Shown: piece after piece, positions 1 to 64,000 of the stretch | Layout: every line of letters begins with the position of its first letter | How positions within the stretch are numbered: position 1 is the first letter of the stretch | Assembly: GCA_017999985.1 (NCBI GenBank) | Contig: JAGNKU010000009.1 | Coordinates: 1-64,000 of the forward strand | Source: Phycisphaerae bacterium | Lineage (GTDB): Bacteria > Planctomycetota > Phycisphaerae > UBA1845 > Fen-1342 | Direction: 5' to 3' | DNA length: 64,000 bases | Made by a program: the position numbers and the translations under genes | The notes under the pieces: generated by a model | The model's input: only the letters and a program-made list of their open reading frames with translations | What the model was told of the DNA's origin: nothing | Database searches by the model: none

Positions 1-102
1 GGCTCCGTCTCCCGGGAGCGACTTGGCCCATCGTGCGACGTGCGATCAGGTTGCCGCCCGGGCCTGCAACGCCTGCAAGTCCGGGCCTTTCTATCGCTTA
101 CG

Positions 103-127
103 AATGGAGCCGATGAGATTCGAACTC
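103..127. repeat. Left copy of a 25-bp att-like direct repeat (tRNA 3' end)
   Basis: These 25 bases are identical to 2803-2827. Read on the minus strand they form a tRNA T-loop (GAGTTCGAATCTC) followed by the end of the acceptor stem (GGCTCCA). Tyrosine recombinases commonly use tRNA 3' ends as attachment cores. The two copies bracket the recombinase gene at 1229-2683, so they are the probable ends of an integrated element. Homology to a tRNA stops right after the T-arm here, so no tRNA is encoded at this copy. Confidence 0.7.
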
Positions 128-193
128 CTTGTCATTTTGAAACATGCCGTTTTTTATAGATCTATGGCCGTTATTATCTACCACTTCAGTCAA

Positions 194-215
194 TTTTTGG
201 CAGTATTTTTGGCAG
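194..215 (+). repeat. Paired 10-bp motifs just inside the left att copy
   Basis: Two copies of TTTTTGGCAG lie at 194-203 and 206-215, a 12-bp period. The same motif pair with the same spacing occurs at 2743-2764 inside the other end of the element, in the same orientation. Repeated short motifs between an integrase gene and its attachment core are typical arm-type integrase binding sites. That role is inferred from position and repetition. Confidence 0.5.
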
Positions 216-254
216 CCCACGACGCAGCCTCGATTAGCGAGGGGCTGATCCAAC

Positions 255-1175
255 TTACGCACCTTCACGCACAATCCCAGCGGCGATCAGCACGTTGATG
301 AAGTCCACTACCCTTTGGTCGTCGCGGAGATTCTGCCGCAACCAAGGCACGAACCGCTCGCGGAGTTCCTTACTCGTGAACGTCCGTCCCCGCCACCGTC
401 CAGGAGGGGCCATCTGCGCCGCCGCCAAGTACTTCTTGGCCGTCTGCTCCTTCCAGTAGAACGATAAGTAGACCTGCTGATAGGAGATGCGGGCGTTGTC
501 CGAGCGGAGTAGCTCCGCGATCTCGTCGTATTTCAGAATCAGCTTCTTCCTCGTCGGCTTTAGCGAGGCAGGCGAAACGACTCCTGCCGTGCGAATCGGC
601 GGCAGGTCGCCGACGAACTCGTCCAAACGCTGCGAGAGCTTGGCCCACGATTCGGGGGAGATCAGCGACAGCACTCGCAGAATTCGCAGTTGTGCGGGGC
701 GAAAGTCCTCCAAGAGCGACTGAGCCAGGCTGCCCAAACACTCAGCGGGGATTTCAAAACCGACCCTGCCGTCCGCAGCGACCACAAGAAATCCGCCTGC
801 ATCGTAGATGGGCTCGCCATGCAGATCGGCTGGCACGGCGACGCGACCGTCGGCCACGGCCTCGGCCACGTTGTCGGCACCATAAACCTCGGTCCCGAAT
901 GAGTCCCAGCCGAGGAGGATCTTGCCGTCCGCCTCGGGAGGAGACTCGTCGTAGGTGATTGAATCGAACGTGAAGCGGTGGCGGGTATTGGGCCGACTTA
1001 GCAACTCCCGAGCTTCGTCCTCGAAATTGGGGCCGCCGTGTTCATGAGGCTGCCTGAGAAACGGCTGCTCGTCCAGGACGGCGAACACCGTTTCACCATG
1101 TCGCACCGAGAAACGAAGCCCGAGAAGTCCGCCCTGCTCGTCGATTTCTATATCCCACTCGTACGGCGGGGCCAC
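255..1175 (-). CDS. Hypothetical protein, 306 aa, cargo of the mini-element
   Basis: I do not recognise this protein. It starts at GTG 1175, preceded by AGGAG with a 7-nt spacer. The N-terminal half is acidic and beta-rich in character. The C-terminal third (from about residue 210) is basic and helical, with several Lys/Arg clusters, and could bind nucleic acid, but I see no clear domain motif. It lies about 50 bp downstream of the recombinase on the same strand, and both are enclosed by the 25-bp direct repeats. It is therefore probably the cargo, or an accessory factor, of the small integrated element. Confidence 0.6.
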   Translation of the reverse strand: MAPPYEWDIEIDEQGGLLGLRFSVRHGETVFAVLDEQPFLRQPHEHGGPNFEDEARELLSRPNTRHRFTFDSITYDESPPEADGKILLGWDSFGTEVYGADNVAEAVADGRVAVPADLHGEPIYDAGGFLVVAADGRVGFEIPAECLGSLAQSLLEDFRPAQLRILRVLSLISPESWAKLSQRLDEFVGDLPPIRTAGVVSPASLKPTRKKLILKYDEIAELLRSDNARISYQQVYLSFYWKEQTAKKYLAAAQMAPPGRWRGRTFTSKELRERFVPWLRQNLRDDQRVVDFINVLIAAGIVREGA

Positions 1176-1228
1176 GGCTTAGCTCCTGCTCCAAGGACCA
1201 AACAGCGCCAGCGGCAGCCGTCTGCTGA

Positions 1229-2683
1229 TCACGGTGCCCTCGACCGCTCGCACCTGAGCCGTCCGCCACGCACGCGATAGCCGCAACTGCCTTTCATTTT
1301 CGGGCTTGGGCTTCGTCGCGGTGGTTGCGTCGGTTGCTCGCTGCCGAAGTAGTGCCGCTCGATGGCGTGGCACGGCTCCTTGACGTAGTCGGGGTTGGAC
1401 AAAATGTAGGCCTCGTCCTCGGCGCTGATGCTGTGGCCGAGCAGCACGCGATACTGAGTCACCGTCCCGTTCTTGCTTGCGACTGTCGCGGCCGACTTCT
1501 TCAAGTGCTTGAACGTCAGTGGTCGCGTTACCCCCGCCGCGTCCCGAAGGGCGACGAAGTGGTCGTTCGACGCGCTGATCGACAGCGGGTTTCCTTCCCG
1601 CGATACGAAGATGTGCGGGCTGTCCGATCCTTCCCTCAGCTTCTTCAATGCCCGAACGGTCCTGTCCCAGAGATAGGCCACGCGCAGAGTGCCCTGCTTG
1701 TCGTGAACGTCTTTCTTTACACGCGTGAAGACCAAGTGGTGATCATCAACGTGATCCCAAAGCACGCGCTTGATATCGATGGGCGTCAATGCGGCGTTTA
1801 GTCCGATGAGCAGAAGGCAGCGGTCCAAATCCGTTTCGGCCTTGTTGAAGATCGCTTGAAACTCCTCGGGCGTGAGCGTCTTCGGTGCTCCGCGTGGGGC
1901 GGGTGGTGCCTTGAGCGGCTGCTTCCAATCTTGCCGCAGGCGGTTCCACAACTGGGCGTCGATCTTCCGTGATTCGTACGCGAAGTTGATGTAAGTCTTG
2001 ACCGTGAGGAAACGGGCACGCGTAAACGTGTTCTTCCTGGGCTTCCCAGTCTTCTTCGACGGCTTCAACTGGTCGGCCTTGACCTTCTTTGCGTACGCGT
2101 CGAACAGGTCGAAATCGAGCAGATCGACGGTGCGGACCTTCACAAACGCCGCGAATTCGTCCCAGTACTTGTTGAACTTGGTCAGATCGACGGGCTCGAT
2201 CTCGTCCTTCTTGGCGGCGTCGTAGAGCTTCCCGATGTCGGCCAGCGTGATGGACGGCTTCGGCCGCTCAATGAACAGGAGACGCTCAAGCGGCTCGTAG
2301 TCGAGTTCGGCGGCGGCCTGCTTCGGATTGGTCTTGATCAGCTCGATGATGCGGAGCCGCTCCCCCACGACAGCGGCCTCGATGTCGGTGTGGATCTGTT
2401 CGGCAGCTTCGGGATGCGTCTCAACCCATCGCTGCCACGCCTCCAACTTGCGGAGGTTGAGCTGCATGGCCTCGTCGGACGAGAGTGGGCCACCCTTCTT
2501 CTGCTCCGCCTCCCAGAGCCGAAACTTGTGGATCGCGAGTCGCTCATCGGGCTCGGTGTAGACGTGGTTCGGCTTGGCGATTGGATACCAACGTCCGTCG
2601 CCGCGCCGATGCAGTCCGACGATGGGCTCGCCCCACGACGTGACGTAATGGTCGGCCCTGCGGCCTACCTTCGCTCGCCCCAT
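1229..2683 (-). CDS. Divergent tyrosine recombinase/integrase, 484 aa
   Basis: This is a site-specific recombinase expected to integrate or excise the surrounding element. A SAM-like core-binding region (about 165-260) precedes a C-terminal catalytic domain. The visible catalytic landmarks are HLKK at 393-396 (the H-x-x-R box with Lys in place of Arg), GHS at 416-418, and the presumed nucleophile Tyr445 in the motif IERHYF. The box that normally holds the first catalytic Arg reads GLNAALTPIDI (294-304), with no Arg. This pattern recurs, to my knowledge, in planctomycete integrases. ATG 2683 follows an AGGG motif by 7 nt; an in-frame TTG at 2689 is possible. It lies next to the right att copy, as integrases normally do. 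Confidence 0.85.
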   Translation of the reverse strand: MGRAKVGRRADHYVTSWGEPIVGLHRRGDGRWYPIAKPNHVYTEPDERLAIHKFRLWEAEQKKGGPLSSDEAMQLNLRKLEAWQRWVETHPEAAEQIHTDIEAAVVGERLRIIELIKTNPKQAAAELDYEPLERLLFIERPKPSITLADIGKLYDAAKKDEIEPVDLTKFNKYWDEFAAFVKVRTVDLLDFDLFDAYAKKVKADQLKPSKKTGKPRKNTFTRARFLTVKTYINFAYESRKIDAQLWNRLRQDWKQPLKAPPAPRGAPKTLTPEEFQAIFNKAETDLDRCLLLIGLNAALTPIDIKRVLWDHVDDHHLVFTRVKKDVHDKQGTLRVAYLWDRTVRALKKLREGSDSPHIFVSREGNPLSISASNDHFVALRDAAGVTRPLTFKHLKKSAATVASKNGTVTQYRVLLGHSISAEDEAYILSNPDYVKEPCHAIERHYFGSEQPTQPPRRSPSPKMKGSCGYRVRGGRLRCERSRAP

Positions 2684-2742
2684 GTTCAAACCCTGCCAGA
2701 AACGCTCACGGAGCCCGTCTCAGGGCTGCTGGAGCATGATAG

Positions 2743-2764
2743 TTTTTGGCAGAGTTTTTGGCAA
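2743..2764 (+). repeat. Paired 10-bp motifs just inside the right att copy
   Basis: TTTTTGGCAG (2743-2752) and TTTTTGGCAA (2755-2764) repeat with the same 12-bp period as the pair at 194-215. They fall between the recombinase start and the 25-bp core at 2803. Presumed arm-type binding sites of the recombinase. Confidence 0.5.
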
Positions 2765-2802
2765 CCGACTTGCGAGATGCTTTATTTGCAAGGACTTACG
2801 TA

Positions 2803-2827
2803 AATGGAGCCGATGAGATTCGAACTC
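2803..2827. repeat. Right copy of the 25-bp att-like direct repeat
   Basis: Identical to 103-127 and exactly 2700 bp away. It forms the end of the tRNA-Ala fragment described at 2805-2848. Presumed attachment core (attR or attL) of the mini-element. Confidence 0.7.
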
Positions 2828-2848
2828 ACGACCTCTTGCATGCCATGC
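2805..2848 (-). pseudogene. Truncated tRNA-Ala(GGC) 3' half
   Basis: Read on the minus strand, 44 bases match the 3' half of a tRNA-Ala: anticodon loop ATGGCAT (anticodon GGC), the 3' anticodon strand GCAAG, the T-arm, and an acceptor ending GGCTCCA. The sequence 5' of the loop (2849 upward) does not supply the pairing anticodon strand, D-arm or GGAGCCG acceptor strand. This is therefore a fragment left by recombination, not a working tRNA gene. Confidence 0.65.
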
Positions 2849-2989
2849 CGCTTTCTGTCCGGCCTAGGACTCGTAAACAACGTTACCAACGCGGTTTACG
2901 GATTGCAAGTCATGCGACCATTAGCGCGGTTTGTGACGGTTTTCGGCCGTTAGCGCGGCGACACCGCGCTAAGGACGGCGCCCCGGCCG

Positions 2990-3634
2990 TCAATCCGCGA
3001 CGTCGAGATCCCGCTCGCGCTGTTCAAGCCGCCACGTGCTAAAGCTGTGTCGCTCGATGCGACGGCCAGGGCCCTTCTTCCCGTTGGTCGTCAACTTCCC
3101 GGCGCCTGCGGCCCACGAGACACGGGCGGTCGCCTTCTTCAGGTCCAGCCCCGAGACGTCATCGAGCAGCAGCAAAGCACACTGCTTGACGGTCAACCAT
3201 TCCGAACCGCCGTCGCCTTCGTCGGGCGCCTGGATGACGCGCCGCACGACGCTCGCCAGCGTGCGTCCTCGGTCGGGGAACGGCTTGGCGATGAACTCGC
3301 GGGCGCCGTTCTCGGTCAGCTCGCGCGTCAGATCGACGCACGCACCGGTCTGCCCCGTCATGATGATCACGGGGGGGCAGCCGCCATTCCGCTGCTGCCG
3401 CATCCAGCGCAGCAGGTTCACGCCGCAATCAGTACTGGCGCCGCCGCGACCGCCCTTGGCCGGGATCTGCAGGTCGAGCAGCACGTAATCGAACGGCGTT
3501 GCCGCGAACCGCTCCTGGGCGTCGGCCTGATTGGTCACCCACTCGTGCTCATGTCCGAGCGAGAACAAGACGTCCTCAACCGAAGGCATGACCCGTTCAT
3601 CATCTTCAACGATGAGCGCGCGATAGGACTTCAT
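2990..3634 (-). CDS. Response regulator with excisionase-like DNA-binding tail
   Basis: The 214-aa protein has an N-terminal receiver domain: acidic pocket Glu10-Asp11-Asp12, phospho-acceptor Asp54 in VLLDL, Thr93 in MTG, and Lys117 in AKPF. A short linker leads to a C-terminal segment (about 145-207) beginning WLTVKQCALLL and ending in a basic stretch with NGKKGPGRR. This resembles MerR/excisionase-type winged helices and should bind DNA. The start overlaps the kinase stop by 4 bp (ATGA), so the two are translationally coupled. It probably receives phosphate from the adjacent kinase and regulates transcription, perhaps of its own operon through the inverted repeat at 6930-6951. Confidence 0.85.
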   Translation of the reverse strand: MKSYRALIVEDDERVMPSVEDVLFSLGHEHEWVTNQADAQERFAATPFDYVLLDLQIPAKGGRGGASTDCGVNLLRWMRQQRNGGCPPVIIMTGQTGACVDLTRELTENGAREFIAKPFPDRGRTLASVVRRVIQAPDEGDGGSEWLTVKQCALLLLDDVSGLDLKKATARVSWAAGAGKLTTNGKKGPGRRIERHSFSTWRLEQRERDLDVAD

Positions 3635-4836
3635 GCTTCTCTCCCCTTGGACGGCGTCGGCAGCCGCACCGTCACGACCGTGCCCCGACCCTCCTGACTG
3701 TCAAAGTGAATGCTGCCGCCTTGCGACACGATCTTGCGGGCCGCGTTCGGCAGGCCGTAGCCCGTGCTGTTCCGCTTGGTCTTGTTGCGCCGGCCGGGCG
3801 TGAACAGATGCAGGGTGTCGGCTTCTTCCTGCGCAAAACCCATACCGTTGTCGCGAATGCAGAGGTCTGCATGATCGCCGACCCGGCGCGCGGTGATCTC
3901 GATCCGGCCGACCTCGTCGGTGATCGCGCCGGCGTCGCCGGCATCCCCTGCCACGGCCTGCGTCCGGCGCGGCCAGCCGCCGGCGAAGGCCTCGAAGGCG
4001 TTCTTGAGGATGTTCGCCAGGGCCGTCACCACTTGGTGACGTGCGACGACGACTGTGATGTGCTCAGGGATGTCGAGGTCGGCCGCGATCGTGCTGGGAT
4101 CGACTTCGCCATTGGCGCGCACACTCGCGACCGCGATCTCCTGGGCGGCGCGCAGCAGGTCCACGAGCCGCTCAGGCCGGCGGCCGGCGTCGAGCGGCTC
4201 GGTGAACTGCTCCATATCGAGCACGGTGCGCTCCAGGAACTCGAGGTCATCGCGCACCCGCGCGGGCAGCCGTGCCCGGCGCGCCCCCGCAGGCGGCGAG
4301 GTCTCGGCCAGCAGCGCCAGCGTGTTGGCCTTCAGGTGTGTGAGCACGCTGCGCAGGTCGTGGACCATCGAAGCCACCAGCAACTGCGTGTAACGCTCGC
4401 ACAGACGGGATGCGTCGCGCGCGGCGGGCGCGCCGTGCCGCTTCTCGATCCGCTGCAGGTGGGCAGCCACCTGGTCGACCCCGAAACGGGTGCGCTGCGC
4501 CGCGCGCACAGCACGCGCGCGCCGGGCGACGGCGCGCTCCACCGCGTTGAGCACGAACGCATTGTGATCGTGCTCGAGTTTCTCGTGGAGCGTCGCGAAG
4601 AGCGGCTCCGGCAGATGCTCGAGCGCCCACGCGACCGCCTGGCGCACCTGCGGCAGCGGATCGTCCGCCAGTACACTCAGCAGCGCCGCCGCTTCCAGCG
4701 TCTGGAAGTACGCCGCGGGGTGCTCCGCGAGACCCCGGGCGAGCGCGAGGCGTTCGTCCCGACTCGCGGCGTTTCGGTCGGCCCGCAGGCGCGCGACCAC
4801 GTCTGCGACGTCGATCTGATCAGGCTGCGTTTCCAT
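3631..4836 (-). CDS. HEAT-like soluble sensor histidine kinase, 401 aa
   Basis: An ATP-dependent autokinase with no membrane segment. Residues 1-110 form paired helices of HEAT/armadillo character (for example LPQVRQAVAWALEHL). The HisKA-like H-box is MVHDLRS with His159. The HATPase_c core shows the N-box ALANILKNAFEAF (272-284), G1 DNGMG (329-333), and a GYGL glycine box (about 359-362). It overlaps the upstream ATPase gene by 17 bp and the downstream regulator by 4 bp. A cytoplasmic kinase with a protein-binding repeat in place of a periplasmic sensor suggests it reads an intracellular signal, possibly the state of its ATPase partner. Confidence 0.85.
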   Translation of the reverse strand: METQPDQIDVADVVARLRADRNAASRDERLALARGLAEHPAAYFQTLEAAALLSVLADDPLPQVRQAVAWALEHLPEPLFATLHEKLEHDHNAFVLNAVERAVARRARAVRAAQRTRFGVDQVAAHLQRIEKRHGAPAARDASRLCERYTQLLVASMVHDLRSVLTHLKANTLALLAETSPPAGARRARLPARVRDDLEFLERTVLDMEQFTEPLDAGRRPERLVDLLRAAQEIAVASVRANGEVDPSTIAADLDIPEHITVVVARHQVVTALANILKNAFEAFAGGWPRRTQAVAGDAGDAGAITDEVGRIEITARRVGDHADLCIRDNGMGFAQEEADTLHLFTPGRRNKTKRNSTGYGLPNAARKIVSQGGSIHFDSQEGRGTVVTVRLPTPSKGREA

Positions 4837-6775
4837 GCATGCACCCGTAGCGCAGTTGACGCTGCGCGAACGCCTCGGCGCCGCCCTCGAGCAGCGTCAG
4901 GATCTCGTGCCGGCAATCGTCGACGCCGCCGGCACGAGCCACGAAGGCGCGCGTGCCGTCGGAGTCGAGCACGAAGACGCGCTCCGCATCCCCGAGCACC
5001 GGAATGTTCGGGTTATGCGTCACAAACACCAGCTGGCGACTGGCCTTGGCCGCGCAGAGGCTCCCGACGACGTGCTCGAAGATGAACCGGTTGTCGAGGT
5101 TGTCCTCCGGCTGGTCGATCAGCAGTGGGTTGGCGCTGTCGAGCAGTAGAATCGGCAGCACCGCGGTGCACTTCTGGCCGGTCGAGAGCGCCAGTGACGG
5201 CTTGTACTCGCCGTTGTCGTTGAGCTCGATCGTCGGCGTGTCCCCAAGATCGACGCACTCGAGCTGGAACAGTGTCTCGCTCCCGCCGAGGGCATCGAGC
5301 ACCTTGCGGGCCTGGTCAGAACTCAGCTCGGCCTCGTCGACCAGCGGCCGCGGATCGCCCGCCCGCACAGCCGCCGCCAGCCGATCGGGCCAGAAGGCCT
5401 GCACGAGCTTGGGGACGACGGTATTGGTCCGCACGTGGGCGCTCCGCAACGCGGCGGCCAGCAGATCCGCGTACTGCTGTACATCGCCGGACTGACGCAC
5501 TCCGACCCGAATGCGACCTGCGAGCTGAGTCGTGATTGTCTCCGCCACGCGCCGCCGGATGGCGAACCGCCGGTCGCGCAGCGTGGCCAGTTGCTGCAAC
5601 AGGGCCTGGCGCTGCTCGCGCAGCGCTGCGAGCTGCGTACCCAGTTCGGCCTGGACGGCCTGCTGCGCGAGCAAGTGGTTGCGCTGCCGTTCGAGCCGGC
5701 TGCGCTCCGTCGCCTGGGCCTGCGCCGTCTCGCGCTGCTCGATCAGTGCCCGGAATGCCAGCTCCTGCTCGTTGTGCCGCACCTGGAAGTGCTGCGCGGC
5801 CTGCGTCAGCTCCGCCTGCGTGTTGGCCAGCGCCTGCCGCGCCGCGGTCAGCGCCACGTCGATCTGAGCCCCGCATTCGAGCGCGATACGTTTGACTGCT
5901 GCGACCGCCTCGGCGTTCGGCCCGCCGCCGACCTCCGCGCTGAATAGCAGAGCGGCGCGGGCCCCGATCTGACCATTCAGGCTGGCCACCTGTCCGTCGA
6001 ACTCGCGCAGATAGCGGCGCAGGCCGTCGACCGCCCGTTGCTCACGGTCACGCAGCGCCTTCTCGGCATGGGCCTGGTTGATGGCGCCGCCGTCGTCGGA
6101 GCCGGGCGCCGCCGCCGCCAAGGCGAGTCCGCGCAGCTGCTCTTCGAGGGCTGGGAGGCCAGACAGTTCCTCGGTCAGGCTCGCGATCTGCGCCTCCAAT
6201 GGGGCGATCTGGCCGGCGTTGGCATGCAGCGCGTGCTGCACGGTGCGGAGCTCGCTGGCGACGGTCGCCAACGCTTCGGCCTCAAAACGATCGAGCAACG
6301 CGAGCTGTGCCGGCGCGTGGTCGGCGATACGTTCGATCTCGTTCTGGCTGTAGAGGTCGGCGGCGAACAGCCGGCCCGACCGGATGGAGACCGCCGTCGG
6401 CTGGCGATCAGCGTCCAGCACGATCGGCTCTTCGCCGACGGCGCGCGTGATGACGTACGTCAGCCCCTCCTTGGTGGTGATGGTCAGCTCGACGCGCCCG
6501 CCGCCGAGGTTCTGGGCCAGCAGCGCTTCGATGCGGCGCCACCCAGCAGGGTCCACGTCCGCAGCCGGCAGCGCGTCCAGCGTGAACCGGATCAGCTCGA
6601 GTATGGTGGTCTTGCCCGAACCACGCGCGCCGATCAGGCAATTGAGGCCGTCGGCGAATTCGAGCGTGGCGCCGTCAAGGAAGCCGCCGATGACCCGCAG
6701 ACTGCGCAGGCGGTGACCCATGTGAGGTTGTGTTGGGGGATGCGACGCGCCGGCCGCGACAACGAACTGTTCCAT
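4820..6775 (-). CDS. SMC/RecF-like AAA ATPase, 651 aa
   Basis: First gene of the three-gene operon. The Walker A motif GARGSGKTT is at about residues 49-57. A long Gln/Ala/Leu/Glu-rich coiled coil occupies about 170-430. The ABC-type signature LSTGQK is near 530, Walker B LLIDQPEDNLD near 551-561, and a switch His in VFVTHNP near 587. This is the RecF/RecN/SMC-like ABC ATPase layout: two half-domains folded back on a coiled coil, usually binding DNA ends or foreign DNA. ATG 6775 is chosen because AGGGAG precedes it by about 7 nt. An upstream in-frame ATG at 6931 would cover the putative operator. No nuclease motif is visible. Its pairing with a two-component system is not a standard housekeeping arrangement. 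Confidence 0.85.
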   Translation of the reverse strand: MEQFVVAAGASHPPTQPHMGHRLRSLRVIGGFLDGATLEFADGLNCLIGARGSGKTTILELIRFTLDALPAADVDPAGWRRIEALLAQNLGGGRVELTITTKEGLTYVITRAVGEEPIVLDADRQPTAVSIRSGRLFAADLYSQNEIERIADHAPAQLALLDRFEAEALATVASELRTVQHALHANAGQIAPLEAQIASLTEELSGLPALEEQLRGLALAAAAPGSDDGGAINQAHAEKALRDREQRAVDGLRRYLREFDGQVASLNGQIGARAALLFSAEVGGGPNAEAVAAVKRIALECGAQIDVALTAARQALANTQAELTQAAQHFQVRHNEQELAFRALIEQRETAQAQATERSRLERQRNHLLAQQAVQAELGTQLAALREQRQALLQQLATLRDRRFAIRRRVAETITTQLAGRIRVGVRQSGDVQQYADLLAAALRSAHVRTNTVVPKLVQAFWPDRLAAAVRAGDPRPLVDEAELSSDQARKVLDALGGSETLFQLECVDLGDTPTIELNDNGEYKPSLALSTGQKCTAVLPILLLDSANPLLIDQPEDNLDNRFIFEHVVGSLCAAKASRQLVFVTHNPNIPVLGDAERVFVLDSDGTRAFVARAGGVDDCRHEILTLLEGGAEAFAQRQLRYGCMHGNAA

Positions 6776-6929
6776 ATCCGTTCTCCCTGATGATGTGCGC
6801 AGGGACTCCCCGCCGCGGTGAGGCCGCGTTCGTTTGCCCAGAATCGACTGCGTACACGCCGAAAAGCGCCCGGCGACCCCATCCTTGGGGAGCAATTCCT
6901 TGGCCGCGCCGGGCAGCCTGTTGGCTGGC

Positions 6930-6951
6930 ATCGGCCACGCCCATGGCCGAT
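6930..6951. promoter_or_regulatory. Perfect 8-bp inverted repeat, candidate operator
   Basis: ATCGGCCA (6930-6937) and TGGCCGAT (6944-6951) form a perfect dyad around 6 bases. It lies immediately downstream of the predicted -10 at 6960-6965, overlapping the expected transcription start, which is a classic repressor position. The response regulator at 2990-3634 is the natural candidate to bind it. Confidence 0.45.
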
Positions 6952-6959
6952 CTTATGTT

Positions 6960-6988
6960 AGGGTAATGTTCGATACGTCATCTGTCAA
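6960..6988 (-). promoter_or_regulatory. Predicted sigma70-type promoter of the ATPase-kinase-regulator operon
   Basis: On the minus strand a consensus -35 TTGACA (6988-6983) is followed after 17 bp by TACCCT (6965-6960). The leader to the ATPase start would be about 180 nt and contains the inverted repeat at 6930-6951. Confidence 0.4.
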
Positions 6989-7126
6989 GCACATGTCGAA
7001 GAAATCGCGCCGGCCACGCTCCGGATTCTCACCGCACCGAGGCAGCACACGCGCTGCAGCAAGTCCGGAAGTGCTTTAGGTGCAGCATGTTCGGAGCAGA
7101 GGAGGTCTCGCAGTCGGCCACGGGCA

Positions 7127-7540
7127 GCGATCTCCAAGCGACGGAAGGCCCGGCGGGTGCCGCTCTGGTGGGATCAGGGCACGCTGGACGATCTGACGGC
7201 ATGGCGAGATCAGCGGATCGGGCAGGGTGCCGCTCCAGCCAATCCGTTCGTCTGCTCGCAGTCACCGCGCTCGGCCGGCAAGCCGCTGGATCGGCAGAAC
7301 GCACGGGCCCGCTTCAAGGTCGCGTGCCGGGTGCTGAGTCCCGAGCGGACGGCGGGGTTGACGATCCATCACGGCCGGCACACGTTCGCTTCGTTTGCGC
7401 TGGCGCGGGGCGTGTCACCGGTGGCCGTCCAGCAGGCGCTTGGGCACTCCAGCCTGAGCGTCACGAATGTCTACGCGTACCTGTTGGACGATGACGGGGC
7501 AGATGGTCACTTGTTTGGCTCTGCGGACGATCGCCCTTGA
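7127..7540 (+). pseudogene. 5'-truncated tyrosine recombinase fragment
   Basis: Only the C-terminal part of a recombinase remains. It begins around ISKRRKARRVPLWWDQ and includes the His-x-x-Arg box HHGRHT, the GHSS box and the Tyr region NVYAYLL. The core-binding domain and the box with the first catalytic Arg are missing, and the in-frame sequence upstream is unlike a recombinase. A GTG at 7157 could start a 127-aa product, but it would lack essential residues. It belongs to a different recombinase type from the gene at 1229-2683, so it records a separate past insertion next to the ATPase operon. Confidence 0.7.
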
Positions 7541-7567
7541 CCTAGACGAATCTGTGGGGCGTACAAT
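7537..7567 (+). promoter_or_regulatory. Possible promoter of the PEP-CTERM-like gene
   Basis: TTGACC (7537-7542) and TACAAT (7562-7567) are separated by 19 bp. The good -10 and the position 65 bp before the start at 7632 support it; the spacer is long. Confidence 0.3.
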
Positions 7568-7631
7568 ATGCTAGAGGCGGGCGCTGCGCTCGCGCGCTGA
7601 CAGGGCGCTAAAGGGGGTTAGGAGCGGCAGG

Positions 7632-8600
7632 ATGGTTTATCGGACATGGCGCGCAGACATCGGGATCGCCGTAGGGTTGCTAATGGCTTGCTGCCTGCCG
7701 CCTGCTGTGCAGGCGGCCACGCTCACACCGGGCAACCTGCTCGTCTCCATCAGCGCGGCAGGCTACAGCACACTGTCGGAATTCACGACTGCGGGCAGCG
7801 TTGTGCAATCGGTGAACGTACCTTACCCAGTCCCACCGCGGCCGACGACGGAAGTGCTGCGCGACATGGTCGTAACACCCGGCGGAGCAGTTGCGATCTA
7901 CAACGGGACTACCGACCCGTACATGACCCGTTGGGCTCCAGCGACAGGGGTATGGTCTCACCTCACACACGAAGGGTGGAGTACGTCGAATCTGACGAGT
8001 TACGGCGGTATCGCCGCATGGCATAACTACGTCTACGTCACGGACACCGCAACGTACGGAGAGCCGGCTGACGTGGCGCGGGGCATCGTTCGGTTTGACA
8101 CCGCCAACGGCACGGCGTCTCGCTACTTGGACTACCTGGACTGGATCGACCTCAACATCGGGTTTGACGGCAAGCTCTATGCGCTCCTGCCCAATGAACG
8201 CTTCCTGTACGTGCTAGATCCACTGACGATGGCCACGGAGCGAGGCTTCTTTCTCGGGGCCGCGTGCCGGGGAATCGCGGTCGACGCGGACGGGCGGATT
8301 TTCGGCGCGTCGGGGGACGGGAACATCTATGAGTTCGACTACTTCGGCTACGTGACGAACACGCTCGCGACGGGCTTGGCTGGCGGTCTCACGGACATTG
8401 ACGTTGCGGCTGATGGCTCTCTGGTAGCCGGATCTGCGCTGGGGTGGGTGATCAATTCTGATACGTCCCTGCAGTCGTTTGACGGCTTTCGTGCTCACCC
8501 ATATTTGCCGACGTTCGTGAGCTTCACGACGCCGGTGCCGGAACCGGGAGTGGCCGCGGCAGCGCTGTTCGCGTCGGCCCTTATGTTCCGCCGGCGATAG
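7632..8600 (+). CDS. Secreted beta-propeller-like protein with PEP-CTERM-like tail
   Basis: A 322-aa exported protein. A signal peptide (about 1-28) with a hydrophobic core ends near VQAAT. The body contains repeated short beta segments with DG/AADG turns (for example VDADGRIFGASGDGNIYEFD), as in NHL/SMP-30-like propellers. The C-terminus reads PVPEPGVAAAALFASALMFRRR: a PEP motif, a hydrophobic helix and an Arg tail, typical of PEP-CTERM sorting to the surface by exosortase/archaeosortase systems. AGGAG lies 8 nt before the ATG. No catalytic motif is visible, so its substrate or role is unknown. Confidence 0.8.
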   Translation: MVYRTWRADIGIAVGLLMACCLPPAVQAATLTPGNLLVSISAAGYSTLSEFTTAGSVVQSVNVPYPVPPRPTTEVLRDMVVTPGGAVAIYNGTTDPYMTRWAPATGVWSHLTHEGWSTSNLTSYGGIAAWHNYVYVTDTATYGEPADVARGIVRFDTANGTASRYLDYLDWIDLNIGFDGKLYALLPNERFLYVLDPLTMATERGFFLGAACRGIAVDADGRIFGASGDGNIYEFDYFGYVTNTLATGLAGGLTDIDVAADGSLVAGSALGWVINSDTSLQSFDGFRAHPYLPTFVSFTTPVPEPGVAAAALFASALMFRRR

Positions 8601-9002
8601 GTGCAATCGTGCGGGTCCAAGCAAGTTCGGCGGACCGAAGTCAGCGTCGGATACGCGTCGGGAGAAATCGGTCTATTCACGCGCTGTCCGCAGCAGAACC
8701 GCGAGCGCCAGCAACTGATTGTCGGGGCGGAATGCGCTCTCCGAAACGGCAGGTAGCTGACACGAGCCCAATTGTGTTCGTCACGAGGCCCGTGGGCGGA
8801 CGGCAGTGCGATTCGTTCAACGCACATGGTCTGTTCGGCCTGGACGTGCGGCTCATGGACCATCGCTGCCTGCGATCACCACGGAGACATAGTGCCCACG
8901 CTGACGCTCAGAATCGAAGAGGCGGTTTCCCGGATGATCACGATCTGGCCAACGATTTCCGCGGGAAAGCCAATTCATTGAGCAGTTTGGAGCAGCCCAC
9001 GC
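8601..9002. other. Gene-free 400-bp stretch left of the IS
   Basis: No coding region, RNA gene or repeat could be supported here. Short reading frames exist on both strands but lack ribosome-binding sites or recognisable composition. Confidence 0.4.
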
Positions 9003-9006
9003 TTAA

Positions 9007-10537
9007 CAGTCCGCCGCGGAAGTCGATTTCGGCCGGATTTCACGCGGCCGCGCGGCCAACGTGATCTACGAACATTGGGCGACATCTCGCCGCCAGAACA
9101 CCCGCCCAACGCCGCAATCGCGCGACTAAGCCGTTCCACAGGGCGGACAAACGCCGCGCGGCGGCCCTGCGGGCATCCGCCCAGCCCCGCGGCGTCCCAA
9201 ACCCGGTCAGCTTCCGCATGATGAGGCCCAGATTGAACGCCGCCGTGTGGATCAGGTAGCGATTGGCAATATTCTCTCGGCCCCGCAGATACACCCGCCG
9301 CATCCCGCCGTCGTCTAACACGTGCTCGAAACTCCGCTCCACCAGTTCACCGCGCTTGCGGTGGAGACGTTTAGAACGGTTGCCTTTCCGGCGCCGCCGA
9401 TTGTGGTACACCGCGGTCTGCTCCGCCTGCTTGAACGCCTGCTGCTCGGCCTGCTTCGCCGTCCACTTCTGCCGCCCGCGGTCCGGCTCGCTGACGTAGC
9501 CGCGCAACTCAACCCCTTCCAGGTTCACCAGCGTCTGGGCGCTGTGGTAGCCCTTGTCAACAACCACTTCCTTTACATGTAGACTGGAAGTATCCGCTGC
9601 GACCGTCTCATCCTCGCGCACTTCCTGCAGCGAGTTGCACGCCTGCTCCAGCGTGCCCCACATCGTCGTCGTGTCGCCTTCGTCGGCCGGATGCACCGCC
9701 GGCGCCACGACGGCCCCCGTCTCCAGGTCCACCGCGTGCTCGTTCTCGTGCGCCAGATGCGTGGTTCCGTCCTTCATCTTCGCAACCTTCGCGTCCGGAT
9801 CATGGGGGTTAAACCAATCGTCATTGCTGCACTTCTTGCCCTTGCGCTGGCGGTCGAACTTCGCCAAGTCCTCCGCCGTTGGCGTCTCGATCCCCGAAGC
9901 CTTCGCCAGGTCAGTCAGAAACTCCCGATAGCTCTGCCCCGTCTCCCGCCGCACGATCGAACGCATGGCCGTGTTGGCTTCCAGGGTCGAGCCGTCCACA
10001 CCCAGCGTGTGGCCCCTCAGCAGTTCGTGCTCGGCCAACCGCTTGAGCACCCAGTCGAACACCGCCTGATGCGTTTCCAGGTCGATCCGCAGCCGCGTGC
10101 GATTCAGCGAGCTGTCGTCCGGCGAACTCCCCTTCGCGGCCAAGCCCAGAAAGGCTCGCAGCGACAGCGAATCCGCACAACGCCAGGCGATCTGCCGCTC
10201 GCTGGGCAGCTTCTCGAAGTACCCCACCATGAGCATGCGGAAGTACACCCCCGGCGGCACCGATGGCCGCCCCAGCTTCGCGGCGTAGAACTTCCGGCAG
10301 TCCTCCTCACAAAACCGGTCGAAGCCGGCCGTGACCAAAACCTGATTGAGCTGCTCGTAGAAGGGATGCCCCGACGACTGGGGCAGGTCCGTGGTGGGCA
10401 CCCAGAAATCCGTCTGCCGCTCCGCTTCTCGCCGACCCATCGCCATGTCCGCGTCCTCCGTGACCTTCGCCTTCCAAGACGGCCGGCCGTCTAGCATATC
10501 TAGTTTCCGCTGTCAAGGCGACTTCTGCGGCGGACTG
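9007..10537. mobile_element. Complete insertion sequence, IS1182-like, 1531 bp
   Basis: The terminal inverted repeats are CAGTCCGCCGCGGAAGTCG at 9007-9025 and its complement at 10519-10537, matching at 18 of 19 bases. The element is flanked on both sides by TTAA (9003-9006 and 10538-10541), consistent with insertion into or duplication of a palindromic tetranucleotide. It holds a single full-length transposase gene on the minus strand and looks intact. Confidence 0.85.
9040..10497 (-). CDS. IS1182-family-like DDE transposase
   Basis: A 485-aa transposase with an N-terminal DUF772-like region (about 40-130: FYAAKLGRPSVPP, YFEKLPSERQIAWRCADSLSLRAFLG) and a DDE catalytic domain. Candidate acidic residues are LGVDGST (first Asp) and VVVDKGYHS (second Asp), followed by a C-terminal Glu in the RGRENIANRYL region. 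A Lys/Arg-rich block around RRRRKGNRSKRLHRKRGELVERSFEH is typical of the family. An internal ATG at 10440 (MGRREAERQ) is an equally good start. There is no stop or frameshift, so transposition may still be possible. Confidence 0.85.
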   Translation of the reverse strand: MLDGRPSWKAKVTEDADMAMGRREAERQTDFWVPTTDLPQSSGHPFYEQLNQVLVTAGFDRFCEEDCRKFYAAKLGRPSVPPGVYFRMLMVGYFEKLPSERQIAWRCADSLSLRAFLGLAAKGSSPDDSSLNRTRLRIDLETHQAVFDWVLKRLAEHELLRGHTLGVDGSTLEANTAMRSIVRRETGQSYREFLTDLAKASGIETPTAEDLAKFDRQRKGKKCSNDDWFNPHDPDAKVAKMKDGTTHLAHENEHAVDLETGAVVAPAVHPADEGDTTTMWGTLEQACNSLQEVREDETVAADTSSLHVKEVVVDKGYHSAQTLVNLEGVELRGYVSEPDRGRQKWTAKQAEQQAFKQAEQTAVYHNRRRRKGNRSKRLHRKRGELVERSFEHVLDDGGMRRVYLRGRENIANRYLIHTAAFNLGLIMRKLTGFGTPRGWADARRAAARRLSALWNGLVARLRRWAGVLAARCRPMFVDHVGRAAA

Positions 10538-10546
10538 TTAAAGAAG

Positions 10547-11119
10547 CTATCGGCTCTTGCCCCTTCGTCGAGCACTCTGCAACGAATCGGGCGTATCCCA
10601 ATCACCGTCCAGCTCCGAAACCGTGCGCCTTGGTTCTCTCTTCTTCCAGTTTCGTAATCGAGACCTCATACGCGCCGCATCTCTGAAACGCCCCAGTTGA
10701 CCATACACTTGGGCTGCCAATTCAAAGCCCTGCGTCCGCAGCTCGACAGGCAGCGCACGGACAAACATGTCAACAAACTGCTCGCACCGCCCTATATCGT
10801 GGCGCTCGTAGTACTCGATCTTCGCGAGCTCAAATGCAGCTTCGGCGTTCCGGTGGTCAATTCGGAGTGCCGCCGAATAACATCGCGCCGATGAAGCCGT
10901 TGACACATAGAGGTCGCCGAGCGCTAGCCACAGCTTGACCGACCTGGGATATTCACGCACCAGTCTACGCCCAATCCGTAGCGCAGTTGCGTGGATACGA
11001 GAAGCTAGTTTGACGTTCCCCTTGACACTCTGTCTCAAGTACCGGATGCGGTACTGGTCAAGGCGTTGCTCCGCTTGCCGTTGCTCCGCTTTGGCATGAT
11101 TTCGTGTTGCATTCGACAT
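10547..11119 (-). CDS. TPR-like protein downstream of the Rhs gene, 190 aa
   Basis: The N-terminal part is basic and helical. It is followed by TPR-type helix pairs (LWLALGDLYVSTASSARCYSAALRID, AAFELAKIEYYERHD, GFELAAQVYGQLGRFRDAARM). The chosen start ATG 11119 overlaps the end of the Rhs gene by 62 bp in another frame, so the two are probably cotranscribed. Genes placed directly after an Rhs C-terminal domain often encode immunity proteins. That is only a positional argument here; TPR proteins also act as general scaffolds. The IS right end lies 6 bp beyond the stop codon, so the gene is intact. Confidence 0.6.
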   Translation of the reverse strand: MSNATRNHAKAEQRQAEQRLDQYRIRYLRQSVKGNVKLASRIHATALRIGRRLVREYPRSVKLWLALGDLYVSTASSARCYSAALRIDHRNAEAAFELAKIEYYERHDIGRCEQFVDMFVRALPVELRTQGFELAAQVYGQLGRFRDAARMRSRLRNWKKREPRRTVSELDGDWDTPDSLQSARRRGKSR

Positions 11120-14100
11120 ACCTTGCCGCGGCCTCTTCGAGCTGCCCAGGGAAATTACCAACGACGTTCTCATTGAATCCTGTCACATAGAGCCGGCCGT
11201 ACATGGATGCAATCTTACGCCTGAACGTCACACGGCATCTATCATCACTAAACGGCTTTCCACAACATGTGAATCCTATCTGACTCTCGACCCGAATGGC
11301 GTACTGCCAACCAGATTGCTCTGCAAGCTGGATGCCCCCATTGTATGCGATCAAATCTGCCGCATATGCGTCATTTAGGATATTAGTCAAGCCGAGATCG
11401 ACCTCAAGAAACAGGATTTCTGTTAGCGCCATACAACATAGGCCCTCGACCGAGATTGCGGACTTGCGCCCCATGGTCCGGCCCTTGTGTGCATATCGCT
11501 TGAGCACCTTGACGTAGCCTTCGATTGACTTTGCTTTCTTGATCTTCCCCTCGGCTCGTGCAGCCTTTGCGAGCGACTCCAATTCTTCTACAGTCTCCCG
11601 TCCTGTCACGAATGACGGTGTAATGTTACACTTGCCACCCTTGCTGAGTCCAAGGGGGTCATAGTGGCCCATCGGCTCATCATCAATGTAAGAGAATAGA
11701 TTGCCCTCATCTCCGTATTCCGTGACCGACAGGTGCGGATTCTGCGTTCGCTGCAGCGCGCGCGTCACTGCGAATCCCAACTCAGCAACTGGATCCCTGC
11801 TGATCCACCGCCCCAGCGCCGGGTTGTAGTAGCGGTAGCCCCAGTATCCCAGCCCGGTTTCGTCGTCCCAGTACTTGGTGCTGAAGCGGAACGGGTTCGC
11901 CGCGGCGTAGTCGCCGGTGGCCGCCGTGATGTTGCCGTAGGGATCGTATTCGTACTTCGCGATCAGCGCGCCGGCTACGTCAATAGCCGGATGCTTCCAG
12001 TTCACGAGCTGCGTGACGTTGCCGTTGCCATCGTAGCATACGGCCAACGACAGGTCGTCATTGCCTGCAGAGCCCGGCAAATAGTGCGCCGCCAGCAAGC
12101 CACCGATCGTACCGGCTCCTTCAAGGCTGTTGACCTGCCCGGCTTGACCAGCGAGGTCCAGGCCCCATGTGTACGTCCACTCACGGACGTCCTGCTCGCC
12201 AATGACCCGCAGCTCGGCCAGCATCCGCCAGCTGTCCCAGATGAACTTCCGCGTGTCGGTCACGACCCAATTCCCGCTCTGGTAGGCCTCGACCTGCTTC
12301 CAAAGTCGCCGACCCAAATAATCATAGCGGAACGAGAGCCGTTGGGCACCCTCGGCGATGGTCGTGCCCGGCGTCGGCTCCACGCACGTCAGGCGGTTCT
12401 CGCCGTCCCAGGTGTACGTTTGGGTTACACCAACGTTCCCGGCGCTCATCAGTGCCACGAACGGGTTGATGTCCGCCATGCTGGTTACGCCATCCCCGTT
12501 GATGTCGCCGTTGAGGATATTGCAGCCCGGATACGTAGCGTACCAAGCCGTGGGGTTGCTGAGGGCCAACACGAAGGCGTTGTTGTCACTGAATCCCACC
12601 ACTCCGTCGCAGTTCATGTCGGCGGCCAACCACCTGCGCAACAGGTTGCCGTCGTCATCGTACTCGTACGTGTAGAACTGCTGGGGCGTGGAGCGCACCC
12701 GAGTCTGCGTGTACTGATTCAGTTCGTTGGTCACGTAACTGCCGTTCGGATCGTTGGGATCGTCCCACGTCCGGGACCACGTGCGGTTGCCGATCGGGTC
12801 GTAGAGGTATCCCCAGGTCGTGCCACTACGGACGGAGGTGGTCAACTCGTTGCGGTTGTTGTAGTCGAAGGACTGCGCAATCGGCGTCGCCGGGGACCCG
12901 AACGCCACGCCGCTGTAGCTGACACCGCGCCGCAGGGCAACGTCGCCGTTCACGTAGTCGTACTTCGAGATGTCATTCGGGTCGTTGTCCGGGTACCAGA
13001 TGTTCTGGACGTAGTCCACGAGGTCACGCTGCGTTTCGTGCGGATAGAGGCGCGCCACGCGCTTCTCAGCGTGGTAGATGTCGGGGTTATTCGGATCGGT
13101 GACTATTGCCGCCTGGATATCGATGCGCTCCACGATATCCGTGCCGGCGCGGTATCGATAGACCGCGCCGTGTAGCTGGCTGGTCGAACCCGCCGTCGGC
13201 AACCCCGGCCCCGTCACGCGGGACAGACGCCCGAGCGGGTCGTAGGTGTAACCCGCTGAATAAATCGAGGTTGCATCCTGCGTGACGGACACACCCGCGT
13301 ACCGTCCCAGCACAGCGCCACTGGACTGGTACTGCTGCGTGATCGTAAGCGGGTCAAGATAGAGCGTGCCGTCGATGGTTTCCGACGCGAATTGCAGGGC
13401 CGAGTTGTAATCAAACGTGTGGGTTCCCGCGGCATCGACAATCGTGGCCGGGGTGCCGGAACGATTGTAGGTGAACTGCACGCTCGGCGTGCCGTCATCG
13501 TACGTGATCTGCTTCAACTCGCCGGTCTTCGGCTCGCCGTTTTCGCCGTAATACATGTAGCTTGATGTCGTCAAGCGCGCCCATGTGCGCGTTTTCACCC
13601 GGCCGTCAACGGTATAGGAGTAAGCTACTTGCTGTTGAGCATCGTCACGCTTCTGCAGGAGCAAGCCTGTGGGCTGGTCAATCACCCACGTCGTCACATC
13701 ACCGCCCGTCGGCGACGGCCACGAGCTGTTCTCGAACCCGGTCCCGCTGCGGAAGGTTGTGAGCGTCTCCAGGCGACCGAACGCATCATAGCTGTACGCG
13801 GCAGGCTGTGGAACATCACCCCAGACGTGCAGCACCGGCTGGCCCGGCGTGGTCGGATCATACTCGTAGTAGGTGTGAACGTACGTCGCGTCATTCGGAT
13901 CATCGGTCGGCGTCGCGATCGTGCTCACCTTCCCGGCACCCGCCACGCCATTCCCGTAGTACTCGTAGGTCGTATGGCTGCCGAGCGCATCCTCGGTCCA
14001 GTCAATCTGGCCCACGCTGTCATAGTGCGTCCGAATAAGCGTATTCTCGTAGGGAGCGACGCCGGGGCGGATCACTTTGGCCTCCCGAGTGCTCGGATCG

Positions 14101-17100
14101 TACGTGTACGTTTGCTGCACACCAGTCTTGGACTGCTGCTCCATCAACAGCCCGTTGATCGTGATCCGTAGTTCGTCAGTTGTGCTATCCGGATGGTCAA
14201 TCGTCTCGGTGACCGTTCGCGTGGCAGGAGTCACGGTCGTAAGCCGGTGCGTTGCGTTGCCATGCACGTCGTACGACAGCACGTCCCGGATCGTGTCCGC
14301 GGGGAAGCTGGTCAAACGCTCCTGCGTTGTGCCCGTTGTTACCAAACCCGCCTCGGTCGCAATCTGGGTCGTCGTGATGCGGTGCAAGCCACTCGTGTTT
14401 GAGTAGGTCACGGTGGTTTCGGTGTACCGGTCGTTCGAACCGGTCAGCACAAGTGCGTCGTTCTCGTCGAGGTCGAGGCCCGAGCGCACCAAGTTGCCGA
14501 GCGCATTGTATTCGTGAAGCTCTGGTGCACGCACCTTCGCTCCATTGGGATCCTCGGTCCAGGTCTTCTTGAGCTGCCCGGCGCCAAAGACATTGACCGG
14601 GTAGTACGCGTACGCGGTCGTCAACTCCCCAGACGGCCACGCCGGCCGGGTCTCGGCGACCGTCCGGCCCAGCCAGTCCACTGTCGTCCGGGTGACGCGC
14701 TGACCACCCGTCGGCCCCTCTGTGACCTGTGTCCACGGCGTGGCATCGTTCGGATCGACGCCGTAATCGTACGCCTTCGTCACGACGCCGGTACCGGTCA
14801 CGCTGGCGATCTGCCCGTCGCGGTAGTACTCGGTGATCTCGGTGCTGCCATCCGGTCGTGTAACCGTCACCTGTCGATGTCCGTTCGCGAGGATGGTTTC
14901 CGCGTGGCTCGTGACGAGTGCGGGTTGCCAGTTGATGCTGTCCAGTACTGTCGCTTCCCACACAAGCCGACCCGCCAAGTCATAACGCTTCTCGCTCGCC
15001 ACGCCGGACACAGTGCCCGTGTGCGTCGTTCGAACGCTGGGACCAACACCGGCAACGAAGCCGTACGTATATCCCGTTACCTGGTCGTATTCTGGCCCAC
15101 CGGATGCGTTGTCCAGGCCGTCCCGAGTCACGGACGTTGGCCGCCCCAGGACGTCGTGGAGATAGGTCGTCTCGATCCCCTCGGCATCCGTAACTCTCCG
15201 ATCGTAACAGCAGTTGATGTACTCGGTTTGCGTCTGAGTGATTACCTGGCTTTCGTTTGCCGGATCGACCCGGTACTCGAACGTCCGACGGCCCTGCGTG
15301 TCGTAATCCCACTTCAGCCATTCGATGACCTGATACCCACTGGCGGTATAGGCCTCGCGTTTGAACCAGTCCGGCCGCCGCGACGCGTCACGATGCGTAG
15401 TCTGTCTTGTCGTAGCATCCACAACCGGACCGGTCTCCCCTTCATACCGTACCTCGACCTCGCTCCCGTTGTCCGAGTGGTACTCCTTGTGCCGGTCAGC
15501 CTGCTGAACGAGGACGATCTTCTCCTCAGCACTCCCATCGTAGATCGTCGTCGTAAAGAGCCATTGACCGGAAGTGGCGTATCGGTACTCAGTCACGGAC
15601 AAGATGTTGCCGCTGCACAAGTCGCCCGGAATCGACTGTGTGTAGGCGTTGGTATAAAGCGACTGTCCGACTTGCACTCCGTCAACGAAGCGTTTGACCG
15701 ACTTGATGCGGTACCGCGCGTCATAAATGCGCTGCGTCCCCTGATAACCCGCGGCGAGCAGGCTCGGCTGCGTAGACGGCCGCTCCGTGTCCTTGAATCC
15801 GCTGATTTCCTCCACCGTCCACTCGATGGTGCACACATCATTCGGATCGGTCTGTTCGTAATCGTAGACGTACCACACCCAGGAACCATCCGGATTCTCC
15901 TGCCATTGCAGGCAACCCGGACACACGGGCTCCGACTCGTCGTAATACGCGCGCGTCGTCACCAAGTTGGCCCCAGTCGGATCGACGATCTGCTCGACCC
16001 ACGGCCCATCCTGCGTCTCGTGCCGCGTGACGATGTGCGAGACCTCGTGCCACGCGCCGGCCAAGTACTGCTGCGCCACCCGCGTGCACTCGTACAGGCC
16101 GTTTTGGGTCCAGGCCACGCTCTCCGACTGCAGCGCAGTGGTGCCGTCACCTGTCTGCAGGCTCCAGTCACGCGTGCCATCGGTAGCTGTATATATGTAA
16201 GAGGCGAGAACGTCCTGACCCTCGTATTTCGCGACCGTCACCCATGTGGTTCCACCGTTCTGGTACTCGCGAATACTCCACGTTACAAACGGGGCCGCAT
16301 TGTTAATCGGCTCGTACTCCTGATTTGCCGTACTCCATCGCATGTCGCTGCGCGCATAGAACCATACGTAACACACGTCATCGGGAGTCTCGTCATCTAT
16401 AACCACCGCGACGGAGCGCGGTGTGGCAACTTGATATAGCGCGCCTTCCTGGTCATCGCCTTCCGGCCGCAAGACGACGCGGATTTGGTTCTTGACGTTT
16501 GGATCCGTTGCGCGCCGTTCCTCGACAAAATACTCCAGGGCCTGCGCGCTCGACAAGCCCGCGCTGGGCTCGTCCGCCCGCAGCCAGATTGCACCGCTGG
16601 AGCGTTCCTCGTCACATGGCCCCAGATTGAACCGCACTGCCATGCTGTCTACGTTCGCACCAACCGTGCCGGCACCGCAATTGCCCCCGCTACAACCGAC
16701 CGTCAGTCGAGCTGAGTCGGGCGGACAATTACCGACATACACCCGTATTTCCACCTCGCCCGAGTAGCCCCCTTGGGCCGTGACGCGCCGATGGCAGGGA
16801 CTCTCGCCGTACTGATCAAACTGATCGAACTGCACGTAAATCGGATCAAGTCGTTGCGTGCCAGCCGCATTCCACGCCTCCCAGATGAGATCCCATTTCT
16901 GACGGCAGTTGCAGCCCGCATCTGCATCGTTGGAGTCGCTCGCCGGATAATAGCGCGCATACGTGCTCTCGCCGGGACAGATCTTGTCATCGTCGAGTCG
17001 TACCTTGCCCTCCGGACACACTACATATACGGTTAGCGTGATCGTGACATCGTCGTCGTCGCCGCCGGCATACCATGCATAATCGCTCGCCATGTAGATC

Positions 17101-17771
17101 ACATCGAACGAGGCGTCGGCCTGGACAGCCTTGTAGCGGTGGTTGCAGTCAAATGGCTCCCCAGGTCCAACCGGAATGGGAACCCCCGCCGTACCGGAAT
17201 TGCTCCAACCCGGAAGTACCTTGTCCCACAAATACCCTACGCAACAGCAACCGGGGCAACTTGGCGTGTCGGGATATGTGGCATAACATACACTGCCCCC
17301 CGGAAGGTCACAGGGAGATTGGCCATACTCGTCGTATCCACTATCGTAGTCTTTACTGTATGCGTACACGTGGATGCGCGTGCCGACGCAGACAGTGATC
17401 TCCGCGTGGGACGAATCAGTCCAGTGAAGCGGGATTGCAGATGCCGATTCGATGTCAACTCCCTCGTCACCGAGGCTCGTGACGTCGCAGACTCCGAAGT
17501 TGACATTAATCGCAGGCGCCGCGCTCTGTGCTGGGCAGGGCCAATCGTAATCTGGATATTGCCCCTCCAGCATGCACCGCCACTGAAAGTGCTCTGGCTG
17601 CTCGCACTCGGTATACTCGGTCGCTGCAACTGGCTCCACGCCAATCACACAAAGTGCACCCACTGCGGCAATAACGCTCAGCAGACGCCGCGTGTGTCGA
17701 GTAATGCCGCCGCACGCCCAGCCATGACGCCATGTGTGACTTCGCACGTCTACCTCCATTGTGGAAAACAT
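11058..17771 (-). CDS. Giant Rhs/YD-repeat surface protein with dockerin-like insert
   Basis: A 2237-aa exported protein. GTG/ATG choice is resolved by GGAGG 8 nt before ATG 17771. A Sec signal lies around residues 28-50 (LLSVIAAVGALCVIGVEPVAA). A Cys-rich N-terminal region of about 500 aa is followed by many YD repeats (for example YDALGR/YDPLGR types) and the Rhs core (LGRWISRDPVAE, then NLFSYIDDEPMGHYDPLGLS ending near 2043). At about 1714-1777 two EF-hand-like loops (DMNCDGVVGFSD and DINGDGVTSMAD) form a dockerin-like insert, unusual inside an Rhs barrel. The last 194 residues after DPLGLS are a distinct C-terminal domain with Cys pairs (CC at 2112-2113 and 2169-2170). I do not recognise a toxin fold in it. 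Confidence 0.85.
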   Translation of the reverse strand: MFSTMEVDVRSHTWRHGWACGGITRHTRRLLSVIAAVGALCVIGVEPVAATEYTECEQPEHFQWRCMLEGQYPDYDWPCPAQSAAPAINVNFGVCDVTSLGDEGVDIESASAIPLHWTDSSHAEITVCVGTRIHVYAYSKDYDSGYDEYGQSPCDLPGGSVCYATYPDTPSCPGCCCVGYLWDKVLPGWSNSGTAGVPIPVGPGEPFDCNHRYKAVQADASFDVIYMASDYAWYAGGDDDDVTITLTVYVVCPEGKVRLDDDKICPGESTYARYYPASDSNDADAGCNCRQKWDLIWEAWNAAGTQRLDPIYVQFDQFDQYGESPCHRRVTAQGGYSGEVEIRVYVGNCPPDSARLTVGCSGGNCGAGTVGANVDSMAVRFNLGPCDEERSSGAIWLRADEPSAGLSSAQALEYFVEERRATDPNVKNQIRVVLRPEGDDQEGALYQVATPRSVAVVIDDETPDDVCYVWFYARSDMRWSTANQEYEPINNAAPFVTWSIREYQNGGTTWVTVAKYEGQDVLASYIYTATDGTRDWSLQTGDGTTALQSESVAWTQNGLYECTRVAQQYLAGAWHEVSHIVTRHETQDGPWVEQIVDPTGANLVTTRAYYDESEPVCPGCLQWQENPDGSWVWYVYDYEQTDPNDVCTIEWTVEEISGFKDTERPSTQPSLLAAGYQGTQRIYDARYRIKSVKRFVDGVQVGQSLYTNAYTQSIPGDLCSGNILSVTEYRYATSGQWLFTTTIYDGSAEEKIVLVQQADRHKEYHSDNGSEVEVRYEGETGPVVDATTRQTTHRDASRRPDWFKREAYTASGYQVIEWLKWDYDTQGRRTFEYRVDPANESQVITQTQTEYINCCYDRRVTDAEGIETTYLHDVLGRPTSVTRDGLDNASGGPEYDQVTGYTYGFVAGVGPSVRTTHTGTVSGVASEKRYDLAGRLVWEATVLDSINWQPALVTSHAETILANGHRQVTVTRPDGSTEITEYYRDGQIASVTGTGVVTKAYDYGVDPNDATPWTQVTEGPTGGQRVTRTTVDWLGRTVAETRPAWPSGELTTAYAYYPVNVFGAGQLKKTWTEDPNGAKVRAPELHEYNALGNLVRSGLDLDENDALVLTGSNDRYTETTVTYSNTSGLHRITTTQIATEAGLVTTGTTQERLTSFPADTIRDVLSYDVHGNATHRLTTVTPATRTVTETIDHPDSTTDELRITINGLLMEQQSKTGVQQTYTYDPSTREAKVIRPGVAPYENTLIRTHYDSVGQIDWTEDALGSHTTYEYYGNGVAGAGKVSTIATPTDDPNDATYVHTYYEYDPTTPGQPVLHVWGDVPQPAAYSYDAFGRLETLTTFRSGTGFENSSWPSPTGGDVTTWVIDQPTGLLLQKRDDAQQQVAYSYTVDGRVKTRTWARLTTSSYMYYGENGEPKTGELKQITYDDGTPSVQFTYNRSGTPATIVDAAGTHTFDYNSALQFASETIDGTLYLDPLTITQQYQSSGAVLGRYAGVSVTQDATSIYSAGYTYDPLGRLSRVTGPGLPTAGSTSQLHGAVYRYRAGTDIVERIDIQAAIVTDPNNPDIYHAEKRVARLYPHETQRDLVDYVQNIWYPDNDPNDISKYDYVNGDVALRRGVSYSGVAFGSPATPIAQSFDYNNRNELTTSVRSGTTWGYLYDPIGNRTWSRTWDDPNDPNGSYVTNELNQYTQTRVRSTPQQFYTYEYDDDGNLLRRWLAADMNCDGVVGFSDNNAFVLALSNPTAWYATYPGCNILNGDINGDGVTSMADINPFVALMSAGNVGVTQTYTWDGENRLTCVEPTPGTTIAEGAQRLSFRYDYLGRRLWKQVEAYQSGNWVVTDTRKFIWDSWRMLAELRVIGEQDVREWTYTWGLDLAGQAGQVNSLEGAGTIGGLLAAHYLPGSAGNDDLSLAVCYDGNGNVTQLVNWKHPAIDVAGALIAKYEYDPYGNITAATGDYAAANPFRFSTKYWDDETGLGYWGYRYYNPALGRWISRDPVAELGFAVTRALQRTQNPHLSVTEYGDEGNLFSYIDDEPMGHYDPLGLSKGGKCNITPSFVTGRETVEELESLAKAARAEGKIKKAKSIEGYVKVLKRYAHKGRTMGRKSAISVEGLCCMALTEILFLEVDLGLTNILNDAYAADLIAYNGGIQLAEQSGWQYAIRVESQIGFTCCGKPFSDDRCRVTFRRKIASMYGRLYVTGFNENVVGNFPGQLEEAAARYVECNTKSCQSGATASGATP

Positions 17772-18614
17772 CGTGCACCCTCCAAGTCTCTACGATTAGT
17801 CCGGCAGCGCAACACACCTAATGGAGAAATGCCACTCAATTACGGTGACACGTCCGAACGCCCATAACAACGCCTACAGCAAGCAAGGTCGACTACGGGC
17901 CACGCTAGGTGTCAGCCTTCAGAATGTGACGACGCTATGCACTGGAAACCCGAAGATGTCCGGGCATGCAGCCGGTGCAAGAAGTAAAGGGAGCACCGAA
18001 AATGGACCCAGCCCACAGCACGTACGCAGCGAGTGCCGTGCGCGAACCAATGCTCGGACAACCAGAACACCAGCACCTGCAATCTATCTGACGTCGCTAC
18101 CCTCTTGGGGCGCATGTAGTCTACACACAACGATGGTGCGAAGCAAGCCCCAATCGAAGAAAATATGAGACATTGAATCATACAATCCCGGTGCGTGTGA
18201 GACAGCATCGATTGCTGAGCGTCAGAATCACGCTCACCATAGTGAAGTTCGTGTAGCTCTACCAATACAACACAACGACAGTGCTGGTCAGCGCGCTCAA
18301 GAAATGCGCGAGTCCATGAGCATGTGCTCTATTGTCTGCCTGCTGCAATCGCTTGCATTGTTACAGTGTCGAAACGCTGGTTGTGCGGGAACGATGGGTA
18401 CGCGGGCGCGCGAGTTGTACGGGGCTCGCACGCTGACTGTGACCGTAATGCCTTGGGGGCCGCGGCTTAGAGCGAGGTTGGCAGCGGCGGCGCGTGTTTT
18501 CGACAGGGCGGCTGCCTCAGGAAACAACAGTGCGGCTGGTGGCTCACATGCCATCTATCCGCTGCGAAGTCGGGGCATCATAGCGAAGCGAGTCCCCCTC
18601 GATCATTAGGGAAA
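17772..18614. other. 840-bp stretch with no supported gene
   Basis: Lies between the Rhs gene start and the 3' end of the repeat protein. Composition is less GC-rich than the neighbours and short frames on both strands look non-coding. It must contain the Rhs promoter, but I could not pick one with confidence. Confidence 0.4.
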
Positions 18615-19637
18615 TCAGGTACGCGCGCCCCGGGCAGGCCTGCTCCATGGTTGCCAACGGCGTTGGTGCTGCGTCTGCATCGTGTCGCCACCAACTGCGC
18701 GCGAAAGCGACGATCCGCCCGGCAGCCCCCGATACCCCCGGTGCAGGGCGTCGTCCACGCGAGCCCATGTCTCGGTCGTCCCGGGGATCGGCCCCGACCG
18801 AGAGGTCGGCCAGGTGCGATGCTGCTTGAAGTACTGCTCAGCCCATCGCCGAATCTGCCCGACAGTCAAAGGCGGCAAGTTGCGCACGTTCCGGAAGTTG
18901 CGGTGCTTGGCCAGCAGATCAGCGAGCGTCATGCCGCCAGGCAACCCGCGCGCCCCGCGGATGAGCGAATTGTTCACCCCTCGCCACGTTTCACCATTCG
19001 TGTCGGCGATCCGTCCGGACAGCGCGGTCGGCCACCTGCCAATCCGCTTCCGGTATGCGTCAGCCCAATGCAGGACCTTCCGGACGTTCAGCCGCGGAAG
19101 GTGGCCACGGTTGCGAGCACCCCGGTGCCGCTCCAGCAGACGAGGCAGCGAGGAACCGCCCCGGAGCCCACGCCCGCCGTCGCGCAGCGCTGCCGAGACG
19201 TTCCACCATTTCTCGCCGGGGACGCCGGCGATCGCGCCGCTGTACTCATTGGGCCAACTACCGGTCCGGGCACAGTGCGCGTCCGCCCAGGCGAGGATCT
19301 GTCGCACCCTGAGGTTCGGGAGGTTGCCCGGATTGCGAACACCGCGATGCTTCGCCAGCAGGCGCGGCAACGACGATCCGCCATGCAAGCCGCGGAATCC
19401 GTCCTGTAGGGCTCGATCGACCTGTCGCCAAGTTGTCCAGTGGCATTCGGGAATCTCGCCCGAGTTCCGTGTCGGCCAGCGACCCGTGCGTTGCTGGTGG
19501 GCGTCGGCCCAAGCCAGGATCGCGGAGATTCGCAGCTGCGGGGCCCTCGGGCGCGCGGGCTTCCTCACCGGTGGTCGCGGCTTCGACCGCACGGGCTTCA
19601 GGCGGCGAGGTGTTCCAGCGCTGCGTCTCATGGACAT
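18615..19637 (-). CDS. Protein of four tandem 74-aa W/WP repeats, 340 aa
   Basis: After a basic, Pro-rich N-terminus (1-33), four repeats follow with exactly 74-residue spacing (Trp43, Trp117, Trp191, Trp265). Each reads roughly ILAWADAH..RTGRWPT..SG.I, then W..V..AL..G.RGL.GGSSL.RLL.KHR..RN..LP.L. Each unit is helical, basic and Trp-rich, like a small DNA-binding unit (compare helicase-associated or HTH modules). The fourth unit loses its last third. The start ATG 19637 is chosen because the upstream in-frame sequence lacks the repeat composition; no strong ribosome site is visible. I have seen similar units only as uncharacterised planctomycete proteins. Function is unknown. Confidence 0.7.
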   Translation of the reverse strand: MSMRRSAGTPRRLKPVRSKPRPPVRKPARPRAPQLRISAILAWADAHQQRTGRWPTRNSGEIPECHWTTWRQVDRALQDGFRGLHGGSSLPRLLAKHRGVRNPGNLPNLRVRQILAWADAHCARTGSWPNEYSGAIAGVPGEKWWNVSAALRDGGRGLRGGSSLPRLLERHRGARNRGHLPRLNVRKVLHWADAYRKRIGRWPTALSGRIADTNGETWRGVNNSLIRGARGLPGGMTLADLLAKHRNFRNVRNLPPLTVGQIRRWAEQYFKQHRTWPTSRSGPIPGTTETWARVDDALHRGYRGLPGGSSLSRAVGGDTMQTQHQRRWQPWSRPARGART

Positions 19638-20073
19638 GGAGGCATGATACCACGCTGATGCGAGTGAATTCCCCAATGAGTAACGCGGAGATGTGAACCG
19701 CGGGGTTGCGGCCGCCGAACTGACGACGGCTTGAACGGGTACCCCGCGTGGACGCCCGAAGCCCTGCGGGCCCAGATCCTGCGACGCCACAGAGCCGGTA
19801 TGCCCATGGCCCACCCCACGCTGCATCCCGTATCGCTCGTCCGCGCGAGCCGGCGGTTTTTCGGCAGTTGGCGCGGGGCCATCGACGCGGCAAAAGGGCC
19901 TTAGCGAGGGCGCGATGGATACCGCTTCAACTTCGCGAGGCGTTCTGGCGGAAGTTCAGGCCGGCGGCGTGAGTCACGCCAAAAGCAGGGCCCCGCCGCA
20001 ACTACGCAAAGCTGCAACCTGCGAGGCCGATGCCCGGAGGTCGTCTGCGGTAGCTCGCACTGCCCGACGGGCG
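19638..20073. other. Intergenic region between repeat protein and hsdR
   Basis: About 440 bp with no supported gene. It holds the presumed promoter of the repeat protein and the downstream end of the restriction operon. I found no convincing terminator hairpin with a T-tract. Confidence 0.35.
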
Positions 20074-23000
20074 TCAAGCCGCCGTTCCCAAGAGGCCGCC
20101 GGCGGCGCTCCGCTGCCAGACAAACTCGTAAACACGGGCGGCGGCAAGCTGCTTGTCGTCGTCGGAGAAGGGAGGCGTCGGCAGGAGGCGCCAAAGCTCG
20201 TCCAGAATATGCGTCTCGACGACAGCTCGCGTCTGCTCGTTCTGCGCCCATAGCTCCATCGGCTTCAACAACGCCTGCAAGGAACCCAGTAGGCCGCGAC
20301 TCGCCTGTTTCAGCTTCTCCCTGTCCGACTTGCTGATGGCATCCCTGTTCAGAAGGTCAAACAAGGCGAGCTCGTCTTCCGAAAGCCCCTCCTCAACGGC
20401 GCGGCGCTGCTCAGCGTCCAGGCTGTCGGCGAGTTCGACAAGCCGAGCGAACGTCTCTTCTGCCGTGGCGCGGTCCTTTTCGCGGTTATAATCGGCGATG
20501 ATCTCCTGATACCGTCTGTAGTAGTCCATCCGCTGGGGATTCTGCTGGAGCATCTGCTGGAGCTTCTGCTCCACAAGTTGGCGGATGTCTTGGAGTGCGG
20601 CCTGCTTCCGTTTCACCTTCTTGGCGAACTCGTCACGGAGCTTGCTGAAGTCGATCTTGCTGAGGTCAACGGTGATGCCTTCGGCGTGGTCGGCCCCGAC
20701 CCCTTGAGCGCGGATGGCTTCGTTGACGATCTTGTGGAGTTCTTTGAGAAGATCGGTCACGTCCGAGGTGTCGCGGCGTTCCTCCAGCTTCTTGTAGATC
20801 GCCTCGATGTTGTCGTGCCGCTCGGCGAATGCGAAGGCCGCGGGCTCCATCAGCAAGGCTTTGAACCGTGCGAAGACTTGGCGGGCCATGATCTCGAATC
20901 GTCGCTTGGCTTCGTCGGACGCATAGACGGCGTTGACGGCATCCCGCAGGGCCTCGATACGGTCGAATCCCCTGGCACCGACGACGCGAGTCGGATCGAA
21001 GCCCAGCGAACCAAGATGATCCTCGGTGGCTTCGATTGCTTCGAGGAGGGCCGCAACCAGTTCTTCGATGGGCTTGACGACCTCGCCGTCGCCATCCCCG
21101 CCTTCCTCTTCCTCGCCCAGCGCGTACTGAGCCATCGCTTCGCGGAGGCTCTTGAGCATTCCGTTGTAGTCAACGATGACGCCGCAGTCCTTGCCGGGAT
21201 AGACGCGGTTGGCCCGCGCGATGGCCTGCATGAGGGTGTGGGCCTTCATGGGCTTGTCGATGTAGAGGGTCGATAGGCACTCCACGTCGAAACCCGTCAG
21301 CCACATTGCGCACACGATCGCAACACGGAACGGGTGGTTCGGGTCCTTGAAAGCCAGATCGACAGCAATCTTCTTGCCGTCTGCCAACTCGAATCCGCGC
21401 TTCATCAAGTCGCGGTGCGGTCGGATATCGAAGCCCCACTTGGCGAAGTCCTTCACCTCGTTCTGGCCTTCGCTGACGATGATCTGGATGAGCGTGCTGG
21501 CCATCCAATCGGCTTGCCCCTGGAGCCTGGCCAGTTCCTTCGCGAGTGCCTCGCGGCGGTCGGGGTCCGCTTCGGCAACGAGTTCGCTCTGTCGTGCCGC
21601 GGCCGCCATACGGACAGCGTCGAGCTTGGCTTGCCAGAGGGGAATGACCCGCTGGTACATCCGGCCACAGGTCGCCTTGTCGATGCAAACGAGCATCGAC
21701 TTGCCCGTTTCCCAACGAGTCGAGCAGTGCTCCACGAAGTCGGCCGCGATTTTGTCGAGGCGGTCGTCCGCCGTGATGACCTCGTAGTCCTTGCCGAGCA
21801 GCTTCTCCAAAAGTGCTGCCTGATCCGGGTCGAGGTCGGCTTCCTCCACCTTCTCGGCGATTCGGTCGTTGAGGTCTAGGCGGGTCAAGCCGAGCTTCTC
21901 GCCGCGGTTCTCGTAGACGAGCTTCACCGTTGCGCCGTCTTCTTCGGACCGCTTGAAGTCGTAGCGCGACACGTAGCTGCCGAAGATTCGGCGAGTGAGG
22001 TGGTCGTGCTTGAAGAGCGGCGTCCCAGTGAACCCGATGAAGGCGGCGTTGGGCAGGGCCAGACGCATGTTCCGCGCGAGCTTCCCGGCCTGCGTCCGAT
22101 GCGCCTCGTCCGAAATCACGATGATGTCGTCCCGGCGGCTGTACGGGCTGTCGGGCGAGACATCCTGGTTGAACTTGTGGATCAGACTGAAGACGTAGCG
22201 GTGGTTCTCCTGCAACAGCCGCCGGAGTTCCACGCCGGTCCCAGCGCGAGGGGTCTTCTCATCCGCCACGCTGCACCCGACGAAGGTCTTGTATATCTGG
22301 TCGTCGAGGTCTTCTCGGTCGGTCATGATGACGAACGTGAAGTCGCCGGGCACACGGCGACGCACCTTCTCGGCGAAGAACGCCATCGAGTAAGACTTGC
22401 CGGCCCCTTGCGTATGCCAGAAGACGCCGAGTCGGCCAAGGTCCGGGTGCGCCCGCTCGACAAGCGGCAGCGCCGGCCCGTCGCGATCCGCCACGGCCGG
22501 CAAGCGATAGCGGAGCCGCTCGGCCGGCGGGAATTCGTGCTTCAGCCGCTCTTGGTGGGCGACGGACGCGACGGCGTTGTTCACCCCGAGCACCTGGTGG
22601 TTCCGGGCGACGATCTTGCGCGTGCCGCCGGCCTTACTGCTGTCGAAGAGGATGAAGTTCTCCACCAGATCGAGCAGCCGGTCCTTCGCCAGCATCCCGT
22701 CGAGTAGAACGCGGGCCTCAAGGTGCCCCTTGTCCTTCTCGTCCTGCCGCTTCCACTCGCTGAAATGGTCCCAGCCGGCCGTGATCGAGCCGTAGCGGGC
22801 GCGGTCGCCGTTGCTCACCACGAGAAAGGCGTTGTGGTAGAAGGCGTGCGGGATGGTGTCGCGGTAGTCGCTGAGGTTGCCGTCGTAGCCGGCCCGGATG
22901 TTCCGGTACACCGCCTTCAGTTCGATGAACACCAGCGGAAGGCCGTTGACGAAGCAGACAAGATCGGCACGGCGGTTGTAGTGCGGAACACACAGGCCCT

Positions 23001-23427
23001 GAATCTTCAACTCGCGGACCGCTAGGAATCGGTTGTTCGCCGGGTTGCGGAAGTCGATAACCTTGGCTCGTGCGTGTTGGACCTCGCCTCTCTCGTCTCG
23101 GAAGGCCACCGGCACGCCGTCACGGACGTACCCGTAAAACTCCCTGTTGTGCAAGAGCGCCGAGCGCGAGAAGTCGTACCGTGTCAGCGTCTCGACAGCT
23201 TCAGCGACGGCCGTTTCCCGCAGGGCCGGGTTCAATCGCGCGATTGCGTTGCGGAGGTCACGGACCAGGACGACTTCGCGCTCACTGGCCCGCCCCAGCG
23301 TCCCCTTCGGCCCGAAGGTCTCTTCGTTCCAGGCATAGACGCTCTCCCAGCCAAGCCTGTCGCGCAGGTAGTCCACGAAGGTTTTCTGCACGAGCCTGTC
23401 TTCACTGTTGATGTCGGTATGGGCCAT
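20074..23427 (-). CDS. hsdR: Type I restriction enzyme R subunit
   Basis: The 1117-aa endonuclease/translocase subunit cleaves unmethylated DNA after ATP-driven translocation by the HsdRMS complex. A PD-(D/E)xK nuclease core is visible as Asp155 (ADLVCF) and Glu169-Leu-Lys171 (FIELKA). The SF2 helicase motor shows Walker A HTQGAGKS (about 338-345), DEAH at 440-443 and the motif III TGTP at 467-470. A helical C-terminal region follows that probably docks on HsdM. Length is usual for the family. It is the last gene of the operon and starts 6 bp after the 28-aa reading frame. Confidence 0.95.
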   Translation of the reverse strand: MAHTDINSEDRLVQKTFVDYLRDRLGWESVYAWNEETFGPKGTLGRASEREVVLVRDLRNAIARLNPALRETAVAEAVETLTRYDFSRSALLHNREFYGYVRDGVPVAFRDERGEVQHARAKVIDFRNPANNRFLAVRELKIQGLCVPHYNRRADLVCFVNGLPLVFIELKAVYRNIRAGYDGNLSDYRDTIPHAFYHNAFLVVSNGDRARYGSITAGWDHFSEWKRQDEKDKGHLEARVLLDGMLAKDRLLDLVENFILFDSSKAGGTRKIVARNHQVLGVNNAVASVAHQERLKHEFPPAERLRYRLPAVADRDGPALPLVERAHPDLGRLGVFWHTQGAGKSYSMAFFAEKVRRRVPGDFTFVIMTDREDLDDQIYKTFVGCSVADEKTPRAGTGVELRRLLQENHRYVFSLIHKFNQDVSPDSPYSRRDDIIVISDEAHRTQAGKLARNMRLALPNAAFIGFTGTPLFKHDHLTRRIFGSYVSRYDFKRSEEDGATVKLVYENRGEKLGLTRLDLNDRIAEKVEEADLDPDQAALLEKLLGKDYEVITADDRLDKIAADFVEHCSTRWETGKSMLVCIDKATCGRMYQRVIPLWQAKLDAVRMAAAARQSELVAEADPDRREALAKELARLQGQADWMASTLIQIIVSEGQNEVKDFAKWGFDIRPHRDLMKRGFELADGKKIAVDLAFKDPNHPFRVAIVCAMWLTGFDVECLSTLYIDKPMKAHTLMQAIARANRVYPGKDCGVIVDYNGMLKSLREAMAQYALGEEEEGGDGDGEVVKPIEELVAALLEAIEATEDHLGSLGFDPTRVVGARGFDRIEALRDAVNAVYASDEAKRRFEIMARQVFARFKALLMEPAAFAFAERHDNIEAIYKKLEERRDTSDVTDLLKELHKIVNEAIRAQGVGADHAEGITVDLSKIDFSKLRDEFAKKVKRKQAALQDIRQLVEQKLQQMLQQNPQRMDYYRRYQEIIADYNREKDRATAEETFARLVELADSLDAEQRRAVEEGLSEDELALFDLLNRDAISKSDREKLKQASRGLLGSLQALLKPMELWAQNEQTRAVVETHILDELWRLLPTPPFSDDDKQLAAARVYEFVWQRSAAGGLLGTAA

Positions 23428-23433
23428 GGTGTT

Positions 23434-23520
23434 TCACTCCGACACCTTCTCCAATACCTGCCGGACGAGGTGCATCAACCCCTCGTACACCCGGATGAAT
23501 TGTCTGACTTGGGTCTTCAT
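23434..23520 (-). CDS. Possible 28-aa protein between PIN-like gene and hsdR
   Basis: A 29-codon frame from ATG 23520 to TGA 23434 starts MKTQVRQFIRVYEGLMHLV and is predicted to be one amphipathic helix. It fills most of the only gap in the operon and ends 6 nt before the hsdR ATG. It may be a genuine small protein or a leader peptide coupling hsdR translation. The ribosome site is weak (AGAG), and chance cannot be excluded at this size. Confidence 0.35.
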   Translation of the reverse strand: MKTQVRQFIRVYEGLMHLVRQVLEKVSE

Positions 23521-23557
23521 TGATTGAATCTCTGGCGACCAAAGGACTGCCCCACGC

Positions 23558-25843
23558 CTATGGGTTGCTAACATCATGGCTCACAGGACGCACCGGCTGT
23601 GACGCTGTGGTGTCGATGTGTTTCTGAATCCGATTCGCGATCAGGTTGCCAGCAACCCCAAAGAACAGGCCTAGCAAGACAAAGCCGAGCAGCCATGCTC
23701 GCAATCTCTTTGCTTTCCGAAACGGCCACAGATGGATCAAGTGCTGATTGCTGCCCGCAACCATCTCAATCAGCACGTGCCCCAACACAAAGACACATAG
23801 CCCCAATACCCCCCCCACTGTGGCAGCCCCGACGAGGTCGGACAGCTGCTCAGAAATGCCTACTCCAAACCATCCAGCACCCACAGAGAGTACAATTAGC
23901 AAAACAAGTACACTTAGGTACGACAGTATGGCCTTGCGCCGCTGCCCTTCCGTTCGCAACGCAGCAAACTGGGATTCCAAGTCCGACTGTTTGACGTTGA
24001 GGGACTCCATCGCCTTGTCCGCGACTTTCAACTTAGCCTCCTCCGCGGCAAGCCGCCTCTGGAGATCGGCGATTTCGGTATCCTTGGACTTTTGCTCTTC
24101 CGCCGATTCTGCAAGAGCCGCATTCTTGGCTGCCAGATCTGCCGTCAATTCCGAGATCTTTGCTTTTTCTTGCTCGGCCCGCAATCGCATCTGATCGACG
24201 AGTGCGTCGCGCACCAGTCGAATCTCCTCCTCCTCTGGCTGCCCGGCAGCGACTCGTGCTCTGAGTCCATCATTCAGAACCACTTGAACGAGGGTGTCTT
24301 CAGGTATGTCGCTGCTGCCTTCAAATCGCCCAAGCCTCCTGATGATTGCCAGACTCAGTCGCTCGGCATCTGCGTCGAACTCCCGAAAAAGGAATGGCAG
24401 CCTCAGCCCGCCGACCACGGCCTCCTCAAATTCTCTTGTCCGGGGCACCCAGAACTGGAGAAGCTGTATAAGTGCTGTTGGATGCAGGCAGAGGGGAACA
24501 TGTGAGCCAGTCGCCTTCAGCTTGTGCCGATCAAAACCTATGAACCTGAAATCCACCGTGAGCACCCAGTCCTGGGCGTCGGCGGGGGACTCAACGTAAG
24601 CCGGACGCCTGTCTTTGACAAGGTGCCATAGAATGACATCGTGGGCTACTTTCTCATAGCTCTTGCGTCGCTCTTCCGGGAGGGCCTCTTCATACTTCAT
24701 AATACTGTGGATGTCATCAATCACGTCTTGGCGAGTGGCGTAAGCGTCCAGGTTCTCATTGAACAACTCGACTCCAGCTTTTCGAGCAAGAGGCACAAAG
24801 TCTTCTAAGTATGGGTCAAACCAATCTTTTGGCGTCAGCCCTCCCGGGCGCTTTTGCCGCTCGGCAAAGAACCGTTCGCTCATGCCCGACATGCCGACAC
24901 GAAGCGCAGTTCCTGTGAAGTTCGCGCTTCGCGGAATGCCAGACAACTGCAACTTCGCCGCTCCGATGGAACTCTTTGCTTCGGTGATAGTTCGTGGCGT
25001 TACGTAGAGCTGCACACGCGGATTATTCGTGAACGTTGCCAGCAGCCCTTTTAGTTCACGTGCGGCGGCGTTTGATGGGTTCTCGTGCAACCCAAGAAGT
25101 GAGAAGAGAAAGTTGGTATCTACGAAGAGGCGGAAGCGTAGGGGTTTGCCTGTGGCCGCTTTCAGCTTCTCAAGCACCTCCCCAGATACTCCGCTGGATT
25201 CCACGCAGAACTGGGCGTGCAGCAGGCGCGTAATAAAGCTCCGGACATCCGATTGCTGTGGGTCAAGGAAAGAGGTAGCCAGAGTCTTTAGGGCCGGTCG
25301 ATGCTCCTCGCCGAAGCGTGCAATGAAGCTGTCAGCGTGGGACGCATCCGCGACAATTCTGTCCTCGGCGATGAGGAGACGACACGTATTAGCGCCAACG
25401 TCCCGAACCAGTGGAACCAACACGTGACGTTCAAATGCGTCCCAGACCGCGAGACCGTCCAGATCAGGACACACATTCTCGGCCAGGGAAAGGAAAAACT
25501 CGCGGGCCCTTTTCTCAACGTTCTCCGCTGCGGCAATATCTTGATCCAGAGCAGTTCTGGCCTTGTCGGGAACCCGATAGACGCCAGGTGAGATTTGAAT
25601 CAGGCTGTTTTCCGCCTCCAGCGCAGAGAGTATGGACATCAACTTGTCGTGCCCAATAGACAGATGAAAGGTGGTCCGAAGTGTGTCGTCAATCGATACC
25701 ACCTCAGAAGTACTCTTCGACAGCCATACGGCCGCAAGTACCAGTCTATTGAGCGTCTTGTCCCACCAGCCCGCTCGGTTGAGTTCAATGTGGTGGACAA
25801 GCGCGGACACCTCGCGGGGCAGCAATCCGGGTAATGTGCTCAT
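23558..25843 (-). CDS. PIN-like nuclease with coiled coil and C-terminal membrane anchor
   Basis: A 761-aa protein whose first 235 residues are helical with a possible winged-helix part (about 35-95). A PIN-like domain spans about 236-440: Asp242 in LFVDTNFLFSLLG, Glu288 in RTITEAKSS, Asp402 in VAHDVILWHL and Asp431 in VLTVDFRFIGFD are the candidate metal ligands. A charged coiled coil (about 548-635) leads to three hydrophobic segments (about 639-662, 676-695, 718-735) and a short polar tail. It overlaps hsdS by 4 bp (ATGA), so it is made with the restriction system. PIN domains usually cut RNA. A membrane-tethered one in a Type I operon suggests an effector or backup abortive function, which is inference. 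Confidence 0.7.
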   Translation of the reverse strand: MSTLPGLLPREVSALVHHIELNRAGWWDKTLNRLVLAAVWLSKSTSEVVSIDDTLRTTFHLSIGHDKLMSILSALEAENSLIQISPGVYRVPDKARTALDQDIAAAENVEKRAREFFLSLAENVCPDLDGLAVWDAFERHVLVPLVRDVGANTCRLLIAEDRIVADASHADSFIARFGEEHRPALKTLATSFLDPQQSDVRSFITRLLHAQFCVESSGVSGEVLEKLKAATGKPLRFRLFVDTNFLFSLLGLHENPSNAAARELKGLLATFTNNPRVQLYVTPRTITEAKSSIGAAKLQLSGIPRSANFTGTALRVGMSGMSERFFAERQKRPGGLTPKDWFDPYLEDFVPLARKAGVELFNENLDAYATRQDVIDDIHSIMKYEEALPEERRKSYEKVAHDVILWHLVKDRRPAYVESPADAQDWVLTVDFRFIGFDRHKLKATGSHVPLCLHPTALIQLLQFWVPRTREFEEAVVGGLRLPFLFREFDADAERLSLAIIRRLGRFEGSSDIPEDTLVQVVLNDGLRARVAAGQPEEEEIRLVRDALVDQMRLRAEQEKAKISELTADLAAKNAALAESAEEQKSKDTEIADLQRRLAAEEAKLKVADKAMESLNVKQSDLESQFAALRTEGQRRKAILSYLSVLVLLIVLSVGAGWFGVGISEQLSDLVGAATVGGVLGLCVFVLGHVLIEMVAGSNQHLIHLWPFRKAKRLRAWLLGFVLLGLFFGVAGNLIANRIQKHIDTTASQPVRPVSHDVSNP

Positions 25844-26943
25844 AGCAGAACATCTCCATTCATCAGCCGCGGCAGCAGCAGGTCGCGGGCCTGTTGGAGC
25901 TTCTGAGTGGCCAGGAAGAGGACTCGTAGCTGTTCGTCAATTGGCCGAGAGAAGTCCTCGAACTCACGAATCAGGGAGTCGGGCGGCAAGGGCAGCTTCT
26001 GGTCCTCAAGCTCCTTCTTGGTCACCGATGCGAAGATGGCGCCTGCGCCGATCAAGTCTTCTTTGAAGAAGTGCGTCTTGAGCGCGTAGTAGAGAAACTC
26101 CTGATTGCCGGCGCGGCTGCGGAGAGCGGCAAGGCCGCGCCCGACGACGATCTTGTCCAAGCTCACGTTGAGCCGACCGACAGGGGCGCGCACACTGCAA
26201 AGGATGTCACCGGCTTCGGCGACTCGGTTCAGTGCCGTGGTGTAAATGCGGTGGCTGACGAATCTCTCGCCAAAATCCGCAACGCCCTGATGGAAGGGAA
26301 GGCCGTCGCCGTTGTCGTTGTAGAACTCCGACGATGGGCTCTGTCCCATCACAATCTCGGCAAGCTCAACCAGCCGCCGCTTCTCCCAGCCGACGGGCAC
26401 GCCGGCGGTGACGCGGGTGTGTTCGTGGCCGGGGAAGCGGAGGCGGACGAACCATTCCTCGTAGAGCATCCGCGCCGCCTGCTCCAGCAGCGCCATCCGC
26501 CGCGCGTTCTGTGCGATCAGAGTGTCGTAGGCGGAAAGGACGTGGGCGATCTGCTCCTGCACTGGCGCACCGGGATACTGAACCGGAAGCTCATGCAGTA
26601 CATTCCGGTTGACTCCTGGTACAGCAGCTTTGTCGCTCTGGTAGCTCCGAAGGACGTTTTCAAGAAAGTAGGCGACGAAGCGCGGGTGGTTGCCCTTGAA
26701 GTCAATGACGTACAGTGCGGTGTTCAGCGGCCAGTAGTCCTCTTCAATGTAGTAGACGGCGCCGAGCGTGCCGTATCGCCCTGTTACTACCCCTGGCGCT
26801 CTTGCTTTGGGCTCGCTGTGGTACCCGGTAATTCCGGACGAGGAGACGACAGGTACGTTGCCATGCTGCCGGCGTGAATCGGGCAAATCATGACCACGCT
26901 GCAAGGTTAGAACGTCGCCAAGGCGGCCCGAACACCACTTCAT
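25840..26943 (-). CDS. hsdS: Type I restriction specificity subunit S
   Basis: This 367-aa subunit gives the HsdMS methylase and HsdRMS nuclease their bipartite recognition site. Two target-recognition domains are visible: TRD1 about 1-150 (starting WCSGRLGDVLTLQRGHDLP) and TRD2 about 190-345 (starting GWEKRRLVELAEIVMGQSPSS). Each is followed by a conserved helix that acts as the spacer (PVQEQIAHVLSAYDTLIAQN; IREFEDFSRPIDEQLRVL). ATG 26943 is used because it overlaps the hsdM stop as ATGA; the longer in-frame extension upstream is an alternate frame of hsdM. Length is slightly short but complete. Confidence 0.93.
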   Translation of the reverse strand: MKWCSGRLGDVLTLQRGHDLPDSRRQHGNVPVVSSSGITGYHSEPKARAPGVVTGRYGTLGAVYYIEEDYWPLNTALYVIDFKGNHPRFVAYFLENVLRSYQSDKAAVPGVNRNVLHELPVQYPGAPVQEQIAHVLSAYDTLIAQNARRMALLEQAARMLYEEWFVRLRFPGHEHTRVTAGVPVGWEKRRLVELAEIVMGQSPSSEFYNDNGDGLPFHQGVADFGERFVSHRIYTTALNRVAEAGDILCSVRAPVGRLNVSLDKIVVGRGLAALRSRAGNQEFLYYALKTHFFKEDLIGAGAIFASVTKKELEDQKLPLPPDSLIREFEDFSRPIDEQLRVLFLATQKLQQARDLLLPRLMNGDVLL

Positions 26944-29057
26944 AGGCCAAGCTCCTCGAAGTTGGCGCTGATCCGCTTGGCCAGTTCCGCGGCCTCCTCG
27001 TTTAGGTCCGCCAGTTCCACGTGAATTTCGCGCAGGACATCCTCGAAGTCGAAGTCCTCGTCCTGCTCCGGCGGCGCGACGCCAACATAGCGACCGGGGG
27101 TCAGCGACCATTCGGCGGCTTCGATCTCGGTAAGCGTCACCAGCTTGCACAAGCCCGGCACGGCTTGGAATTCGGCCTTCGGGAAGCGCTCGTGGAGCCA
27201 GGCGATCTGCCGGTGAAAGTAAACCGCCAGCCGCAACTGCTCGACCGCGCCCTTGCGCCCGGCATCGAGGGCCTTGAGCAGCCGGGCGACGGCCCGGCGG
27301 TCATGGTGCTCGGCGAACCGCTCATCGCCGGCCACAGCCGCGGCAGCGTCGGCGGCCCGGACGGCCAGCTTGTGGAGAAGCTCGACTTGCTTGGACAGGC
27401 CGCGGGCACGCTCGGCGATGGGGTCGAGGGCTTTACGGGCGTCGTGCTGCTTGTCGTTCGTGGCGGGAAGGGTCCGGCAGTACGCCTTGCGGTACGCGGT
27501 GACTTCGCCGGCCAGCGTGGCGCGATCCTTGGCGTAAGCGTCGGCTGCGGCTGCCAGTTCGCCCATGGCGGCGGCGAAAGCGTCGGCCGCGGCCTGGTCG
27601 AGCTTCTTGGTCGCACCGACCACCTTGGCGAAGGCCGCGAGCGGCTCGTGAGACGCGGCGAGGGCCGACTCGAAGGCGTCCACGCCCGGCGGGATGGCGT
27701 CACACTCGCGGCAGACGGCGGCGAAGTAGTCCTTGACCAGGGCAAGGAAGCGTTCCTTCTGGCCGCGGTAGAGCCAGACGATGGCGCTCAGGTTGGCCAT
27801 CTGCTCCGGGGAGAAGTCGTAGATCGTGCGCGTGACCTTGCGGTGGACGTTGCGGGCGTCCAGCATCAGTACCTTGTCGCGCCGCTCCGTCGGCTTGCCG
27901 GTGTCGAAGAACCACAGTTCACAGGGGACCGTGCGGGTGTAGAAGAAGCCGGAGCGGATCGCGACCATCACGTCCACGTGGCCGGTCTGGACGATCTTCC
28001 GGCGGACTTCCTTCTCCCCGTGGCCAGCGCTGGACGCCTGAGAGGACATGACGAAGCCGGCCCGTCCGCTGTCGCCGAGGTAAGAGTTGAAATAGGAAAT
28101 CCAGAGGTAGTTGCCGTTGGAGACCTTCTTGGCCTTATTCACGCCCGGCAGGCCGAACGGCAGGCGCTTGTCGCCTTCGATCTTCTCGGCGTCCACCATG
28201 TCCACGTTGAACGGCGGATTGGCCATCACGAAGTTGCACTTGCCGACCAACGTGTGGGCGTCTTCGTAGTAAGTGTTGGCTTCGGCGATGTGGCCTTCGA
28301 GGCCGTGGACGGCCAGGTTCATCTTCGCCAGCTTGATGGTCGTTGCGGTCTTCTCCTGCCCGTAGAAGACCACACGCTGCGAGGTGTCCTGTCCTAGCCG
28401 CTCGATGAAGTGGCTGGACTGGACGAACATGCCGCCCGAGCCGCAGGCCGGGTCGAAGACGATGCCGTGCTCCGGCTCGATGACGTTCACGATGGTCTGA
28501 ACGATGGACGGCGGCGTGAAGAACTCGCCGTTGTCCATGGCCTTCTGCATGGCGAACTTCATCAGGAAGTACTCGTAGATGCGGCCGAACACGTCGCCGC
28601 CGGCGGCACGGAGCGCTTCGCGGTTGAAGATGCGCACCAGATCTTCGAGGACGGACCGCTCGAAGATCGAGTATTCCTTCGGCAACACGCCTTTGAGCGG
28701 CTCGAAGTCGTCCTCGATGGCCTTCATGGCGTCGTTGAGCGCCTGGCCGAGGTCGCGGTCGGTGGGTAGCCCGGCGATGTAGTCGTAGCGGGAGACCTCC
28801 GGCAACCACAGCGCCCTCCGGCGGATGTAGTCCGCCTTGACGACCTTCCGCCTGGGCATTCGGCCGGCGGCCTGGTCGTCTTCGATCTGCGTCGCGGCCA
28901 TGGCGAAGCGGTTGGCCGCGTGCCGCAGGAAGATCACACCCAGGACAGGCATACAGTATTCGGTCGAGGTGAGCTTCGAGTTGGCGCGAAGCTGGTCGGC
29001 GGCCTCCCAGAGGTCCGCTTCCAGGCTCTTCAAAGACGCAAGCGGTTCGTAACTCAT
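26940..29057 (-). CDS. hsdM: Type I restriction DNA methyltransferase subunit M
   Basis: The 705-aa N6-adenine methyltransferase subunit protects host sites using S-adenosylmethionine. An HsdM N-terminal helical domain (about 8-150) precedes motif I FDPACGSGGMF (about 201-211) and catalytic motif IV NPPF (280-283). The last 250 residues are Ala/Asp/Lys-rich and helical with coiled-coil character, longer than in classical EcoKI-type HsdM. It starts 26 bp after the small HTH gene and overlaps hsdS by 4 bp. Confidence 0.94.
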   Translation of the reverse strand: MSYEPLASLKSLEADLWEAADQLRANSKLTSTEYCMPVLGVIFLRHAANRFAMAATQIEDDQAAGRMPRRKVVKADYIRRRALWLPEVSRYDYIAGLPTDRDLGQALNDAMKAIEDDFEPLKGVLPKEYSIFERSVLEDLVRIFNREALRAAGGDVFGRIYEYFLMKFAMQKAMDNGEFFTPPSIVQTIVNVIEPEHGIVFDPACGSGGMFVQSSHFIERLGQDTSQRVVFYGQEKTATTIKLAKMNLAVHGLEGHIAEANTYYEDAHTLVGKCNFVMANPPFNVDMVDAEKIEGDKRLPFGLPGVNKAKKVSNGNYLWISYFNSYLGDSGRAGFVMSSQASSAGHGEKEVRRKIVQTGHVDVMVAIRSGFFYTRTVPCELWFFDTGKPTERRDKVLMLDARNVHRKVTRTIYDFSPEQMANLSAIVWLYRGQKERFLALVKDYFAAVCRECDAIPPGVDAFESALAASHEPLAAFAKVVGATKKLDQAAADAFAAAMGELAAAADAYAKDRATLAGEVTAYRKAYCRTLPATNDKQHDARKALDPIAERARGLSKQVELLHKLAVRAADAAAAVAGDERFAEHHDRRAVARLLKALDAGRKGAVEQLRLAVYFHRQIAWLHERFPKAEFQAVPGLCKLVTLTEIEAAEWSLTPGRYVGVAPPEQDEDFDFEDVLREIHVELADLNEEAAELAKRISANFEELGL

Positions 29058-29082
29058 GGTGCTCCCGAACGCGAAAGGACCA

Positions 29083-29274
29083 TCAACTAATCGCCTTGGG
29101 TCGGTCTTTCAGCCACTCATCCACGGCGTCGCGGTGGAACCGCCAGTGCCGACCGACCTTCTGGCCGGGTACCTTACCATCCTGGGCCAGCTCGTAGAGC
29201 GTGGACCGCGAGATCTTCAGGCACTTCGACAGCTCCACGATGGTCAACACGGTGTCTGGCGGCGACTTGGCCAT
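29083..29274 (-). CDS. Excisionase/MerR-type helix-turn-helix protein, 63 aa
   Basis: The sequence from ATG 29274 (AAGGA about 9 nt upstream) is almost entirely one winged HTH: VLTIVELSKCLKISRSTLYELAQ followed by the wing KVGRHWRFHRDAVDEWL. This is the helix_turn_helix_17/excisionase family. As first gene of the hsdM-hsdS-PIN-hsdR operon it most likely controls restriction expression, for instance by binding the promoter at 29322-29350. Delayed restriction expression on entry into a naive host would be its benefit; this is inference from position. Confidence 0.8.
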   Translation of the reverse strand: MAKSPPDTVLTIVELSKCLKISRSTLYELAQDGKVPGQKVGRHWRFHRDAVDEWLKDRPKAIS

Positions 29275-29321
29275 GGGCCGGGTCCTTGTGCGAGTGCATC
29301 CGCCCCGCAGGCGTCTCCTTG

Positions 29322-29350
29322 ATTTCACAGTTGTTAACAGCCGGTGTCAA
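29322..29350 (-). promoter_or_regulatory. Predicted promoter of the Type I restriction operon
   Basis: Minus-strand TTGACA (29350-29345), 17-bp spacer, then TGAAAT (29327-29322). The spacer contains the dyad CTGTTAAC/GTTAACAA, a plausible binding site for the HTH protein encoded just downstream. Confidence 0.4.
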
Positions 29351-29527
29351 TCGTTCATGGGCGGCAGGCGCGGACCGGCTGCGCGCAGCCCCCTCCTTGA
29401 TCATGGATGAGGGGGCCGACAGATCAGGTCGGACCCGGTGGGGATTCGGCGGAGTGCGGAAACAAGGAAGGCATCGCCGTCGGCGCGCGACCGGCGAGCA
29501 GGTGGGAGCCAAGCTGCTGTTTCCAGG

Positions 29528-30067
29528 CTACTTACCACAGCCCTTGCAGCCACCTCGAGCCGGTGCCGCCTCCGGACGCGGAGATGGGGCCAAGCCGTGC
29601 AACGTCGAAAGCAGCACCGCCGCGCCGGAGTACGCGGCGGCGGAGAAGAACCACGCGGCCGGGGCAGTGACGCCGACGGTGACGGCGTAGATCAGAACGG
29701 CCGTCCAGAAGGTCTGGCAGGCCCAGCAGCCGAGGAGGTACTGCAGTGCGCGCCACGGCAGCGACGTCCGTGACAGGCGCTGAAGCTCGGCGCGGCGGGC
29801 GTCGAGCTCGGGTTCGGTGAGCGGCACGGCGGCGGCGTGCTGAGAGCCACGGGCGACATCCTCGTCCCACTTTGTGCGGTTGGCGAGCTCCCAGTTGAGC
29901 CGATTGAGACGCTGGCGGCGCGGATTGTCGCGCAGCGCGATGCGGTATTGCAGTTCCGCCGCCGGGAACGAGCCGAAGACCGCCTTGGCGACAGCGCACA
30001 CGGCCAGGGTCCAGATGAAGAACGATGCTACGTCCGCCAAGCCGGCGATGTCGAAGATACTCGTCAT
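29528..30067 (-). CDS. Putative phage membrane protein with Cys motifs, 179 aa
   Basis: Unknown function. AGGAGG lies 7 nt before ATG 30067. Hydrophobic segments lie at about 12-30, 108-130 and 133-155, with a charged central loop. Two Cys motifs stand out: CWAC at the start of the second segment and GGCKGCGK at the C-terminus. It is the last gene of the phage late module on the minus strand, where lysis or tail-tip accessory genes often lie. It could be a holin-like or other membrane protein, but the Cys pattern is atypical for holins. Confidence 0.55.
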   Translation of the reverse strand: MTSIFDIAGLADVASFFIWTLAVCAVAKAVFGSFPAAELQYRIALRDNPRRQRLNRLNWELANRTKWDEDVARGSQHAAAVPLTEPELDARRAELQRLSRTSLPWRALQYLLGCWACQTFWTAVLIYAVTVGVTAPAAWFFSAAAYSGAAVLLSTLHGLAPSPRPEAAPARGGCKGCGK

Positions 30068-30144
30068 ACTCAGGCCTCCTTGCCTCCGGTGTTCAGATGA
30101 GCAGCGGGCATCGTGCCCGCGCCATGTTTTCTGCCTGTGCCGCG

Positions 30145-30471
30145 TCAGCCCTTGCGGGTTGCGCGCTGCTCCAGCTGCTCGCGCAGCAGGTGTCGGACGA
30201 TCCGCAGCTCGGCACGGGCATTGCGCGGATCGACCGCGTGGGGGTCGCCCTTGGGCAGCCGCCAGCCGGCGTCGAGTAGCTCGAACAGCTCGGCGACCTC
30301 CGGGTCATGGGCTATCAGCCACGCCCGCAGATCGGACTCGCGCGTGCCGTCCAGCAGTTCCGCGGCGCGGCCCAGCACGTAGTCGCACGCCAGCAGCCCC
30401 AGCTCGTCATCGGGGCAGAACGCCGTGAGATGAACCCGCTTCGGTCCGACCGCGATGGAGATGACTGGCAC
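30145..30471 (-). CDS. Small phage protein of unknown function, 108 aa
   Basis: GTG 30471 follows AAGGAG by 6 nt. The product is soluble, with an N-terminal beta segment (VISIAVGPKRVHLTAF) and a helical, charged remainder including LLDAGWRLPKGDPHAVDPRNARAEL split over two helices. It is cotranscribed with the tail genes upstream. I do not recognise a family. Confidence 0.55.
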   Translation of the reverse strand: MPVISIAVGPKRVHLTAFCPDDELGLLACDYVLGRAAELLDGTRESDLRAWLIAHDPEVAELFELLDAGWRLPKGDPHAVDPRNARAELRIVRHLLREQLEQRATRKG

Positions 30472-30502
30472 TGGCGGCTCCTTGGTGTGACGCCCGGGTG
30501 GG

Positions 30503-33454
30503 TCACAGTACGCACTCGTTCTCGTTCGTCTTCGTTTCGCACGGGCACGCGTGCATCCACGTATCCGGGTCTTTGGTCAGGTCGTAGTTCCGCAGGCGCG
30601 GCACGCCGCGGCCGGTGTACGCCTCCAGGCCGCCGTTGCGGCCGGGGAACCGGCGATATGGCCGCCCGGTGCCGTCCAGGTTCAGATCGACCGCCACCCA
30701 AATCGACGTGCCGCGGCAGATCGGGAAATCCCCCAGGCTGCATGCGCAATGGTGCCCGGTGGAATACGGATAGCCCGGACTGCTCATCCAGCAGGCCGTG
30801 CCCCCGCCCGAGCTGGCCCGTTCGTATTGGCTGCAAAGCGGGTCGCCGTCTTCGGCGTACAACCCGTAGCCTGGGATCGGGGGCGGCAACGCCAGTGCCG
30901 CGGCTTCGTCCGCGCACTCCGTGCTGCCGTCGCAGCTCGGCGCCCCGGAGCAACCTGCCCACCAGATGTCCGCCACCATCCCGCGCCAGTAGATGCCGGC
31001 CACCTCGGCGAACCACGCCCCGCTGTCCTCCGCCAGCGGATACACCGTCCCGCAGGCGAACATATCGCCGAAGCAGTTGCCGGACGCGGACCCGCCGGCC
31101 GGCCCGGTGGCCTTCAGATTCGCCGGCCACGAGTGGTCCACGCGCCACTTCAGGTGCGCGCCGCCGTGGTGCTCGTCCCAACCGCCGGAACAGGCCGGCG
31201 GCGTGCAGACGAAGTAGCTCATGCCCTCGACCTGGCGGACGCATTTGCGGCGTCCCGCGTACCAATCCCAGCCGCCGGTGCCATCGGGCCGATAGCAGCC
31301 GACGCACGTTCCGTGGATGCCGCAGCCGACCTGGCCGTTATCGCACGACACGTCGAGACCATAGCTCGCGCCGGTGCGGTCCTCGTCCAGGTACCAGCAC
31401 TGGCCCGTTTTCGTCGCGACCAGGCCGCATTTGTCGCTCCGGCAGTCGCTCCAGCATTCCGCCCAGGTCGGCGTGGGCCAGGACTCGCAGGTCCCGAGCG
31501 CGAAATCGTCCCAGTCCTCGTAGTACTCGGGGTCATCGCCCCAGTAGTGATACCAGCCGTTGAGCTGCTGCTGCGGCCACCAGCCGGTGCAGAGGTCCGC
31601 GTTAGCGCAGCACTTCTCGCAGTTCACCATCCATTCTTCGTGCGCGTTGTCCTGTACGATTACGCTGAGGTGGTAGCCGCACTCCGTGTCCATGTATGAG
31701 CCCGGTGTCCGCTTCCGCGTGCAGATCGGCGTGCTGGTCCACACGCCGTCGTCGATCAGGTAATCCACCGCATCGATGAGCTCCTGGATGTGGACCGCCT
31801 CGATGACGTCGCCGACCCGCAGTCCCCAGTGCGGGTACGTGGACCACACACGCGCCTCGTCGCCAAACTCGCTCGCGTAGTCCGGCTCGTACAGCAGCAC
31901 GAACGTGCCCGGCGCGGTGCCCCAGGAGTACCCGCCGCCGTAGAACGGGTTATCGAAGGTCGTGCCCTCGCCGGCGTAGAGCATGTTGATTCCGCGCCAC
32001 GTCTTGCGGGCCGCTTCGAGGCCCCACGTTTCACCGGTCCCCGGGACGTGGGTCGGGTGGTTGTGCAGCGGGCGCGGGTCCGGCGTGCTGCCGCCGACGA
32101 GGCCCTTGCCGCCGGTGCGGTAGTGCGGGTGGACGTTGCTGCCGGACCACCGGAAGTGGATCGGCATCGGCACGCAGCACACGCCGTCGTCCCCCCCGCG
32201 GAAACGCGGATTGTGGTGGAACGCGTCGGAGCGATAGTCCGTCTCGGCGCAGGTCTCGTACTCGCCGGTGCAGCAATCCCCGCCGAGCCAGGACAGTACC
32301 CAGCGGACCATGTTCAGCAACTCAGGCTGGACCGTTTCGCGGCCGTCAAACTCGTAATGGTCCGTTCCGTGCCGGATATCGACGCCGCCGTAGTCCGCGA
32401 GCATCTCCGGCAGGCCATGCTCGTAGGGCTCGTTGTAGTGGGTGAACCACTGGAGGGTGTACGCCTCGTCGTCATCCGGCGCGGTGTCGCCGCCCGGATC
32501 GTACTTGGTCACGTCCGGGTTCTCCGGCTCCGGGTCGTCGTAGGAGTACTTCACGTACCAGCGGCACTCGGTCCCATGCTGCCGCGCCGCGAGTGTCGCC
32601 GAGTACGTGCCGCTCGATTCGGACATCGAGACCTGATGCCATGTGCCCCACGATCCGCCCGGCGCCTTGAGCTGGTAGAACAGCGTCACGGCCGCTGGTT
32701 CTGGCACGCTCTCCGGCTTCGTCCATGAGAACGTGACCGCCGCGCCGTCCTTCCAGGTATAGCCGTTCGCGGTTGCCAGCCAGGGATGCGCGGCGGCATC
32801 GTCGCGTCCGGGCTGCGTGGCGCCGAACCAGCCGTAACCCTCGGGGTCGAAATTCCCCGTCGAGAAGTCCCGCGCCACGCTACCGAGCGGGAAGTAGGTG
32901 CGGTCGTGCGGGCCGAGCTCGTACTGCGCGGCCGGGTCGCCACTACGCGACCGGATCGGCACGCTCGGCGCGGGCATCGGGCAACACGGCGGGTGCTCGC
33001 CGAGCGCCGCGTATTCCTTCCCGCCGGACGCGTAGTCGTGGCAATTGCCCGACGCGTTGCAGCCGGTCTGGCCGGTGATGATCCGCCGCTCCCACATCTC
33101 CGGCCCCCAGAGGCAGCGGGGATGCACGCGGTCGTACCACTGGCACTTGCGCCAGGTGCCGGCGATGTTGTACGCCGCTGGCCGCGAGCCCCAGACCGCG
33201 TACAGCAGCCCCTCGAGCTTCTCGAGCGCGAGCGCGAACTTGCCGCCGAGCGTGTCTTCCCAGTTGATCTCACCGGCGCCAGCCGGCGCAGAGCCCTTGG
33301 GCAGCACCTTCACACCGGGCGGGTGCAGGTCGGACCAGCAGAGCTGCGCCGGCACTTTGCCGCCGCGCGTCGCGAGCGTTTCCTCGCCGTGGGAGTGCGT
33401 CCCGAACGTGGCGGCTTTCTCGCTGGTCACATCCACGTAGGCCACGTTACACAC
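30503..33454 (-). CDS. Large Cys- and Trp-rich phage structural protein, 983 aa
   Basis: Unrecognised. Its place after the tape measure and two probable tail-tip proteins suggests a tail fibre, tip or receptor-binding role. The sequence is unusually rich in Cys, Trp, Tyr, Gly and Pro. A beta-sandwich-like segment (AAVTLFYQLKAPGGSWGTWHQVSM) resembles fibronectin-type extracellular modules, and many CxxC or CC pairs suggest disulfides or bound metal. No hydrolase motif is evident. GTG 33454 overlaps the upstream gene by 8 bp, preceded by GGAGG; an in-frame GTG at 33445 is possible. Confidence 0.6.
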   Translation of the reverse strand: MCNVAYVDVTSEKAATFGTHSHGEETLATRGGKVPAQLCWSDLHPPGVKVLPKGSAPAGAGEINWEDTLGGKFALALEKLEGLLYAVWGSRPAAYNIAGTWRKCQWYDRVHPRCLWGPEMWERRIITGQTGCNASGNCHDYASGGKEYAALGEHPPCCPMPAPSVPIRSRSGDPAAQYELGPHDRTYFPLGSVARDFSTGNFDPEGYGWFGATQPGRDDAAAHPWLATANGYTWKDGAAVTFSWTKPESVPEPAAVTLFYQLKAPGGSWGTWHQVSMSESSGTYSATLAARQHGTECRWYVKYSYDDPEPENPDVTKYDPGGDTAPDDDEAYTLQWFTHYNEPYEHGLPEMLADYGGVDIRHGTDHYEFDGRETVQPELLNMVRWVLSWLGGDCCTGEYETCAETDYRSDAFHHNPRFRGGDDGVCCVPMPIHFRWSGSNVHPHYRTGGKGLVGGSTPDPRPLHNHPTHVPGTGETWGLEAARKTWRGINMLYAGEGTTFDNPFYGGGYSWGTAPGTFVLLYEPDYASEFGDEARVWSTYPHWGLRVGDVIEAVHIQELIDAVDYLIDDGVWTSTPICTRKRTPGSYMDTECGYHLSVIVQDNAHEEWMVNCEKCCANADLCTGWWPQQQLNGWYHYWGDDPEYYEDWDDFALGTCESWPTPTWAECWSDCRSDKCGLVATKTGQCWYLDEDRTGASYGLDVSCDNGQVGCGIHGTCVGCYRPDGTGGWDWYAGRRKCVRQVEGMSYFVCTPPACSGGWDEHHGGAHLKWRVDHSWPANLKATGPAGGSASGNCFGDMFACGTVYPLAEDSGAWFAEVAGIYWRGMVADIWWAGCSGAPSCDGSTECADEAAALALPPPIPGYGLYAEDGDPLCSQYERASSGGGTACWMSSPGYPYSTGHHCACSLGDFPICRGTSIWVAVDLNLDGTGRPYRRFPGRNGGLEAYTGRGVPRLRNYDLTKDPDTWMHACPCETKTNENECVL

Positions 33455-34655
33455 CCTCCAGCCGGAAGCGGATTTTGTTGGGCACGCGCAGCGTATCGCC
33501 CACGGGCACCGTCGCCGGCGTCTCGATCGTCGTCACCCACATCAGCTCGGGCGTGCCGCCAACCATGCCGTAGACCGCGAGGCTGCCGATCGGCCCGACC
33601 GGCGCCCCGCTGTCATTGAGCCATTCCGGCACGGTCGTCGATTCCATGCGCGGCAGTACCTCCGGTGGCCCGACCGAATAGGGCACGTAGGTCCAGGCCG
33701 GCAACTCGAGCGCCGGCAAAGCCGTGTGAAAGTGCGGCTCCAGTTCAGCGTAGGTCTGACGGCGGGTGAACGCCGGCGCTGTCGCCAGCAGCGGCCGGGC
33801 GTGGATCGAATCGTACCGTGCCCCGGTCTGCTGGAACGCAACCTTCGCGAAGCGCAGCGCGAAATCCCGGGTGATCCGGCCGAAAATGCGGGCCTGGTAG
33901 GCGACGTGCAGCGCCAGCCCCGGGCGCAGCAGCACGGGTCCGCGGAACAAGGCCGCCGCCACGAGCTTGCTCCGCGCGCTGTCCGCAAGGAACGCCATCG
34001 TGATCGGGAACCCGCCCATCTTCCGCAGGTCGTGGAGCCAATCGAGGTCGCCGCTCGTGTCCCATTCGTACATGTACGAGCCGACCACTTCGTTCGGGTC
34101 GCTCGGGTTAACATCTGTTGCGCTGCGCTTGCGCGGCCGTTGCCACGGGAAGCCGACCACCGGCTCCCACGACCGGCGGCCGATCCATTCCGGGGGTGGC
34201 TGGTCCTTCTCATCCGTCCACGGCAAGTCCCAGTCATCGCCGTCCTGCGGCACCCACTCGTGCTCGTTCGGGAACTCGACGACCGGGGTCGCGAGCGCCC
34301 CGCCGTCCGCCTCCAGCGCGGCGGTGAAGGCCACGGTCTTGCGCTCATACCCGAACGACGCGCGCATGGCGGCCGTGTAGCCGCCACCCTCGTTCGCGCC
34401 CGGGCCGGTGCAGGCGGCGAAGGTCATCTCGGGCCCGAACCCCACGCCGCCGCTGTCGGGATTCGGACGCTGACCGCGCGCGTGCGCGAGCGGATCGGAA
34501 ACGCCGATCTGGAAGGTCAGCGCGGCTTCGTAGGCCGGGAACATCTGGCGGTACACGTACCGCATCCCCTCGTAGGCCAGCACGTTCGGCACGACGAACT
34601 CGGCCAGCCTCCGCCGGCGCGCGCGCTCGACGACCTGCACGCGGAACACGCCCAT
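33447..34655 (-). CDS. Phage tail-tip/structural protein, 402 aa
   Basis: ATG 34655 shares its A with the stop of the upstream gene (TGATG). The N-terminus has a basic helix (VERARRRRLAEFVVPN). The rest is beta-rich with many Pro and Trp, as in distal tail or baseplate-hub proteins. It sits among late genes between the tape measure and the large Cys-rich protein. No defined family is recognised; assignment rests on gene order. Confidence 0.55.
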   Translation of the reverse strand: MGVFRVQVVERARRRRLAEFVVPNVLAYEGMRYVYRQMFPAYEAALTFQIGVSDPLAHARGQRPNPDSGGVGFGPEMTFAACTGPGANEGGGYTAAMRASFGYERKTVAFTAALEADGGALATPVVEFPNEHEWVPQDGDDWDLPWTDEKDQPPPEWIGRRSWEPVVGFPWQRPRKRSATDVNPSDPNEVVGSYMYEWDTSGDLDWLHDLRKMGGFPITMAFLADSARSKLVAAALFRGPVLLRPGLALHVAYQARIFGRITRDFALRFAKVAFQQTGARYDSIHARPLLATAPAFTRRQTYAELEPHFHTALPALELPAWTYVPYSVGPPEVLPRMESTTVPEWLNDSGAPVGPIGSLAVYGMVGGTPELMWVTTIETPATVPVGDTLRVPNKIRFRLEGV

Positions 34656-35485
34656 CAGTAGGTCCCTCGGTAGTGTGACCGCGTGCAGATGAAGGCGTCC
34701 ACGCCCGGGTCGGGTGCCGCGAAGATCAGGACCACATCGCCGACCACCAGCGGATTGACCCACTGCCCGCCGGCGCCTTGTTCCTCCAGGTTGAAGACGT
34801 TGTTGTACGCCGCACCGCCGCCAACCTGCGTCCAGTCCCCATCTTCGTCCATCGTGGCCTGTGTGGCGGCGTAGCGATACGGCGGCGCGCTGCCCGACTT
34901 GGACGTGATCAGCGCAAACGATGCTGCCATCGACGCCGCGCTGGTGGGCAGGCCGATCTTCACCACGGCCCAGGCGACCGTGGGGTCTGGGTCACGATCG
35001 CTGGGCGGTTGGACCCACAGCAGACACGCCGAGCCGGCCGCGCCGCTCTCCAGTTTGTCGGCCTGGCCGTCCTTCGCTTCGGCGAAGACATGGCCCTCGT
35101 CGTTCATCTTCACGCGGGCCACGCAGGCGCCATCCACGCAGCCACGGCCGAACGTGCCCGCTTTCACGGGTTCGAGCAGTACAACGAAATGCCCGGCGTG
35201 CGCCGCCGTCGGCGTCACACCTTTCAACGCGACCCGCTCCTTGAACGCATCGGCGTTGTCGGTCGGCGTGAGCACCGGCCCCGACACACCGAGCACGTCA
35301 AAACGCTCGCGGTCGGCGCCGCTGTCGTTGCGAACCAGCACGATGCCGGTCTGCCGCCAGTCGGGCAGACCGTCCTTCGTCGCGCTGCGCTGGCGCTCGT
35401 TGAAGTCGCGGGCGGCGTCGACGAAGGCGTTGAACGTCGCCGCCGGGATGACCAGCGGATCGCCTGACCGCACCTTGCTTAACAT
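34655..35485 (-). CDS. Phage structural protein with N-terminal assembly helix, 276 aa
   Basis: Starts MLSKVRSGDPLVIPAATFNAFVDAARDF at ATG 35485. That opening, a short extended segment then one helix, recurs in planctomycete phage-like late genes as far as I know. The remainder is beta-rich with Gly turns and ends in a stretch about ICTRSHYRGTY. Probably part of the tail tip or a fibre adaptor. The plus-strand gene at 35530 lies directly upstream, so this gene needs readthrough across that insertion or its own promoter. Confidence 0.55.
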   Translation of the reverse strand: MLSKVRSGDPLVIPAATFNAFVDAARDFNERQRSATKDGLPDWRQTGIVLVRNDSGADRERFDVLGVSGPVLTPTDNADAFKERVALKGVTPTAAHAGHFVVLLEPVKAGTFGRGCVDGACVARVKMNDEGHVFAEAKDGQADKLESGAAGSACLLWVQPPSDRDPDPTVAWAVVKIGLPTSAASMAASFALITSKSGSAPPYRYAATQATMDEDGDWTQVGGGAAYNNVFNLEEQGAGGQWVNPLVVGDVVLIFAAPDPGVDAFICTRSHYRGTY

Positions 35486-35529
35486 GCCGACGCCCTCCCC
35501 GTACGATGCTGAGCATTGGAGGGCCTGCA

Positions 35530-36261
35530 GTGGCAATCTTCGATTTCTTCCGCAAACGCGACGATCCGACCAAGCGAAGCACGCCGCCGCGTCGCATCAA
35601 GGATGATGGTAAGCGACTCTCGGATTTCCCGGTCCTGCGCGACGCTTGGCTGAAGTTCCAGACTGATTACTTGGACGAAGCGCGAGAGATCGCAGAAAGG
35701 CACGTGCACGCGCCAGACACCAAGATGGCAATGGAGGCACGAAAGATCGTCGCCCTCGTCGCATTTCGGCAGGGTCAGCACCAAGCTGCGCTTCCCATGT
35801 TCGAACAGGTCGCCGCGCACACGGGAAAGGCGGCGGACTTGTTCAACGTGATGACCTGTGCAGGCACCGCTGGCAACGTCGGCCGTGCCCAAGAGGCCTT
35901 CGATGGCGTGATACACCAATACGAGGGCGGCGATACGGAGGGAGTTCCTCCGCTTCCGTACATCTGGTACTATCACGGCTGCGCACTCCGCGACGGCGGT
36001 CATCCAGATGCGGCGCTGCCGATGGTCCAGAAGCTCCGACCCGTGTACGAGCAACTGAAGATCACGGATGACACGTTTCTGCATATCCGCGGCGTGCCGT
36101 TCCTCTCCCACACGATGTCTCTTGCGGTCGATATCTTCCGCTCGACAGGCGAAGCCGCTGATGCGTGCGCGTGGATACGCGATTTCGCTCGATCGCTCGA
36201 TGAGGATGGTCAGTCGTATCTGGCCGAGCTCTTGAAGCAGCTGAAGTGCCCCGAAGCTTGA
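35530..36261 (+). CDS. TPR-like moron protein in the tail module, 243 aa
   Basis: The only plus-strand gene in this part of the late operon, between two tail genes read the other way. GTG 35530 is chosen because GGAGG precedes it by about 7 nt. The product is soluble and helical, with TPR-like pairs (ALPMFEQVAAHTGKAADLFNV, YIWYYHGCALRDGGHPDAAL). Single genes reversed relative to a phage late operon are usually morons expressed from the lysogen, often for superinfection exclusion or host fitness. That role is inferred from orientation only. Confidence 0.7.
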   Translation: MAIFDFFRKRDDPTKRSTPPRRIKDDGKRLSDFPVLRDAWLKFQTDYLDEAREIAERHVHAPDTKMAMEARKIVALVAFRQGQHQAALPMFEQVAAHTGKAADLFNVMTCAGTAGNVGRAQEAFDGVIHQYEGGDTEGVPPLPYIWYYHGCALRDGGHPDAALPMVQKLRPVYEQLKITDDTFLHIRGVPFLSHTMSLAVDIFRSTGEAADACAWIRDFARSLDEDGQSYLAELLKQLKCPEA

Positions 36262-36299
36262 CCGCGCGGCCACCCGACGATGATCTTCATCTGCTCGAA

Positions 36300-37106
36300 T
36301 CACGTGCCGATCCCCAGCAGGCTCAAGTTGCCGTCGTCGTAGACCCGCTCGATGTAGACCGCGAGCGGCTTCTTCACCAGCGCCTTGGCCACCGTGTCCT
36401 CGCTGTCGGCATATCGCACCCACAGGTACTCCCAGCCCTTCTTGTTGATGCCGGTGATGTCGCCGATCGTGAGGTTCGTGACGTTGGGACTCGCGGCGAA
36501 ACGGAACGTGATCTCCCAGTCGCCGTAGCCACGCCGGGCACCGCAGGCGCCCAGGAACAACACCTCGCCGGCGGCAAAGCCCTTGAATGCACCGACGTTG
36601 ACCCGTCCCGTGAGCTGGAATAGCGTCATCCGGTATGCCGGCGTGACGACCGAGTCCGGCAGGTAGTGCGTTTCGGCGAACTGGTACACCGGCACGGCGA
36701 TGTCGACGCCTTCGACACTGTCCGCTGTGACGCCGATCGCGCCCTTGAAGTCCGGCGCGCTGCCTGCCGGGTACCGCGCGATCGTCTGCTTGCTCTGTGT
36801 GATGTGCTGCGTGCCGCCGCCGGTATCGAAGGCGAAGGTCGACTCGTTCGTCGGCGTGAACGGGCCGTACCGGACGATTCCCTCCCAAAGCTCCTCACCG
36901 ATCGGCTGAACGCTGACCGTATCTCGCGGCAGGAAGAACCAGCCGCCGCCCCACGGGTCGTACGTCGATGGACTGCCCGCCACCAGCGCGTTGCGCGCCT
37001 CGACGTCGTCGTTCGTGCCACGGATGGTGTACCGCAGCTCCACCGAAGGGCTCGTGCCGGTCGTGACCAGCCGGCTCTCGAACTTCTCGACGACCTCGAC
37101 AGGCAA
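36300..37106 (-). CDS. Phage tail protein downstream of the tape measure, 268 aa
   Basis: TTG 37106 follows TAGGAG by 7 nt. Beta-rich protein with segments such as VELRYTIRGTNDDVEARNAL and WEITFRFAASPNVTNLTIGDI, as expected of a distal-tail or tail-tube-associated protein. It ends at TGA 36300, but the frame stays open for another 15 or more plausible codons (FEQMKIIVGWPRG) up to the moron. See findings for possible truncation or readthrough. Confidence 0.6.
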   Translation of the reverse strand: MPVEVVEKFESRLVTTGTSPSVELRYTIRGTNDDVEARNALVAGSPSTYDPWGGGWFFLPRDTVSVQPIGEELWEGIVRYGPFTPTNESTFAFDTGGGTQHITQSKQTIARYPAGSAPDFKGAIGVTADSVEGVDIAVPVYQFAETHYLPDSVVTPAYRMTLFQLTGRVNVGAFKGFAAGEVLFLGACGARRGYGDWEITFRFAASPNVTNLTIGDITGINKKGWEYLWVRYADSEDTVAKALVKKPLAVYIERVYDDGNLSLLGIGT

Positions 37107-37116
37107 CGCGGATCTC

Positions 37117-39105
37117 CTACGCGAACGTCAATCGTCCAGCACTCTCGGCCAGCCGCTTCGTGTGCTTGGCGGTCTCCTCGGTGGCGCGGGCGGTCCGTTC
37201 GGCGGCGCTGCCGCCGCCCAGCCCCGTCGCGCCGAGCGGGTTGAACGTGCCGATCACGCTGATCTTCTGCGCCAGCAGGGTGCCGAGCCCGGCGAGCTGA
37301 TCGTCCAGGCCGGCCAAGGGATCGCGGGACGGCCGCCTGGGACGGCCACCTTCCGCGTCGGCCGCCTCGCGCTTGCGCCGCGCTTCCGCCACGGCGTCGT
37401 CCAGCGCCTTGCGGGCCTCGTCCAGTTGCTGCTGGGTTGCCTTGACGCGGGCATCGGTTTCCTGGTCGAGCTGTCGCTGCGCGTCCTGGTCCTGCCGGCC
37501 AATCTCCTCCAGCGCGCCCTCGTGGGTGCTCTTGGCGCGCTCGCGCTCGGCCTGGCGCTGTGCTTCGCGGGCCTGCAGCGCCGCGTCATGCTGCCGGTCG
37601 ATCTCCGCGTTGACCGACGAGAGGTCCTCGTCGGCCATCTTCTTGGCCGCCTCGACGTCGAGCGTCTCGTCGAACAGGCCCCACAGCTCGAGCAAGCGCT
37701 TGGTGGTCCAGTTGATCGCCGTGTTCCAGGCCTTCTGGAACCCCGCCGTGAAGCTGGTCCAGGTCTGCGACAGGAACGACGTGGTCTCGATCCAGGCGAC
37801 CTCCAGCGCGTGGAACCCGATCTCGGCTGCGGCGAGGGCCCCATACCACATGCCGTAGGCGATGCTCAGGAAGAAGCGCTTGGCCTCGAGCCACGCCCGG
37901 TTGAGCGCCGCCACACCCTGCTGCCACGCTAACTTTAGGCTGAGCCAGAGGATCTGCGCGGCCAGGTTGATGTCGCCGGCGGCCAGGGCGTCCGCGATCC
38001 CGCCCATTACCTTATATACAGTGTCGCGCAGCCGGCCGAACTGCTCGCCGAGCCAGGTCAGCGCCTCGCTCCCGGCGCCTGTGACGACCAATAACGTGGT
38101 GCCCAGCGCCACGGCCGCAGTAATCACCAGCCCGATCGGCGAGACGATCGCCGCCAGGGCGGCGCCGATCGCACCGAATGCGGCGCCAATTCCTGTCACG
38201 ACCGTGGCCAGCCAGCCGAACACGGCGCCGACGCCCGAGATCAGCGTCCCCGCCACGATCAGGCCGACACCAACAGCGGTCACGGCGGCGGCCACCTGCA
38301 GCGCGGTGACGATCAGGGCTTTGTTCTGCTTGAGCCATTCCGTGACGCGCACGACGGCGCGCGTGACCGCGTCGCCCAGATCTTTGATGGTCGGCGCCAG
38401 TGCAGCGCCGATCGTGAAAGCCGATTGCTTCAGCACCCGCCAGAGCGTGTCAAGCGTATCCGCCAGGGCGGCGGCGTCCTTGGCGGTTTCGGAGGAAACG
38501 GTGAGCCCGAGCTCGCGGGCTTTGCGCTGGTACTCCTCCAGTCCCTGCGCGCCATCCGCGAGCAGCGGCAGCAAGCGCGTGCCGCTCTTGCCGAACACTT
38601 CCATCGCCAGGGCGGCGCGCAATGTTGGGTCCTGCACCTTCGACAGCCGGTCGGCGATGAGCTTGAACTGCTGCTCGGGGTTGAGATTGACCAGGTCGGT
38701 GACGCTCAGTCCCAGCCGCGCGAGGGCCTCGGTCGCAGAGGCAGAACCCGTCGCCGCCTCGGTGACCACCTTCTGCATCTTGCGCAGGCCGGTTTCCAGG
38801 GTCTCCAGGTCGGCGCCGGCCAGATCGGCGGCCCAGCCGAGTTCCGAAAGCGTCTCGACACTCACGCCGGTGCGGGCCGACATCTCGTCCAGCGCATCGC
38901 CGGTGTCGACGAAGGCCTTCACCGTGCCGCCCAGGAACGTCAGCGCGGCTGAGCCCAGCGCCCCGAGCTTCAGGCCCACGGAGCGCACACCCTCGCCGAA
39001 GGCCTTCAGCCGCTGCTCGGCCTTCTGCAGCCCCTTGGCGACACGATCGTCCACGCCGAGCTCGACGAACGCCTTGCCCGCGCGGATGCCCTTGCTGCTG
39101 GCCAA
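37117..39105 (-). CDS. Phage tail tape measure protein
   Basis: The 662-aa protein sets tail length and passes DNA or enzymes. TTG 39105 follows GGGAG by 8 nt. The N-terminus (about 1-235) has the typical tape-measure helical region with AFVDTGDALDEMSARTGVSVETLSELG. Hydrophobic Gly/Ala segments lie at about 265-345 (ALQVAAAVTAVGVGLIVAG and following). A long charged coiled coil spans about 490-600. It is short for a tape measure, predicting a short siphovirus-like tail. The tail chaperone genes lie upstream with three genes in between. Confidence 0.9.
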   Translation of the reverse strand: MASSKGIRAGKAFVELGVDDRVAKGLQKAEQRLKAFGEGVRSVGLKLGALGSAALTFLGGTVKAFVDTGDALDEMSARTGVSVETLSELGWAADLAGADLETLETGLRKMQKVVTEAATGSASATEALARLGLSVTDLVNLNPEQQFKLIADRLSKVQDPTLRAALAMEVFGKSGTRLLPLLADGAQGLEEYQRKARELGLTVSSETAKDAAALADTLDTLWRVLKQSAFTIGAALAPTIKDLGDAVTRAVVRVTEWLKQNKALIVTALQVAAAVTAVGVGLIVAGTLISGVGAVFGWLATVVTGIGAAFGAIGAALAAIVSPIGLVITAAVALGTTLLVVTGAGSEALTWLGEQFGRLRDTVYKVMGGIADALAAGDINLAAQILWLSLKLAWQQGVAALNRAWLEAKRFFLSIAYGMWYGALAAAEIGFHALEVAWIETTSFLSQTWTSFTAGFQKAWNTAINWTTKRLLELWGLFDETLDVEAAKKMADEDLSSVNAEIDRQHDAALQAREAQRQAERERAKSTHEGALEEIGRQDQDAQRQLDQETDARVKATQQQLDEARKALDDAVAEARRKREAADAEGGRPRRPSRDPLAGLDDQLAGLGTLLAQKISVIGTFNPLGATGLGGGSAAERTARATEETAKHTKRLAESAGRLTFA

Positions 39106-39109
39106 CAGG

Positions 39110-39115
39110 TATACT
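39110..39115 (+). promoter_or_regulatory. Possible -10 element for the second moron
   Basis: TATACT ends 8 bp before the ATG at 39124. If used, the transcript would be nearly leaderless. No good -35 is seen at the usual spacing. Confidence 0.25.
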
Positions 39116-39123
39116 CCCGGTTA

Positions 39124-39432
39124 ATGAACCACCTCGCAGCGACACTACGCACCTGCCGTGACCTGCTCGATGGCTACGGTGTGCACGGATGGCGCGACAT
39201 CATTGACGCACTGCTAGCGTCGCCCGCGAGTGACTACGATCGTGCACTTGCAGCCAAATCCTGGTTTGGTGGCATGGGATCCCTCAACGATCTGGTGATC
39301 AGTCCTATCAACGGCGACCGGGTTGCGCCTGAAGAAGTTGCGCTCGCCAACGAGCGACTCATGACCGCACTCAACGACCTCCTCGTTGTGGCAAATGCAC
39401 TGATCAAGGCTCGTGATCGGAAACAGCGCTGA
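39124..39432 (+). CDS. Small moron protein, DUF6966-like, 102 aa
   Basis: A plus-strand gene between the tape measure and the next tail gene, both minus. The sequence has the pattern LLDGYGVHGWRDIIDALL followed by WFGGMGSLNDLVI and a C-terminal helix. This matches my recollection of the DUF6966 family, found near polymorphic toxins and mobile elements. Function unknown; an immunity or exclusion role is possible. The ATG is only 8 bp past a TATACT box and has no ribosome site, suggesting a leaderless message. Confidence 0.65.
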   Translation: MNHLAATLRTCRDLLDGYGVHGWRDIIDALLASPASDYDRALAAKSWFGGMGSLNDLVISPINGDRVAPEEVALANERLMTALNDLLVVANALIKARDRKQR

Positions 39433-39458
39433 CCCTGTCGCGCTAGAGCGCTGGGAAA

Positions 39459-39893
39459 TCATCCGCGCACGCTGCCTGCCCAGCGCTTCGGCAGCTCGGG
39501 ACGCTCCTTCTCCAGTGCCGGTCCCATGAACGCGCGCTGAGCAATCGTCACACGGGTGCGTACCACCTTGCCGAGCCGGCGGCGCTGGATTTCGGTCTTG
39601 CCGCCGAACTCCAGCAGGTGCGGCGCACCGGTGCGCTTGAAGCCGACCGGCCCAACCACAACGGAATCCGTCGCGGAGTCATAGCCGAAGTAGATCAACC
39701 GCCGCAGTGAGCCCTCATGCGAATGCGGCGGCTGGCCCGGCGGCGCCGAGCCCTTCTTCGTGCGGATGCTGTGCTTGGCGGTCGTGCGGACAAACGCGCC
39801 GGCTCGCGACAGCACGGCGCGTTTGGCTTTGTCGACCGCACGCAACACGGCCGGCTTGTCGAAGAACAGCGCCTTCATCTGCATCGTGATCAT
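39459..39893 (-). CDS. HK97 gp10-like head-tail/minor tail protein, 144 aa
   Basis: Starts MITMQMKALFFDKPAVLRAVDKAKRAVL at ATG 39893, overlapping the upstream gene by 4 bp. A basic N-terminal helix is followed by a beta domain with VVVGPVGF and APHLLEFGG and a C-terminal FMGPALEKERPELP. The pattern hxhhEFGGxT then FMxPA is characteristic of HK97 gp10-type tail-completion proteins, so this assignment is fairly good although the position is late in the module. Confidence 0.65.
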   Translation of the reverse strand: MITMQMKALFFDKPAVLRAVDKAKRAVLSRAGAFVRTTAKHSIRTKKGSAPPGQPPHSHEGSLRRLIYFGYDSATDSVVVGPVGFKRTGAPHLLEFGGKTEIQRRRLGKVVRTRVTIAQRAFMGPALEKERPELPKRWAGSVRG

Positions 39894-40306
39894 GAGGCGT
39901 GCTTCCCGCATGGAATCGCGTGGCGCCCGTTCTGCTTGATCCGCAACACCTCGCGATGGTGACTGAGGGCCAGGGCGAGCAGCAACGTCAGCGCCACGAC
40001 CAGCGTGGCCCCGACGCCGAATTCACTGCGATAGCCGGCCACGTCGCCGCCGACACCCGTCGCCTGCACCTCAGTCCGCAACGTCGTCTCGACCGCCGTC
40101 TCGATCCGGCTCGTGAGCTCCGCCTGCACGCCCGCGACGATCTGGCCACTGAGCTGCTGCACATTTAGCGCGGGGGTCTCGCCGGCGGGTTGCGACGCCG
40201 CCGGCGGCGGCGCCACGGCCAGCCGCGGTTGCGACTGGCTCGCGGCGCAGCCGACCAGCGGCGCGGCGAGTGTGACGAGCATGCGCAGCAGCACGCGCAT
40301 GTACAT
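39890..40306 (-). CDS. Phage lipoprotein with C-terminal membrane segment, 138 aa
   Basis: A signal peptide with lipobox (LVTLAAPLVGCAAS, Cys about 20) is followed by a Pro/Ala linker, a helical stretch (VQQLSGQIVAGVQAELTSRIETAVETTL) and a transmembrane segment (about 100-116) ahead of a basic tail. Combining a lipidated N-terminus with a C-terminal transmembrane helix would bridge envelope layers, as unimolecular spanins do. A spanin or lysis role is a reasonable guess. It lies next to another lipoprotein gene. Confidence 0.6.
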   Translation of the reverse strand: MYMRVLLRMLVTLAAPLVGCAASQSQPRLAVAPPPAASQPAGETPALNVQQLSGQIVAGVQAELTSRIETAVETTLRTEVQATGVGGDVAGYRSEFGVGATLVVALTLLLALALSHHREVLRIKQNGRHAIPCGKHAS

Positions 40307-40307
40307 G

Positions 40308-40922
40308 TCAGCGCCCTTCCACGAGACGTGCGGTGATCAGGCGGCCCGCGCGCGCGGTGATCTCGGCGGCGATGGTCTGGCCCAGCCGGTCCGCCGCACC
40401 CGGGACCACGACCAGCGTCCCGTCCGGGAGGCGTGCGAACCCCTTGTCCTCATCGCGATCCACGTCGGTAATGGTCAGCAGGACCGGGCCCGGAGGCGCT
40501 GCGCCCGTGCCAGCGACGGCCGAACGCTCGGTCGCGGCGGGCTGGGTGTCCGGCGGCGCCGCCCGCTCCTTCTGGTGCGGGCTCGTCTCCGTTTCCTCGC
40601 TGCTCGCGCTGGTCACCTGGAGCTGCCCGGCGATGCCTTCGACGCCGACGGATGCGGCGCCCTCCACGCCGGTGACCCACTTGCCCGAGAACTTCACGAC
40701 GTACGTGGGGTTGATGCCCTGCGCCCCGGCCTGGATGACCAGCTGCTCCACACCCTGCGACAGACCCTCGCGCACCGCCGGGATGATGGCCTCGTCCGCC
40801 AGCTTGTTGGCGAAGTGCTCCACCGGCGGCTGGGCATTGAGCGTCGCACAGCCGGTCAGCCCGAACAGTGCCAGGATCGCGAGCAGGACACCGCCGACCG
40901 TCTTCAAGCAACAGAACCACAT
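40308..40922 (-). CDS. Phage lipoprotein with TRAM-like C-terminal domain, 204 aa
   Basis: AGGAGG precedes ATG 40922. A signal peptide with lipobox LFGLTGC places the mature N-terminus at about Cys25. A Ser/Thr/Pro/Glu-rich linker (about 100-140) leads to a compact C-terminal beta domain (DKGFARLPDGTLVVVPGAADRLGQ) that looks like a TRAM/OB-type module. This domain normally binds RNA and is odd on an exported lipoprotein. It is the second lipoprotein in a row inside the tail module, so both may act in lysis or envelope modification. Confidence 0.6.
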   Translation of the reverse strand: MWFCCLKTVGGVLLAILALFGLTGCATLNAQPPVEHFANKLADEAIIPAVREGLSQGVEQLVIQAGAQGINPTYVVKFSGKWVTGVEGAASVGVEGIAGQLQVTSASSEETETSPHQKERAAPPDTQPAATERSAVAGTGAAPPGPVLLTITDVDRDEDKGFARLPDGTLVVVPGAADRLGQTIAAEITARAGRLITARLVEGR

Positions 40923-41227
40923 GAGCTTTCCTCCTTCCCTAGAGCCGCGGTGCGAGGGGAAAACCCCTCGAGGAACACCGCTTTCAGACTGTCCATGTCG
41001 ATCGGGATGGGCGCCGGCCGTTTGGCGAACGGGTCGAAGTCGCTCGGCCGCAGCGCCCGGGTCTTCTTCGGGTCGCGATGGCAGTTGGCGAGCAAGGCCA
41101 TCAGCGCGCTGCTGCGCGCCCACTCGTCCTTGGCGCGCGCTTCGGCCATCGCGAGCAGTTCACGCAGTGTCAGCCGGCCGGGCTCGACGCCGACGATGCC
41201 GGCGCAGCGCCAGACGAGCTGCCAGAC
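40904..41227 (-). CDS. Tail assembly chaperone, downstream frame (gpT-like)
   Basis: The conserved part runs from about WQLVWRCAGIVGVEP (41224) to the stop at 40904 and includes LRELLAMAEARAKDEWARSSALM and HRDPKK. No ATG/GTG/TTG lies at the beginning of the conserved region; the first ATG is at 41146, inside it. The frame is -1 relative to the upstream gene and overlaps its end (41170-41227). This is the layout of phage gpG/gpGT chaperone pairs made by -1 ribosomal frameshifting. The start given marks where similarity begins, not an initiation codon. Confidence 0.55.
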   Translation of the reverse strand, partial: VWQLVWRCAGIVGVEPGRLTLRELLAMAEARAKDEWARSSALMALLANCHRDPKKTRALRPSDFDPFAKRPAPIPIDMDSLKAVFLEGFSPRTAALGKEESSCGSVA

Positions 41228-41655
41228 GTCGCGAGCGCCTGGGCGACGAGGGCCTCGGTGTCCACGGCCGCCAGCCGGGCCTCGATCACGTCCCGGGCCC
41301 GGTCCATCACGTTCCACGTCGTTGCGAGGATGCGCTGGAGGTTCGCCCGATCTCTCGGGCTCGGGCAGAAATTTACCAGTTCCTCCAGCAGCGCCTTCGT
41401 CGCGTGCTCGATCGCGTCGCCCGCCATCGCGCGTCCGAAGTCCTCGTCGGCGACGTTCCGCGCGTCGGCCTCCGGCTTGCAGACGGCATACACCACGTCG
41501 CACAGCAGCACCGGGTCGCGGTACAGCTGCTCGATGAGCTTCCCGTCCAGGATGTCGAGCAGGTCCACGTCGAGCAGGCCGCGCACGCGCTTGAGGGCGT
41601 CGACGTTGATGGCCAGCGTCCAGGTGCGGCCCGCATTGTCGGTAAAGGTCTTCAT
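41170..41655 (-). CDS. Tail assembly chaperone, upstream frame (gpG-like), 161 aa
   Basis: Starts MKTFTDNAGRTWTLAINVDALKRVRGLLDVDLLD at ATG 41655, sharing its A with the tail-tube stop (TGATG). The opening beta hairpin followed by helices, and a position right after the tail tube, fit the gpG class of tail chaperones that coat the tape measure before tube assembly. The Ser/Ala-rich end (ATSGSSSGAAPASSASSPAG) looks like unconstrained sequence beyond a frameshift point. Confidence 0.65.
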   Translation of the reverse strand: MKTFTDNAGRTWTLAINVDALKRVRGLLDVDLLDILDGKLIEQLYRDPVLLCDVVYAVCKPEADARNVADEDFGRAMAGDAIEHATKALLEELVNFCPSPRDRANLQRILATTWNVMDRARDVIEARLAAVDTEALVAQALATSGSSSGAAPASSASSPAG

Positions 41656-42077
41656 CAGCTTCCGCTCCCTTCCACCCAGCTGCGGAACACGGCGAGTTTG
41701 GCCGTCACGCTGACGGTGAGCGCCTCCTCGAGCTCCTCGCTGCGGGTGAACGACGTGATCGAGAAGTCCCCGTCCGGCCCCTGGCCATTGGCGCGGTCCA
41801 GCACCTTCAGGGCGATGAGGCCCGCGGTGAGGAATGCGTTCTTGATCGCGGTGAAACCCGCGTCGGCCGGGTCCCAGACCATCTCGAACTCGACCGAGCA
41901 CTCGCGCAGGGTGGGCGCAGTGGCGCGCCAGCCGAGGTTCGCCCGCGTCGTGACGTCGGCTTCGCCGGCTTCGAGGTTCAGCGTGACGTTGCGGACGTTG
42001 GTCAGCTCGGTCGGCGCCGGACTGCCGGCTGCGCCGTGGTACAGCTTGGCGTTCATCCCCAGTACGAAATTCGCCAT
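41655..42077 (-). CDS. Phage major tail tube protein
   Basis: The 140-aa product begins MANFVLGMNAKLYHG and contains LTNVRNVTLNLEAGEADVTTRANLGWRATAPTLRECSVEFEM (written here across several strands), a beta-rich pattern typical of siphovirus tail tube subunits. It forms the tube around the tape measure. Position before the chaperone pair supports this. Confidence 0.8.
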   Translation of the reverse strand: MANFVLGMNAKLYHGAAGSPAPTELTNVRNVTLNLEAGEADVTTRANLGWRATAPTLRECSVEFEMVWDPADAGFTAIKNAFLTAGLIALKVLDRANGQGPDGDFSITSFTRSEELEEALTVSVTAKLAVFRSWVEGSGS

Positions 42078-42104
42078 GTTTCAGCCCTCCAAGGCGGCCG
42101 CGCG

Positions 42105-42776
42105 CTACGTCACCGCCAGTTCAATGACCGTGCCTACGATGGCCTTCAGGTACACCGTCTGGCCATACGACGGGCCGAGCATGACCATCGCGTCGGCCGG
42201 GATCGTCAGCTTGGCGGTCCCCTCGGCCACGTCGCGGACCTCCACGTTTGCGGCCAGCGGATGCACGACAAGCATCGCGCCGCGTGGCACCTCGACGGGC
42301 TGGTCGCTGTCGTCGGCGATCAGGGGCTCCAAGGCCCGGAAGTTCATGGGCAGCTCCTTACGAGTGATCTGGACCGGTGCGGTGTGCAGGAAAACGTGCA
42401 ACCGCGCTTGCGTGGCCCGCAAGCCCGCGCCGGTGTAGACGACGCCGCCGACTCGCGCGGCGTTGACCTCGGCCCACGTCCACGGCTTGCCGGTCGCCGG
42501 CGAGTTCCGGGCGAACACGAAGACGGTGTCGTAGGTCGTGCTGGGCGAGAAGTTGCCGGTCGCCTGTTCGGCCGTGCCCACGTGCAGCACCGCCCGCCCG
42601 GCGGCGCTGGACGTATTGCGCCAGCACAAGGCCGCGGCCACCCCCACGATGCGCTCGCACGGTGCCAGGTCGAGCGCGGCCAGCGCGACATTGAACGCGG
42701 CGCCGGGGGACGCGCCCTCCAGGAACGTGCCATCACCATCGGGCGGGATTTCTGCTACGTGTTCCCAGTACTGCAC
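42105..42776 (-). CDS. Phage structural protein with a nested in-frame start, 223 aa
   Basis: GTG 42776 opens QYWEHVAEIPPDGDGTF. The first 130 residues are beta-rich and resemble adaptor or decoration proteins. An internal ATG at 42347 is preceded by AAGGAG with a 7-nt spacer and opens an 80-residue segment (MNFRALEPLIADDSDQPVEV onward) with its own beta-rich fold. There is no stop between the parts, so the locus may make a fusion, a separate C-terminal product, or both. No family is recognised. Confidence 0.55.
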   Translation of the reverse strand: MQYWEHVAEIPPDGDGTFLEGASPGAAFNVALAALDLAPCERIVGVAAALCWRNTSSAAGRAVLHVGTAEQATGNFSPSTTYDTVFVFARNSPATGKPWTWAEVNAARVGGVVYTGAGLRATQARLHVFLHTAPVQITRKELPMNFRALEPLIADDSDQPVEVPRGAMLVVHPLAANVEVRDVAEGTAKLTIPADAMVMLGPSYGQTVYLKAIVGTVIELAVT

Positions 42777-42786
42777 GGCCGCACCT

Positions 42787-43491
42787 CTATGGCACCACCT
42801 TGGCCAACCGCTCCTCCGGCTGCGGCGCAGACCAGCCGCTGGCCGTTCCGCTGCCGTTCGCATTCAGCCGGGCGACGCGGGCCGTCGGGCCAAACAACGT
42901 GGCGTCGTCGCAGGTGTAGAGGTCGTCTACGTCGATCGTGTAGCCCTGCGATGCCAGGTTGAGGCGTTTGCCCAGGTACGCCGTGTTCATCGCGCCACCC
43001 GGCGCGGCCAACCCCTGCGCCACGACCTGGCCATCCAGCCGCCAGGTGTACCGATCGGGCAGCACGGCCAGATCGCAGAAGTACCAGCGATTCAGCGTGA
43101 CGGGGCCGATGGTCGCGACCGGGGGCAGGCCGCTGGGACCGACGTGCAGGCGGATGAGACCATCCTGACCGAGCCGCAGCGACGCGCGGTGCGTCGTATT
43201 GGCGCCAATCAGCAGCAGGTACTCCCGCTGATTCAGGGTCTGCGGCAACGCCAACACCCGCAGCCCGAGGCCCACGGTGTACACCGCGCGAGCGATGGCG
43301 GCCGGGTTGCCATTGGCGTCATAACCGTTGCCGAGGGTGATGTACGCGAGCAGTGTGCCCGTCGGCACGGTGAGGCGGCAGCCGTAGCTACCGTTGCGCT
43401 GCGACGCCGCCGAAACCGCCACGCCGCCGCTGGACGCGATCAGCTCGGACAGGTCGCCCCCCTCGAAGCCCGCAAACCACTGCAGCGGCAT
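42787..43491 (-). CDS. LamG/concanavalin-like phage structural protein, 234 aa
   Basis: ATG 43491 begins MPLQWFAGFEGGDLSELIASSGG. The body follows a jelly-roll pattern (HRASLRLGQDGLIRLHVG, LNRWYFCDLAVLPDRYTWRLDGQVVAQG, and then IDVDDLYTCDD), like LamG/concanavalin-A lectin domains. Such folds bind glycans or decorate the virion. It overlaps no other gene and lies 5 bp downstream of the neck gene. Confidence 0.65.
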   Translation of the reverse strand: MPLQWFAGFEGGDLSELIASSGGVAVSAASQRNGSYGCRLTVPTGTLLAYITLGNGYDANGNPAAIARAVYTVGLGLRVLALPQTLNQREYLLLIGANTTHRASLRLGQDGLIRLHVGPSGLPPVATIGPVTLNRWYFCDLAVLPDRYTWRLDGQVVAQGLAAPGGAMNTAYLGKRLNLASQGYTIDVDDLYTCDDATLFGPTARVARLNANGSGTASGWSAPQPEERLAKVVP

Positions 43492-43496
43492 TCGTG

Positions 43497-43931
43497 CTAC
43501 CTCCGCACCCGGTACGTGACGGTCAGAACGCTCGTGAATTGACGGTGCTGTTCCAGGTGCTCGGGCGCGAACACCGGCTCGTTTTGCAGCGACAACCACA
43601 CGGCGGCCGCAAAGCCGTCGAGCTGCTTCCCGCGCAGGTGATCGCCGAGTTCCTCGACCAGCTGCATGAGCGCATCGAGCTCGGCCGGATCGTCCGGGTT
43701 CACCTTGCGCTGCACGCCGATGTCGATGGCACAGTCGTAGAAACCGTCCATCCGCGTCGCCGCGCTGATCGACAGGCTCTTCGGGACGACGGTCACCTTG
43801 GTGTCCGCCAGGTCGGGCAGCTCCACGACCGGCCGGTAGCCGCGGGCAATCTCGCAGGGCAGGCTGAACGTGCCGGCCTGGAGCTTCGCGACGAGCGCGT
43901 CGGCCACGGCGATGATGGTGCTGTCGGCCAT
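43497..43931 (-). CDS. Phage tail terminator/minor tail protein-like, 144 aa
   Basis: Begins MADSTIIAVADALVAKLQAGTFSL and has alpha/beta character with a long central helix (ELDALMQLVEELGDHLRGKQL), as in tail-terminator (gpU-like) proteins. Located after the head-tail joining gene and before the tail tube. Confidence 0.55.
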   Translation of the reverse strand: MADSTIIAVADALVAKLQAGTFSLPCEIARGYRPVVELPDLADTKVTVVPKSLSISAATRMDGFYDCAIDIGVQRKVNPDDPAELDALMQLVEELGDHLRGKQLDGFAAAVWLSLQNEPVFAPEHLEQHRQFTSVLTVTYRVRR

Positions 43932-43934
43932 GGG

Positions 43935-44177
43935 TCACGCTCCTCGCATCAGGCTTTCGATCCACGTCCCGATGAACTTCAGCAGCAGCGTGCCGACGCC
44001 GCACAGCGTGGCGAAGGAGAGCTTCTGGATCACCGCCAGCCGGGACTCGACGCGCTCCATCCGCACGAGCAGCGACTTCTCGGGGTGGCCGTTGCCGAAG
44101 ACGACTGCGCGGATCTCACGCACGTCCTTGAGGCAACTCGGCTCGCTGGTACACGTCTGGTTCTGTGTCGCGCTCAT
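43935..44177 (-). CDS. Small protein with one membrane helix, 80 aa
   Basis: ATG 44177 overlaps the upstream stop by 4 bp. A charged coil (LKDVREIRAVVFG, LVRMERVESRLAVIQ) precedes a hydrophobic helix (about 53-72). The topology, coil then single helix near the C-terminus, is shared by some holins and hemolysin-XhlA-like proteins (KDVREIRxxV...). Its site within head-tail genes is odd for a lysis gene. Confidence 0.55.
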   Translation of the reverse strand: MSATQNQTCTSEPSCLKDVREIRAVVFGNGHPEKSLLVRMERVESRLAVIQKLSFATLCGVGTLLLKFIGTWIESLMRGA

Positions 44178-44557
44178 GTCCGCTCCAGGCCCACGAACTT
44201 CGTGTGAATCCGCAGCGTCTTGCGGTGCGGGTCGCTGTACCGCCAAGGTGGCTCACCGCCGGGGGCCATCACCTCATACAGGAAGACCTGCGCGCCGCTC
44301 GTTTCCCGGATGCGGTCGCCGGCCCTGGGCTGCTCCTGCGCACCGCCAAGCACCAGGTCCGCCGCCGAGATCAGGTAATCCCGCGACTGCGTGCGGTGGA
44401 TGACGCCGTACTCGTCGGCCTGCTCGAACATGGTCTGGCCGATGGTGGCCGGCAGGTCCACGGTGTCGCCGCCACGGAGGTACGTGACCGTCCGTGTCAG
44501 GTGGCGTGCGCGCTGCTGGTCCAGCCAGGTGGCGCCGCGTTCGAGCAGGTCCGTCAT
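44174..44557 (-). CDS. Head-tail joining protein-like, 127 aa
   Basis: Begins MTDLLERGATWLDQQRARHLTRTVTYLRGG. An N-terminal helix is followed by a small beta barrel (AAQEQPRAGDRI-type segment, EVMAPGGEPPWRYSDPHRKTLRIHTK). This pattern matches head-closure/gpFII-like joining proteins in lambda-like phages. Gene order supports it: capsid, DUF2190, joining protein, terminator, tube. Confidence 0.6.
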   Translation of the reverse strand: MTDLLERGATWLDQQRARHLTRTVTYLRGGDTVDLPATIGQTMFEQADEYGVIHRTQSRDYLISAADLVLGGAQEQPRAGDRIRETSGAQVFLYEVMAPGGEPPWRYSDPHRKTLRIHTKFVGLERT

Positions 44558-44577
44558 CGGATCGTCACCTCACCCGA

Positions 44578-44946
44578 TCAGGGCACGACCAGCGGCGTGT
44601 AGTCCGTGATGCCGGTGTTGAGCCGCACGCGGACGGTCGCATCGGTTGTGCCGGCCGCCGCCACCGCGTTGCCGATCCGCTTGTGCGTACCGGAGTTGCT
44701 GTCGGTCTTCACGAGCTTGGCGGTCGCATCCCAGTACAGCGCGACGCCGGCGGCGATGCCGGTGCCCGGCGCCTTGGGCAGGTCGAAGACGCCGGTGAGC
44801 GCCAGTGACCCGCGGGTGTTGGCAGGCATCGCGCGCGGCGCGATGCCCACCAGGTCGCCGAGCACAACCACTTCACCGACCGCGACGTCGCTGCCAGGCG
44901 TGTAGTCGATCGACGCCCCGTCATGTACGAATGTTGCCTGTGCCAT
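44578..44946 (-). CDS. DUF2190 family capsid-associated protein
   Basis: The 122-aa protein has the DUF2190 signature order: ATFVHDGASIDYTPGSDVAVGEVVVLGDLVGIA, then GSLALTGVFDLPK (each written in part). It is probably a capsid decoration or stabilising protein; the family is always found next to the major capsid gene. GGAGAG-type ribosome site before ATG 44946. Confidence 0.8.
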   Translation of the reverse strand: MAQATFVHDGASIDYTPGSDVAVGEVVVLGDLVGIAPRAMPANTRGSLALTGVFDLPKAPGTGIAAGVALYWDATAKLVKTDSNSGTHKRIGNAVAAAGTTDATVRVRLNTGITDYTPLVVP

Positions 44947-44964
44947 TGTCCTCTCTCCTGAATC

Positions 44965-45498
44965 TCAGGCCGACAGGAGCGCGCAGCGCTCCCTTCTGTG
45001 GATTCGACTGACGGTCGCACGACAGACGCCAAACTGCCTGGCGATCTCCGCCTGGGTAGCAAGGCCCCTGAGCGCCGCGATGTGGTGCACTTGCTGATCG
45101 GTCAGCTTCTTGCCGACAGGTTCGCGCAGCCCTGTTCGGTAGGCGTGACGGTGATTCTCGCCGCGGCTGAGGTACTCCAAGTTCACCAGCCGATTGTCAT
45201 GCTTATTCCCGTTGACGTGGTTCACGTCACGTCCTCCGGCCTCCCCGAAAAACGCCTTGGCAACCAGACGGTGTACACTTCTCGCGATATACCGGCCCGC
45301 CACGCGTGGACTCACAACCAGGTAGCCAGTCTTCGGATGGGGAGTCGCGCAAAGGAGCCGCCAAGCCCCAGACTTGCGACTCCGAATCCGCCCTAGGTCG
45401 CTGGCCTGGTACTCCGGGAATCCAGGGATGTCCCGCCACCGTTCATCGCTGACTCCATCGAGCGCAGATGCGTGTCTTGGCGCAGGTAAGTTGCTCAC
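44965..45498 (-). CDS. NUMOD4/HNH homing endonuclease with HTH tail
   Basis: A 177-aa free-standing endonuclease. NUMOD4 motif (ERWRDIPGFPEYQASDLGRIRS), AP2-like/HNH core (VHRLVAKAFF, then NHVNGNKHDNRLVNLEYLS with the catalytic His and Asn), and a C-terminal HTH (TQAEIARQFGVCRATVSRIHRRE). It overlaps the capsid stop by 4 bp and separates the capsid from the DUF2190 gene, which normally adjoin. It is therefore a selfish insertion that rides in the late operon and probably cuts HNH-free relatives at this site. Confidence 0.9.
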   Translation of the reverse strand: MSNLPAPRHASALDGVSDERWRDIPGFPEYQASDLGRIRSRKSGAWRLLCATPHPKTGYLVVSPRVAGRYIARSVHRLVAKAFFGEAGGRDVNHVNGNKHDNRLVNLEYLSRGENHRHAYRTGLREPVGKKLTDQQVHHIAALRGLATQAEIARQFGVCRATVSRIHRRERCALLSA

Positions 45499-47540
45499 AC
45501 TTCCCCCTTGCTCTTGATCCCGCCCCGCGGCTCCTGCAGACTGATGCCGAAATCATGGAACCCGCGCATCTGCACGCCCAGCACGTTGAAGTCGGCATCC
45601 GCCGTCTCGATCGTGGGGGCCTCCTGCACGTTGAGGAACGCGACCTCGATCACCGGCAGGTCCATCGGGTCGGCGAGCAGGTACCAGGCCTTGTCGCTGT
45701 GGCCGGTGTACTGCGCGTTGCTGAGGTAGCGGCTGACCTCGACGCGGAACTTGCCGGTGTGCGGGTTGGCCACCGGGTAGCGCGTGCTGGCGGTCGTGTC
45801 GCGGATCTCCAGCGACTTGAAGAGCACCGTGGCCATGGCGCTCAGCGCCGTGGGCACGAGCACCAGCGCCGGCATCGCGCCGAGCGGCTTGCCGTCGGGA
45901 TCGGTCTGGTTCAGGAACGCGACCTCGGCCTTGCTGAGCCCCTCGATCGACAGCGCCGTGTCGGCGCCGGTCAGGTAGTTGTTGTTGCCGGCTGCGAAGA
46001 ACGCCGCGTTGTTCATGAAGATCGACCAGAAGATGTCGTTGATCTTCAGGCCGCTGCCGCGCCCCAGCTTGCGGGGCACCGTGGTGATCGCGCCGAGGTC
46101 GTCGTTGATGATGTCCCGGCGATCGATCGACAAGAGCAGACCGTAGGTGTCGGCTTTGTTCGTGTAGGCCTGCTCGCCCAGCGTCCCATGCTTCAGCTCG
46201 CCGCCCGGGGCCACCTGCTCGTACTGGTCCTTGCCGATCAGCCGGTAGCTGGTGACGGTCTTGAAGTCGCTGACGTTGCGGACGGCACAGAGGTTCCGCC
46301 AGGTGCGCTCGACCGAAAAGAAGCCCTCCAGCAGGAACTTGTTCGCCACGTTGCTGAGAATGCCGCCGATGTCGATGGTCGACGCGGCGGCCCGGATCTC
46401 CCGACCGAAGGCGTAGCGCAGCATCTCGGGCGTCACGCGCCGTTCGCGGCCGACGTAGCCGTTGGCCCGCGCCGCTTCGATGATCAGCTCGGCCAAGCCG
46501 AGCCGGCCGTCGAACTGCCGCTGGGCTTCCTCCAGCGTCGGCGCGTCGAAGTAGCGCTCGGGCTTCTCGACCTTGGCGGCCTGCAGGCACGCGGCCTCGA
46601 GCACGCGGTCGGTGACGACCAGTTCCGTCACGTGCACGGCCGGCGCCTTGGGGCGACTGGCGCGCAGCACCTCGAGCTCGGCCTTGTCGCGCGACCAGCC
46701 CTCGGCGATCGCGCGGGCCTCGAGCTCGGGGAAGCGGCCGTTGCACACCGTCCGAATAGCGGCGATGCGCTTCGTTTCCGCCAGGGCCTGCGCGCGAATC
46801 TCTGCCACCGGGTTCACCGCCGGCGGTGTGGGATTGGCGGCGGGGCCGGCCTCCGTGCCGGCGCCCTCCGCCGCGTCGTGCGCGACGTCGTCGTGCGGCG
46901 CATCCTGCGCCTCGGTCCCGCGGACCTCCGTGTCCTGCGTCTCGTCCATGGGTTCGTGCTCCTGCTGCGCCGCGATCGTCGCGGTGGTGTTGCCATCGGC
47001 CCCCAGATCCACAAAGCTGATCTCGCCCAGCACCGCGCGGCGGGCGACGTACAGCGGCCCTTCGAACGTGCGGCCGTTGACGGTGGCGCTCTTACCGGCG
47101 CGGATGAACTCGGCCTGCGCGACCTGGGCCCCGATCGACGCCTGCCAGGGAAAGCCCCGCTTGCCACTGGCGACGACCTCCCGTGCCGCCGCGGTGTCGC
47201 GGCTGACGATGCCCTCGGCGATCAGCCGGCCGGCCTCGACGGCGATCCGCTCGGTGTGCCCGACGCCGGCGTACATGCTGTGGCCGAAGCGCACCGGCCG
47301 GCGCTGCGATGGAATCGACAGGCCCTCCAGATCCACCACGACCGGGAAGCGCCAGCCTTCGACACGCAGCGGCTCGCCGGTATAGGCGACCATGCTGAAG
47401 CGTGGCACCGACTCGACGTCGCCCTCCACGGCCAGCGCTTCGAGCGTGATTCGCCCCGGCTGGCAGCGCAGTTCGATGCGCTCGGGCACCTGGTCCAGCG
47501 GCTCACGCGCGGGCGTGGGCGTCGACGTCTTCCGTGACAT
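45495..47540 (-). CDS. Fused prohead protease and major capsid protein, 681 aa
   Basis: Residues about 1-190 resemble a phage prohead maturation protease (SMYAGVGHTERI, then GFPWQASIGAQV and AVLGEISFVDLGADGNT). An acidic, Pro-rich linker (about 195-245) leads to a Mu gpT-like capsid/scaffold region (from about 250), including LIEAARANGYVG and a long beta-rich C-terminus (ADFNVLGVQMRGFHDFGIS). ATG 47540 has AGGAGGAGG 6 nt upstream; two earlier in-frame ATGs overlap that site. A single polypeptide implies self-cleavage during prohead maturation. It overlaps the portal gene by 38 bp. Confidence 0.85.
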   Translation of the reverse strand: MSRKTSTPTPAREPLDQVPERIELRCQPGRITLEALAVEGDVESVPRFSMVAYTGEPLRVEGWRFPVVVDLEGLSIPSQRRPVRFGHSMYAGVGHTERIAVEAGRLIAEGIVSRDTAAAREVVASGKRGFPWQASIGAQVAQAEFIRAGKSATVNGRTFEGPLYVARRAVLGEISFVDLGADGNTTATIAAQQEHEPMDETQDTEVRGTEAQDAPHDDVAHDAAEGAGTEAGPAANPTPPAVNPVAEIRAQALAETKRIAAIRTVCNGRFPELEARAIAEGWSRDKAELEVLRASRPKAPAVHVTELVVTDRVLEAACLQAAKVEKPERYFDAPTLEEAQRQFDGRLGLAELIIEAARANGYVGRERRVTPEMLRYAFGREIRAAASTIDIGGILSNVANKFLLEGFFSVERTWRNLCAVRNVSDFKTVTSYRLIGKDQYEQVAPGGELKHGTLGEQAYTNKADTYGLLLSIDRRDIINDDLGAITTVPRKLGRGSGLKINDIFWSIFMNNAAFFAAGNNNYLTGADTALSIEGLSKAEVAFLNQTDPDGKPLGAMPALVLVPTALSAMATVLFKSLEIRDTTASTRYPVANPHTGKFRVEVSRYLSNAQYTGHSDKAWYLLADPMDLPVIEVAFLNVQEAPTIETADADFNVLGVQMRGFHDFGISLQEPRGGIKSKGEV

Positions 47541-49023
47541 CGTCATCCTCCTCCTGAGGTTCATCTTCGGTGGGTGGCGTCGCTGGTGCGGCGGTGGCCG
47601 TGGTGAGTCCCAGCTCGCGCATCAACGTCACTTCGCGAGCGCGCTGCCGTAGCTCGGACTCCCAATCGAGTCCGGCCTTCGCGTACTCAGCAGCCAGCGT
47701 CGTGGTGTTGCTCTGCAGGCGGGTGGCCTGCGCGCCGGCTTCCTTCTGCGGATCGACGTGCTCGAAGCCGTCCCAGAACCACTGGTGGGCCAGGTCGACG
47801 CCCAGTCGACGCAGCCACTGCGGCAGGTAACCGTCGATGAGCACGGCCTCGTCCAGCCACGCCTTGAGTAGCCGGTCGAGGACCGTGTCGCCGAGGAAGT
47901 TCTGGTCGACGCGGATCGCCTTGAAGAAGGCTTGATGATCGAGCCGCCCCGAGGCGTAGTTGTAGCCCGAGGAATTGCCGGCCGCGATGTTGAACGGCAT
48001 GTTCAGGCAACGGGCGATCTCATTGATCACCTCGTGCTTGAAGTCGCCGTACACCGTCGTCGGTTGTTCCGCTTTGACTTGGCCGATCTTCCAGCCGTAC
48101 GGCATCGTCATCCAGGTGCCGCGGTCCATCTCGACCGTGTCCATCGGCTCCACCGCCGCCGACTCGGCGTCCGCCGGGGCATCGGTGTAGATGACACCGC
48201 TGGGCAACGCGGCTTGCTCCGCCGCGCCGAGCACGGCCAGCGTGTAGCGGCGCAGCGTCGCGAACAGCGATAGGGCGCTGGTGACCTCCGGGATGCCGCG
48301 GCTCTGGCCCGGGCGCTCGGCCCGGAACAGGTGCACGACCGACTCGATCGGCATGAGGTCGTAGGCGTCGGGGCCGGCGCGCCACGCGCGCGGGTCACCG
48401 GGATGGCGCCGCAGGACGTAGTACGCGATTGGGTTGCCGAAGCCATCGAAGACGATGCCGTCGACGGCCCGCTCCTCCAGCGGCAGGACACCGAACGGCG
48501 TCGAGACCTGGTCGGCTTCAATCAGTCGCAGGTCAAGTGTGACTGGCAGGCTGGCGGGCGGGGACGCCCGCCCCACCCTCGGGTTGCTGGTCAGCAGGCC
48601 GAAGCACTCGCCGCTTTCGCACTGCGCGATGCGCATCGTGCGGAGCTTGTGAGAAAGGCCGATCGCCCTGGCCCAGCGGGTGAATTCCTGCTCGATGAGC
48701 CGGTTGGCTTCCGAGTCGTCCGTGAGCATCTGCAGCCGCGGACCGGTGCCGACGACGTAGTTCGCCAGCGTCAGCACAATGCCCTTGGCGTAGCTGTTGT
48801 TGGCGACCTCGTAACGGGCCCGGCTGCGCAGCACGCGCCGCACGTCGGCGCCCATGGCGGCATCGGCGGAAAGGTGATCGGCCTGCGCCCAGTGGCGGCG
48901 GTTCTCGGGCGTGGTCTGGGCGGCGTCGTACTTGCCGCGGACGACGAGCAGCCGGCCGCGAGCCGACGTGGGCCCCTTGACCTTCCGCCCTCCGAGCTGT
49001 CGCAGCCACTGGAACACTGTCAC
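47503..49023 (-). CDS. Lambda-family portal protein
   Basis: The 506-aa portal forms the dodecameric ring at the unique capsid vertex through which DNA is packaged. Family features: SRARYEVANNSYAKGIVLTLANYVVG (in part), SGECFGLL, LFRAERPGQSRGIPEVTSAL and the Tyr/Asn-rich loop NSSGYNYASGRLDHQAFF. GTG 49023 follows AGGAG and overlaps the gpW-like stop by 4 bp (GTGA). Confidence 0.92.
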   Translation of the reverse strand: MTVFQWLRQLGGRKVKGPTSARGRLLVVRGKYDAAQTTPENRRHWAQADHLSADAAMGADVRRVLRSRARYEVANNSYAKGIVLTLANYVVGTGPRLQMLTDDSEANRLIEQEFTRWARAIGLSHKLRTMRIAQCESGECFGLLTSNPRVGRASPPASLPVTLDLRLIEADQVSTPFGVLPLEERAVDGIVFDGFGNPIAYYVLRRHPGDPRAWRAGPDAYDLMPIESVVHLFRAERPGQSRGIPEVTSALSLFATLRRYTLAVLGAAEQAALPSGVIYTDAPADAESAAVEPMDTVEMDRGTWMTMPYGWKIGQVKAEQPTTVYGDFKHEVINEIARCLNMPFNIAAGNSSGYNYASGRLDHQAFFKAIRVDQNFLGDTVLDRLLKAWLDEAVLIDGYLPQWLRRLGVDLAHQWFWDGFEHVDPQKEAGAQATRLQSNTTTLAAEYAKAGLDWESELRQRAREVTLMRELGLTTATAAPATPPTEDEPQEEDDDVTEDVDAHARA

Positions 49024-49214
49024 ACTGCTCCTGGGGGGACTACCTTCGTCATCCGCACGCCGAGGCCCTTCTTCGCGGCGTCCTTGCTGGCCAGGTAGCG
49101 ATCGGCCTCGATCTGGTCACCCAGCGGCTGCTGCTTGACCGTCTGGCCGTCGACCGACACCTCGGCCGGCTGCTGGGCCGCCTCGCGGATCGCGTCTGCG
49201 AGCTCTTCTGCCAT
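49020..49214 (-). CDS. gpW-like head-tail connector, 64 aa
   Basis: A short, mostly helical protein (MAEELADAIREAAQQPAEVS, then DGQTVKQQPLGDQIEADRYLA) directly upstream of the portal. The motif about QPLxDQIEADRYLAS is common in the small protein preceding lambda-type portals. It probably acts in head completion. Confidence 0.7.
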   Translation of the reverse strand: MAEELADAIREAAQQPAEVSVDGQTVKQQPLGDQIEADRYLASKDAAKKGLGVRMTKVVPPGAV

Positions 49215-49217
49215 CGC

Positions 49218-49349
49218 CTACCGCTCCACACGCACGACCAGGGCGCCGCTCAGCCCGTGCAGCCAGCGCGCCCACGCGATCAGCCACCACGCCCACCACG
49301 GCCGGCGGCGCGTGGTGAGCGTGATGACGCTGGAGGGGCTACTGCCCAC
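49218..49349 (-). CDS. Possible 43-aa Trp-rich membrane protein
   Basis: A frame from GTG 49349 to TAG 49218 encodes one hydrophobic helix rich in Trp (RRRPWWAWWLIAWARWLHGL). It overlaps the upstream gene by 11 bp and ends 4 bp before the gpW-like ATG, so it fits the operon spacing exactly. Too short to judge by composition alone. Confidence 0.45.
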   Translation of the reverse strand: MGSSPSSVITLTTRRRPWWAWWLIAWARWLHGLSGALVVRVER

Positions 49350-49710
49350 GGGGGTGGTCCGCGACGCGGGCCAGGATCGAGTACAGTCGGCCCGGCTCGG
49401 CGATGGCGAACTCGCGCGCCTGCGGCGCGCCGTCCGCCAGGTCGAGTTCGAACACCTGCGCGCCGTTGAACTGCAGCGCGGACTCGAAGTCGTTGCGGAA
49501 CAGCTCGGCGGTGGGCGCGTCCGCCTGGATCACCACCGCCTGGCCGAACGTCAGGCCCGACAGCGGCGAGCCATCGGCGTCGGTGGTCGGCGGGGTGAGT
49601 GTGAACTCGCCCTGGTGGTTCGAAATCTGCTGGGCCGTCAGGCCCGGAGCGCCCGGCGCCTGCACGTCCAGAGTGTCGACAGTGACGATCGTGACCGGAC
49701 CGAATGACAT
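49339..49710 (-). CDS. Small phage protein of unknown function, 123 aa
   Basis: Begins MSFGPVTIVTVDTLDVQAPG and has a beta-rich pattern (FTLTPPTTDADGSPL, GAQVFELDLADGAP). It lies between the tRNA and the gpW-like gene. Possibly a virion decoration protein. No family recognised. Confidence 0.5.
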   Translation of the reverse strand: MSFGPVTIVTVDTLDVQAPGAPGLTAQQISNHQGEFTLTPPTTDADGSPLSGLTFGQAVVIQADAPTAELFRNDFESALQFNGAQVFELDLADGAPQAREFAIAEPGRLYSILARVADHPRGQ

Positions 49711-49763
49711 GGGCTTCTCCCTACGTGGCCTGTTGCAGCCTCGCGACATCCGCGGGGCTCGAA

Positions 49764-49834
49764 TTGCGGGAGCGGGATTCGAACCCGCAGCACCGGCGCA
49801 TGAGACCGGCGTGTTGCCGTTACACCATCCCGCT
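49764..49834 (-). tRNA. Phage-encoded tRNA with CAU anticodon
   Basis: The 71-nt minus-strand sequence folds fully. The acceptor is AGCGGGA/TCCCGC plus A72, pairing at positions 2-7 with an A1-A72 mismatch. The D-stem is GTGT/ACAC, the anticodon stem CCGGT/GCCGG with loop CTCATGC (anticodon CAT), and the T-stem GCGGG/CCCGC with loop TTCGAAT. The anticodon stem lacks the three G-C pairs of initiators, so it is elongator Met or Ile2 (modified C34). It starts one base after the TGA of the upstream sigma-like gene and needs CCA addition. Confidence 0.85.
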
Positions 49835-50047
49835 TCAGTTCAGCTCGGGCCGGATCGCGCCGACCATCCGGCGGCGGAGTCGCCGCTCGCGCCGCGCGTA
49901 CGTGTTCACGGCACGGGCCGGATCGTGCCCGGAGAGGAACGCCAGCCACGCCTCCTGCACCGCGTCCTCACGATAGGCATGCGGCATCAGGCGCAGCTCA
50001 AGGCTGAGCCGGTCCGCCGTGCACACTGGTGGCAGCGTTGCGTTCAT
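49835..50047 (-). CDS. Short sigma-region-2-like protein, 70 aa
   Basis: From ATG 50047 the product contains LMPHAYREDAVQEAWLAFLS, matching the helical core of sigma-70 region 2 (the DAxQEAWLxxL pattern), and a basic tail (YARRERRLRRRM). It lacks regions 3 and 4, so it is a truncated or minimal factor, or only resembles one. It lies immediately upstream of the tRNA and may be cotranscribed with it. Confidence 0.55.
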   Translation of the reverse strand: MNATLPPVCTADRLSLELRLMPHAYREDAVQEAWLAFLSGHDPARAVNTYARRERRLRRRMVGAIRPELN

Positions 50048-50170
50048 CCACCTGTACCGACACGAGAATGGGAGATTTGACGTGCGTGGGGCGGAACGGA
50101 GGCAGATTGTTCCACGGATAGACCTGCGCGACGTCAAGTGGCCCGGGAACTCGACCAGCCTGCGGGTATT

Positions 50171-50197
50171 TTGCCAGCCGTTCTGGCAAGTTAGAAT
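50171..50197 (+). promoter_or_regulatory. Inverted repeat and -10 box ahead of the lipoprotein moron
   Basis: TTGCCAG-CCGTT-CTGGCAA (50171-50189) is a perfect 7-bp dyad whose left arm doubles as a -35 (TTGCCA). TAGAAT (50192-50197) is a good -10. The spacer is a short 15 bp. Together they look like a repressible promoter for the gene at 50217. Confidence 0.35.
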
Positions 50198-50216
50198 TCG
50201 GAAGAAGGAGTCACGC

Positions 50217-50834
50217 ATGGTCCACGCCCGGTATTCGCCAGCAAACCTGCGCCACTATTGCACGCTGGCCATCGCTCTTGCGCTCTCCCTCCTCCCTGTG
50301 ACGTTCGCGTGCTCGCGTTCGGCACCGCCTCCGGTACCGGCCTCGGGAGGAAAGCCCACAGCAACTTCTATGGCGGCGGCGTCAGAGCCACCTCCGTACG
50401 AGTACGCTGGCTTGCAGTTTGTGACGCCAACCGGCTGGAGCGTTGAGCAGGTTCAAGGCTTCGTGCTGATATTGAGTCCGACCGTTGAAGCTAACTGGCA
50501 AGCCAACATCTCTGTGGAAGCACGTTCGGACCCCGAAGCACGCTCGCTGGATGCCGCAGTGGATTCCATCGCAGGACAGCTGCGGGTTCGCAAAGCAGGC
50601 TTTCAGGAACTCGGCCGAGTCGTAAAGACGCATCCGAGTGGCTTCCAGTTCGCGCGAATCGAATACACCTGCCGTGAAGCAGGAGGAACCGCACTGACAG
50701 AGTGGGAGGTGATCATTCAAGCTCACGGCGACGCGCGCTACTTCGTACTGTGCTCTGCTTCGACAGTGCTTCTCGACAAATACGCTCCAATCTTCGAGAA
50801 CTTCTTCAAGTCCATCAGGCTTGCAGAGGGCTGA
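50217..50834 (+). CDS. Lipoprotein moron with DcrB-like domain, 205 aa
   Basis: A plus-strand gene within the minus-strand late module. AAGGAG lies 8 nt before ATG 50217. The signal peptide ends in the lipobox LLPVTFAC, so the mature protein is anchored by lipid. After a Pro/Ala-rich linker, the domain YAGLQFVTPTGWSVEQVQ to FENFFKSIRL fits the DcrB/LpqN-like fold of small surface proteins. A phage lipoprotein expressed from the lysogen could block adsorption or DNA entry of other phages, as known for some lipoprotein morons. Function here is inferred. Confidence 0.75.
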   Translation: MVHARYSPANLRHYCTLAIALALSLLPVTFACSRSAPPPVPASGGKPTATSMAAASEPPPYEYAGLQFVTPTGWSVEQVQGFVLILSPTVEANWQANISVEARSDPEARSLDAAVDSIAGQLRVRKAGFQELGRVVKTHPSGFQFARIEYTCREAGGTALTEWEVIIQAHGDARYFVLCSASTVLLDKYAPIFENFFKSIRLAEG

Positions 50835-50847
50835 TTCCGTCTGCGGG

Positions 50848-51033
50848 TTACGATCCAGGGGTGCTCTCATACGTGGTGATTCGTCGCCCGCAGTGGCGAC
50901 ATTCCCGCCGGCGCACAATCCGCCCGCCCCAGGCGGCGCGCGTGTAGATCACGCGGAAGTGGCGGCAGCCACAGCGCGGGCATTCGATGCCGCGGCGCTC
51001 GCGATCGGGTTGGGATGCAGCGGGTTGCGTCAC
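50848..51033 (-). CDS. Zinc-ribbon phage protein, 61 aa
   Basis: GTG 51033 overlaps the terminase stop (GTGA). The protein is a single zinc ribbon: CPRCGCRHFRV and CRHCGRRITTYE form the four-Cys site, very like the N-terminal ribbon of NrdR or phage Ogr-type regulators. Possibly a late-gene regulator or packaging accessory. Confidence 0.7.
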   Translation of the reverse strand: MTQPAASQPDRERRGIECPRCGCRHFRVIYTRAAWGGRIVRRRECRHCGRRITTYESTPGS

Positions 51034-53333
51034 CGGCGATCCCTCCGCATCTCGGACAGCCGCATCGTCGGCCGGGGCTTGGGCGCGTCGCCCACGAGCC
51101 CGGGCGGCGCCGCGCCGCCCATCGACGCCGCCACCGCGCAGCCGACCAGGCAATCGAGCCAGTGGTTATCGAGGCCGTCCACGCGCAACTTCCATTCGTC
51201 CACGGTCCGGCCCCGTCCCTCGGTCCGCACGCGGTATTCGGCCGTGAGGTGTTCAGCGAGCAGCCGATGCACCTCGGCCCGGCGGCCGAACAGCGATAGG
51301 CAACCCGGGTCACCCATCGGCACCGCCAGCCGTGCCTGCACGAAGCTCTTCCAGTAGTTCGTGTCGAAGAGCACGTGGCGAACCGTGCGTCGGCCGGTAA
51401 TCACCGGGATGCGCCAGTTCAGGCCGACGCGGTCGCCGCGCTTGCGTTTGTAGTCGCTGAACGGGATCGACGACGCGCCGACGTAGCGGCCGTGGCTGGG
51501 CAGGAGAATGCCGGCGTACTTGGACTGCCGGCAGAACTGGTATACGACGTCGGACGACTGCCCCCAGTTCGCGTCGACGAAACACCGGTCAACACGCACC
51601 TGCGCGCCATCGCTGCGCGGCCATTCGCGACCGAGGGTCCGGTCAACGAGCCGCTCGAGCCCGGCGTAGATCGCGCCCTCGAGCCCCGCCCGTGGCGCAG
51701 CGGCCGCGAGTGTGCGGCGCAGATCGCGGAGGGTGAAGTACTCGGTCTTCTGCTCCGGTTCCGTGCCGTAGTCGAGCACGTACCCTGTGAAATCGTCCTC
51801 CCAGGCGACGACCAGCCAGAAGAGCGCCTTCGCCTGCACGTCCACGAACATCGTCACGTGCGTCGCTGCGAGTGGCACCTCGCCGCGGCGCTGGCCGTTA
51901 AGCTTGGCCACGATCTCGTCCACCGTGAGCAGCTCGTCGTCGACCTGCTCTTCCGGCAGCGGCTCGTTCTGATACTCCGCCCAGAAGGCGGCGTCGCCCC
52001 GGTCCAGCCGCAGGTTCATCGCATGCTGGATGGCAGAGAGCTCATCGGGATGGTGGCGCTCGGGCCAGGCGATCACGGCGCCCACGTCCATCGCCTCGCG
52101 ATTGGCGCGGTAGAACTCGGTCGCCTCGCCCGCACCACGGTCCGCGCGCATGCCCGCGCGCCACAATTCGGCGTAGCGGGCCCACAGCGCTTCGTTGGCG
52201 GGGAACGTGTAGACCATCTTGGTGCGTTCACCCTGCCACTGCGGGTGCTTCTCACGATCGAGAATGCGATCGGCCAGGTCGTCCGGCCGCACGACGGTCA
52301 GCGCCATCAGCCCCGCGATCTTCCGGCCGGGACCGGCCAGCCCCAGGATCGCGCCCGACAGGATGCGTTCGCGTGTCATGCACTGCGACGGCGAGCGGGC
52401 TGACTCGTCCGTCTGCGGATCGTCGATGAGCACCAGCGACGGGCGCACCGATGAGCCGTCCGCGCGCTTGTGCTTCATGCCGCGAATACGCCCCGTGATG
52501 CCCGCCACCTTGATGATCGCGCCGTTCGACTTAGGCGAGTGGTTCCCCAACCACTCGAGCGGTGGCAGCGTCGGCAGCACGATCTCCCGCGCCGTCCAGC
52601 CGATGTAGGTCTGCTTGCCGCGGTAGATCTGACCGGCCGTCCGCTGGTGGATGCCCTCCAGCGCGCGGACCGGCCCGACGACCTCGCTGAAGTCGTCCTC
52701 GAGCAGGTCGTTGGTCTCCAGCTCGACCTTGATGCTGTCGAGCATGCTCGCCGCGTGCTCTTCGTCGCTGCCGATCAGGGCGACGAACTCCCGGTGCCCG
52801 TACACCAGCGCCCACAGGCACGCCACTTCGCAAATGGACGTCTTGCCGCTGCCGCGCGGCATCGCCATCGCGAACAGGCCGCCTTCCAGCACCGCCTGCT
52901 CGATCTTGGCGATGACCTTCAAGTGGTCGTCCGACCAGGGCAGGTGGAACGTCTGCGGAAAATACACCTCGCAAAAGTGGCGGAAGTTGCGCTCGGCCTG
53001 CGCGCGCTGCTCCGCGTCCCGCGGGGCGTGGACCCACTCACCCGTGGCGATGTCCCGACCCAGCAGCGCCATCTCGCGGTTGCGCTGGGCGGCCCGCTCC
53101 TTGTGGGCGTCGTACCCGGTCAGGCCGTCGGGCTCGGGCTTCGGCCGGTGCCGCGCGCCGACCAGCCACGCGACGTAGCGCAGCAGATCGACCGTCCGCC
53201 CGTCGCCGATGCGGAAACCCGCCCGCGCGCGGTGGCGATGCAGCTGCCGCTCGGAGATGACCTCGCCGAGCGGCGTGCTATTGAGGAGCCGAACCAGTTC
53301 GGTCGGCTTCAGTTTGCGCGGGTCAATCGGCAC
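51030..53333 (-). CDS. Terminase large subunit (gpA-like)
   Basis: The 767-aa DNA-packaging motor. The N-terminal 110 residues are a DNA-binding/adaptor region. Walker A is MPRGSGKTS (about 158-166), Walker B LVLIDDPQTD, and the C-terminal nuclease region has Asp clusters including VDQVDVDRCFVDAN-like VRVDRCFVDANWGQ. Length and order identify the lambda gpA/GT-type family. It overlaps the small terminase by 11 bp. Confidence 0.92.
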   Translation of the reverse strand: MPIDPRKLKPTELVRLLNSTPLGEVISERQLHRHRARAGFRIGDGRTVDLLRYVAWLVGARHRPKPEPDGLTGYDAHKERAAQRNREMALLGRDIATGEWVHAPRDAEQRAQAERNFRHFCEVYFPQTFHLPWSDDHLKVIAKIEQAVLEGGLFAMAMPRGSGKTSICEVACLWALVYGHREFVALIGSDEEHAASMLDSIKVELETNDLLEDDFSEVVGPVRALEGIHQRTAGQIYRGKQTYIGWTAREIVLPTLPPLEWLGNHSPKSNGAIIKVAGITGRIRGMKHKRADGSSVRPSLVLIDDPQTDESARSPSQCMTRERILSGAILGLAGPGRKIAGLMALTVVRPDDLADRILDREKHPQWQGERTKMVYTFPANEALWARYAELWRAGMRADRGAGEATEFYRANREAMDVGAVIAWPERHHPDELSAIQHAMNLRLDRGDAAFWAEYQNEPLPEEQVDDELLTVDEIVAKLNGQRRGEVPLAATHVTMFVDVQAKALFWLVVAWEDDFTGYVLDYGTEPEQKTEYFTLRDLRRTLAAAAPRAGLEGAIYAGLERLVDRTLGREWPRSDGAQVRVDRCFVDANWGQSSDVVYQFCRQSKYAGILLPSHGRYVGASSIPFSDYKRKRGDRVGLNWRIPVITGRRTVRHVLFDTNYWKSFVQARLAVPMGDPGCLSLFGRRAEVHRLLAEHLTAEYRVRTEGRGRTVDEWKLRVDGLDNHWLDCLVGCAVAASMGGAAPPGLVGDAPKPRPTMRLSEMRRDRR

Positions 53334-53532
53334 GGGCGGACATCTCCTTCACCAGCCACGCGGCGTAGTGCGCGACGTTGACCGTGCCGTCGTCGTTCGT
53401 CGGCGCGCCGGCCGCGACGTCAGCCTGCAGCATCTCGACCGTCACGACCTGGCCGCCCACGGCCGACAGCAGCCGGGCCGCGTCCGCCAGCGGCAGCGCC
53501 GTGGGGTTCAGCTTCGGGGCGTCGTCGGCCAT
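53323..53532 (-). CDS. Small terminase-like DNA-recognition protein, 69 aa
   Basis: From ATG 53532: ALPLADAARLLSAVGGQVVTV and NVAHYAAWLVKEM. The two-helix HTH-like pattern also appears at the N-terminus of the large subunit (TDLLRYVAWL-type), and gene order suggests it recognises the packaging site. Small for a gpNu1 homologue, so assignment is tentative. Confidence 0.55.
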   Translation of the reverse strand: MADDAPKLNPTALPLADAARLLSAVGGQVVTVEMLQADVAAGAPTNDDGTVNVAHYAAWLVKEMSARAD

Positions 53533-53630
53533 CACGCCGCCTCCCGCCCGGGTACGCCCCCCGCGGCCCCGGGGCGGCCCCGGGGCGGCGTATGTAACGA
53601 GCAACGGGTCCAGGCTGTCCCGGTGCGGGC

Positions 53631-53753
53631 GAGAGCGCTCTCAGGGCCCGGCGGACGGCCGACTCGGACCTGGCGCCAAGACATGCAAGAATATCTCGAA
53701 TTCCTCGCCACATCGCCTTGCTTTCCCGCGAAAACGAGCGACTCATGTGTCTG
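53631..53753. repeat. Degenerate repeat, copy A, upstream of the small-gene block
   Basis: Shares a colinear, imperfect pattern with 54552-54650: GAGAGCGC, ACTCGGACCTG, AGAAT..C-GAATTCC, then TTCCCG.CGAAAA...GCGA.CT.ATGTG.CTG. The best-matched part is 53723-53753 versus 54618-54650. Copy A lies just before the first plus-strand gene (53787). It includes a dyad-like TTTCCCGCGAAAA and may be a promoter/operator module. Confidence 0.45.
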
Positions 53754-53786
53754 TACGCATGGGGCGTACGCGATGGAGAAACGACG

Positions 53787-53987
53787 ATGAACGCGACCAC
53801 GAAAACCAACCGCCGCCTGACGCCCGGGACCTTGGTGGTCAGCCGCGAAGACGGCGAGCCCGGCCGGATCGTCCGCGTCTGCACCTTCCGCCGCAACGGC
53901 GTCGACGCCTGGTCGTACCTGGTCGACACCGCCGACGGCCGCGAGATCTGGGAGGTCGGCGAGTTGTTCGTCCCGACTCAGGCGTAA
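53787..53987 (+). CDS. Small phage protein, 66 aa
   Basis: First of nine plus-strand genes. ATG 53787 follows GGAG. A small beta barrel is likely: LTPGTLVVSREDGEPGRIVRV, WSYLVDTADGREIWEVGELF. The pattern resembles SH3-like KOW domains. Unknown function. Confidence 0.6.
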   Translation: MNATTKTNRRLTPGTLVVSREDGEPGRIVRVCTFRRNGVDAWSYLVDTADGREIWEVGELFVPTQA

Positions 53988-54017
53988 CCCCCCAACCCAA
54001 CGCAAGGAGCAATCCCG

Positions 54018-54251
54018 ATGACCACGAAGCGCAACACGACGAAGCGGACCACGCGGATCAGCATCCGGAAGGTCGACGGCGGCTATCGCATCACGGGCGA
54101 CACGCGGACCTTCCGCAGCCACAGCACCGCGTTCGACGCCGCCTGGCGGGCGGCGGCCCGCACGGGGGCCAGCCTGTACGCCATCACGCCCGACGGGCAG
54201 CGCATTCCGATCGTCACCGGTCGGATCATCCGCGCGATCGATGGCCGGTAG
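54018..54251 (+). CDS. Small basic phage protein, 77 aa
   Basis: AAGGAG precedes ATG 54018. A Lys/Arg/Thr-rich N-terminus, a beta hairpin (ISIRKVDGGYRITGDTRTF) and a helix (AFDAAWRAAARTG) suggest a small nucleic-acid-binding protein. No family recognised. Confidence 0.6.
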   Translation: MTTKRNTTKRTTRISIRKVDGGYRITGDTRTFRSHSTAFDAAWRAAARTGASLYAITPDGQRIPIVTGRIIRAIDGR

Positions 54252-54275
54252 GCGCAACGCGCCCCCGACGGAGCC

Positions 54276-54647
54276 ATGACCATGTCGAAGCGCAAGACAA
54301 AGACGACCACGCCCACCCGCATCGAGGCGCTGCTGGCCGGCATCGCCCAGGGCCGCCTCGGAATCGAGACGTTCGAGCGCCGCGGCCTGGACCGGCTCGA
54401 CTTCCACGAGGTCTACGGGCCGCAGGTCCGCCGCGCGCTGCTGCAGGCCTACGTGCAAGGCTACCAGGATGGCGCCCGCGACCGCGGCGCCGGGCTGGAC
54501 GCGCTGGTCGCCATGCTGAGCGCGGGCGAAAGGCGGGTTCCCGCCGCCCCCGAGAGCGCACTCGGACCTGCCGCAGATTCCGCTGAGAAATCGCAGAATT
54601 CCGGCCCCGCCAGTGGATTCCCGGCGAAAAGCAGCGAACTGATGTGA
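54276..54647 (+). CDS. Phage protein with DUF6900-like segment, 123 aa
   Basis: The central LGIETFERRGLDRLDFHEVYG and ALLQAYVQGYQDG match the pattern of DUF6900 (a short domain in phage and mobile-element proteins). The last 30 residues are Ser/Ala/Pro-rich and coincide with copy B of the degenerate repeat, so this tail is probably not a folded part of the protein. Confidence 0.6.
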   Translation: MTMSKRKTKTTTPTRIEALLAGIAQGRLGIETFERRGLDRLDFHEVYGPQVRRALLQAYVQGYQDGARDRGAGLDALVAMLSAGERRVPAAPESALGPAADSAEKSQNSGPASGFPAKSSELM

Positions 54648-54650
54648 CTG
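54552..54650. repeat. Degenerate repeat, copy B
   Basis: Imperfect match to 53631-53753 (see that entry). It overlaps the 3' end of the 123-aa gene and lies about 25 bp before the next start at 54675, the same relation to a downstream gene as copy A. Confidence 0.45.
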
Positions 54651-54674
54651 TCGCAGCGCGAAGGAGCAACGCCA

Positions 54675-55016
54675 ATGACAACGAACCACACAAACCAGAC
54701 GCCGGACGCCAGCGAGGTCCTGGAGACGCTGCGGATCACGAAGGTCCAGCGCCGCACGAGCTGTGGGGGGTCCTGGGTGGTCGGCACGATCGCCGGGCAC
54801 CGCTTCGACGTCCTGGTCTTCCCCGAGCACGCCGAGTCGCCGGATTTCGAGCTGGACGACAGCCGCATCTCGAAGCTCTGGCTCAAGCACCTCGACACGC
54901 AGCAGACCGCCGCGAACTTCGACCGCGGCTGGGACATCCGCCCGACTACGCCCATGGCCGCCACGATCGTCGACCTGCTGGCGGCCGGCCTGGCCGAGCA
55001 CGTGTTCGGCAAGTAG
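54675..55016 (+). CDS. Small phage protein, 113 aa
   Basis: GAAGGAGCAACGCC precedes ATG 54675. Beta strands (LRITKVQRRTSCGGSWVVGTI, HRFDVLVFPEHAES) followed by a helix-rich C-terminus with FDRGWD and LLAAGLAEHVFG. Acidic, soluble, no known family. Could be an anti-defence or early regulatory protein by location. Confidence 0.6.
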   Translation: MTTNHTNQTPDASEVLETLRITKVQRRTSCGGSWVVGTIAGHRFDVLVFPEHAESPDFELDDSRISKLWLKHLDTQQTAANFDRGWDIRPTTPMAATIVDLLAAGLAEHVFGK

Positions 55017-55031
55017 CGAGGAGCACACACC

Positions 55032-55259
55032 ATGGCCATCCAGATCCGCGCCATCGAATGCCGCAGCGCCCGCCAGGCCCTTGATACCGCCCGCGACAGC
55101 GGCTGCGGCGACGCGATCCTGCTCAACGGCAAGCACTACGCGATCTTCCGCGCCGAGGCCGAGCGGCTGGAGACGGCCGGCGTCGAGTTCGCCTACCTGC
55201 ACGAGATCACGCTGGAAGACGGCAGCCGCCGCATCGTCACCGTCCCGATCAACGACTGA
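55032..55259 (+). CDS. Small phage protein, 75 aa
   Basis: Begins MAIQIRAIECRSARQALDTARDSG and continues as an alternating alpha/beta single domain ending RRIVTVPIND. GCGAGGAG lies before the ATG. No family recognised. Confidence 0.6.
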   Translation: MAIQIRAIECRSARQALDTARDSGCGDAILLNGKHYAIFRAEAERLETAGVEFAYLHEITLEDGSRRIVTVPIND

Positions 55260-55283
55260 CCTCCAACCATGAGGAGCCCGACC

Positions 55284-55736
55284 ATGACGACCGAAACGAC
55301 GAACACCGACGCCCGCGAATTCGACGGGGCCATCCACGACCAGGCCGACGCCCGCGCCGGCGCCAACCGCGGCGGCGAGCGCGTCTTCCGCATCGACGTC
55401 ACGTACACGCGCGGCACCGCGGCCAGCCAGACGACGCTGATCCTGACCCAGGCGGCCGCCGCGGCGCTGCGCGACGTGCTCGACGCCTACCTGCCGGAAC
55501 CCGACGGCATCGATGACGACCGTGGGCTGTACGGCGCGGACGCGTACGACCTGCAGCGCTTCGCCGAGGCCTACGCCGGCCTGGGCGACGCCGTGGGTGA
55601 GCAGGTCTGGGACCTGCTGGACGGCAACGACGAGGTCAACCCGAACGCCGTGCGGCTGATCCGCGAGCGGCTGGGCGGGATGAACCGTGAGCTCGACGAC
55701 GCGCTCGAGAGCCACGACGCGGAGGACCAGGACTAA
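55284..55736 (+). CDS. Acidic phage protein, 150 aa
   Basis: ATG 55284 has GAGGAG about 8 nt upstream. An Asp/Glu-rich helical protein with LTQAAAAALRDVLDAYLPEP and a very acidic C-terminus (DDALESHDAEDQD). Strongly acidic small phage proteins often mimic DNA and inhibit nucleases; this is a speculation from composition. Ends ahead of two hairpins. Confidence 0.6.
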   Translation: MTTETTNTDAREFDGAIHDQADARAGANRGGERVFRIDVTYTRGTAASQTTLILTQAAAAALRDVLDAYLPEPDGIDDDRGLYGADAYDLQRFAEAYAGLGDAVGEQVWDLLDGNDEVNPNAVRLIRERLGGMNRELDDALESHDAEDQD

Positions 55737-55746
55737 AGCCGCCGAA

Positions 55747-55786
55747 ACCCGCCGCGGCGGGTCGCCCGGGCGCGTGAGACCCGGGC
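55747..55786. promoter_or_regulatory. Two consecutive GC hairpins in the small-gene operon
   Basis: ACCCGCCGCGGCGGGT (55747-55762) is a perfect 16-bp palindrome. It is followed by GCCCGGG (55764-55770), a 9-nt loop and CCCGGGC (55780-55786). They could terminate, attenuate or protect the transcript between two genes; there is no T-tract, so Rho-independent termination is not certain. Confidence 0.4.
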
Positions 55787-55817
55787 CTGACGAGGCCAAC
55801 CACAGAAGGAGACGGCC

Positions 55818-56423
55818 ATGAAGAAGGACGAGATCAAGATCGGAAATTGCTACCAAGCGAAAGTGAGCGACCGGATCGTGACGGTGCGGATCGACAGCAC
55901 CAACACGCATGGAGGGTGGAACGCCACCAACACCGCCACGGGCAAGCGCATCCGCATCAAGAGCGCGCAGCGCCTGCGCCGGGCGGTGGGTGACGAGGCG
56001 CCGGCAAGCCGGCGGTCGAAGAAAGCCAGCGTGGAGATCACGCCCGCCGATGAGGGCATCGCCGCCGGTCGCGCGGAGGCCGCCCAGCCCGAGGTCAACC
56101 CGACCGTCGAGGTCGTCACCGGCCAGCCGGTGCCGGCGAAGAAGACCCGCACGCGCAAGCCCGCCGCCGAGCCCAAGCCGAAGCGCGTCAGCGCGCTGGA
56201 CGCTGCGGCCCAGGTCCTGGCCGACGCGGGCCAGCCGATGCGGGCCAAGGAGATGATCGCCGCGATGGCCGAGCGCGGGCTCTGGTCGAGCCCCGGCGGC
56301 AAGACGCCCGAGGCCACGCTGTACGCCGCCATCATCCGCGAGATCGCCACGAAGGGCGACGCGGCCCGGTTCCGCAAGGTCGAGCGCGGGCAGTTCGAGT
56401 ACACCGGCGTCGCGGGGAACTGA
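55818..56423 (+). CDS. HARE-HTH (winged-helix) domain protein, 201 aa
   Basis: GAAGGAGACGGCC precedes ATG 55818. Residues 1-60 form a small beta barrel (MKKDEIKIGNCYQAKVSDR onward), a Lys/Pro/Ala linker covers about 65-130, and the C-terminal segment SALDAAAQVLADAGQPMRAKEMIAAM to LYAAIIREIATKG is a HARE-HTH domain. HARE-HTH usually couples DNA binding to chromatin or restriction/modification factors and is frequent in Planctomycetota. Confidence 0.8.
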   Translation: MKKDEIKIGNCYQAKVSDRIVTVRIDSTNTHGGWNATNTATGKRIRIKSAQRLRRAVGDEAPASRRSKKASVEITPADEGIAAGRAEAAQPEVNPTVEVVTGQPVPAKKTRTRKPAAEPKPKRVSALDAAAQVLADAGQPMRAKEMIAAMAERGLWSSPGGKTPEATLYAAIIREIATKGDAARFRKVERGQFEYTGVAGN

Positions 56424-56426
56424 GCC

Positions 56427-56894
56427 ATGCTGCCGTACCTCCAGAAACTCCACGACGTGCTGAATGCGGCCGAGGCGGTGCTCGCTGCGCGCGAGGCCGA
56501 GATGCTCACGAGCGATGAATGGGATGCGCTCGAGCACGCCGTGGCCGCCGCCACTGAGCCGCCGCCAAACGAGCGCGACGAGACCTTCACCGTCGAAGAC
56601 GGCGCGCTCGTCCGCCGCGTCGTGCCGCGCAAAGGGCAGCCCTACGAGCATCGCTGCCCGCAGGAGGCCTTCGAGGCGATCGCTGCCGCGGCCGAGGAGG
56701 CCGCCGGCGGCTTCGTCCTTGAGGACCTCCGCCGCGCGACGCGACTGCCCTGGACGCAGGTCGCCGTCGCAGTCGCGTTCCTGAAGGAGCGCGGCGGCGT
56801 CGTGCCCGTCCACGGCCGCAAACATGCCGCCGCGTCCACGTGCGTCTACGAGGACGCCATGACCGAATACCACGCCCTGCACGAGGAGAAGTGA
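56427..56894 (+). CDS. Phage protein with a winged-helix-like segment, 155 aa
   Basis: Starts 4 bp after the HARE-HTH gene, so cotranslated. N-terminal helices (LQKLHDVLNAAEAVLAAREAE) are followed by a wHTH-like pattern (FVLEDLRRATRLPWTQVAVAVAFLKERGGV in part). May form a DNA-binding partner of the preceding gene. Confidence 0.6.
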   Translation: MLPYLQKLHDVLNAAEAVLAAREAEMLTSDEWDALEHAVAAATEPPPNERDETFTVEDGALVRRVVPRKGQPYEHRCPQEAFEAIAAAAEEAAGGFVLEDLRRATRLPWTQVAVAVAFLKERGGVVPVHGRKHAAASTCVYEDAMTEYHALHEEK

Positions 56895-56897
56895 ACC

Positions 56898-57149
56898 ATG
56901 CGACTGACCCTGACAAAGAACGACGGCGAGCTGCTCGCCACCTGGACGATGCCCGACACCGTGACCGAAACCGAGGTTGACACCCTCATCGGCGAAGGCC
57001 TGTGGCAGAAGTGCCGGCTGGACCGCTGCGACGGATGCGGCGGGTTCTTCCCACACGCCGAGCTGGTCGAGCGCCATGACGCCCACGGCCCCGACTGCCT
57101 GTGCCGCGCCTGCGGCGGTGAGAGCAACGACGCCCCAGATCAGCCGTAG
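56898..57149 (+). CDS. Small zinc-binding phage protein, 83 aa
   Basis: Last gene of the plus-strand block. After a beta hairpin (LTLTKNDGELLATWTM), two Cys pairs (CDGCGGFF and CLCRACGG) form a treble-clef or ribbon-like site. Possibly regulatory. Ends 11 bp before the convergent HNH gene. Confidence 0.6.
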   Translation: MRLTLTKNDGELLATWTMPDTVTETEVDTLIGEGLWQKCRLDRCDGCGGFFPHAELVERHDAHGPDCLCRACGGESNDAPDQP

Positions 57150-57160
57150 CCACCCGCCCA

Positions 57161-57604
57161 TCATTCACCCTCCACCGACGCCTCGGTCGCGACCGGGGCG
57201 TTCTCACGGGCAGCGATCCGCTCCGCCTTCGGTATCGCTGGCAGTCGCACCGTTCCATTCTTCGGCCGCTGCTTGTCCCACCGACGATGGCACGACACGC
57301 ACAGCCAACGCACGTTCAGTGGCTCGGTGTAGTCGTAGTGGGCGGCCTCGATTCGACCTGGGGCACCGCAGTGCTCGCAGACTTTGGGACGCGTCAGCAG
57401 CCCAGTGCCTGTGTAGTACCGGACCAGCCCCTGCGCGCGTCGCGCTTCGGCGGTCGGGCGGTGCCGGACCATTCGGCCCGTGGCCTGGGCACTTGCCTTG
57501 CATGCCATTGAGCAGTACACCTGAGTCCTCCGCGCTAGCGGACCGAAGATGCACGCGCACGCCGGACAGACGGCAAAGGTCGGCAGCTTCCGGTTACCGC
57601 CCAC
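57161..57604 (-). CDS. Zinc-ribbon HNH-like protein, 147 aa
   Basis: An N-terminal Cys4 ribbon (CPACACIFGPLARRTQVYCSMAC) is followed by an HNH-type segment CEHCGAPGRIEAAHYDYTEP and LCVSCHRRWDKQRP. The His in AAHYDY and the following Asn fit the nuclease core. GTG 57604 is used because it follows the methyltransferase stop at 57615; a longer frame to 57664 overlaps it. It could be a packaging HNH or a nicking enzyme paired with the methyltransferase. Confidence 0.65.
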   Translation of the reverse strand: MGGNRKLPTFAVCPACACIFGPLARRTQVYCSMACKASAQATGRMVRHRPTAEARRAQGLVRYYTGTGLLTRPKVCEHCGAPGRIEAAHYDYTEPLNVRWLCVSCHRRWDKQRPKNGTVRLPAIPKAERIAARENAPVATEASVEGE

Positions 57605-57614
57605 CTGATGCGAC

Positions 57615-58979
57615 CTACCCGGCGCACGAGGGATGAACGCTCTTCTGACCTTCAGCACGAACACGCACAGCCTCCTTGCCAGTGAAGTTCGTCCAACGGT
57701 TGACTATCACGTCGCAGTACAGCGGGTCGAGCTCCATCAGGAACGCGTGCCGGCCCGTCTGCTCGGCGGCGATCAGCGTGGACCCGCTGCCGCCGAACAG
57801 ATCGAGGACGTTTTCGCCGACGCGCGATGAGTACTGGATCGCGCGCACCGCGAGCTCGACCGGCTTCTCCGTCAAATGCACCATGTTCTGCGGGTTGACC
57901 TTCTTCACATGCCAGAGGTCGGTGGCATTGTTCGGCCCCAGGAACACGTGCGCCGCGCCCTCGCGCCATGTATAAAAGCACCATTCATGCGCTCCCATGA
58001 AATCTTTGCGGGTGAGCACCGGATGCTGCTTGTCCCAGATGATCGCCTGCGAGAAGTACAGCCCCGCCTCCTTCAGGGCGGCCGGGTAATTCGAGCAGTT
58101 GGCGTAGCCGCCCCAAATGTAGGCGGCGCGGCCCGGCAGCAGAACGCGTGCGATGTTGCCGAACCACGCCCGCAGCATGGCCGCGAAGGCTTCGTCGCTG
58201 ACGAAGTCGTTCTCGAGCGGGCGGTCCTTGGGGCGCAGCTTGCGCGCGGCACGCTTCACCTTCCCCGGATCGCGTGCGAGGTCGAAGCCCTGATGGTGCG
58301 TCATCGCGCCGTCGCGCCGCGCGCTCTCCGTGGCCTGAAATGACGACAGGCCCGCCGCGATCGCGTTGTTGCTGCGGGGCTCGACCTTCACGTTGTACGG
58401 CGGGTCGGTATTGCAAAGGTGGACCGGTTGTCCCCCCAGCAGCCGATCGACGTCCTCGGGTTTGCTGCTATCGCCGCAGAGCAAACGGTGATCGCCGAGG
58501 ACGATCAGGTCGCCCGGCCGCGTAGTGGCCGCGTCCGGCGGCTCGGGCACGTCGTCCGGGTCGGTCAGGCCCTGCTTGAGCTCGCCACCGAGTAACTTGG
58601 CCAGTTCGTCCTGGTCGAACCCGAGCAGCGACCAGTCGATGCCGGCGCCCTGCAGCTCGGCGAGTTCGATCGGCAGCAGGTCGAGGTTCCACTCGGCCAG
58701 TTCCGCCGTCTTGTTATCAGCGATGCGATACGCGCGAATCTGCTCGGGTGTCAGGTCGCGGGCAACATGCACCGGCACCTCGGCCAGGCCGAGTTTCTGC
58801 GCCGCCTTCCAACGCGTGTGGCCACAGACGATGACGCCGGCCTCGTCCACGACGATCGGCTGGCGGAATCCGAAACGGCGGATGGACTCAGCGACGGCAT
58901 CGACCGCGGCGTCATTCTGACGCGGGTTCTTCTCGTACGGCTTGATCGCGGCCAGCGGTCGCAGTTCAACGTTCAGCAT
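57615..58979 (-). CDS. ParB-fused DNA methyltransferase, 454 aa
   Basis: GGAGG lies 7 nt before ATG 58979. A ParB/Srx-like N-terminal domain (about 1-95; KNPRQNDAAVDAVAES, VVDEAGVIVCGHTRWKAA) is followed by an N4-cytosine/N6-adenine methyltransferase: catalytic TDPPY (about 191-195) and motif I DLFGGSGST near 400 (beta-class order). Family members are common in phages and modify their DNA against host restriction. The host carries a Type I system in the same window, which makes this role attractive. No cognate restriction enzyme is evident, apart from the HNH neighbour. Confidence 0.88.
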   Translation of the reverse strand: MLNVELRPLAAIKPYEKNPRQNDAAVDAVAESIRRFGFRQPIVVDEAGVIVCGHTRWKAAQKLGLAEVPVHVARDLTPEQIRAYRIADNKTAELAEWNLDLLPIELAELQGAGIDWSLLGFDQDELAKLLGGELKQGLTDPDDVPEPPDAATTRPGDLIVLGDHRLLCGDSSKPEDVDRLLGGQPVHLCNTDPPYNVKVEPRSNNAIAAGLSSFQATESARRDGAMTHHQGFDLARDPGKVKRAARKLRPKDRPLENDFVSDEAFAAMLRAWFGNIARVLLPGRAAYIWGGYANCSNYPAALKEAGLYFSQAIIWDKQHPVLTRKDFMGAHEWCFYTWREGAAHVFLGPNNATDLWHVKKVNPQNMVHLTEKPVELAVRAIQYSSRVGENVLDLFGGSGSTLIAAEQTGRHAFLMELDPLYCDVIVNRWTNFTGKEAVRVRAEGQKSVHPSCAG

Positions 58980-59257
58980 CGGTGGGACCTCCATGTCTCG
59001 CGTTGCGGGCGGAACCTCGGCCGCCCGGGCGGCCCCCAGACCGCGACGTTTGGCCTCGGGGCGTAGCGGGGCCGCCGTCTGGTACCGACGTACCAGCCCC
59101 GCCCGGCGCGCGGCCCGGGTTGGCCCCGGTTGCGCCGCCGTGCGTCCGGACCGGCGCAACAAACTCTGTCGCCTTTCGGTGGTGTTCCCGCGGGCCCAGA
59201 CTGGCCGCAGGCCCAGGGAGGAACCGTTGGTGACGTCCAATAACGTAGCTTGCGCAC

Positions 59258-59352
59258 TTGTGTGTGCGCGCGCGCAAGCACAACGCGTGCGCCGCCGCCT
59301 TGTGGCGGCGCGCGCAGCGGGGGGTATAAGGGGGGTGCGCGCGCACACACAA
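59258..59352. repeat. Nested inverted repeats with alternating GC/TG tracts
   Basis: Outer arms TTGTGTGTGCGCGCGC (59258-59273) and its complement (59337-59352) are 16-bp perfect and made of alternating purine-pyrimidine, a strong Z-DNA-type sequence. Inside, a second 12-bp hairpin (59285-59296 with 59304-59315, one G-T wobble) has the loop GCCTTGT, and two G6 runs flank TATAA (59319-59335). It fills the gap between the primase and methyltransferase genes. Candidate replication origin or cruciform. Confidence 0.55.
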
Positions 59353-59369
59353 ACTCGTCACCAGCGGGG

Positions 59370-61208
59370 TCATGAACGGTCCTCCAGCGGTTCGGGAATG
59401 AGCGCGAAGGCGGCCGGCTTCCGGCCCGTGCCGCCCCAACGGTGAACCAACCCGCGCCCTTCGGCGGTGTACAGCAGCTCCTGCGCGCGGCGGCGGGAGA
59501 GCCCCAGCGCGCTCGCCGCGTCCAGCACCGCCATGCGTGTCTGCGGACGCTCGGTGATCAACGTCTGCACGAACCCCTCGGCATCCCAGTCCGCGGGCGT
59601 TTCGGCTTCGCCCTCAGGTGGGTCGCTGCGCCGGCGCAGTTTTTCGCTCCGCAGCGCGGCCGGATCGAGCTCCGGTGCAGGTCGCCAGACCGGGAACTCC
59701 CAGCGCAGCGCGATCGGCGTGACCGGCGCCCAGGAGCGCACCACGGCCTCAAGCACGACCGCGCCGGGCTCCTCGTGCGGGCGCAGCACGAGATGCGCAT
59801 CCGCGGCCCGGCTCTGACTGCCCGCCCCGGCCCCGACATCGGTGACCGACTTGGCAGATTGGTTGCCCTTCGTCGTATGGTGAATCGCGATGAAGCAGCA
59901 GCCCAGCCGTTCCGCATACGCATCGAGGCGGTTGTAGATGCCCGCCATCGCGCCGTTGTCATTCTCGTCGGTGCCCGCCGGCATGAAGCGGTACATCGCG
60001 TCCAGGATGATCGCGGAGTAATGCCTGGGTTCGATCGCGTCGAAGTACGCCGCCATCGCCAGGATGTCGCGCAATTGCCCACGCAGCGGGTGGACGTAGA
60101 TCTGCTCGGCGATCTCGTCCATACCGATCCCCAGCGCGGCGGCCACCTGTGGGATGCGGTGGGCGATCGTCTCGGGGTGGAGCTCGTTGTCGAGGATCAG
60201 CACGCGGCCGCGCTCGGCCGGGAACAGCCCGAGCCACGGTCGGCCCGTGGCGATCGCCATGGCCTGGCCCAGAACCAGCCAAGACTTCCCGGTCTTGGGC
60301 GCCGCGATGACGTTCATGGTCTCGCCGCGGCGTAACAAACCGCGGATAACCGGCTTGCGCAACGAATGCAGCTTCATGATCTCCCTCGACGATAAGGGGC
60401 CGGCGGCCGGTTGCCGGCGGTCCTGTCCGTAGTGGTCTTCGATCAAGGCGACCGCGATGCTGTCGGGGGCATAGCGTGCGATACTCGCGGCGATGCGTTC
60501 GACTTCGCGCTGCGGCATTGGCGGGTGACAGCGGTCGATGTTGACGCGCAGCAGGGCCGCGAGGATCTCGGCCTGCGACATGCCGACGCGCCGCATCGCG
60601 CCGGCGAGCCGGGCCAGCGTTGCGTTGCGCTGCCCGGTCGGGATCGCGGTTTCGCTCACTGGCGTGGCGGACGTGACGCCGTCGCGCGCGGCGATACGGT
60701 CGAGCAGTGCGACGAGCCAGTCCGGCGGCGGGTCCAGCTTCTCGGCGGCGGGGAGATCGAGACCACCGAGCCAGCGATACGCAGTGCCGGCGACGATGGA
60801 CGGCGCCACGACGACATACCCGCCATTGGCGCGGGTATCGACATGCGCGGCGAGTTGCCCGGCGGTGTTGCGCCAGGCCCGCCCGGCGGGCTGCCGGAAG
60901 ATGTACTGCCGGCCGCCGCGCGGTGTCAGCGACGTGGGAGCGATGGCGAGCCGCTGAAGCTTGTCAGGCTCGTCCAGGAGCCAGGGATTCTCGGCGCCGT
61001 CGACGTCGACGACGAGCAGCCCGTTCGTGCGGATGGCGACATTGGCCTGCGGGTAGCTGCTCCACCACTCGGAAATCTGCTCGGGCTCCGTTGTGGCGTC
61101 GAGCAAGCCGTGATCGGTGATGGGCGTCTTGCGGCCCGGCGCGCAGGGGAAGACGGGATAGCCGAGGTCGGCATACCAGAGCGCTGCGTTGAGCAGAGCG
61201 CCGGACAT
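59370..61208 (-). CDS. Bifunctional prim-pol/AAA helicase replication protein, 612 aa
   Basis: The N-terminal prim-pol (about 1-180) carries the metal motif LVVDVDG (Asp68, Asp70) and the RQYIFRQPAG segment. A linker leads to a RepA/DnaB-like AAA_25 ATPase with Walker A APKTGKSW (about 303-310) and Walker B AIILDAMYRF, then a C-terminal HTH (RMAVLDAASALGLSRRRAQEL). ATG 61208 shares its A with the helicase stop (TGATG). It probably primes and unwinds the phage or element origin, perhaps the inverted repeats immediately downstream. Confidence 0.9.
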   Translation of the reverse strand: MSGALLNAALWYADLGYPVFPCAPGRKTPITDHGLLDATTEPEQISEWWSSYPQANVAIRTNGLLVVDVDGAENPWLLDEPDKLQRLAIAPTSLTPRGGRQYIFRQPAGRAWRNTAGQLAAHVDTRANGGYVVVAPSIVAGTAYRWLGGLDLPAAEKLDPPPDWLVALLDRIAARDGVTSATPVSETAIPTGQRNATLARLAGAMRRVGMSQAEILAALLRVNIDRCHPPMPQREVERIAASIARYAPDSIAVALIEDHYGQDRRQPAAGPLSSREIMKLHSLRKPVIRGLLRRGETMNVIAAPKTGKSWLVLGQAMAIATGRPWLGLFPAERGRVLILDNELHPETIAHRIPQVAAALGIGMDEIAEQIYVHPLRGQLRDILAMAAYFDAIEPRHYSAIILDAMYRFMPAGTDENDNGAMAGIYNRLDAYAERLGCCFIAIHHTTKGNQSAKSVTDVGAGAGSQSRAADAHLVLRPHEEPGAVVLEAVVRSWAPVTPIALRWEFPVWRPAPELDPAALRSEKLRRRSDPPEGEAETPADWDAEGFVQTLITERPQTRMAVLDAASALGLSRRRAQELLYTAEGRGLVHRWGGTGRKPAAFALIPEPLEDRS

Positions 61209-62884
61209 CAAAACGGCACCTCGCGCTCATCCAGCGGTGCCGCGTACTCCGGCAGGCCATCCTCGCCGTCGAGCCGCGGAGGTTTGGGGCCCAGCTCGTG
61301 TCGCATCACGCGGTCGAATTGCTCACCGGGTTTGCGCTCGACCGTGATGCGTTGCGTCGGCGCGAGCGCGCCGGCTTGGGCGAGCTCGACGGCCTCCTCG
61401 GCGGACGCCGGCACGGGCTCGTGCGAGCGCCGCGCCCACCACTGCGCGGCCTTCTGCCGGGCGAAGCCGTTATGTTCGACGCAGATCCACTCCGTGACGT
61501 ATTGGTTGAAGCCGACGCGGTAGTCGACGCGCATCGTGCGGGGCGCATCGGGCGGGGCGTTGCGTTTCGTGTGGACGGCGTAGAAGACCTCCTCGACGTC
61601 GTAATCGACGCGCGTCACCTGGTCGGACAGGATGCCGGCGTCGCTGGCGCGACGATCGTGCTGCCGCATCTCGCGCGGCGGGAAGACGTGCCCGCAGGCC
61701 GGACAGGTCGCGTACCCGGCCGCGACAAGTTCGTGGCAGGTCGGGCACTCCTTCACCGGCGCCTCGCCCTCGCCATGGGCCGCGTCATCCACGCGCAACT
61801 GGTCCACGGGCCCATGCCGCAGAGCATTGCCGCCAAAGTCGAGCACCAGGCAGTCCGTCTTGCCGGGATGCAGCCGGAATCCGCGACCGACCATCTGGTA
61901 ATAGAGCCCGGGCGAGAGCGTCGGCCGCAGCAACGCGACGCAGTCGATGTTCGGCGCGTCGAACCCGGTGGTGAGCACGTTCACGTTGACGAGGTACTTG
62001 AGGTCGCCACTGCGGAAGCGCTGCAACGTGTCGGCCCGCTCGAACGGCAACGTGTCACCGCAGACGAAGCCGCATTCGGCACCGTGACTCCCGCCGAGCA
62101 CGCGCGCAACGTGCTGCGCATGGCGGATGCCCGACGCGAAGATCAGCACGGACTTCCGGTCCACCGCATGGGTTACGATTTCGCGACACGCGGACAGGAC
62201 GAGCGTGTCCTCGTCCATCAGGGCTTCAACCTCGCTGGCGACGTACTCTCCGGCTCGCACGTGCAGCTTCTCGGTGTCGGGCTTCTGTGTGCCGGCCTTG
62301 GTGCGCAGCGGGCACAGGTACCCCTGCACGATCAGGGTGCGGACGCCGATTTCGTAGCAGACGGCGTTAAGGATGTTCTCGGGCGCACAGATCGTGCCCG
62401 TCTTCATCCGGAACGGCGTGGCCGTGAACCCGATCACCCGCACCAGCGGGTTGGTCTGCTGCATTTCTGCCAGGAACTGCCGATACATGCCCTCGCCGTC
62501 TGGCGGAATGAGATGCGATTCATCGACGATGACCAGATCAACCGCCCCGACGTCGGCCGCGCGCTGGTACACCGACTGGATGCCGGCGACGGTGACGGCG
62601 TAGCCCAGGTCACGGCGGTTGAGGCCGGCCGAATAGATGCCAAAGGGCAGGTCCGGCGCCACGGCGCGCAATTTCTCTGCGGCCTGCTCAAGCAGTTCCT
62701 TCACATGCGCGAGGATCAGTACTTTCCCGCCCCAGCGCTGCACGGCATCGCGGCAGATCGTCGCGATCACCGGCGTCTTGCCGCCCGCGGTCGGGATGAC
62801 CACACAGGGGTGGTCATCCCGCTCGCGCAGGTGGCGATAGACAGCCTCCACGGCCTCGAGCTGGTAGGGACGGAGCTGCATCAT
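61208..62884 (-). CDS. DEAD/DEAH-box helicase, 558 aa
   Basis: SF2 helicase: Q-like MMQLRPYQLEAVEAVY, Walker A PTAGGKT (31-37), DESH in LVIVDESHL, TATP motif III, and the C-terminal motif VI QMVGRGFRLHPGK. A zinc ribbon (CPTCHELVAAGYATCPACG) and a C-terminal accessory domain follow. Phage-type recombination/replication helicases share this layout (UvsW/Ssl2-like). It overlaps its neighbours by 4 bp and 1 bp, forming a replication operon. Confidence 0.9.
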   Translation of the reverse strand: MMQLRPYQLEAVEAVYRHLRERDDHPCVVIPTAGGKTPVIATICRDAVQRWGGKVLILAHVKELLEQAAEKLRAVAPDLPFGIYSAGLNRRDLGYAVTVAGIQSVYQRAADVGAVDLVIVDESHLIPPDGEGMYRQFLAEMQQTNPLVRVIGFTATPFRMKTGTICAPENILNAVCYEIGVRTLIVQGYLCPLRTKAGTQKPDTEKLHVRAGEYVASEVEALMDEDTLVLSACREIVTHAVDRKSVLIFASGIRHAQHVARVLGGSHGAECGFVCGDTLPFERADTLQRFRSGDLKYLVNVNVLTTGFDAPNIDCVALLRPTLSPGLYYQMVGRGFRLHPGKTDCLVLDFGGNALRHGPVDQLRVDDAAHGEGEAPVKECPTCHELVAAGYATCPACGHVFPPREMRQHDRRASDAGILSDQVTRVDYDVEEVFYAVHTKRNAPPDAPRTMRVDYRVGFNQYVTEWICVEHNGFARQKAAQWWARRSHEPVPASAEEAVELAQAGALAPTQRITVERKPGEQFDRVMRHELGPKPPRLDGEDGLPEYAAPLDEREVPF

Positions 62885-63720
62885 GCGGCCGCCGGCTGGG
62901 TTTCCTCGGGCAACGGGAACAGCTCCTGGCGGGCCGGATACAAGCGCGCGAGTCGCTCGTGTCCCAGGAATGCAGCGAGCGCACGTTCGGCGAGGCCGTA
63001 GCACTCGCGACGGCTGGCAGCCTTCCGGTTGCCGGCCATTCGGGCCAGTGCCTGAAAGAGCAGCATGATCGGCTCGTCGTGCTCGCCAATGGGACGCCCG
63101 CTCATCAGCACGTCAGCGAAGTGCCGCAGTTGCGCGTGGTCCGCCGAATACCAGGCCCGGGCCAGCACGGCGCGCGTGACGGCGGTAGCCACGTTCTTCA
63201 CCCGCCCCTGGTGTCCCAGGCACGCTAGTGCAAAACGCACCGCGTCGAGATGCCGGGCCAGCAGCGTCCCCTCGTCGCCAGGCGAGCGCCGGCGCGTCAG
63301 CCCAATTCCGAGGTACATCGCGCGCAGCGTCGACAGCTCGTTGCAGGTCACATCGCCGAGGCCGGCCGTGAGCGACAGAATCTGGTCATTCCGCCTGCGT
63401 TGGCCGGTGTCGAGCACCTCCATTGCCTCCGGCGGTTCATTGACGAACACGCGGATCGGAACGGTGATGCCGGCCAGGGCCGCGGCCCACAGCCGGTGCT
63501 GACCGTCGAGCAGCACGCGGTTGGAGCTGAAGGCGATGCCCTGGTGTGTGAGCCTCCAGCGCCCGGCCTTCATCTCCTCCACCAGGTACTCGACGTGGGA
63601 GTCGACGAGCTTGCGGTTGTGCGTGTTGCAGTGGTCGATCCAATCCGTGGCCATTTCGGGCGTGAGCTCGACGACGAGGTTATCGCGATCCGTGTGAGCG
63701 AACAGTTCTTCAAGTTTCAT
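62881..63720 (-). CDS. ParB/Srx-fold phage protein, 279 aa
   Basis: The segment LVVELTPEMATDWIDHCNTHNRKLV, then GIAFSSNRVLLDGQHRLWAA has the ParB/sulfiredoxin-like NTPase core (DGQHRLxA). The C-terminal half is helical. Such proteins occur in phage replication modules and in regulators, often with an unknown target. Begins the visible replication operon and overlaps helicase and downstream genes by 4 bp. Confidence 0.8.
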   Translation of the reverse strand: MKLEELFAHTDRDNLVVELTPEMATDWIDHCNTHNRKLVDSHVEYLVEEMKAGRWRLTHQGIAFSSNRVLLDGQHRLWAAALAGITVPIRVFVNEPPEAMEVLDTGQRRRNDQILSLTAGLGDVTCNELSTLRAMYLGIGLTRRRSPGDEGTLLARHLDAVRFALACLGHQGRVKNVATAVTRAVLARAWYSADHAQLRHFADVLMSGRPIGEHDEPIMLLFQALARMAGNRKAASRRECYGLAERALAAFLGHERLARLYPARQELFPLPEETQPAAA

Positions 63721-63938
63721 GCGGAGACTCCTTCAAGGTGCTTCGTGAGGAACACGACCAGCGCGCGGAGGTAGGTCGCGTCGAACAGCTCAATCAGTGT
63801 GCGGGCGCCCATGACGGGGTCCCGGGGCATGTTGAGGGCGCGCATCGGTTGGGGGGTGCTGTGTCCGCGCACGGGCTGGAAGGCGTTCTTGGCAATGCCG
63901 CCCCGGCGAGCGCGCCGGCCAATCTTGGACGTGTTCAC
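63717..63938 (-). CDS. Small basic protein, 73 aa
   Basis: GTG 63938 opens NTSKIGRRARRGGIAKNAFQ, a highly basic N-terminus, with a hydrophobic C-terminal helix (TYLRALVVFLTKHL). Its stop overlaps the ParB-like start (ATGA). Unknown; the upstream phage genes lie beyond the window edge. Confidence 0.5.
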   Translation of the reverse strand: MNTSKIGRRARRGGIAKNAFQPVRGHSTPQPMRALNMPRDPVMGARTLIELFDATYLRALVVFLTKHLEGVSA

Positions 63939-64000
63939 GGCGCGCCCATCGCGCCCCACCCGGGTGGGTGTCTGCGAGACCGGCGACTTTGAATTCTTCA

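Follow-up and report, generated by a model that had tools for sequence, protein, structure and literature searches.

Three overlapping genes of a Phycisphaerae bacterium (Planctomycetota) raise the question of what a RecF/SMC-like ATPase does when it is encoded together with a histidine kinase and a response regulator. They lie in positions 1–64,000 of contig JAGNKU010000009.1 (GCA_017999985.1); “the window” refers to this whole stretch of 64,000 nucleotides. An earlier note on this DNA had proposed that the ATPase is the sensor, the kinase the relay and the regulator the output of a possible antiphage defence.

Anatomy of the trio

The three genes, referred to as the trio, are on the minus strand. 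The first (4820–6775, 651 aa; NCBIfam, AlphaFold2) encodes an SMC/Rad50-like ABC ATPase, a putative sensor devoid of a PHP domain. The second (3631–4836, 401 aa; Pfam) encodes a soluble histidine kinase with N-terminal HEAT-like repeats, an H-box (H159) and an HATPase domain, and the third (2990–3634, 214 aa; Pfam) a response regulator composed of a receiver (D54) and an HTH-like C-terminus of about 70 residues. The genes of the ATPase and the kinase overlap by 17 bp (4820–4836), those of the kinase and the regulator by 4 bp (3631–3634). For the ATPase the start is most likely ATG 6775 (651 aa) rather than the longest-ORF start at 6931, because an AGGGAG, read by eye, lies about 9 nt upstream of it. 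The ATPase and the full-length regulator are each present in one copy in the genome.

The motifs of the ATPase are intact: Walker A GARGSGKT (K55), ABC signature LSTGQK and Walker B LLIDQPEDNLD. The kinase keeps H159, N279 and the G-boxes, and the receiver keeps D11, D54 and K117. Pfam recognizes the ABC-type AAA_21/AAA_23 halves in the ATPase, HATPase_c (PF02518, E 5.5e-16) and weak HEAT repeats (PF13646 HEAT_2, E 9.5e-5) in the kinase, and the receiver domain (PF00072, E 4.6e-12) in the regulator. The pair thus has the marks of a canonical two-component system, i.e. H-box, N and G boxes, and the aspartate and lysine of the receiver. Phosphotransfer chemistry is supported at the level of sequence, kinase and regulator having every residue needed for it. 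The earlier note had described three overlapping minus-strand genes with intact motifs, and all its coordinates and residues are there. Its HEAT-like kinase stands in so far as PF13646 is matched, but the match is weak and under the curated cut-off.

The upstream region keeps less of what had been read into it, a consensus promoter and an operator-like dyad. A weak promoter-like pair, TTGACA-17-TACCCT, is read directly at 6960–6988 on the minus strand (TTGACA at 6988–6983). The TTGACA and the 17-nt spacing are as claimed, but TACCCT is a poor −10 and the scan for consensus promoters found none, this pair falling below its threshold. The dyad exists: it is a perfect 8-bp dyad with a 6-nt spacer (ATCGGCCA-N6-TGGCCGAT, 6930–6951) and a possible operator. 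But it is unique, no second copy being found in the genome at 0–1 mismatch, which is not above the control level, and it also scores as terminator-like on the plus strand. Being unique, it gives no evidence of a regulon, and none can be proposed from it.

The element that carries the trio

An att-like repeat of 47 bp, corresponding to the 3' part of tRNA-Ala, lies at 2802–2848 (minus strand), 141 bp from the stop of the regulator. It matches exactly positions 69308–69354 of the same contig, where the second copy lies, in the same orientation, within an intact tRNA-Ala(GGC) (about 69310–69384) adjoined by a 481-aa tyrosine integrase (67836–69281). The repeats enclose a phage-like element of 66.5 kb (2.8–69.4 kb of the contig), with the trio inside the repeat at the far end of the element.

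The phage genes are all on the minus strand: tail tape measure protein (37117–39105, phrog_8462, E 1.6e-44), head decoration protein (44578–44946, phrog_122, E 3.7e-23), portal protein (47503–49023, phrog_21, E 4.3e-60), terminase large subunit (51030–53333, phrog_38, E 1.1e-39) and primase/helicase (59370–61211, phrog_906, E 5.4e-39). Probable type I restriction-modification (R-M) genes occupy 20074–29057 on the same strand (PHROGs 3830 and 2713, DNA helicase and DNA methyltransferase profiles) and include an HsdS-like gene assigned by eye (25840–27150). Between them and an IS1182-like transposase a secreted RHS/YD-repeat-like protein of 2237 aa is encoded (11058–17771). Upstream of the operon, on the plus strand, lies the C-terminal remnant of a tyrosine recombinase (7157–7540, PF00589, E 1.3e-10, profile positions 100–167). 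The transposase, the RHS-like protein and the integrase remnant separate the trio from the phage genes, so that the element may be composite.

Positions 128–2802 form a second att-bounded segment. It holds a full-length tyrosine integrase (1229–2689) and a 306-aa gene without family match (255–1175); this integrase and a partial 25-bp tRNA-Ala repeat at 103–127 suggest a second, adjoining insertion. Contig C23 ends in the same tRNA-Ala repeat, so C23 and the present contig may adjoin in the genome, with a break at this repeat. The truncated tRNA of the earlier note is therefore the 47-bp 3' end of tRNA-Ala; only one of its neighbouring integrase remnants is a remnant, the other being the full-length integrase; and its insertion hotspot proves stronger than claimed, the trio being carried at the end of a phage-like element of 66.5 kb.

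The location of the trio at the att end of such an element is in favor of a reading other than defence, which is the main rival but one that we consider unlikely. The trio would control the life cycle of its own mobile element: the ATPase would sense DNA damage or the replication state, and the regulator would switch excision, transfer or lysis genes, like an SOS-linked prophage or ICE switch. The carriers and the outputs of other trios bear on this reading and are examined below.

The ATPase is related to TrlF and Ppl but lacks PHP

Residues 24–644 of the ATPase match the core of TrlF (NF045780, NCBIfam) with E 3.7e-89 and are equivalent to profile positions 291–944; with 300.7 bits the curated cut-off of 350 bits is not reached. 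Spaf_1101 (4.8e-44) and Ppl (2.4e-30) are further matches in NCBIfam. The AlphaFold2 model (pLDDT 83) displays an ABC head and a long antiparallel coiled coil. Structure comparison brings up Rad50/SMC heads at Z of about 18, and Foldseek returns Mre11-Rad50, Wadjet JetABC (JetC) and Lamassu LmuB, the identity to solved structures being 12–19%. Judged from its sequence, the protein is the ATPase half of the TrlF/Ppl family without the PHP domain, which makes more precise the RecF/SMC-like identity first claimed for it.

The presence of kinase and regulator depends on the N-terminus of the ATPase. For loci with enough downstream sequence, they adjoin 110 of the 118 ATPases without an N-terminal extension versus 1 of the 28 with one (Fisher p 3e-21), and this single exception (L204) is by eye a spurious ORF extension without PHP motifs. 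The PHP motif (D-x-H-x-H and TDH) is found in 26/33 fused ATPases versus 0/135 standalone ones. The sequences thus show one ATPase family that is coupled either in cis to PHP or in trans to a phosphorelay. We infer that the PHP-fused and the phosphorelay-coupled versions share one purpose.

Conservation and distribution of the trio

Relatives were first sought in 294 genomes belonging to the phylum and were found in 22; the standalone ones (630–680 aa) had a kinase and a receiver downstream. Scanning GTDB species genomes gave 80 loci, from Planctomycetota, Verrucomicrobiota/Lentisphaerae, Magnetococcales and other Pseudomonadota, Myxococcota, Gemmatimonadetes and Neomarinimicrobiota. Once further loci were added and duplicates removed, the set comprised 117 distinct loci, in 97 of which the order ATPase-kinase-receiver is complete. 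Many of the incomplete loci are cut by contig ends or have PHP-fused ATPases. The kinase is present in L135, L138 and L211, and two of these loci, L135 and L138, also have an annotated regulator that the profile missed. True orphan ATPases, i.e. without neighbouring kinase or regulator, are found at four Nannocystis/Polyangia loci (L126, L127, L129 and L131). At L200 (8567–12650) a decayed trio has a stop inside the ATPase, has lost the kinase and most of the regulator by deletion, and is followed by a gene that by eye is DUF262-like.

The median overlap is 4 bp (gap −4) at both gene joints. Mirror-tree correlations are 0.88 for ATPase and kinase and 0.82 and 0.80 for the other pairs, with a null maximum of 0.21. 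All 76 aligned trios share H159, N279, D11, D54 and the Walker B residues D554 and E557, and K55 is kept in the 72/72 that cover this position; with such invariance the motif set is not due to chance. The trio is a conserved, co-inherited three-gene module. It could be argued that each of these domains is common by itself, and that an unrelated RecF-like gene came by chance to stand before a two-component pair. This ordinary cluster is refuted by the order and overlaps kept in 97 of the 117 loci and by the co-evolving trees, and we give it practically no credit.

Within the class the trio is present in 28/397 genomes and 25/275 genera (own family: 3 genomes only), and some genomes of the class have two or three copies. 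Three trios are also found in one genome (G678) with trios of the Magnetococcales type.

Carriers and neighbours of the trio

Prophages and plasmids of at least six bacterial phyla carry the trio. It is held by 30 distinct predicted viral contigs (IMG/VR) and by plasmids of Klebsiella (conjugative IncFII), Shinella, Phaeobacter, Leclercia, Rhodococcus, Vibrio, Pantoea and Caballeronia. The co-occurrence across mobile elements on which the proposal of the earlier note depends is thus seen (97 of 117 loci, 30 viral contigs, several plasmids), and the homologues are not simply unlinked housekeeping genes. Regulators with a receiver and a TCAD9 domain match 48 plasmid records; in the one Piscirickettsia plasmid record examined, the annotation shows no ATPase gene upstream of the kinase. 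A phage collection yielded no ATPase matches other than PHP-type or partial ones, and 5,426 complete E. coli genomes searched at the DNA level gave no match, near or distant.

Among the plasmid-borne trios, two VapBC pairs flank that of Leclercia, AbiE adjoins that of Vibrio (L139), and in Caballeronia the plasmid-type trio (L142, 9793–13340) adjoins a DUF1837 gene, a DEAD/DEAH helicase and Ku. We take the DUF1837 gene and the helicase to be a Hachiman-like pair. PADLOC models of 147 families were matched by 132 proteins in a random draw of trio neighbours, including WYL, AbiE, type II and III methyltransferases and LmuB, versus 35 families by 120 proteins, nearly all of one type I R-M locus, in control regions of related genomes; this comparison is rough, with 20 control regions and with redundant models that inflate the family counts. 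Trios are thus placed within mobile elements and among defence genes. Across loci no universal fourth gene was found, the best candidates being serine recombinases (14/97 loci) and WYL regulators (about 15/97). Trios of the Magnetococcales type (L104, L214, L215, L217–L219) often lie next to a sigma-54 activator gene, with a WYL regulator divergently oriented upstream.

Mobile-element carriage and adjoining recombinases also fit element regulation, and count to that extent against a defence module. Trios reside on predicted viral contigs, and in three of the 14 loci with a serine recombinase this gene lies 3–7 bp from the regulator. Against control of the element's life cycle, no recurrent element-specific target appears: recombinase types and neighbours vary, many loci have none within 7 kb, and the same module is found on phages, conjugative plasmids and chromosomes.

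The trio could alternatively be a host two-component system for DNA damage or replication stress that has spread horizontally, with no special antiviral role. The Rad50/SMC-type fold of the ATPase and the persistence of partnerless ATPases at the four Nannocystis/Polyangia loci are compatible with it. A host function of this kind, however, fits badly with a distribution that is very patchy within a family, with several copies in some genomes, with carriage by plasmids and viral contigs, and with neighbours enriched for defence models, and we regard it as improbable.

Outputs of the regulators

The third gene always encodes a receiver, followed by C-terminal parts that across loci fall into several unrelated groups, most of them winged helices or other short domains. 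In the largest one (44 loci, from planctomycetes and verrucomicrobia) the receiver is followed by what by eye looks like a winged helix of OmpR type, then by a DeoR-type HTH (Pfam, E 1.2e-4). Two further groups, one of 19 loci chiefly from proteobacteria and myxobacteria and a small one, have no Pfam match. In the plasmid group the regulators end in a TCAD9/APH-like kinase domain (PF19974, E 6e-16 to 7e-13) in which the motifs HxDLHxxN and IDY/F are largely conserved; the histidine kinases of this type are shorter (about 300 aa), with an intact H-box and an N-terminus of, by eye, one or two HEAT-like repeats. One locus (L088, 14071–14418) has an extra stand-alone receiver of 115 aa directly after the regulator, reminiscent of the buffer receiver in Detocs. 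Matches to SduA, PDC-M60 and RtcR were rejected: they reflect shared receiver or sigma-54 domains and give no evidence of those systems.

For the window regulator the receiver is modelled confidently and the C-terminus with low confidence (pLDDT <50 from residue 176). Foldseek returned receivers alone and no fold for the C-terminus, which by sequence is weakly similar to the regulator of L202 alone (E 1.5e-3). This end is HTH-like and, by eye, reminiscent of excisionases, as would suit a switch of the element's own genes; the kinase domain that is the output of the plasmid branch, not DNA-binding, does not suit it. The earlier note had seen no effector enzyme. This is true at the window locus, but in relatives an APH/TCAD9-type kinase replaces the DNA-binding output, so a direct effector is present in part of the family.

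Proposed function

On balance we favor reading the trio as a mobile signalling module, probably directed against viruses, that leads from a DNA-sensing ATPase through a phosphorelay to an interchangeable output. A dimer of the ATPase would recognize a DNA state that marks invasion or damage (ends, replication intermediates or free duplex), as its fold and homology suggest, since its Rad50, Wadjet and Lamassu relatives do so. The ATPase would then contact the soluble kinase and pass on its bound state through the N-terminal HEAT repeats, the presumed input because the kinase lacks both a membrane segment and any further input domain. The kinase would autophosphorylate at H159 and phosphorylate D54 of the regulator, whose attached output would act. 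In most relatives, and probably in the window copy, a DNA-binding output would change transcription, possibly of its own operon or of protective or altruistic genes of the element, e.g. the nearby R-M genes; in the plasmid branch the APH-like kinase would act directly. In TrlF and Ppl the same ATPase is wired in cis to a PHP hydrolase and not to a phosphorelay. The sensor, relay and output of the earlier note fit the anatomy of the trio and are in this sense partly supported.

In favor of a defence module are the patchy distribution, the mobile carriers, the defence-gene neighbours, the wiring swap and the exchangeable outputs, the last being a usual mark of conflict systems; the kinship of the ATPase to the anti-phage protein Ppl points the same way, and an antiviral function is what we infer. 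Against it, the window regulator ends in an HTH-like output that is modelled with low confidence, and no gene under its control was found. A broader proposal, which we hold tentatively and at slightly less than even chances, is that of an immune-system family in which one SMC-like DNA-sensing ATPase would be linked either to a PHP hydrolase fused in cis (TrlF/Ppl) or, in trans, through a kinase and receiver to interchangeable outputs (transcription factors, APH-like kinases), phages and plasmids having spread it across phyla.

SMC-type DNA sensing and two-component signalling are each known in bacterial immunity, and we found no description joining both. If the proposal is true, a DNA-sensing ATPase feeding a phosphorelay would give a graded, amplifiable and transcription-coupled response, in place of direct cleavage or the death of the cell. 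The swap between PHP and kinase-regulator on the same ATPase makes what the TrlF/Ppl-family ATPase senses directly testable, with the phosphorelay as an easy reporter read-out. As the module resides on enterobacterial conjugative plasmids and has no match in the complete E. coli genomes, ordinary laboratory strains are probably suitable for testing it.

Comparison with known systems

TrlF (NF045780) and Ppl (NF042955, PADLOC PDLC02208; E 2.4e-30 and 3.9e-25) have the SMC-like ATPase core in common with the trio. The trio ATPase lacks the N-terminal PHP domain, whereas TrlF-type proteins lack a kinase and regulator partner and Ppl consists of one protein only, whose N-terminus is of PHP type. 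Membership was rejected in both cases, for TrlF because of the sub-threshold score and the missing PHP domain, and for Ppl because the ATPase reaches 105 bits against a cut-off of 1000 and the trio is not a single protein. Lamassu (LmuB) and Wadjet (JetC) likewise share an SMC-like ATPase head and coiled coil, but the trio is devoid of LmuA/LmuC or JetA/B/D partners and its output passes through a phosphorelay. Membership in Lamassu was also rejected, as LmuB models match the P-loop region only and the operon contains neither LmuA nor LmuC.

Detocs is a two-component anti-phage system composed of a TPR kinase (DtcA), a receiver acting as phosphate sink (DtcB) and an ATP-cleaving effector with receiver and PNP domains (DtcC). 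Both systems have a cytosolic repeat-domain histidine kinase and a phosphorelay to a receiver-linked output. The trio differs by its HEAT instead of TPR repeats, by the added SMC-like ATPase, by the lack of a buffering receiver and of a PNP-type effector, and by the DNA-binding (HTH-like) output in the window. No TPR match was found in the window kinase, no second receiver in the window operon (the extra receiver occurring only in L088), and no PNP match in the window regulator or in ten representative regulators. With the TPR kinase, the stand-alone receiver and the PNP effector all absent, membership in Detocs was rejected.

A precedent for a transcriptional output of the trio is PpoS/PpoR of Marinomonas mediterranea, in which a histidine kinase and its response regulator control CRISPR-Cas transcription and thereby increase resistance to phages (PMC8523701); it differs in being a BarA/UvrY-type global regulator that is no mobile module and has no ATPase partner. 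TCAD9 (PF19974, Ternary complex associated domain 9) is the C-terminal output of the plasmid-type regulators. It is absent from the text of the 2020 paper on ternary conflict systems, where no histidine kinase appears among the vWA-associated effectors (PMC7159879). A 2026 paper predicts, without validation, systems with a histidine-kinase-like ATPase and receiver domains, which may overlap with the trio (PMC13092281). No model of PADLOC or NCBIfam captures the kinase or the trio, and no description of the trio was found in the literature on TrlF, TCAD9, Detocs and histidine-kinase defence, subscription papers and preprints lying outside this search. The trio most likely represents an unrecognised defence or signalling system.
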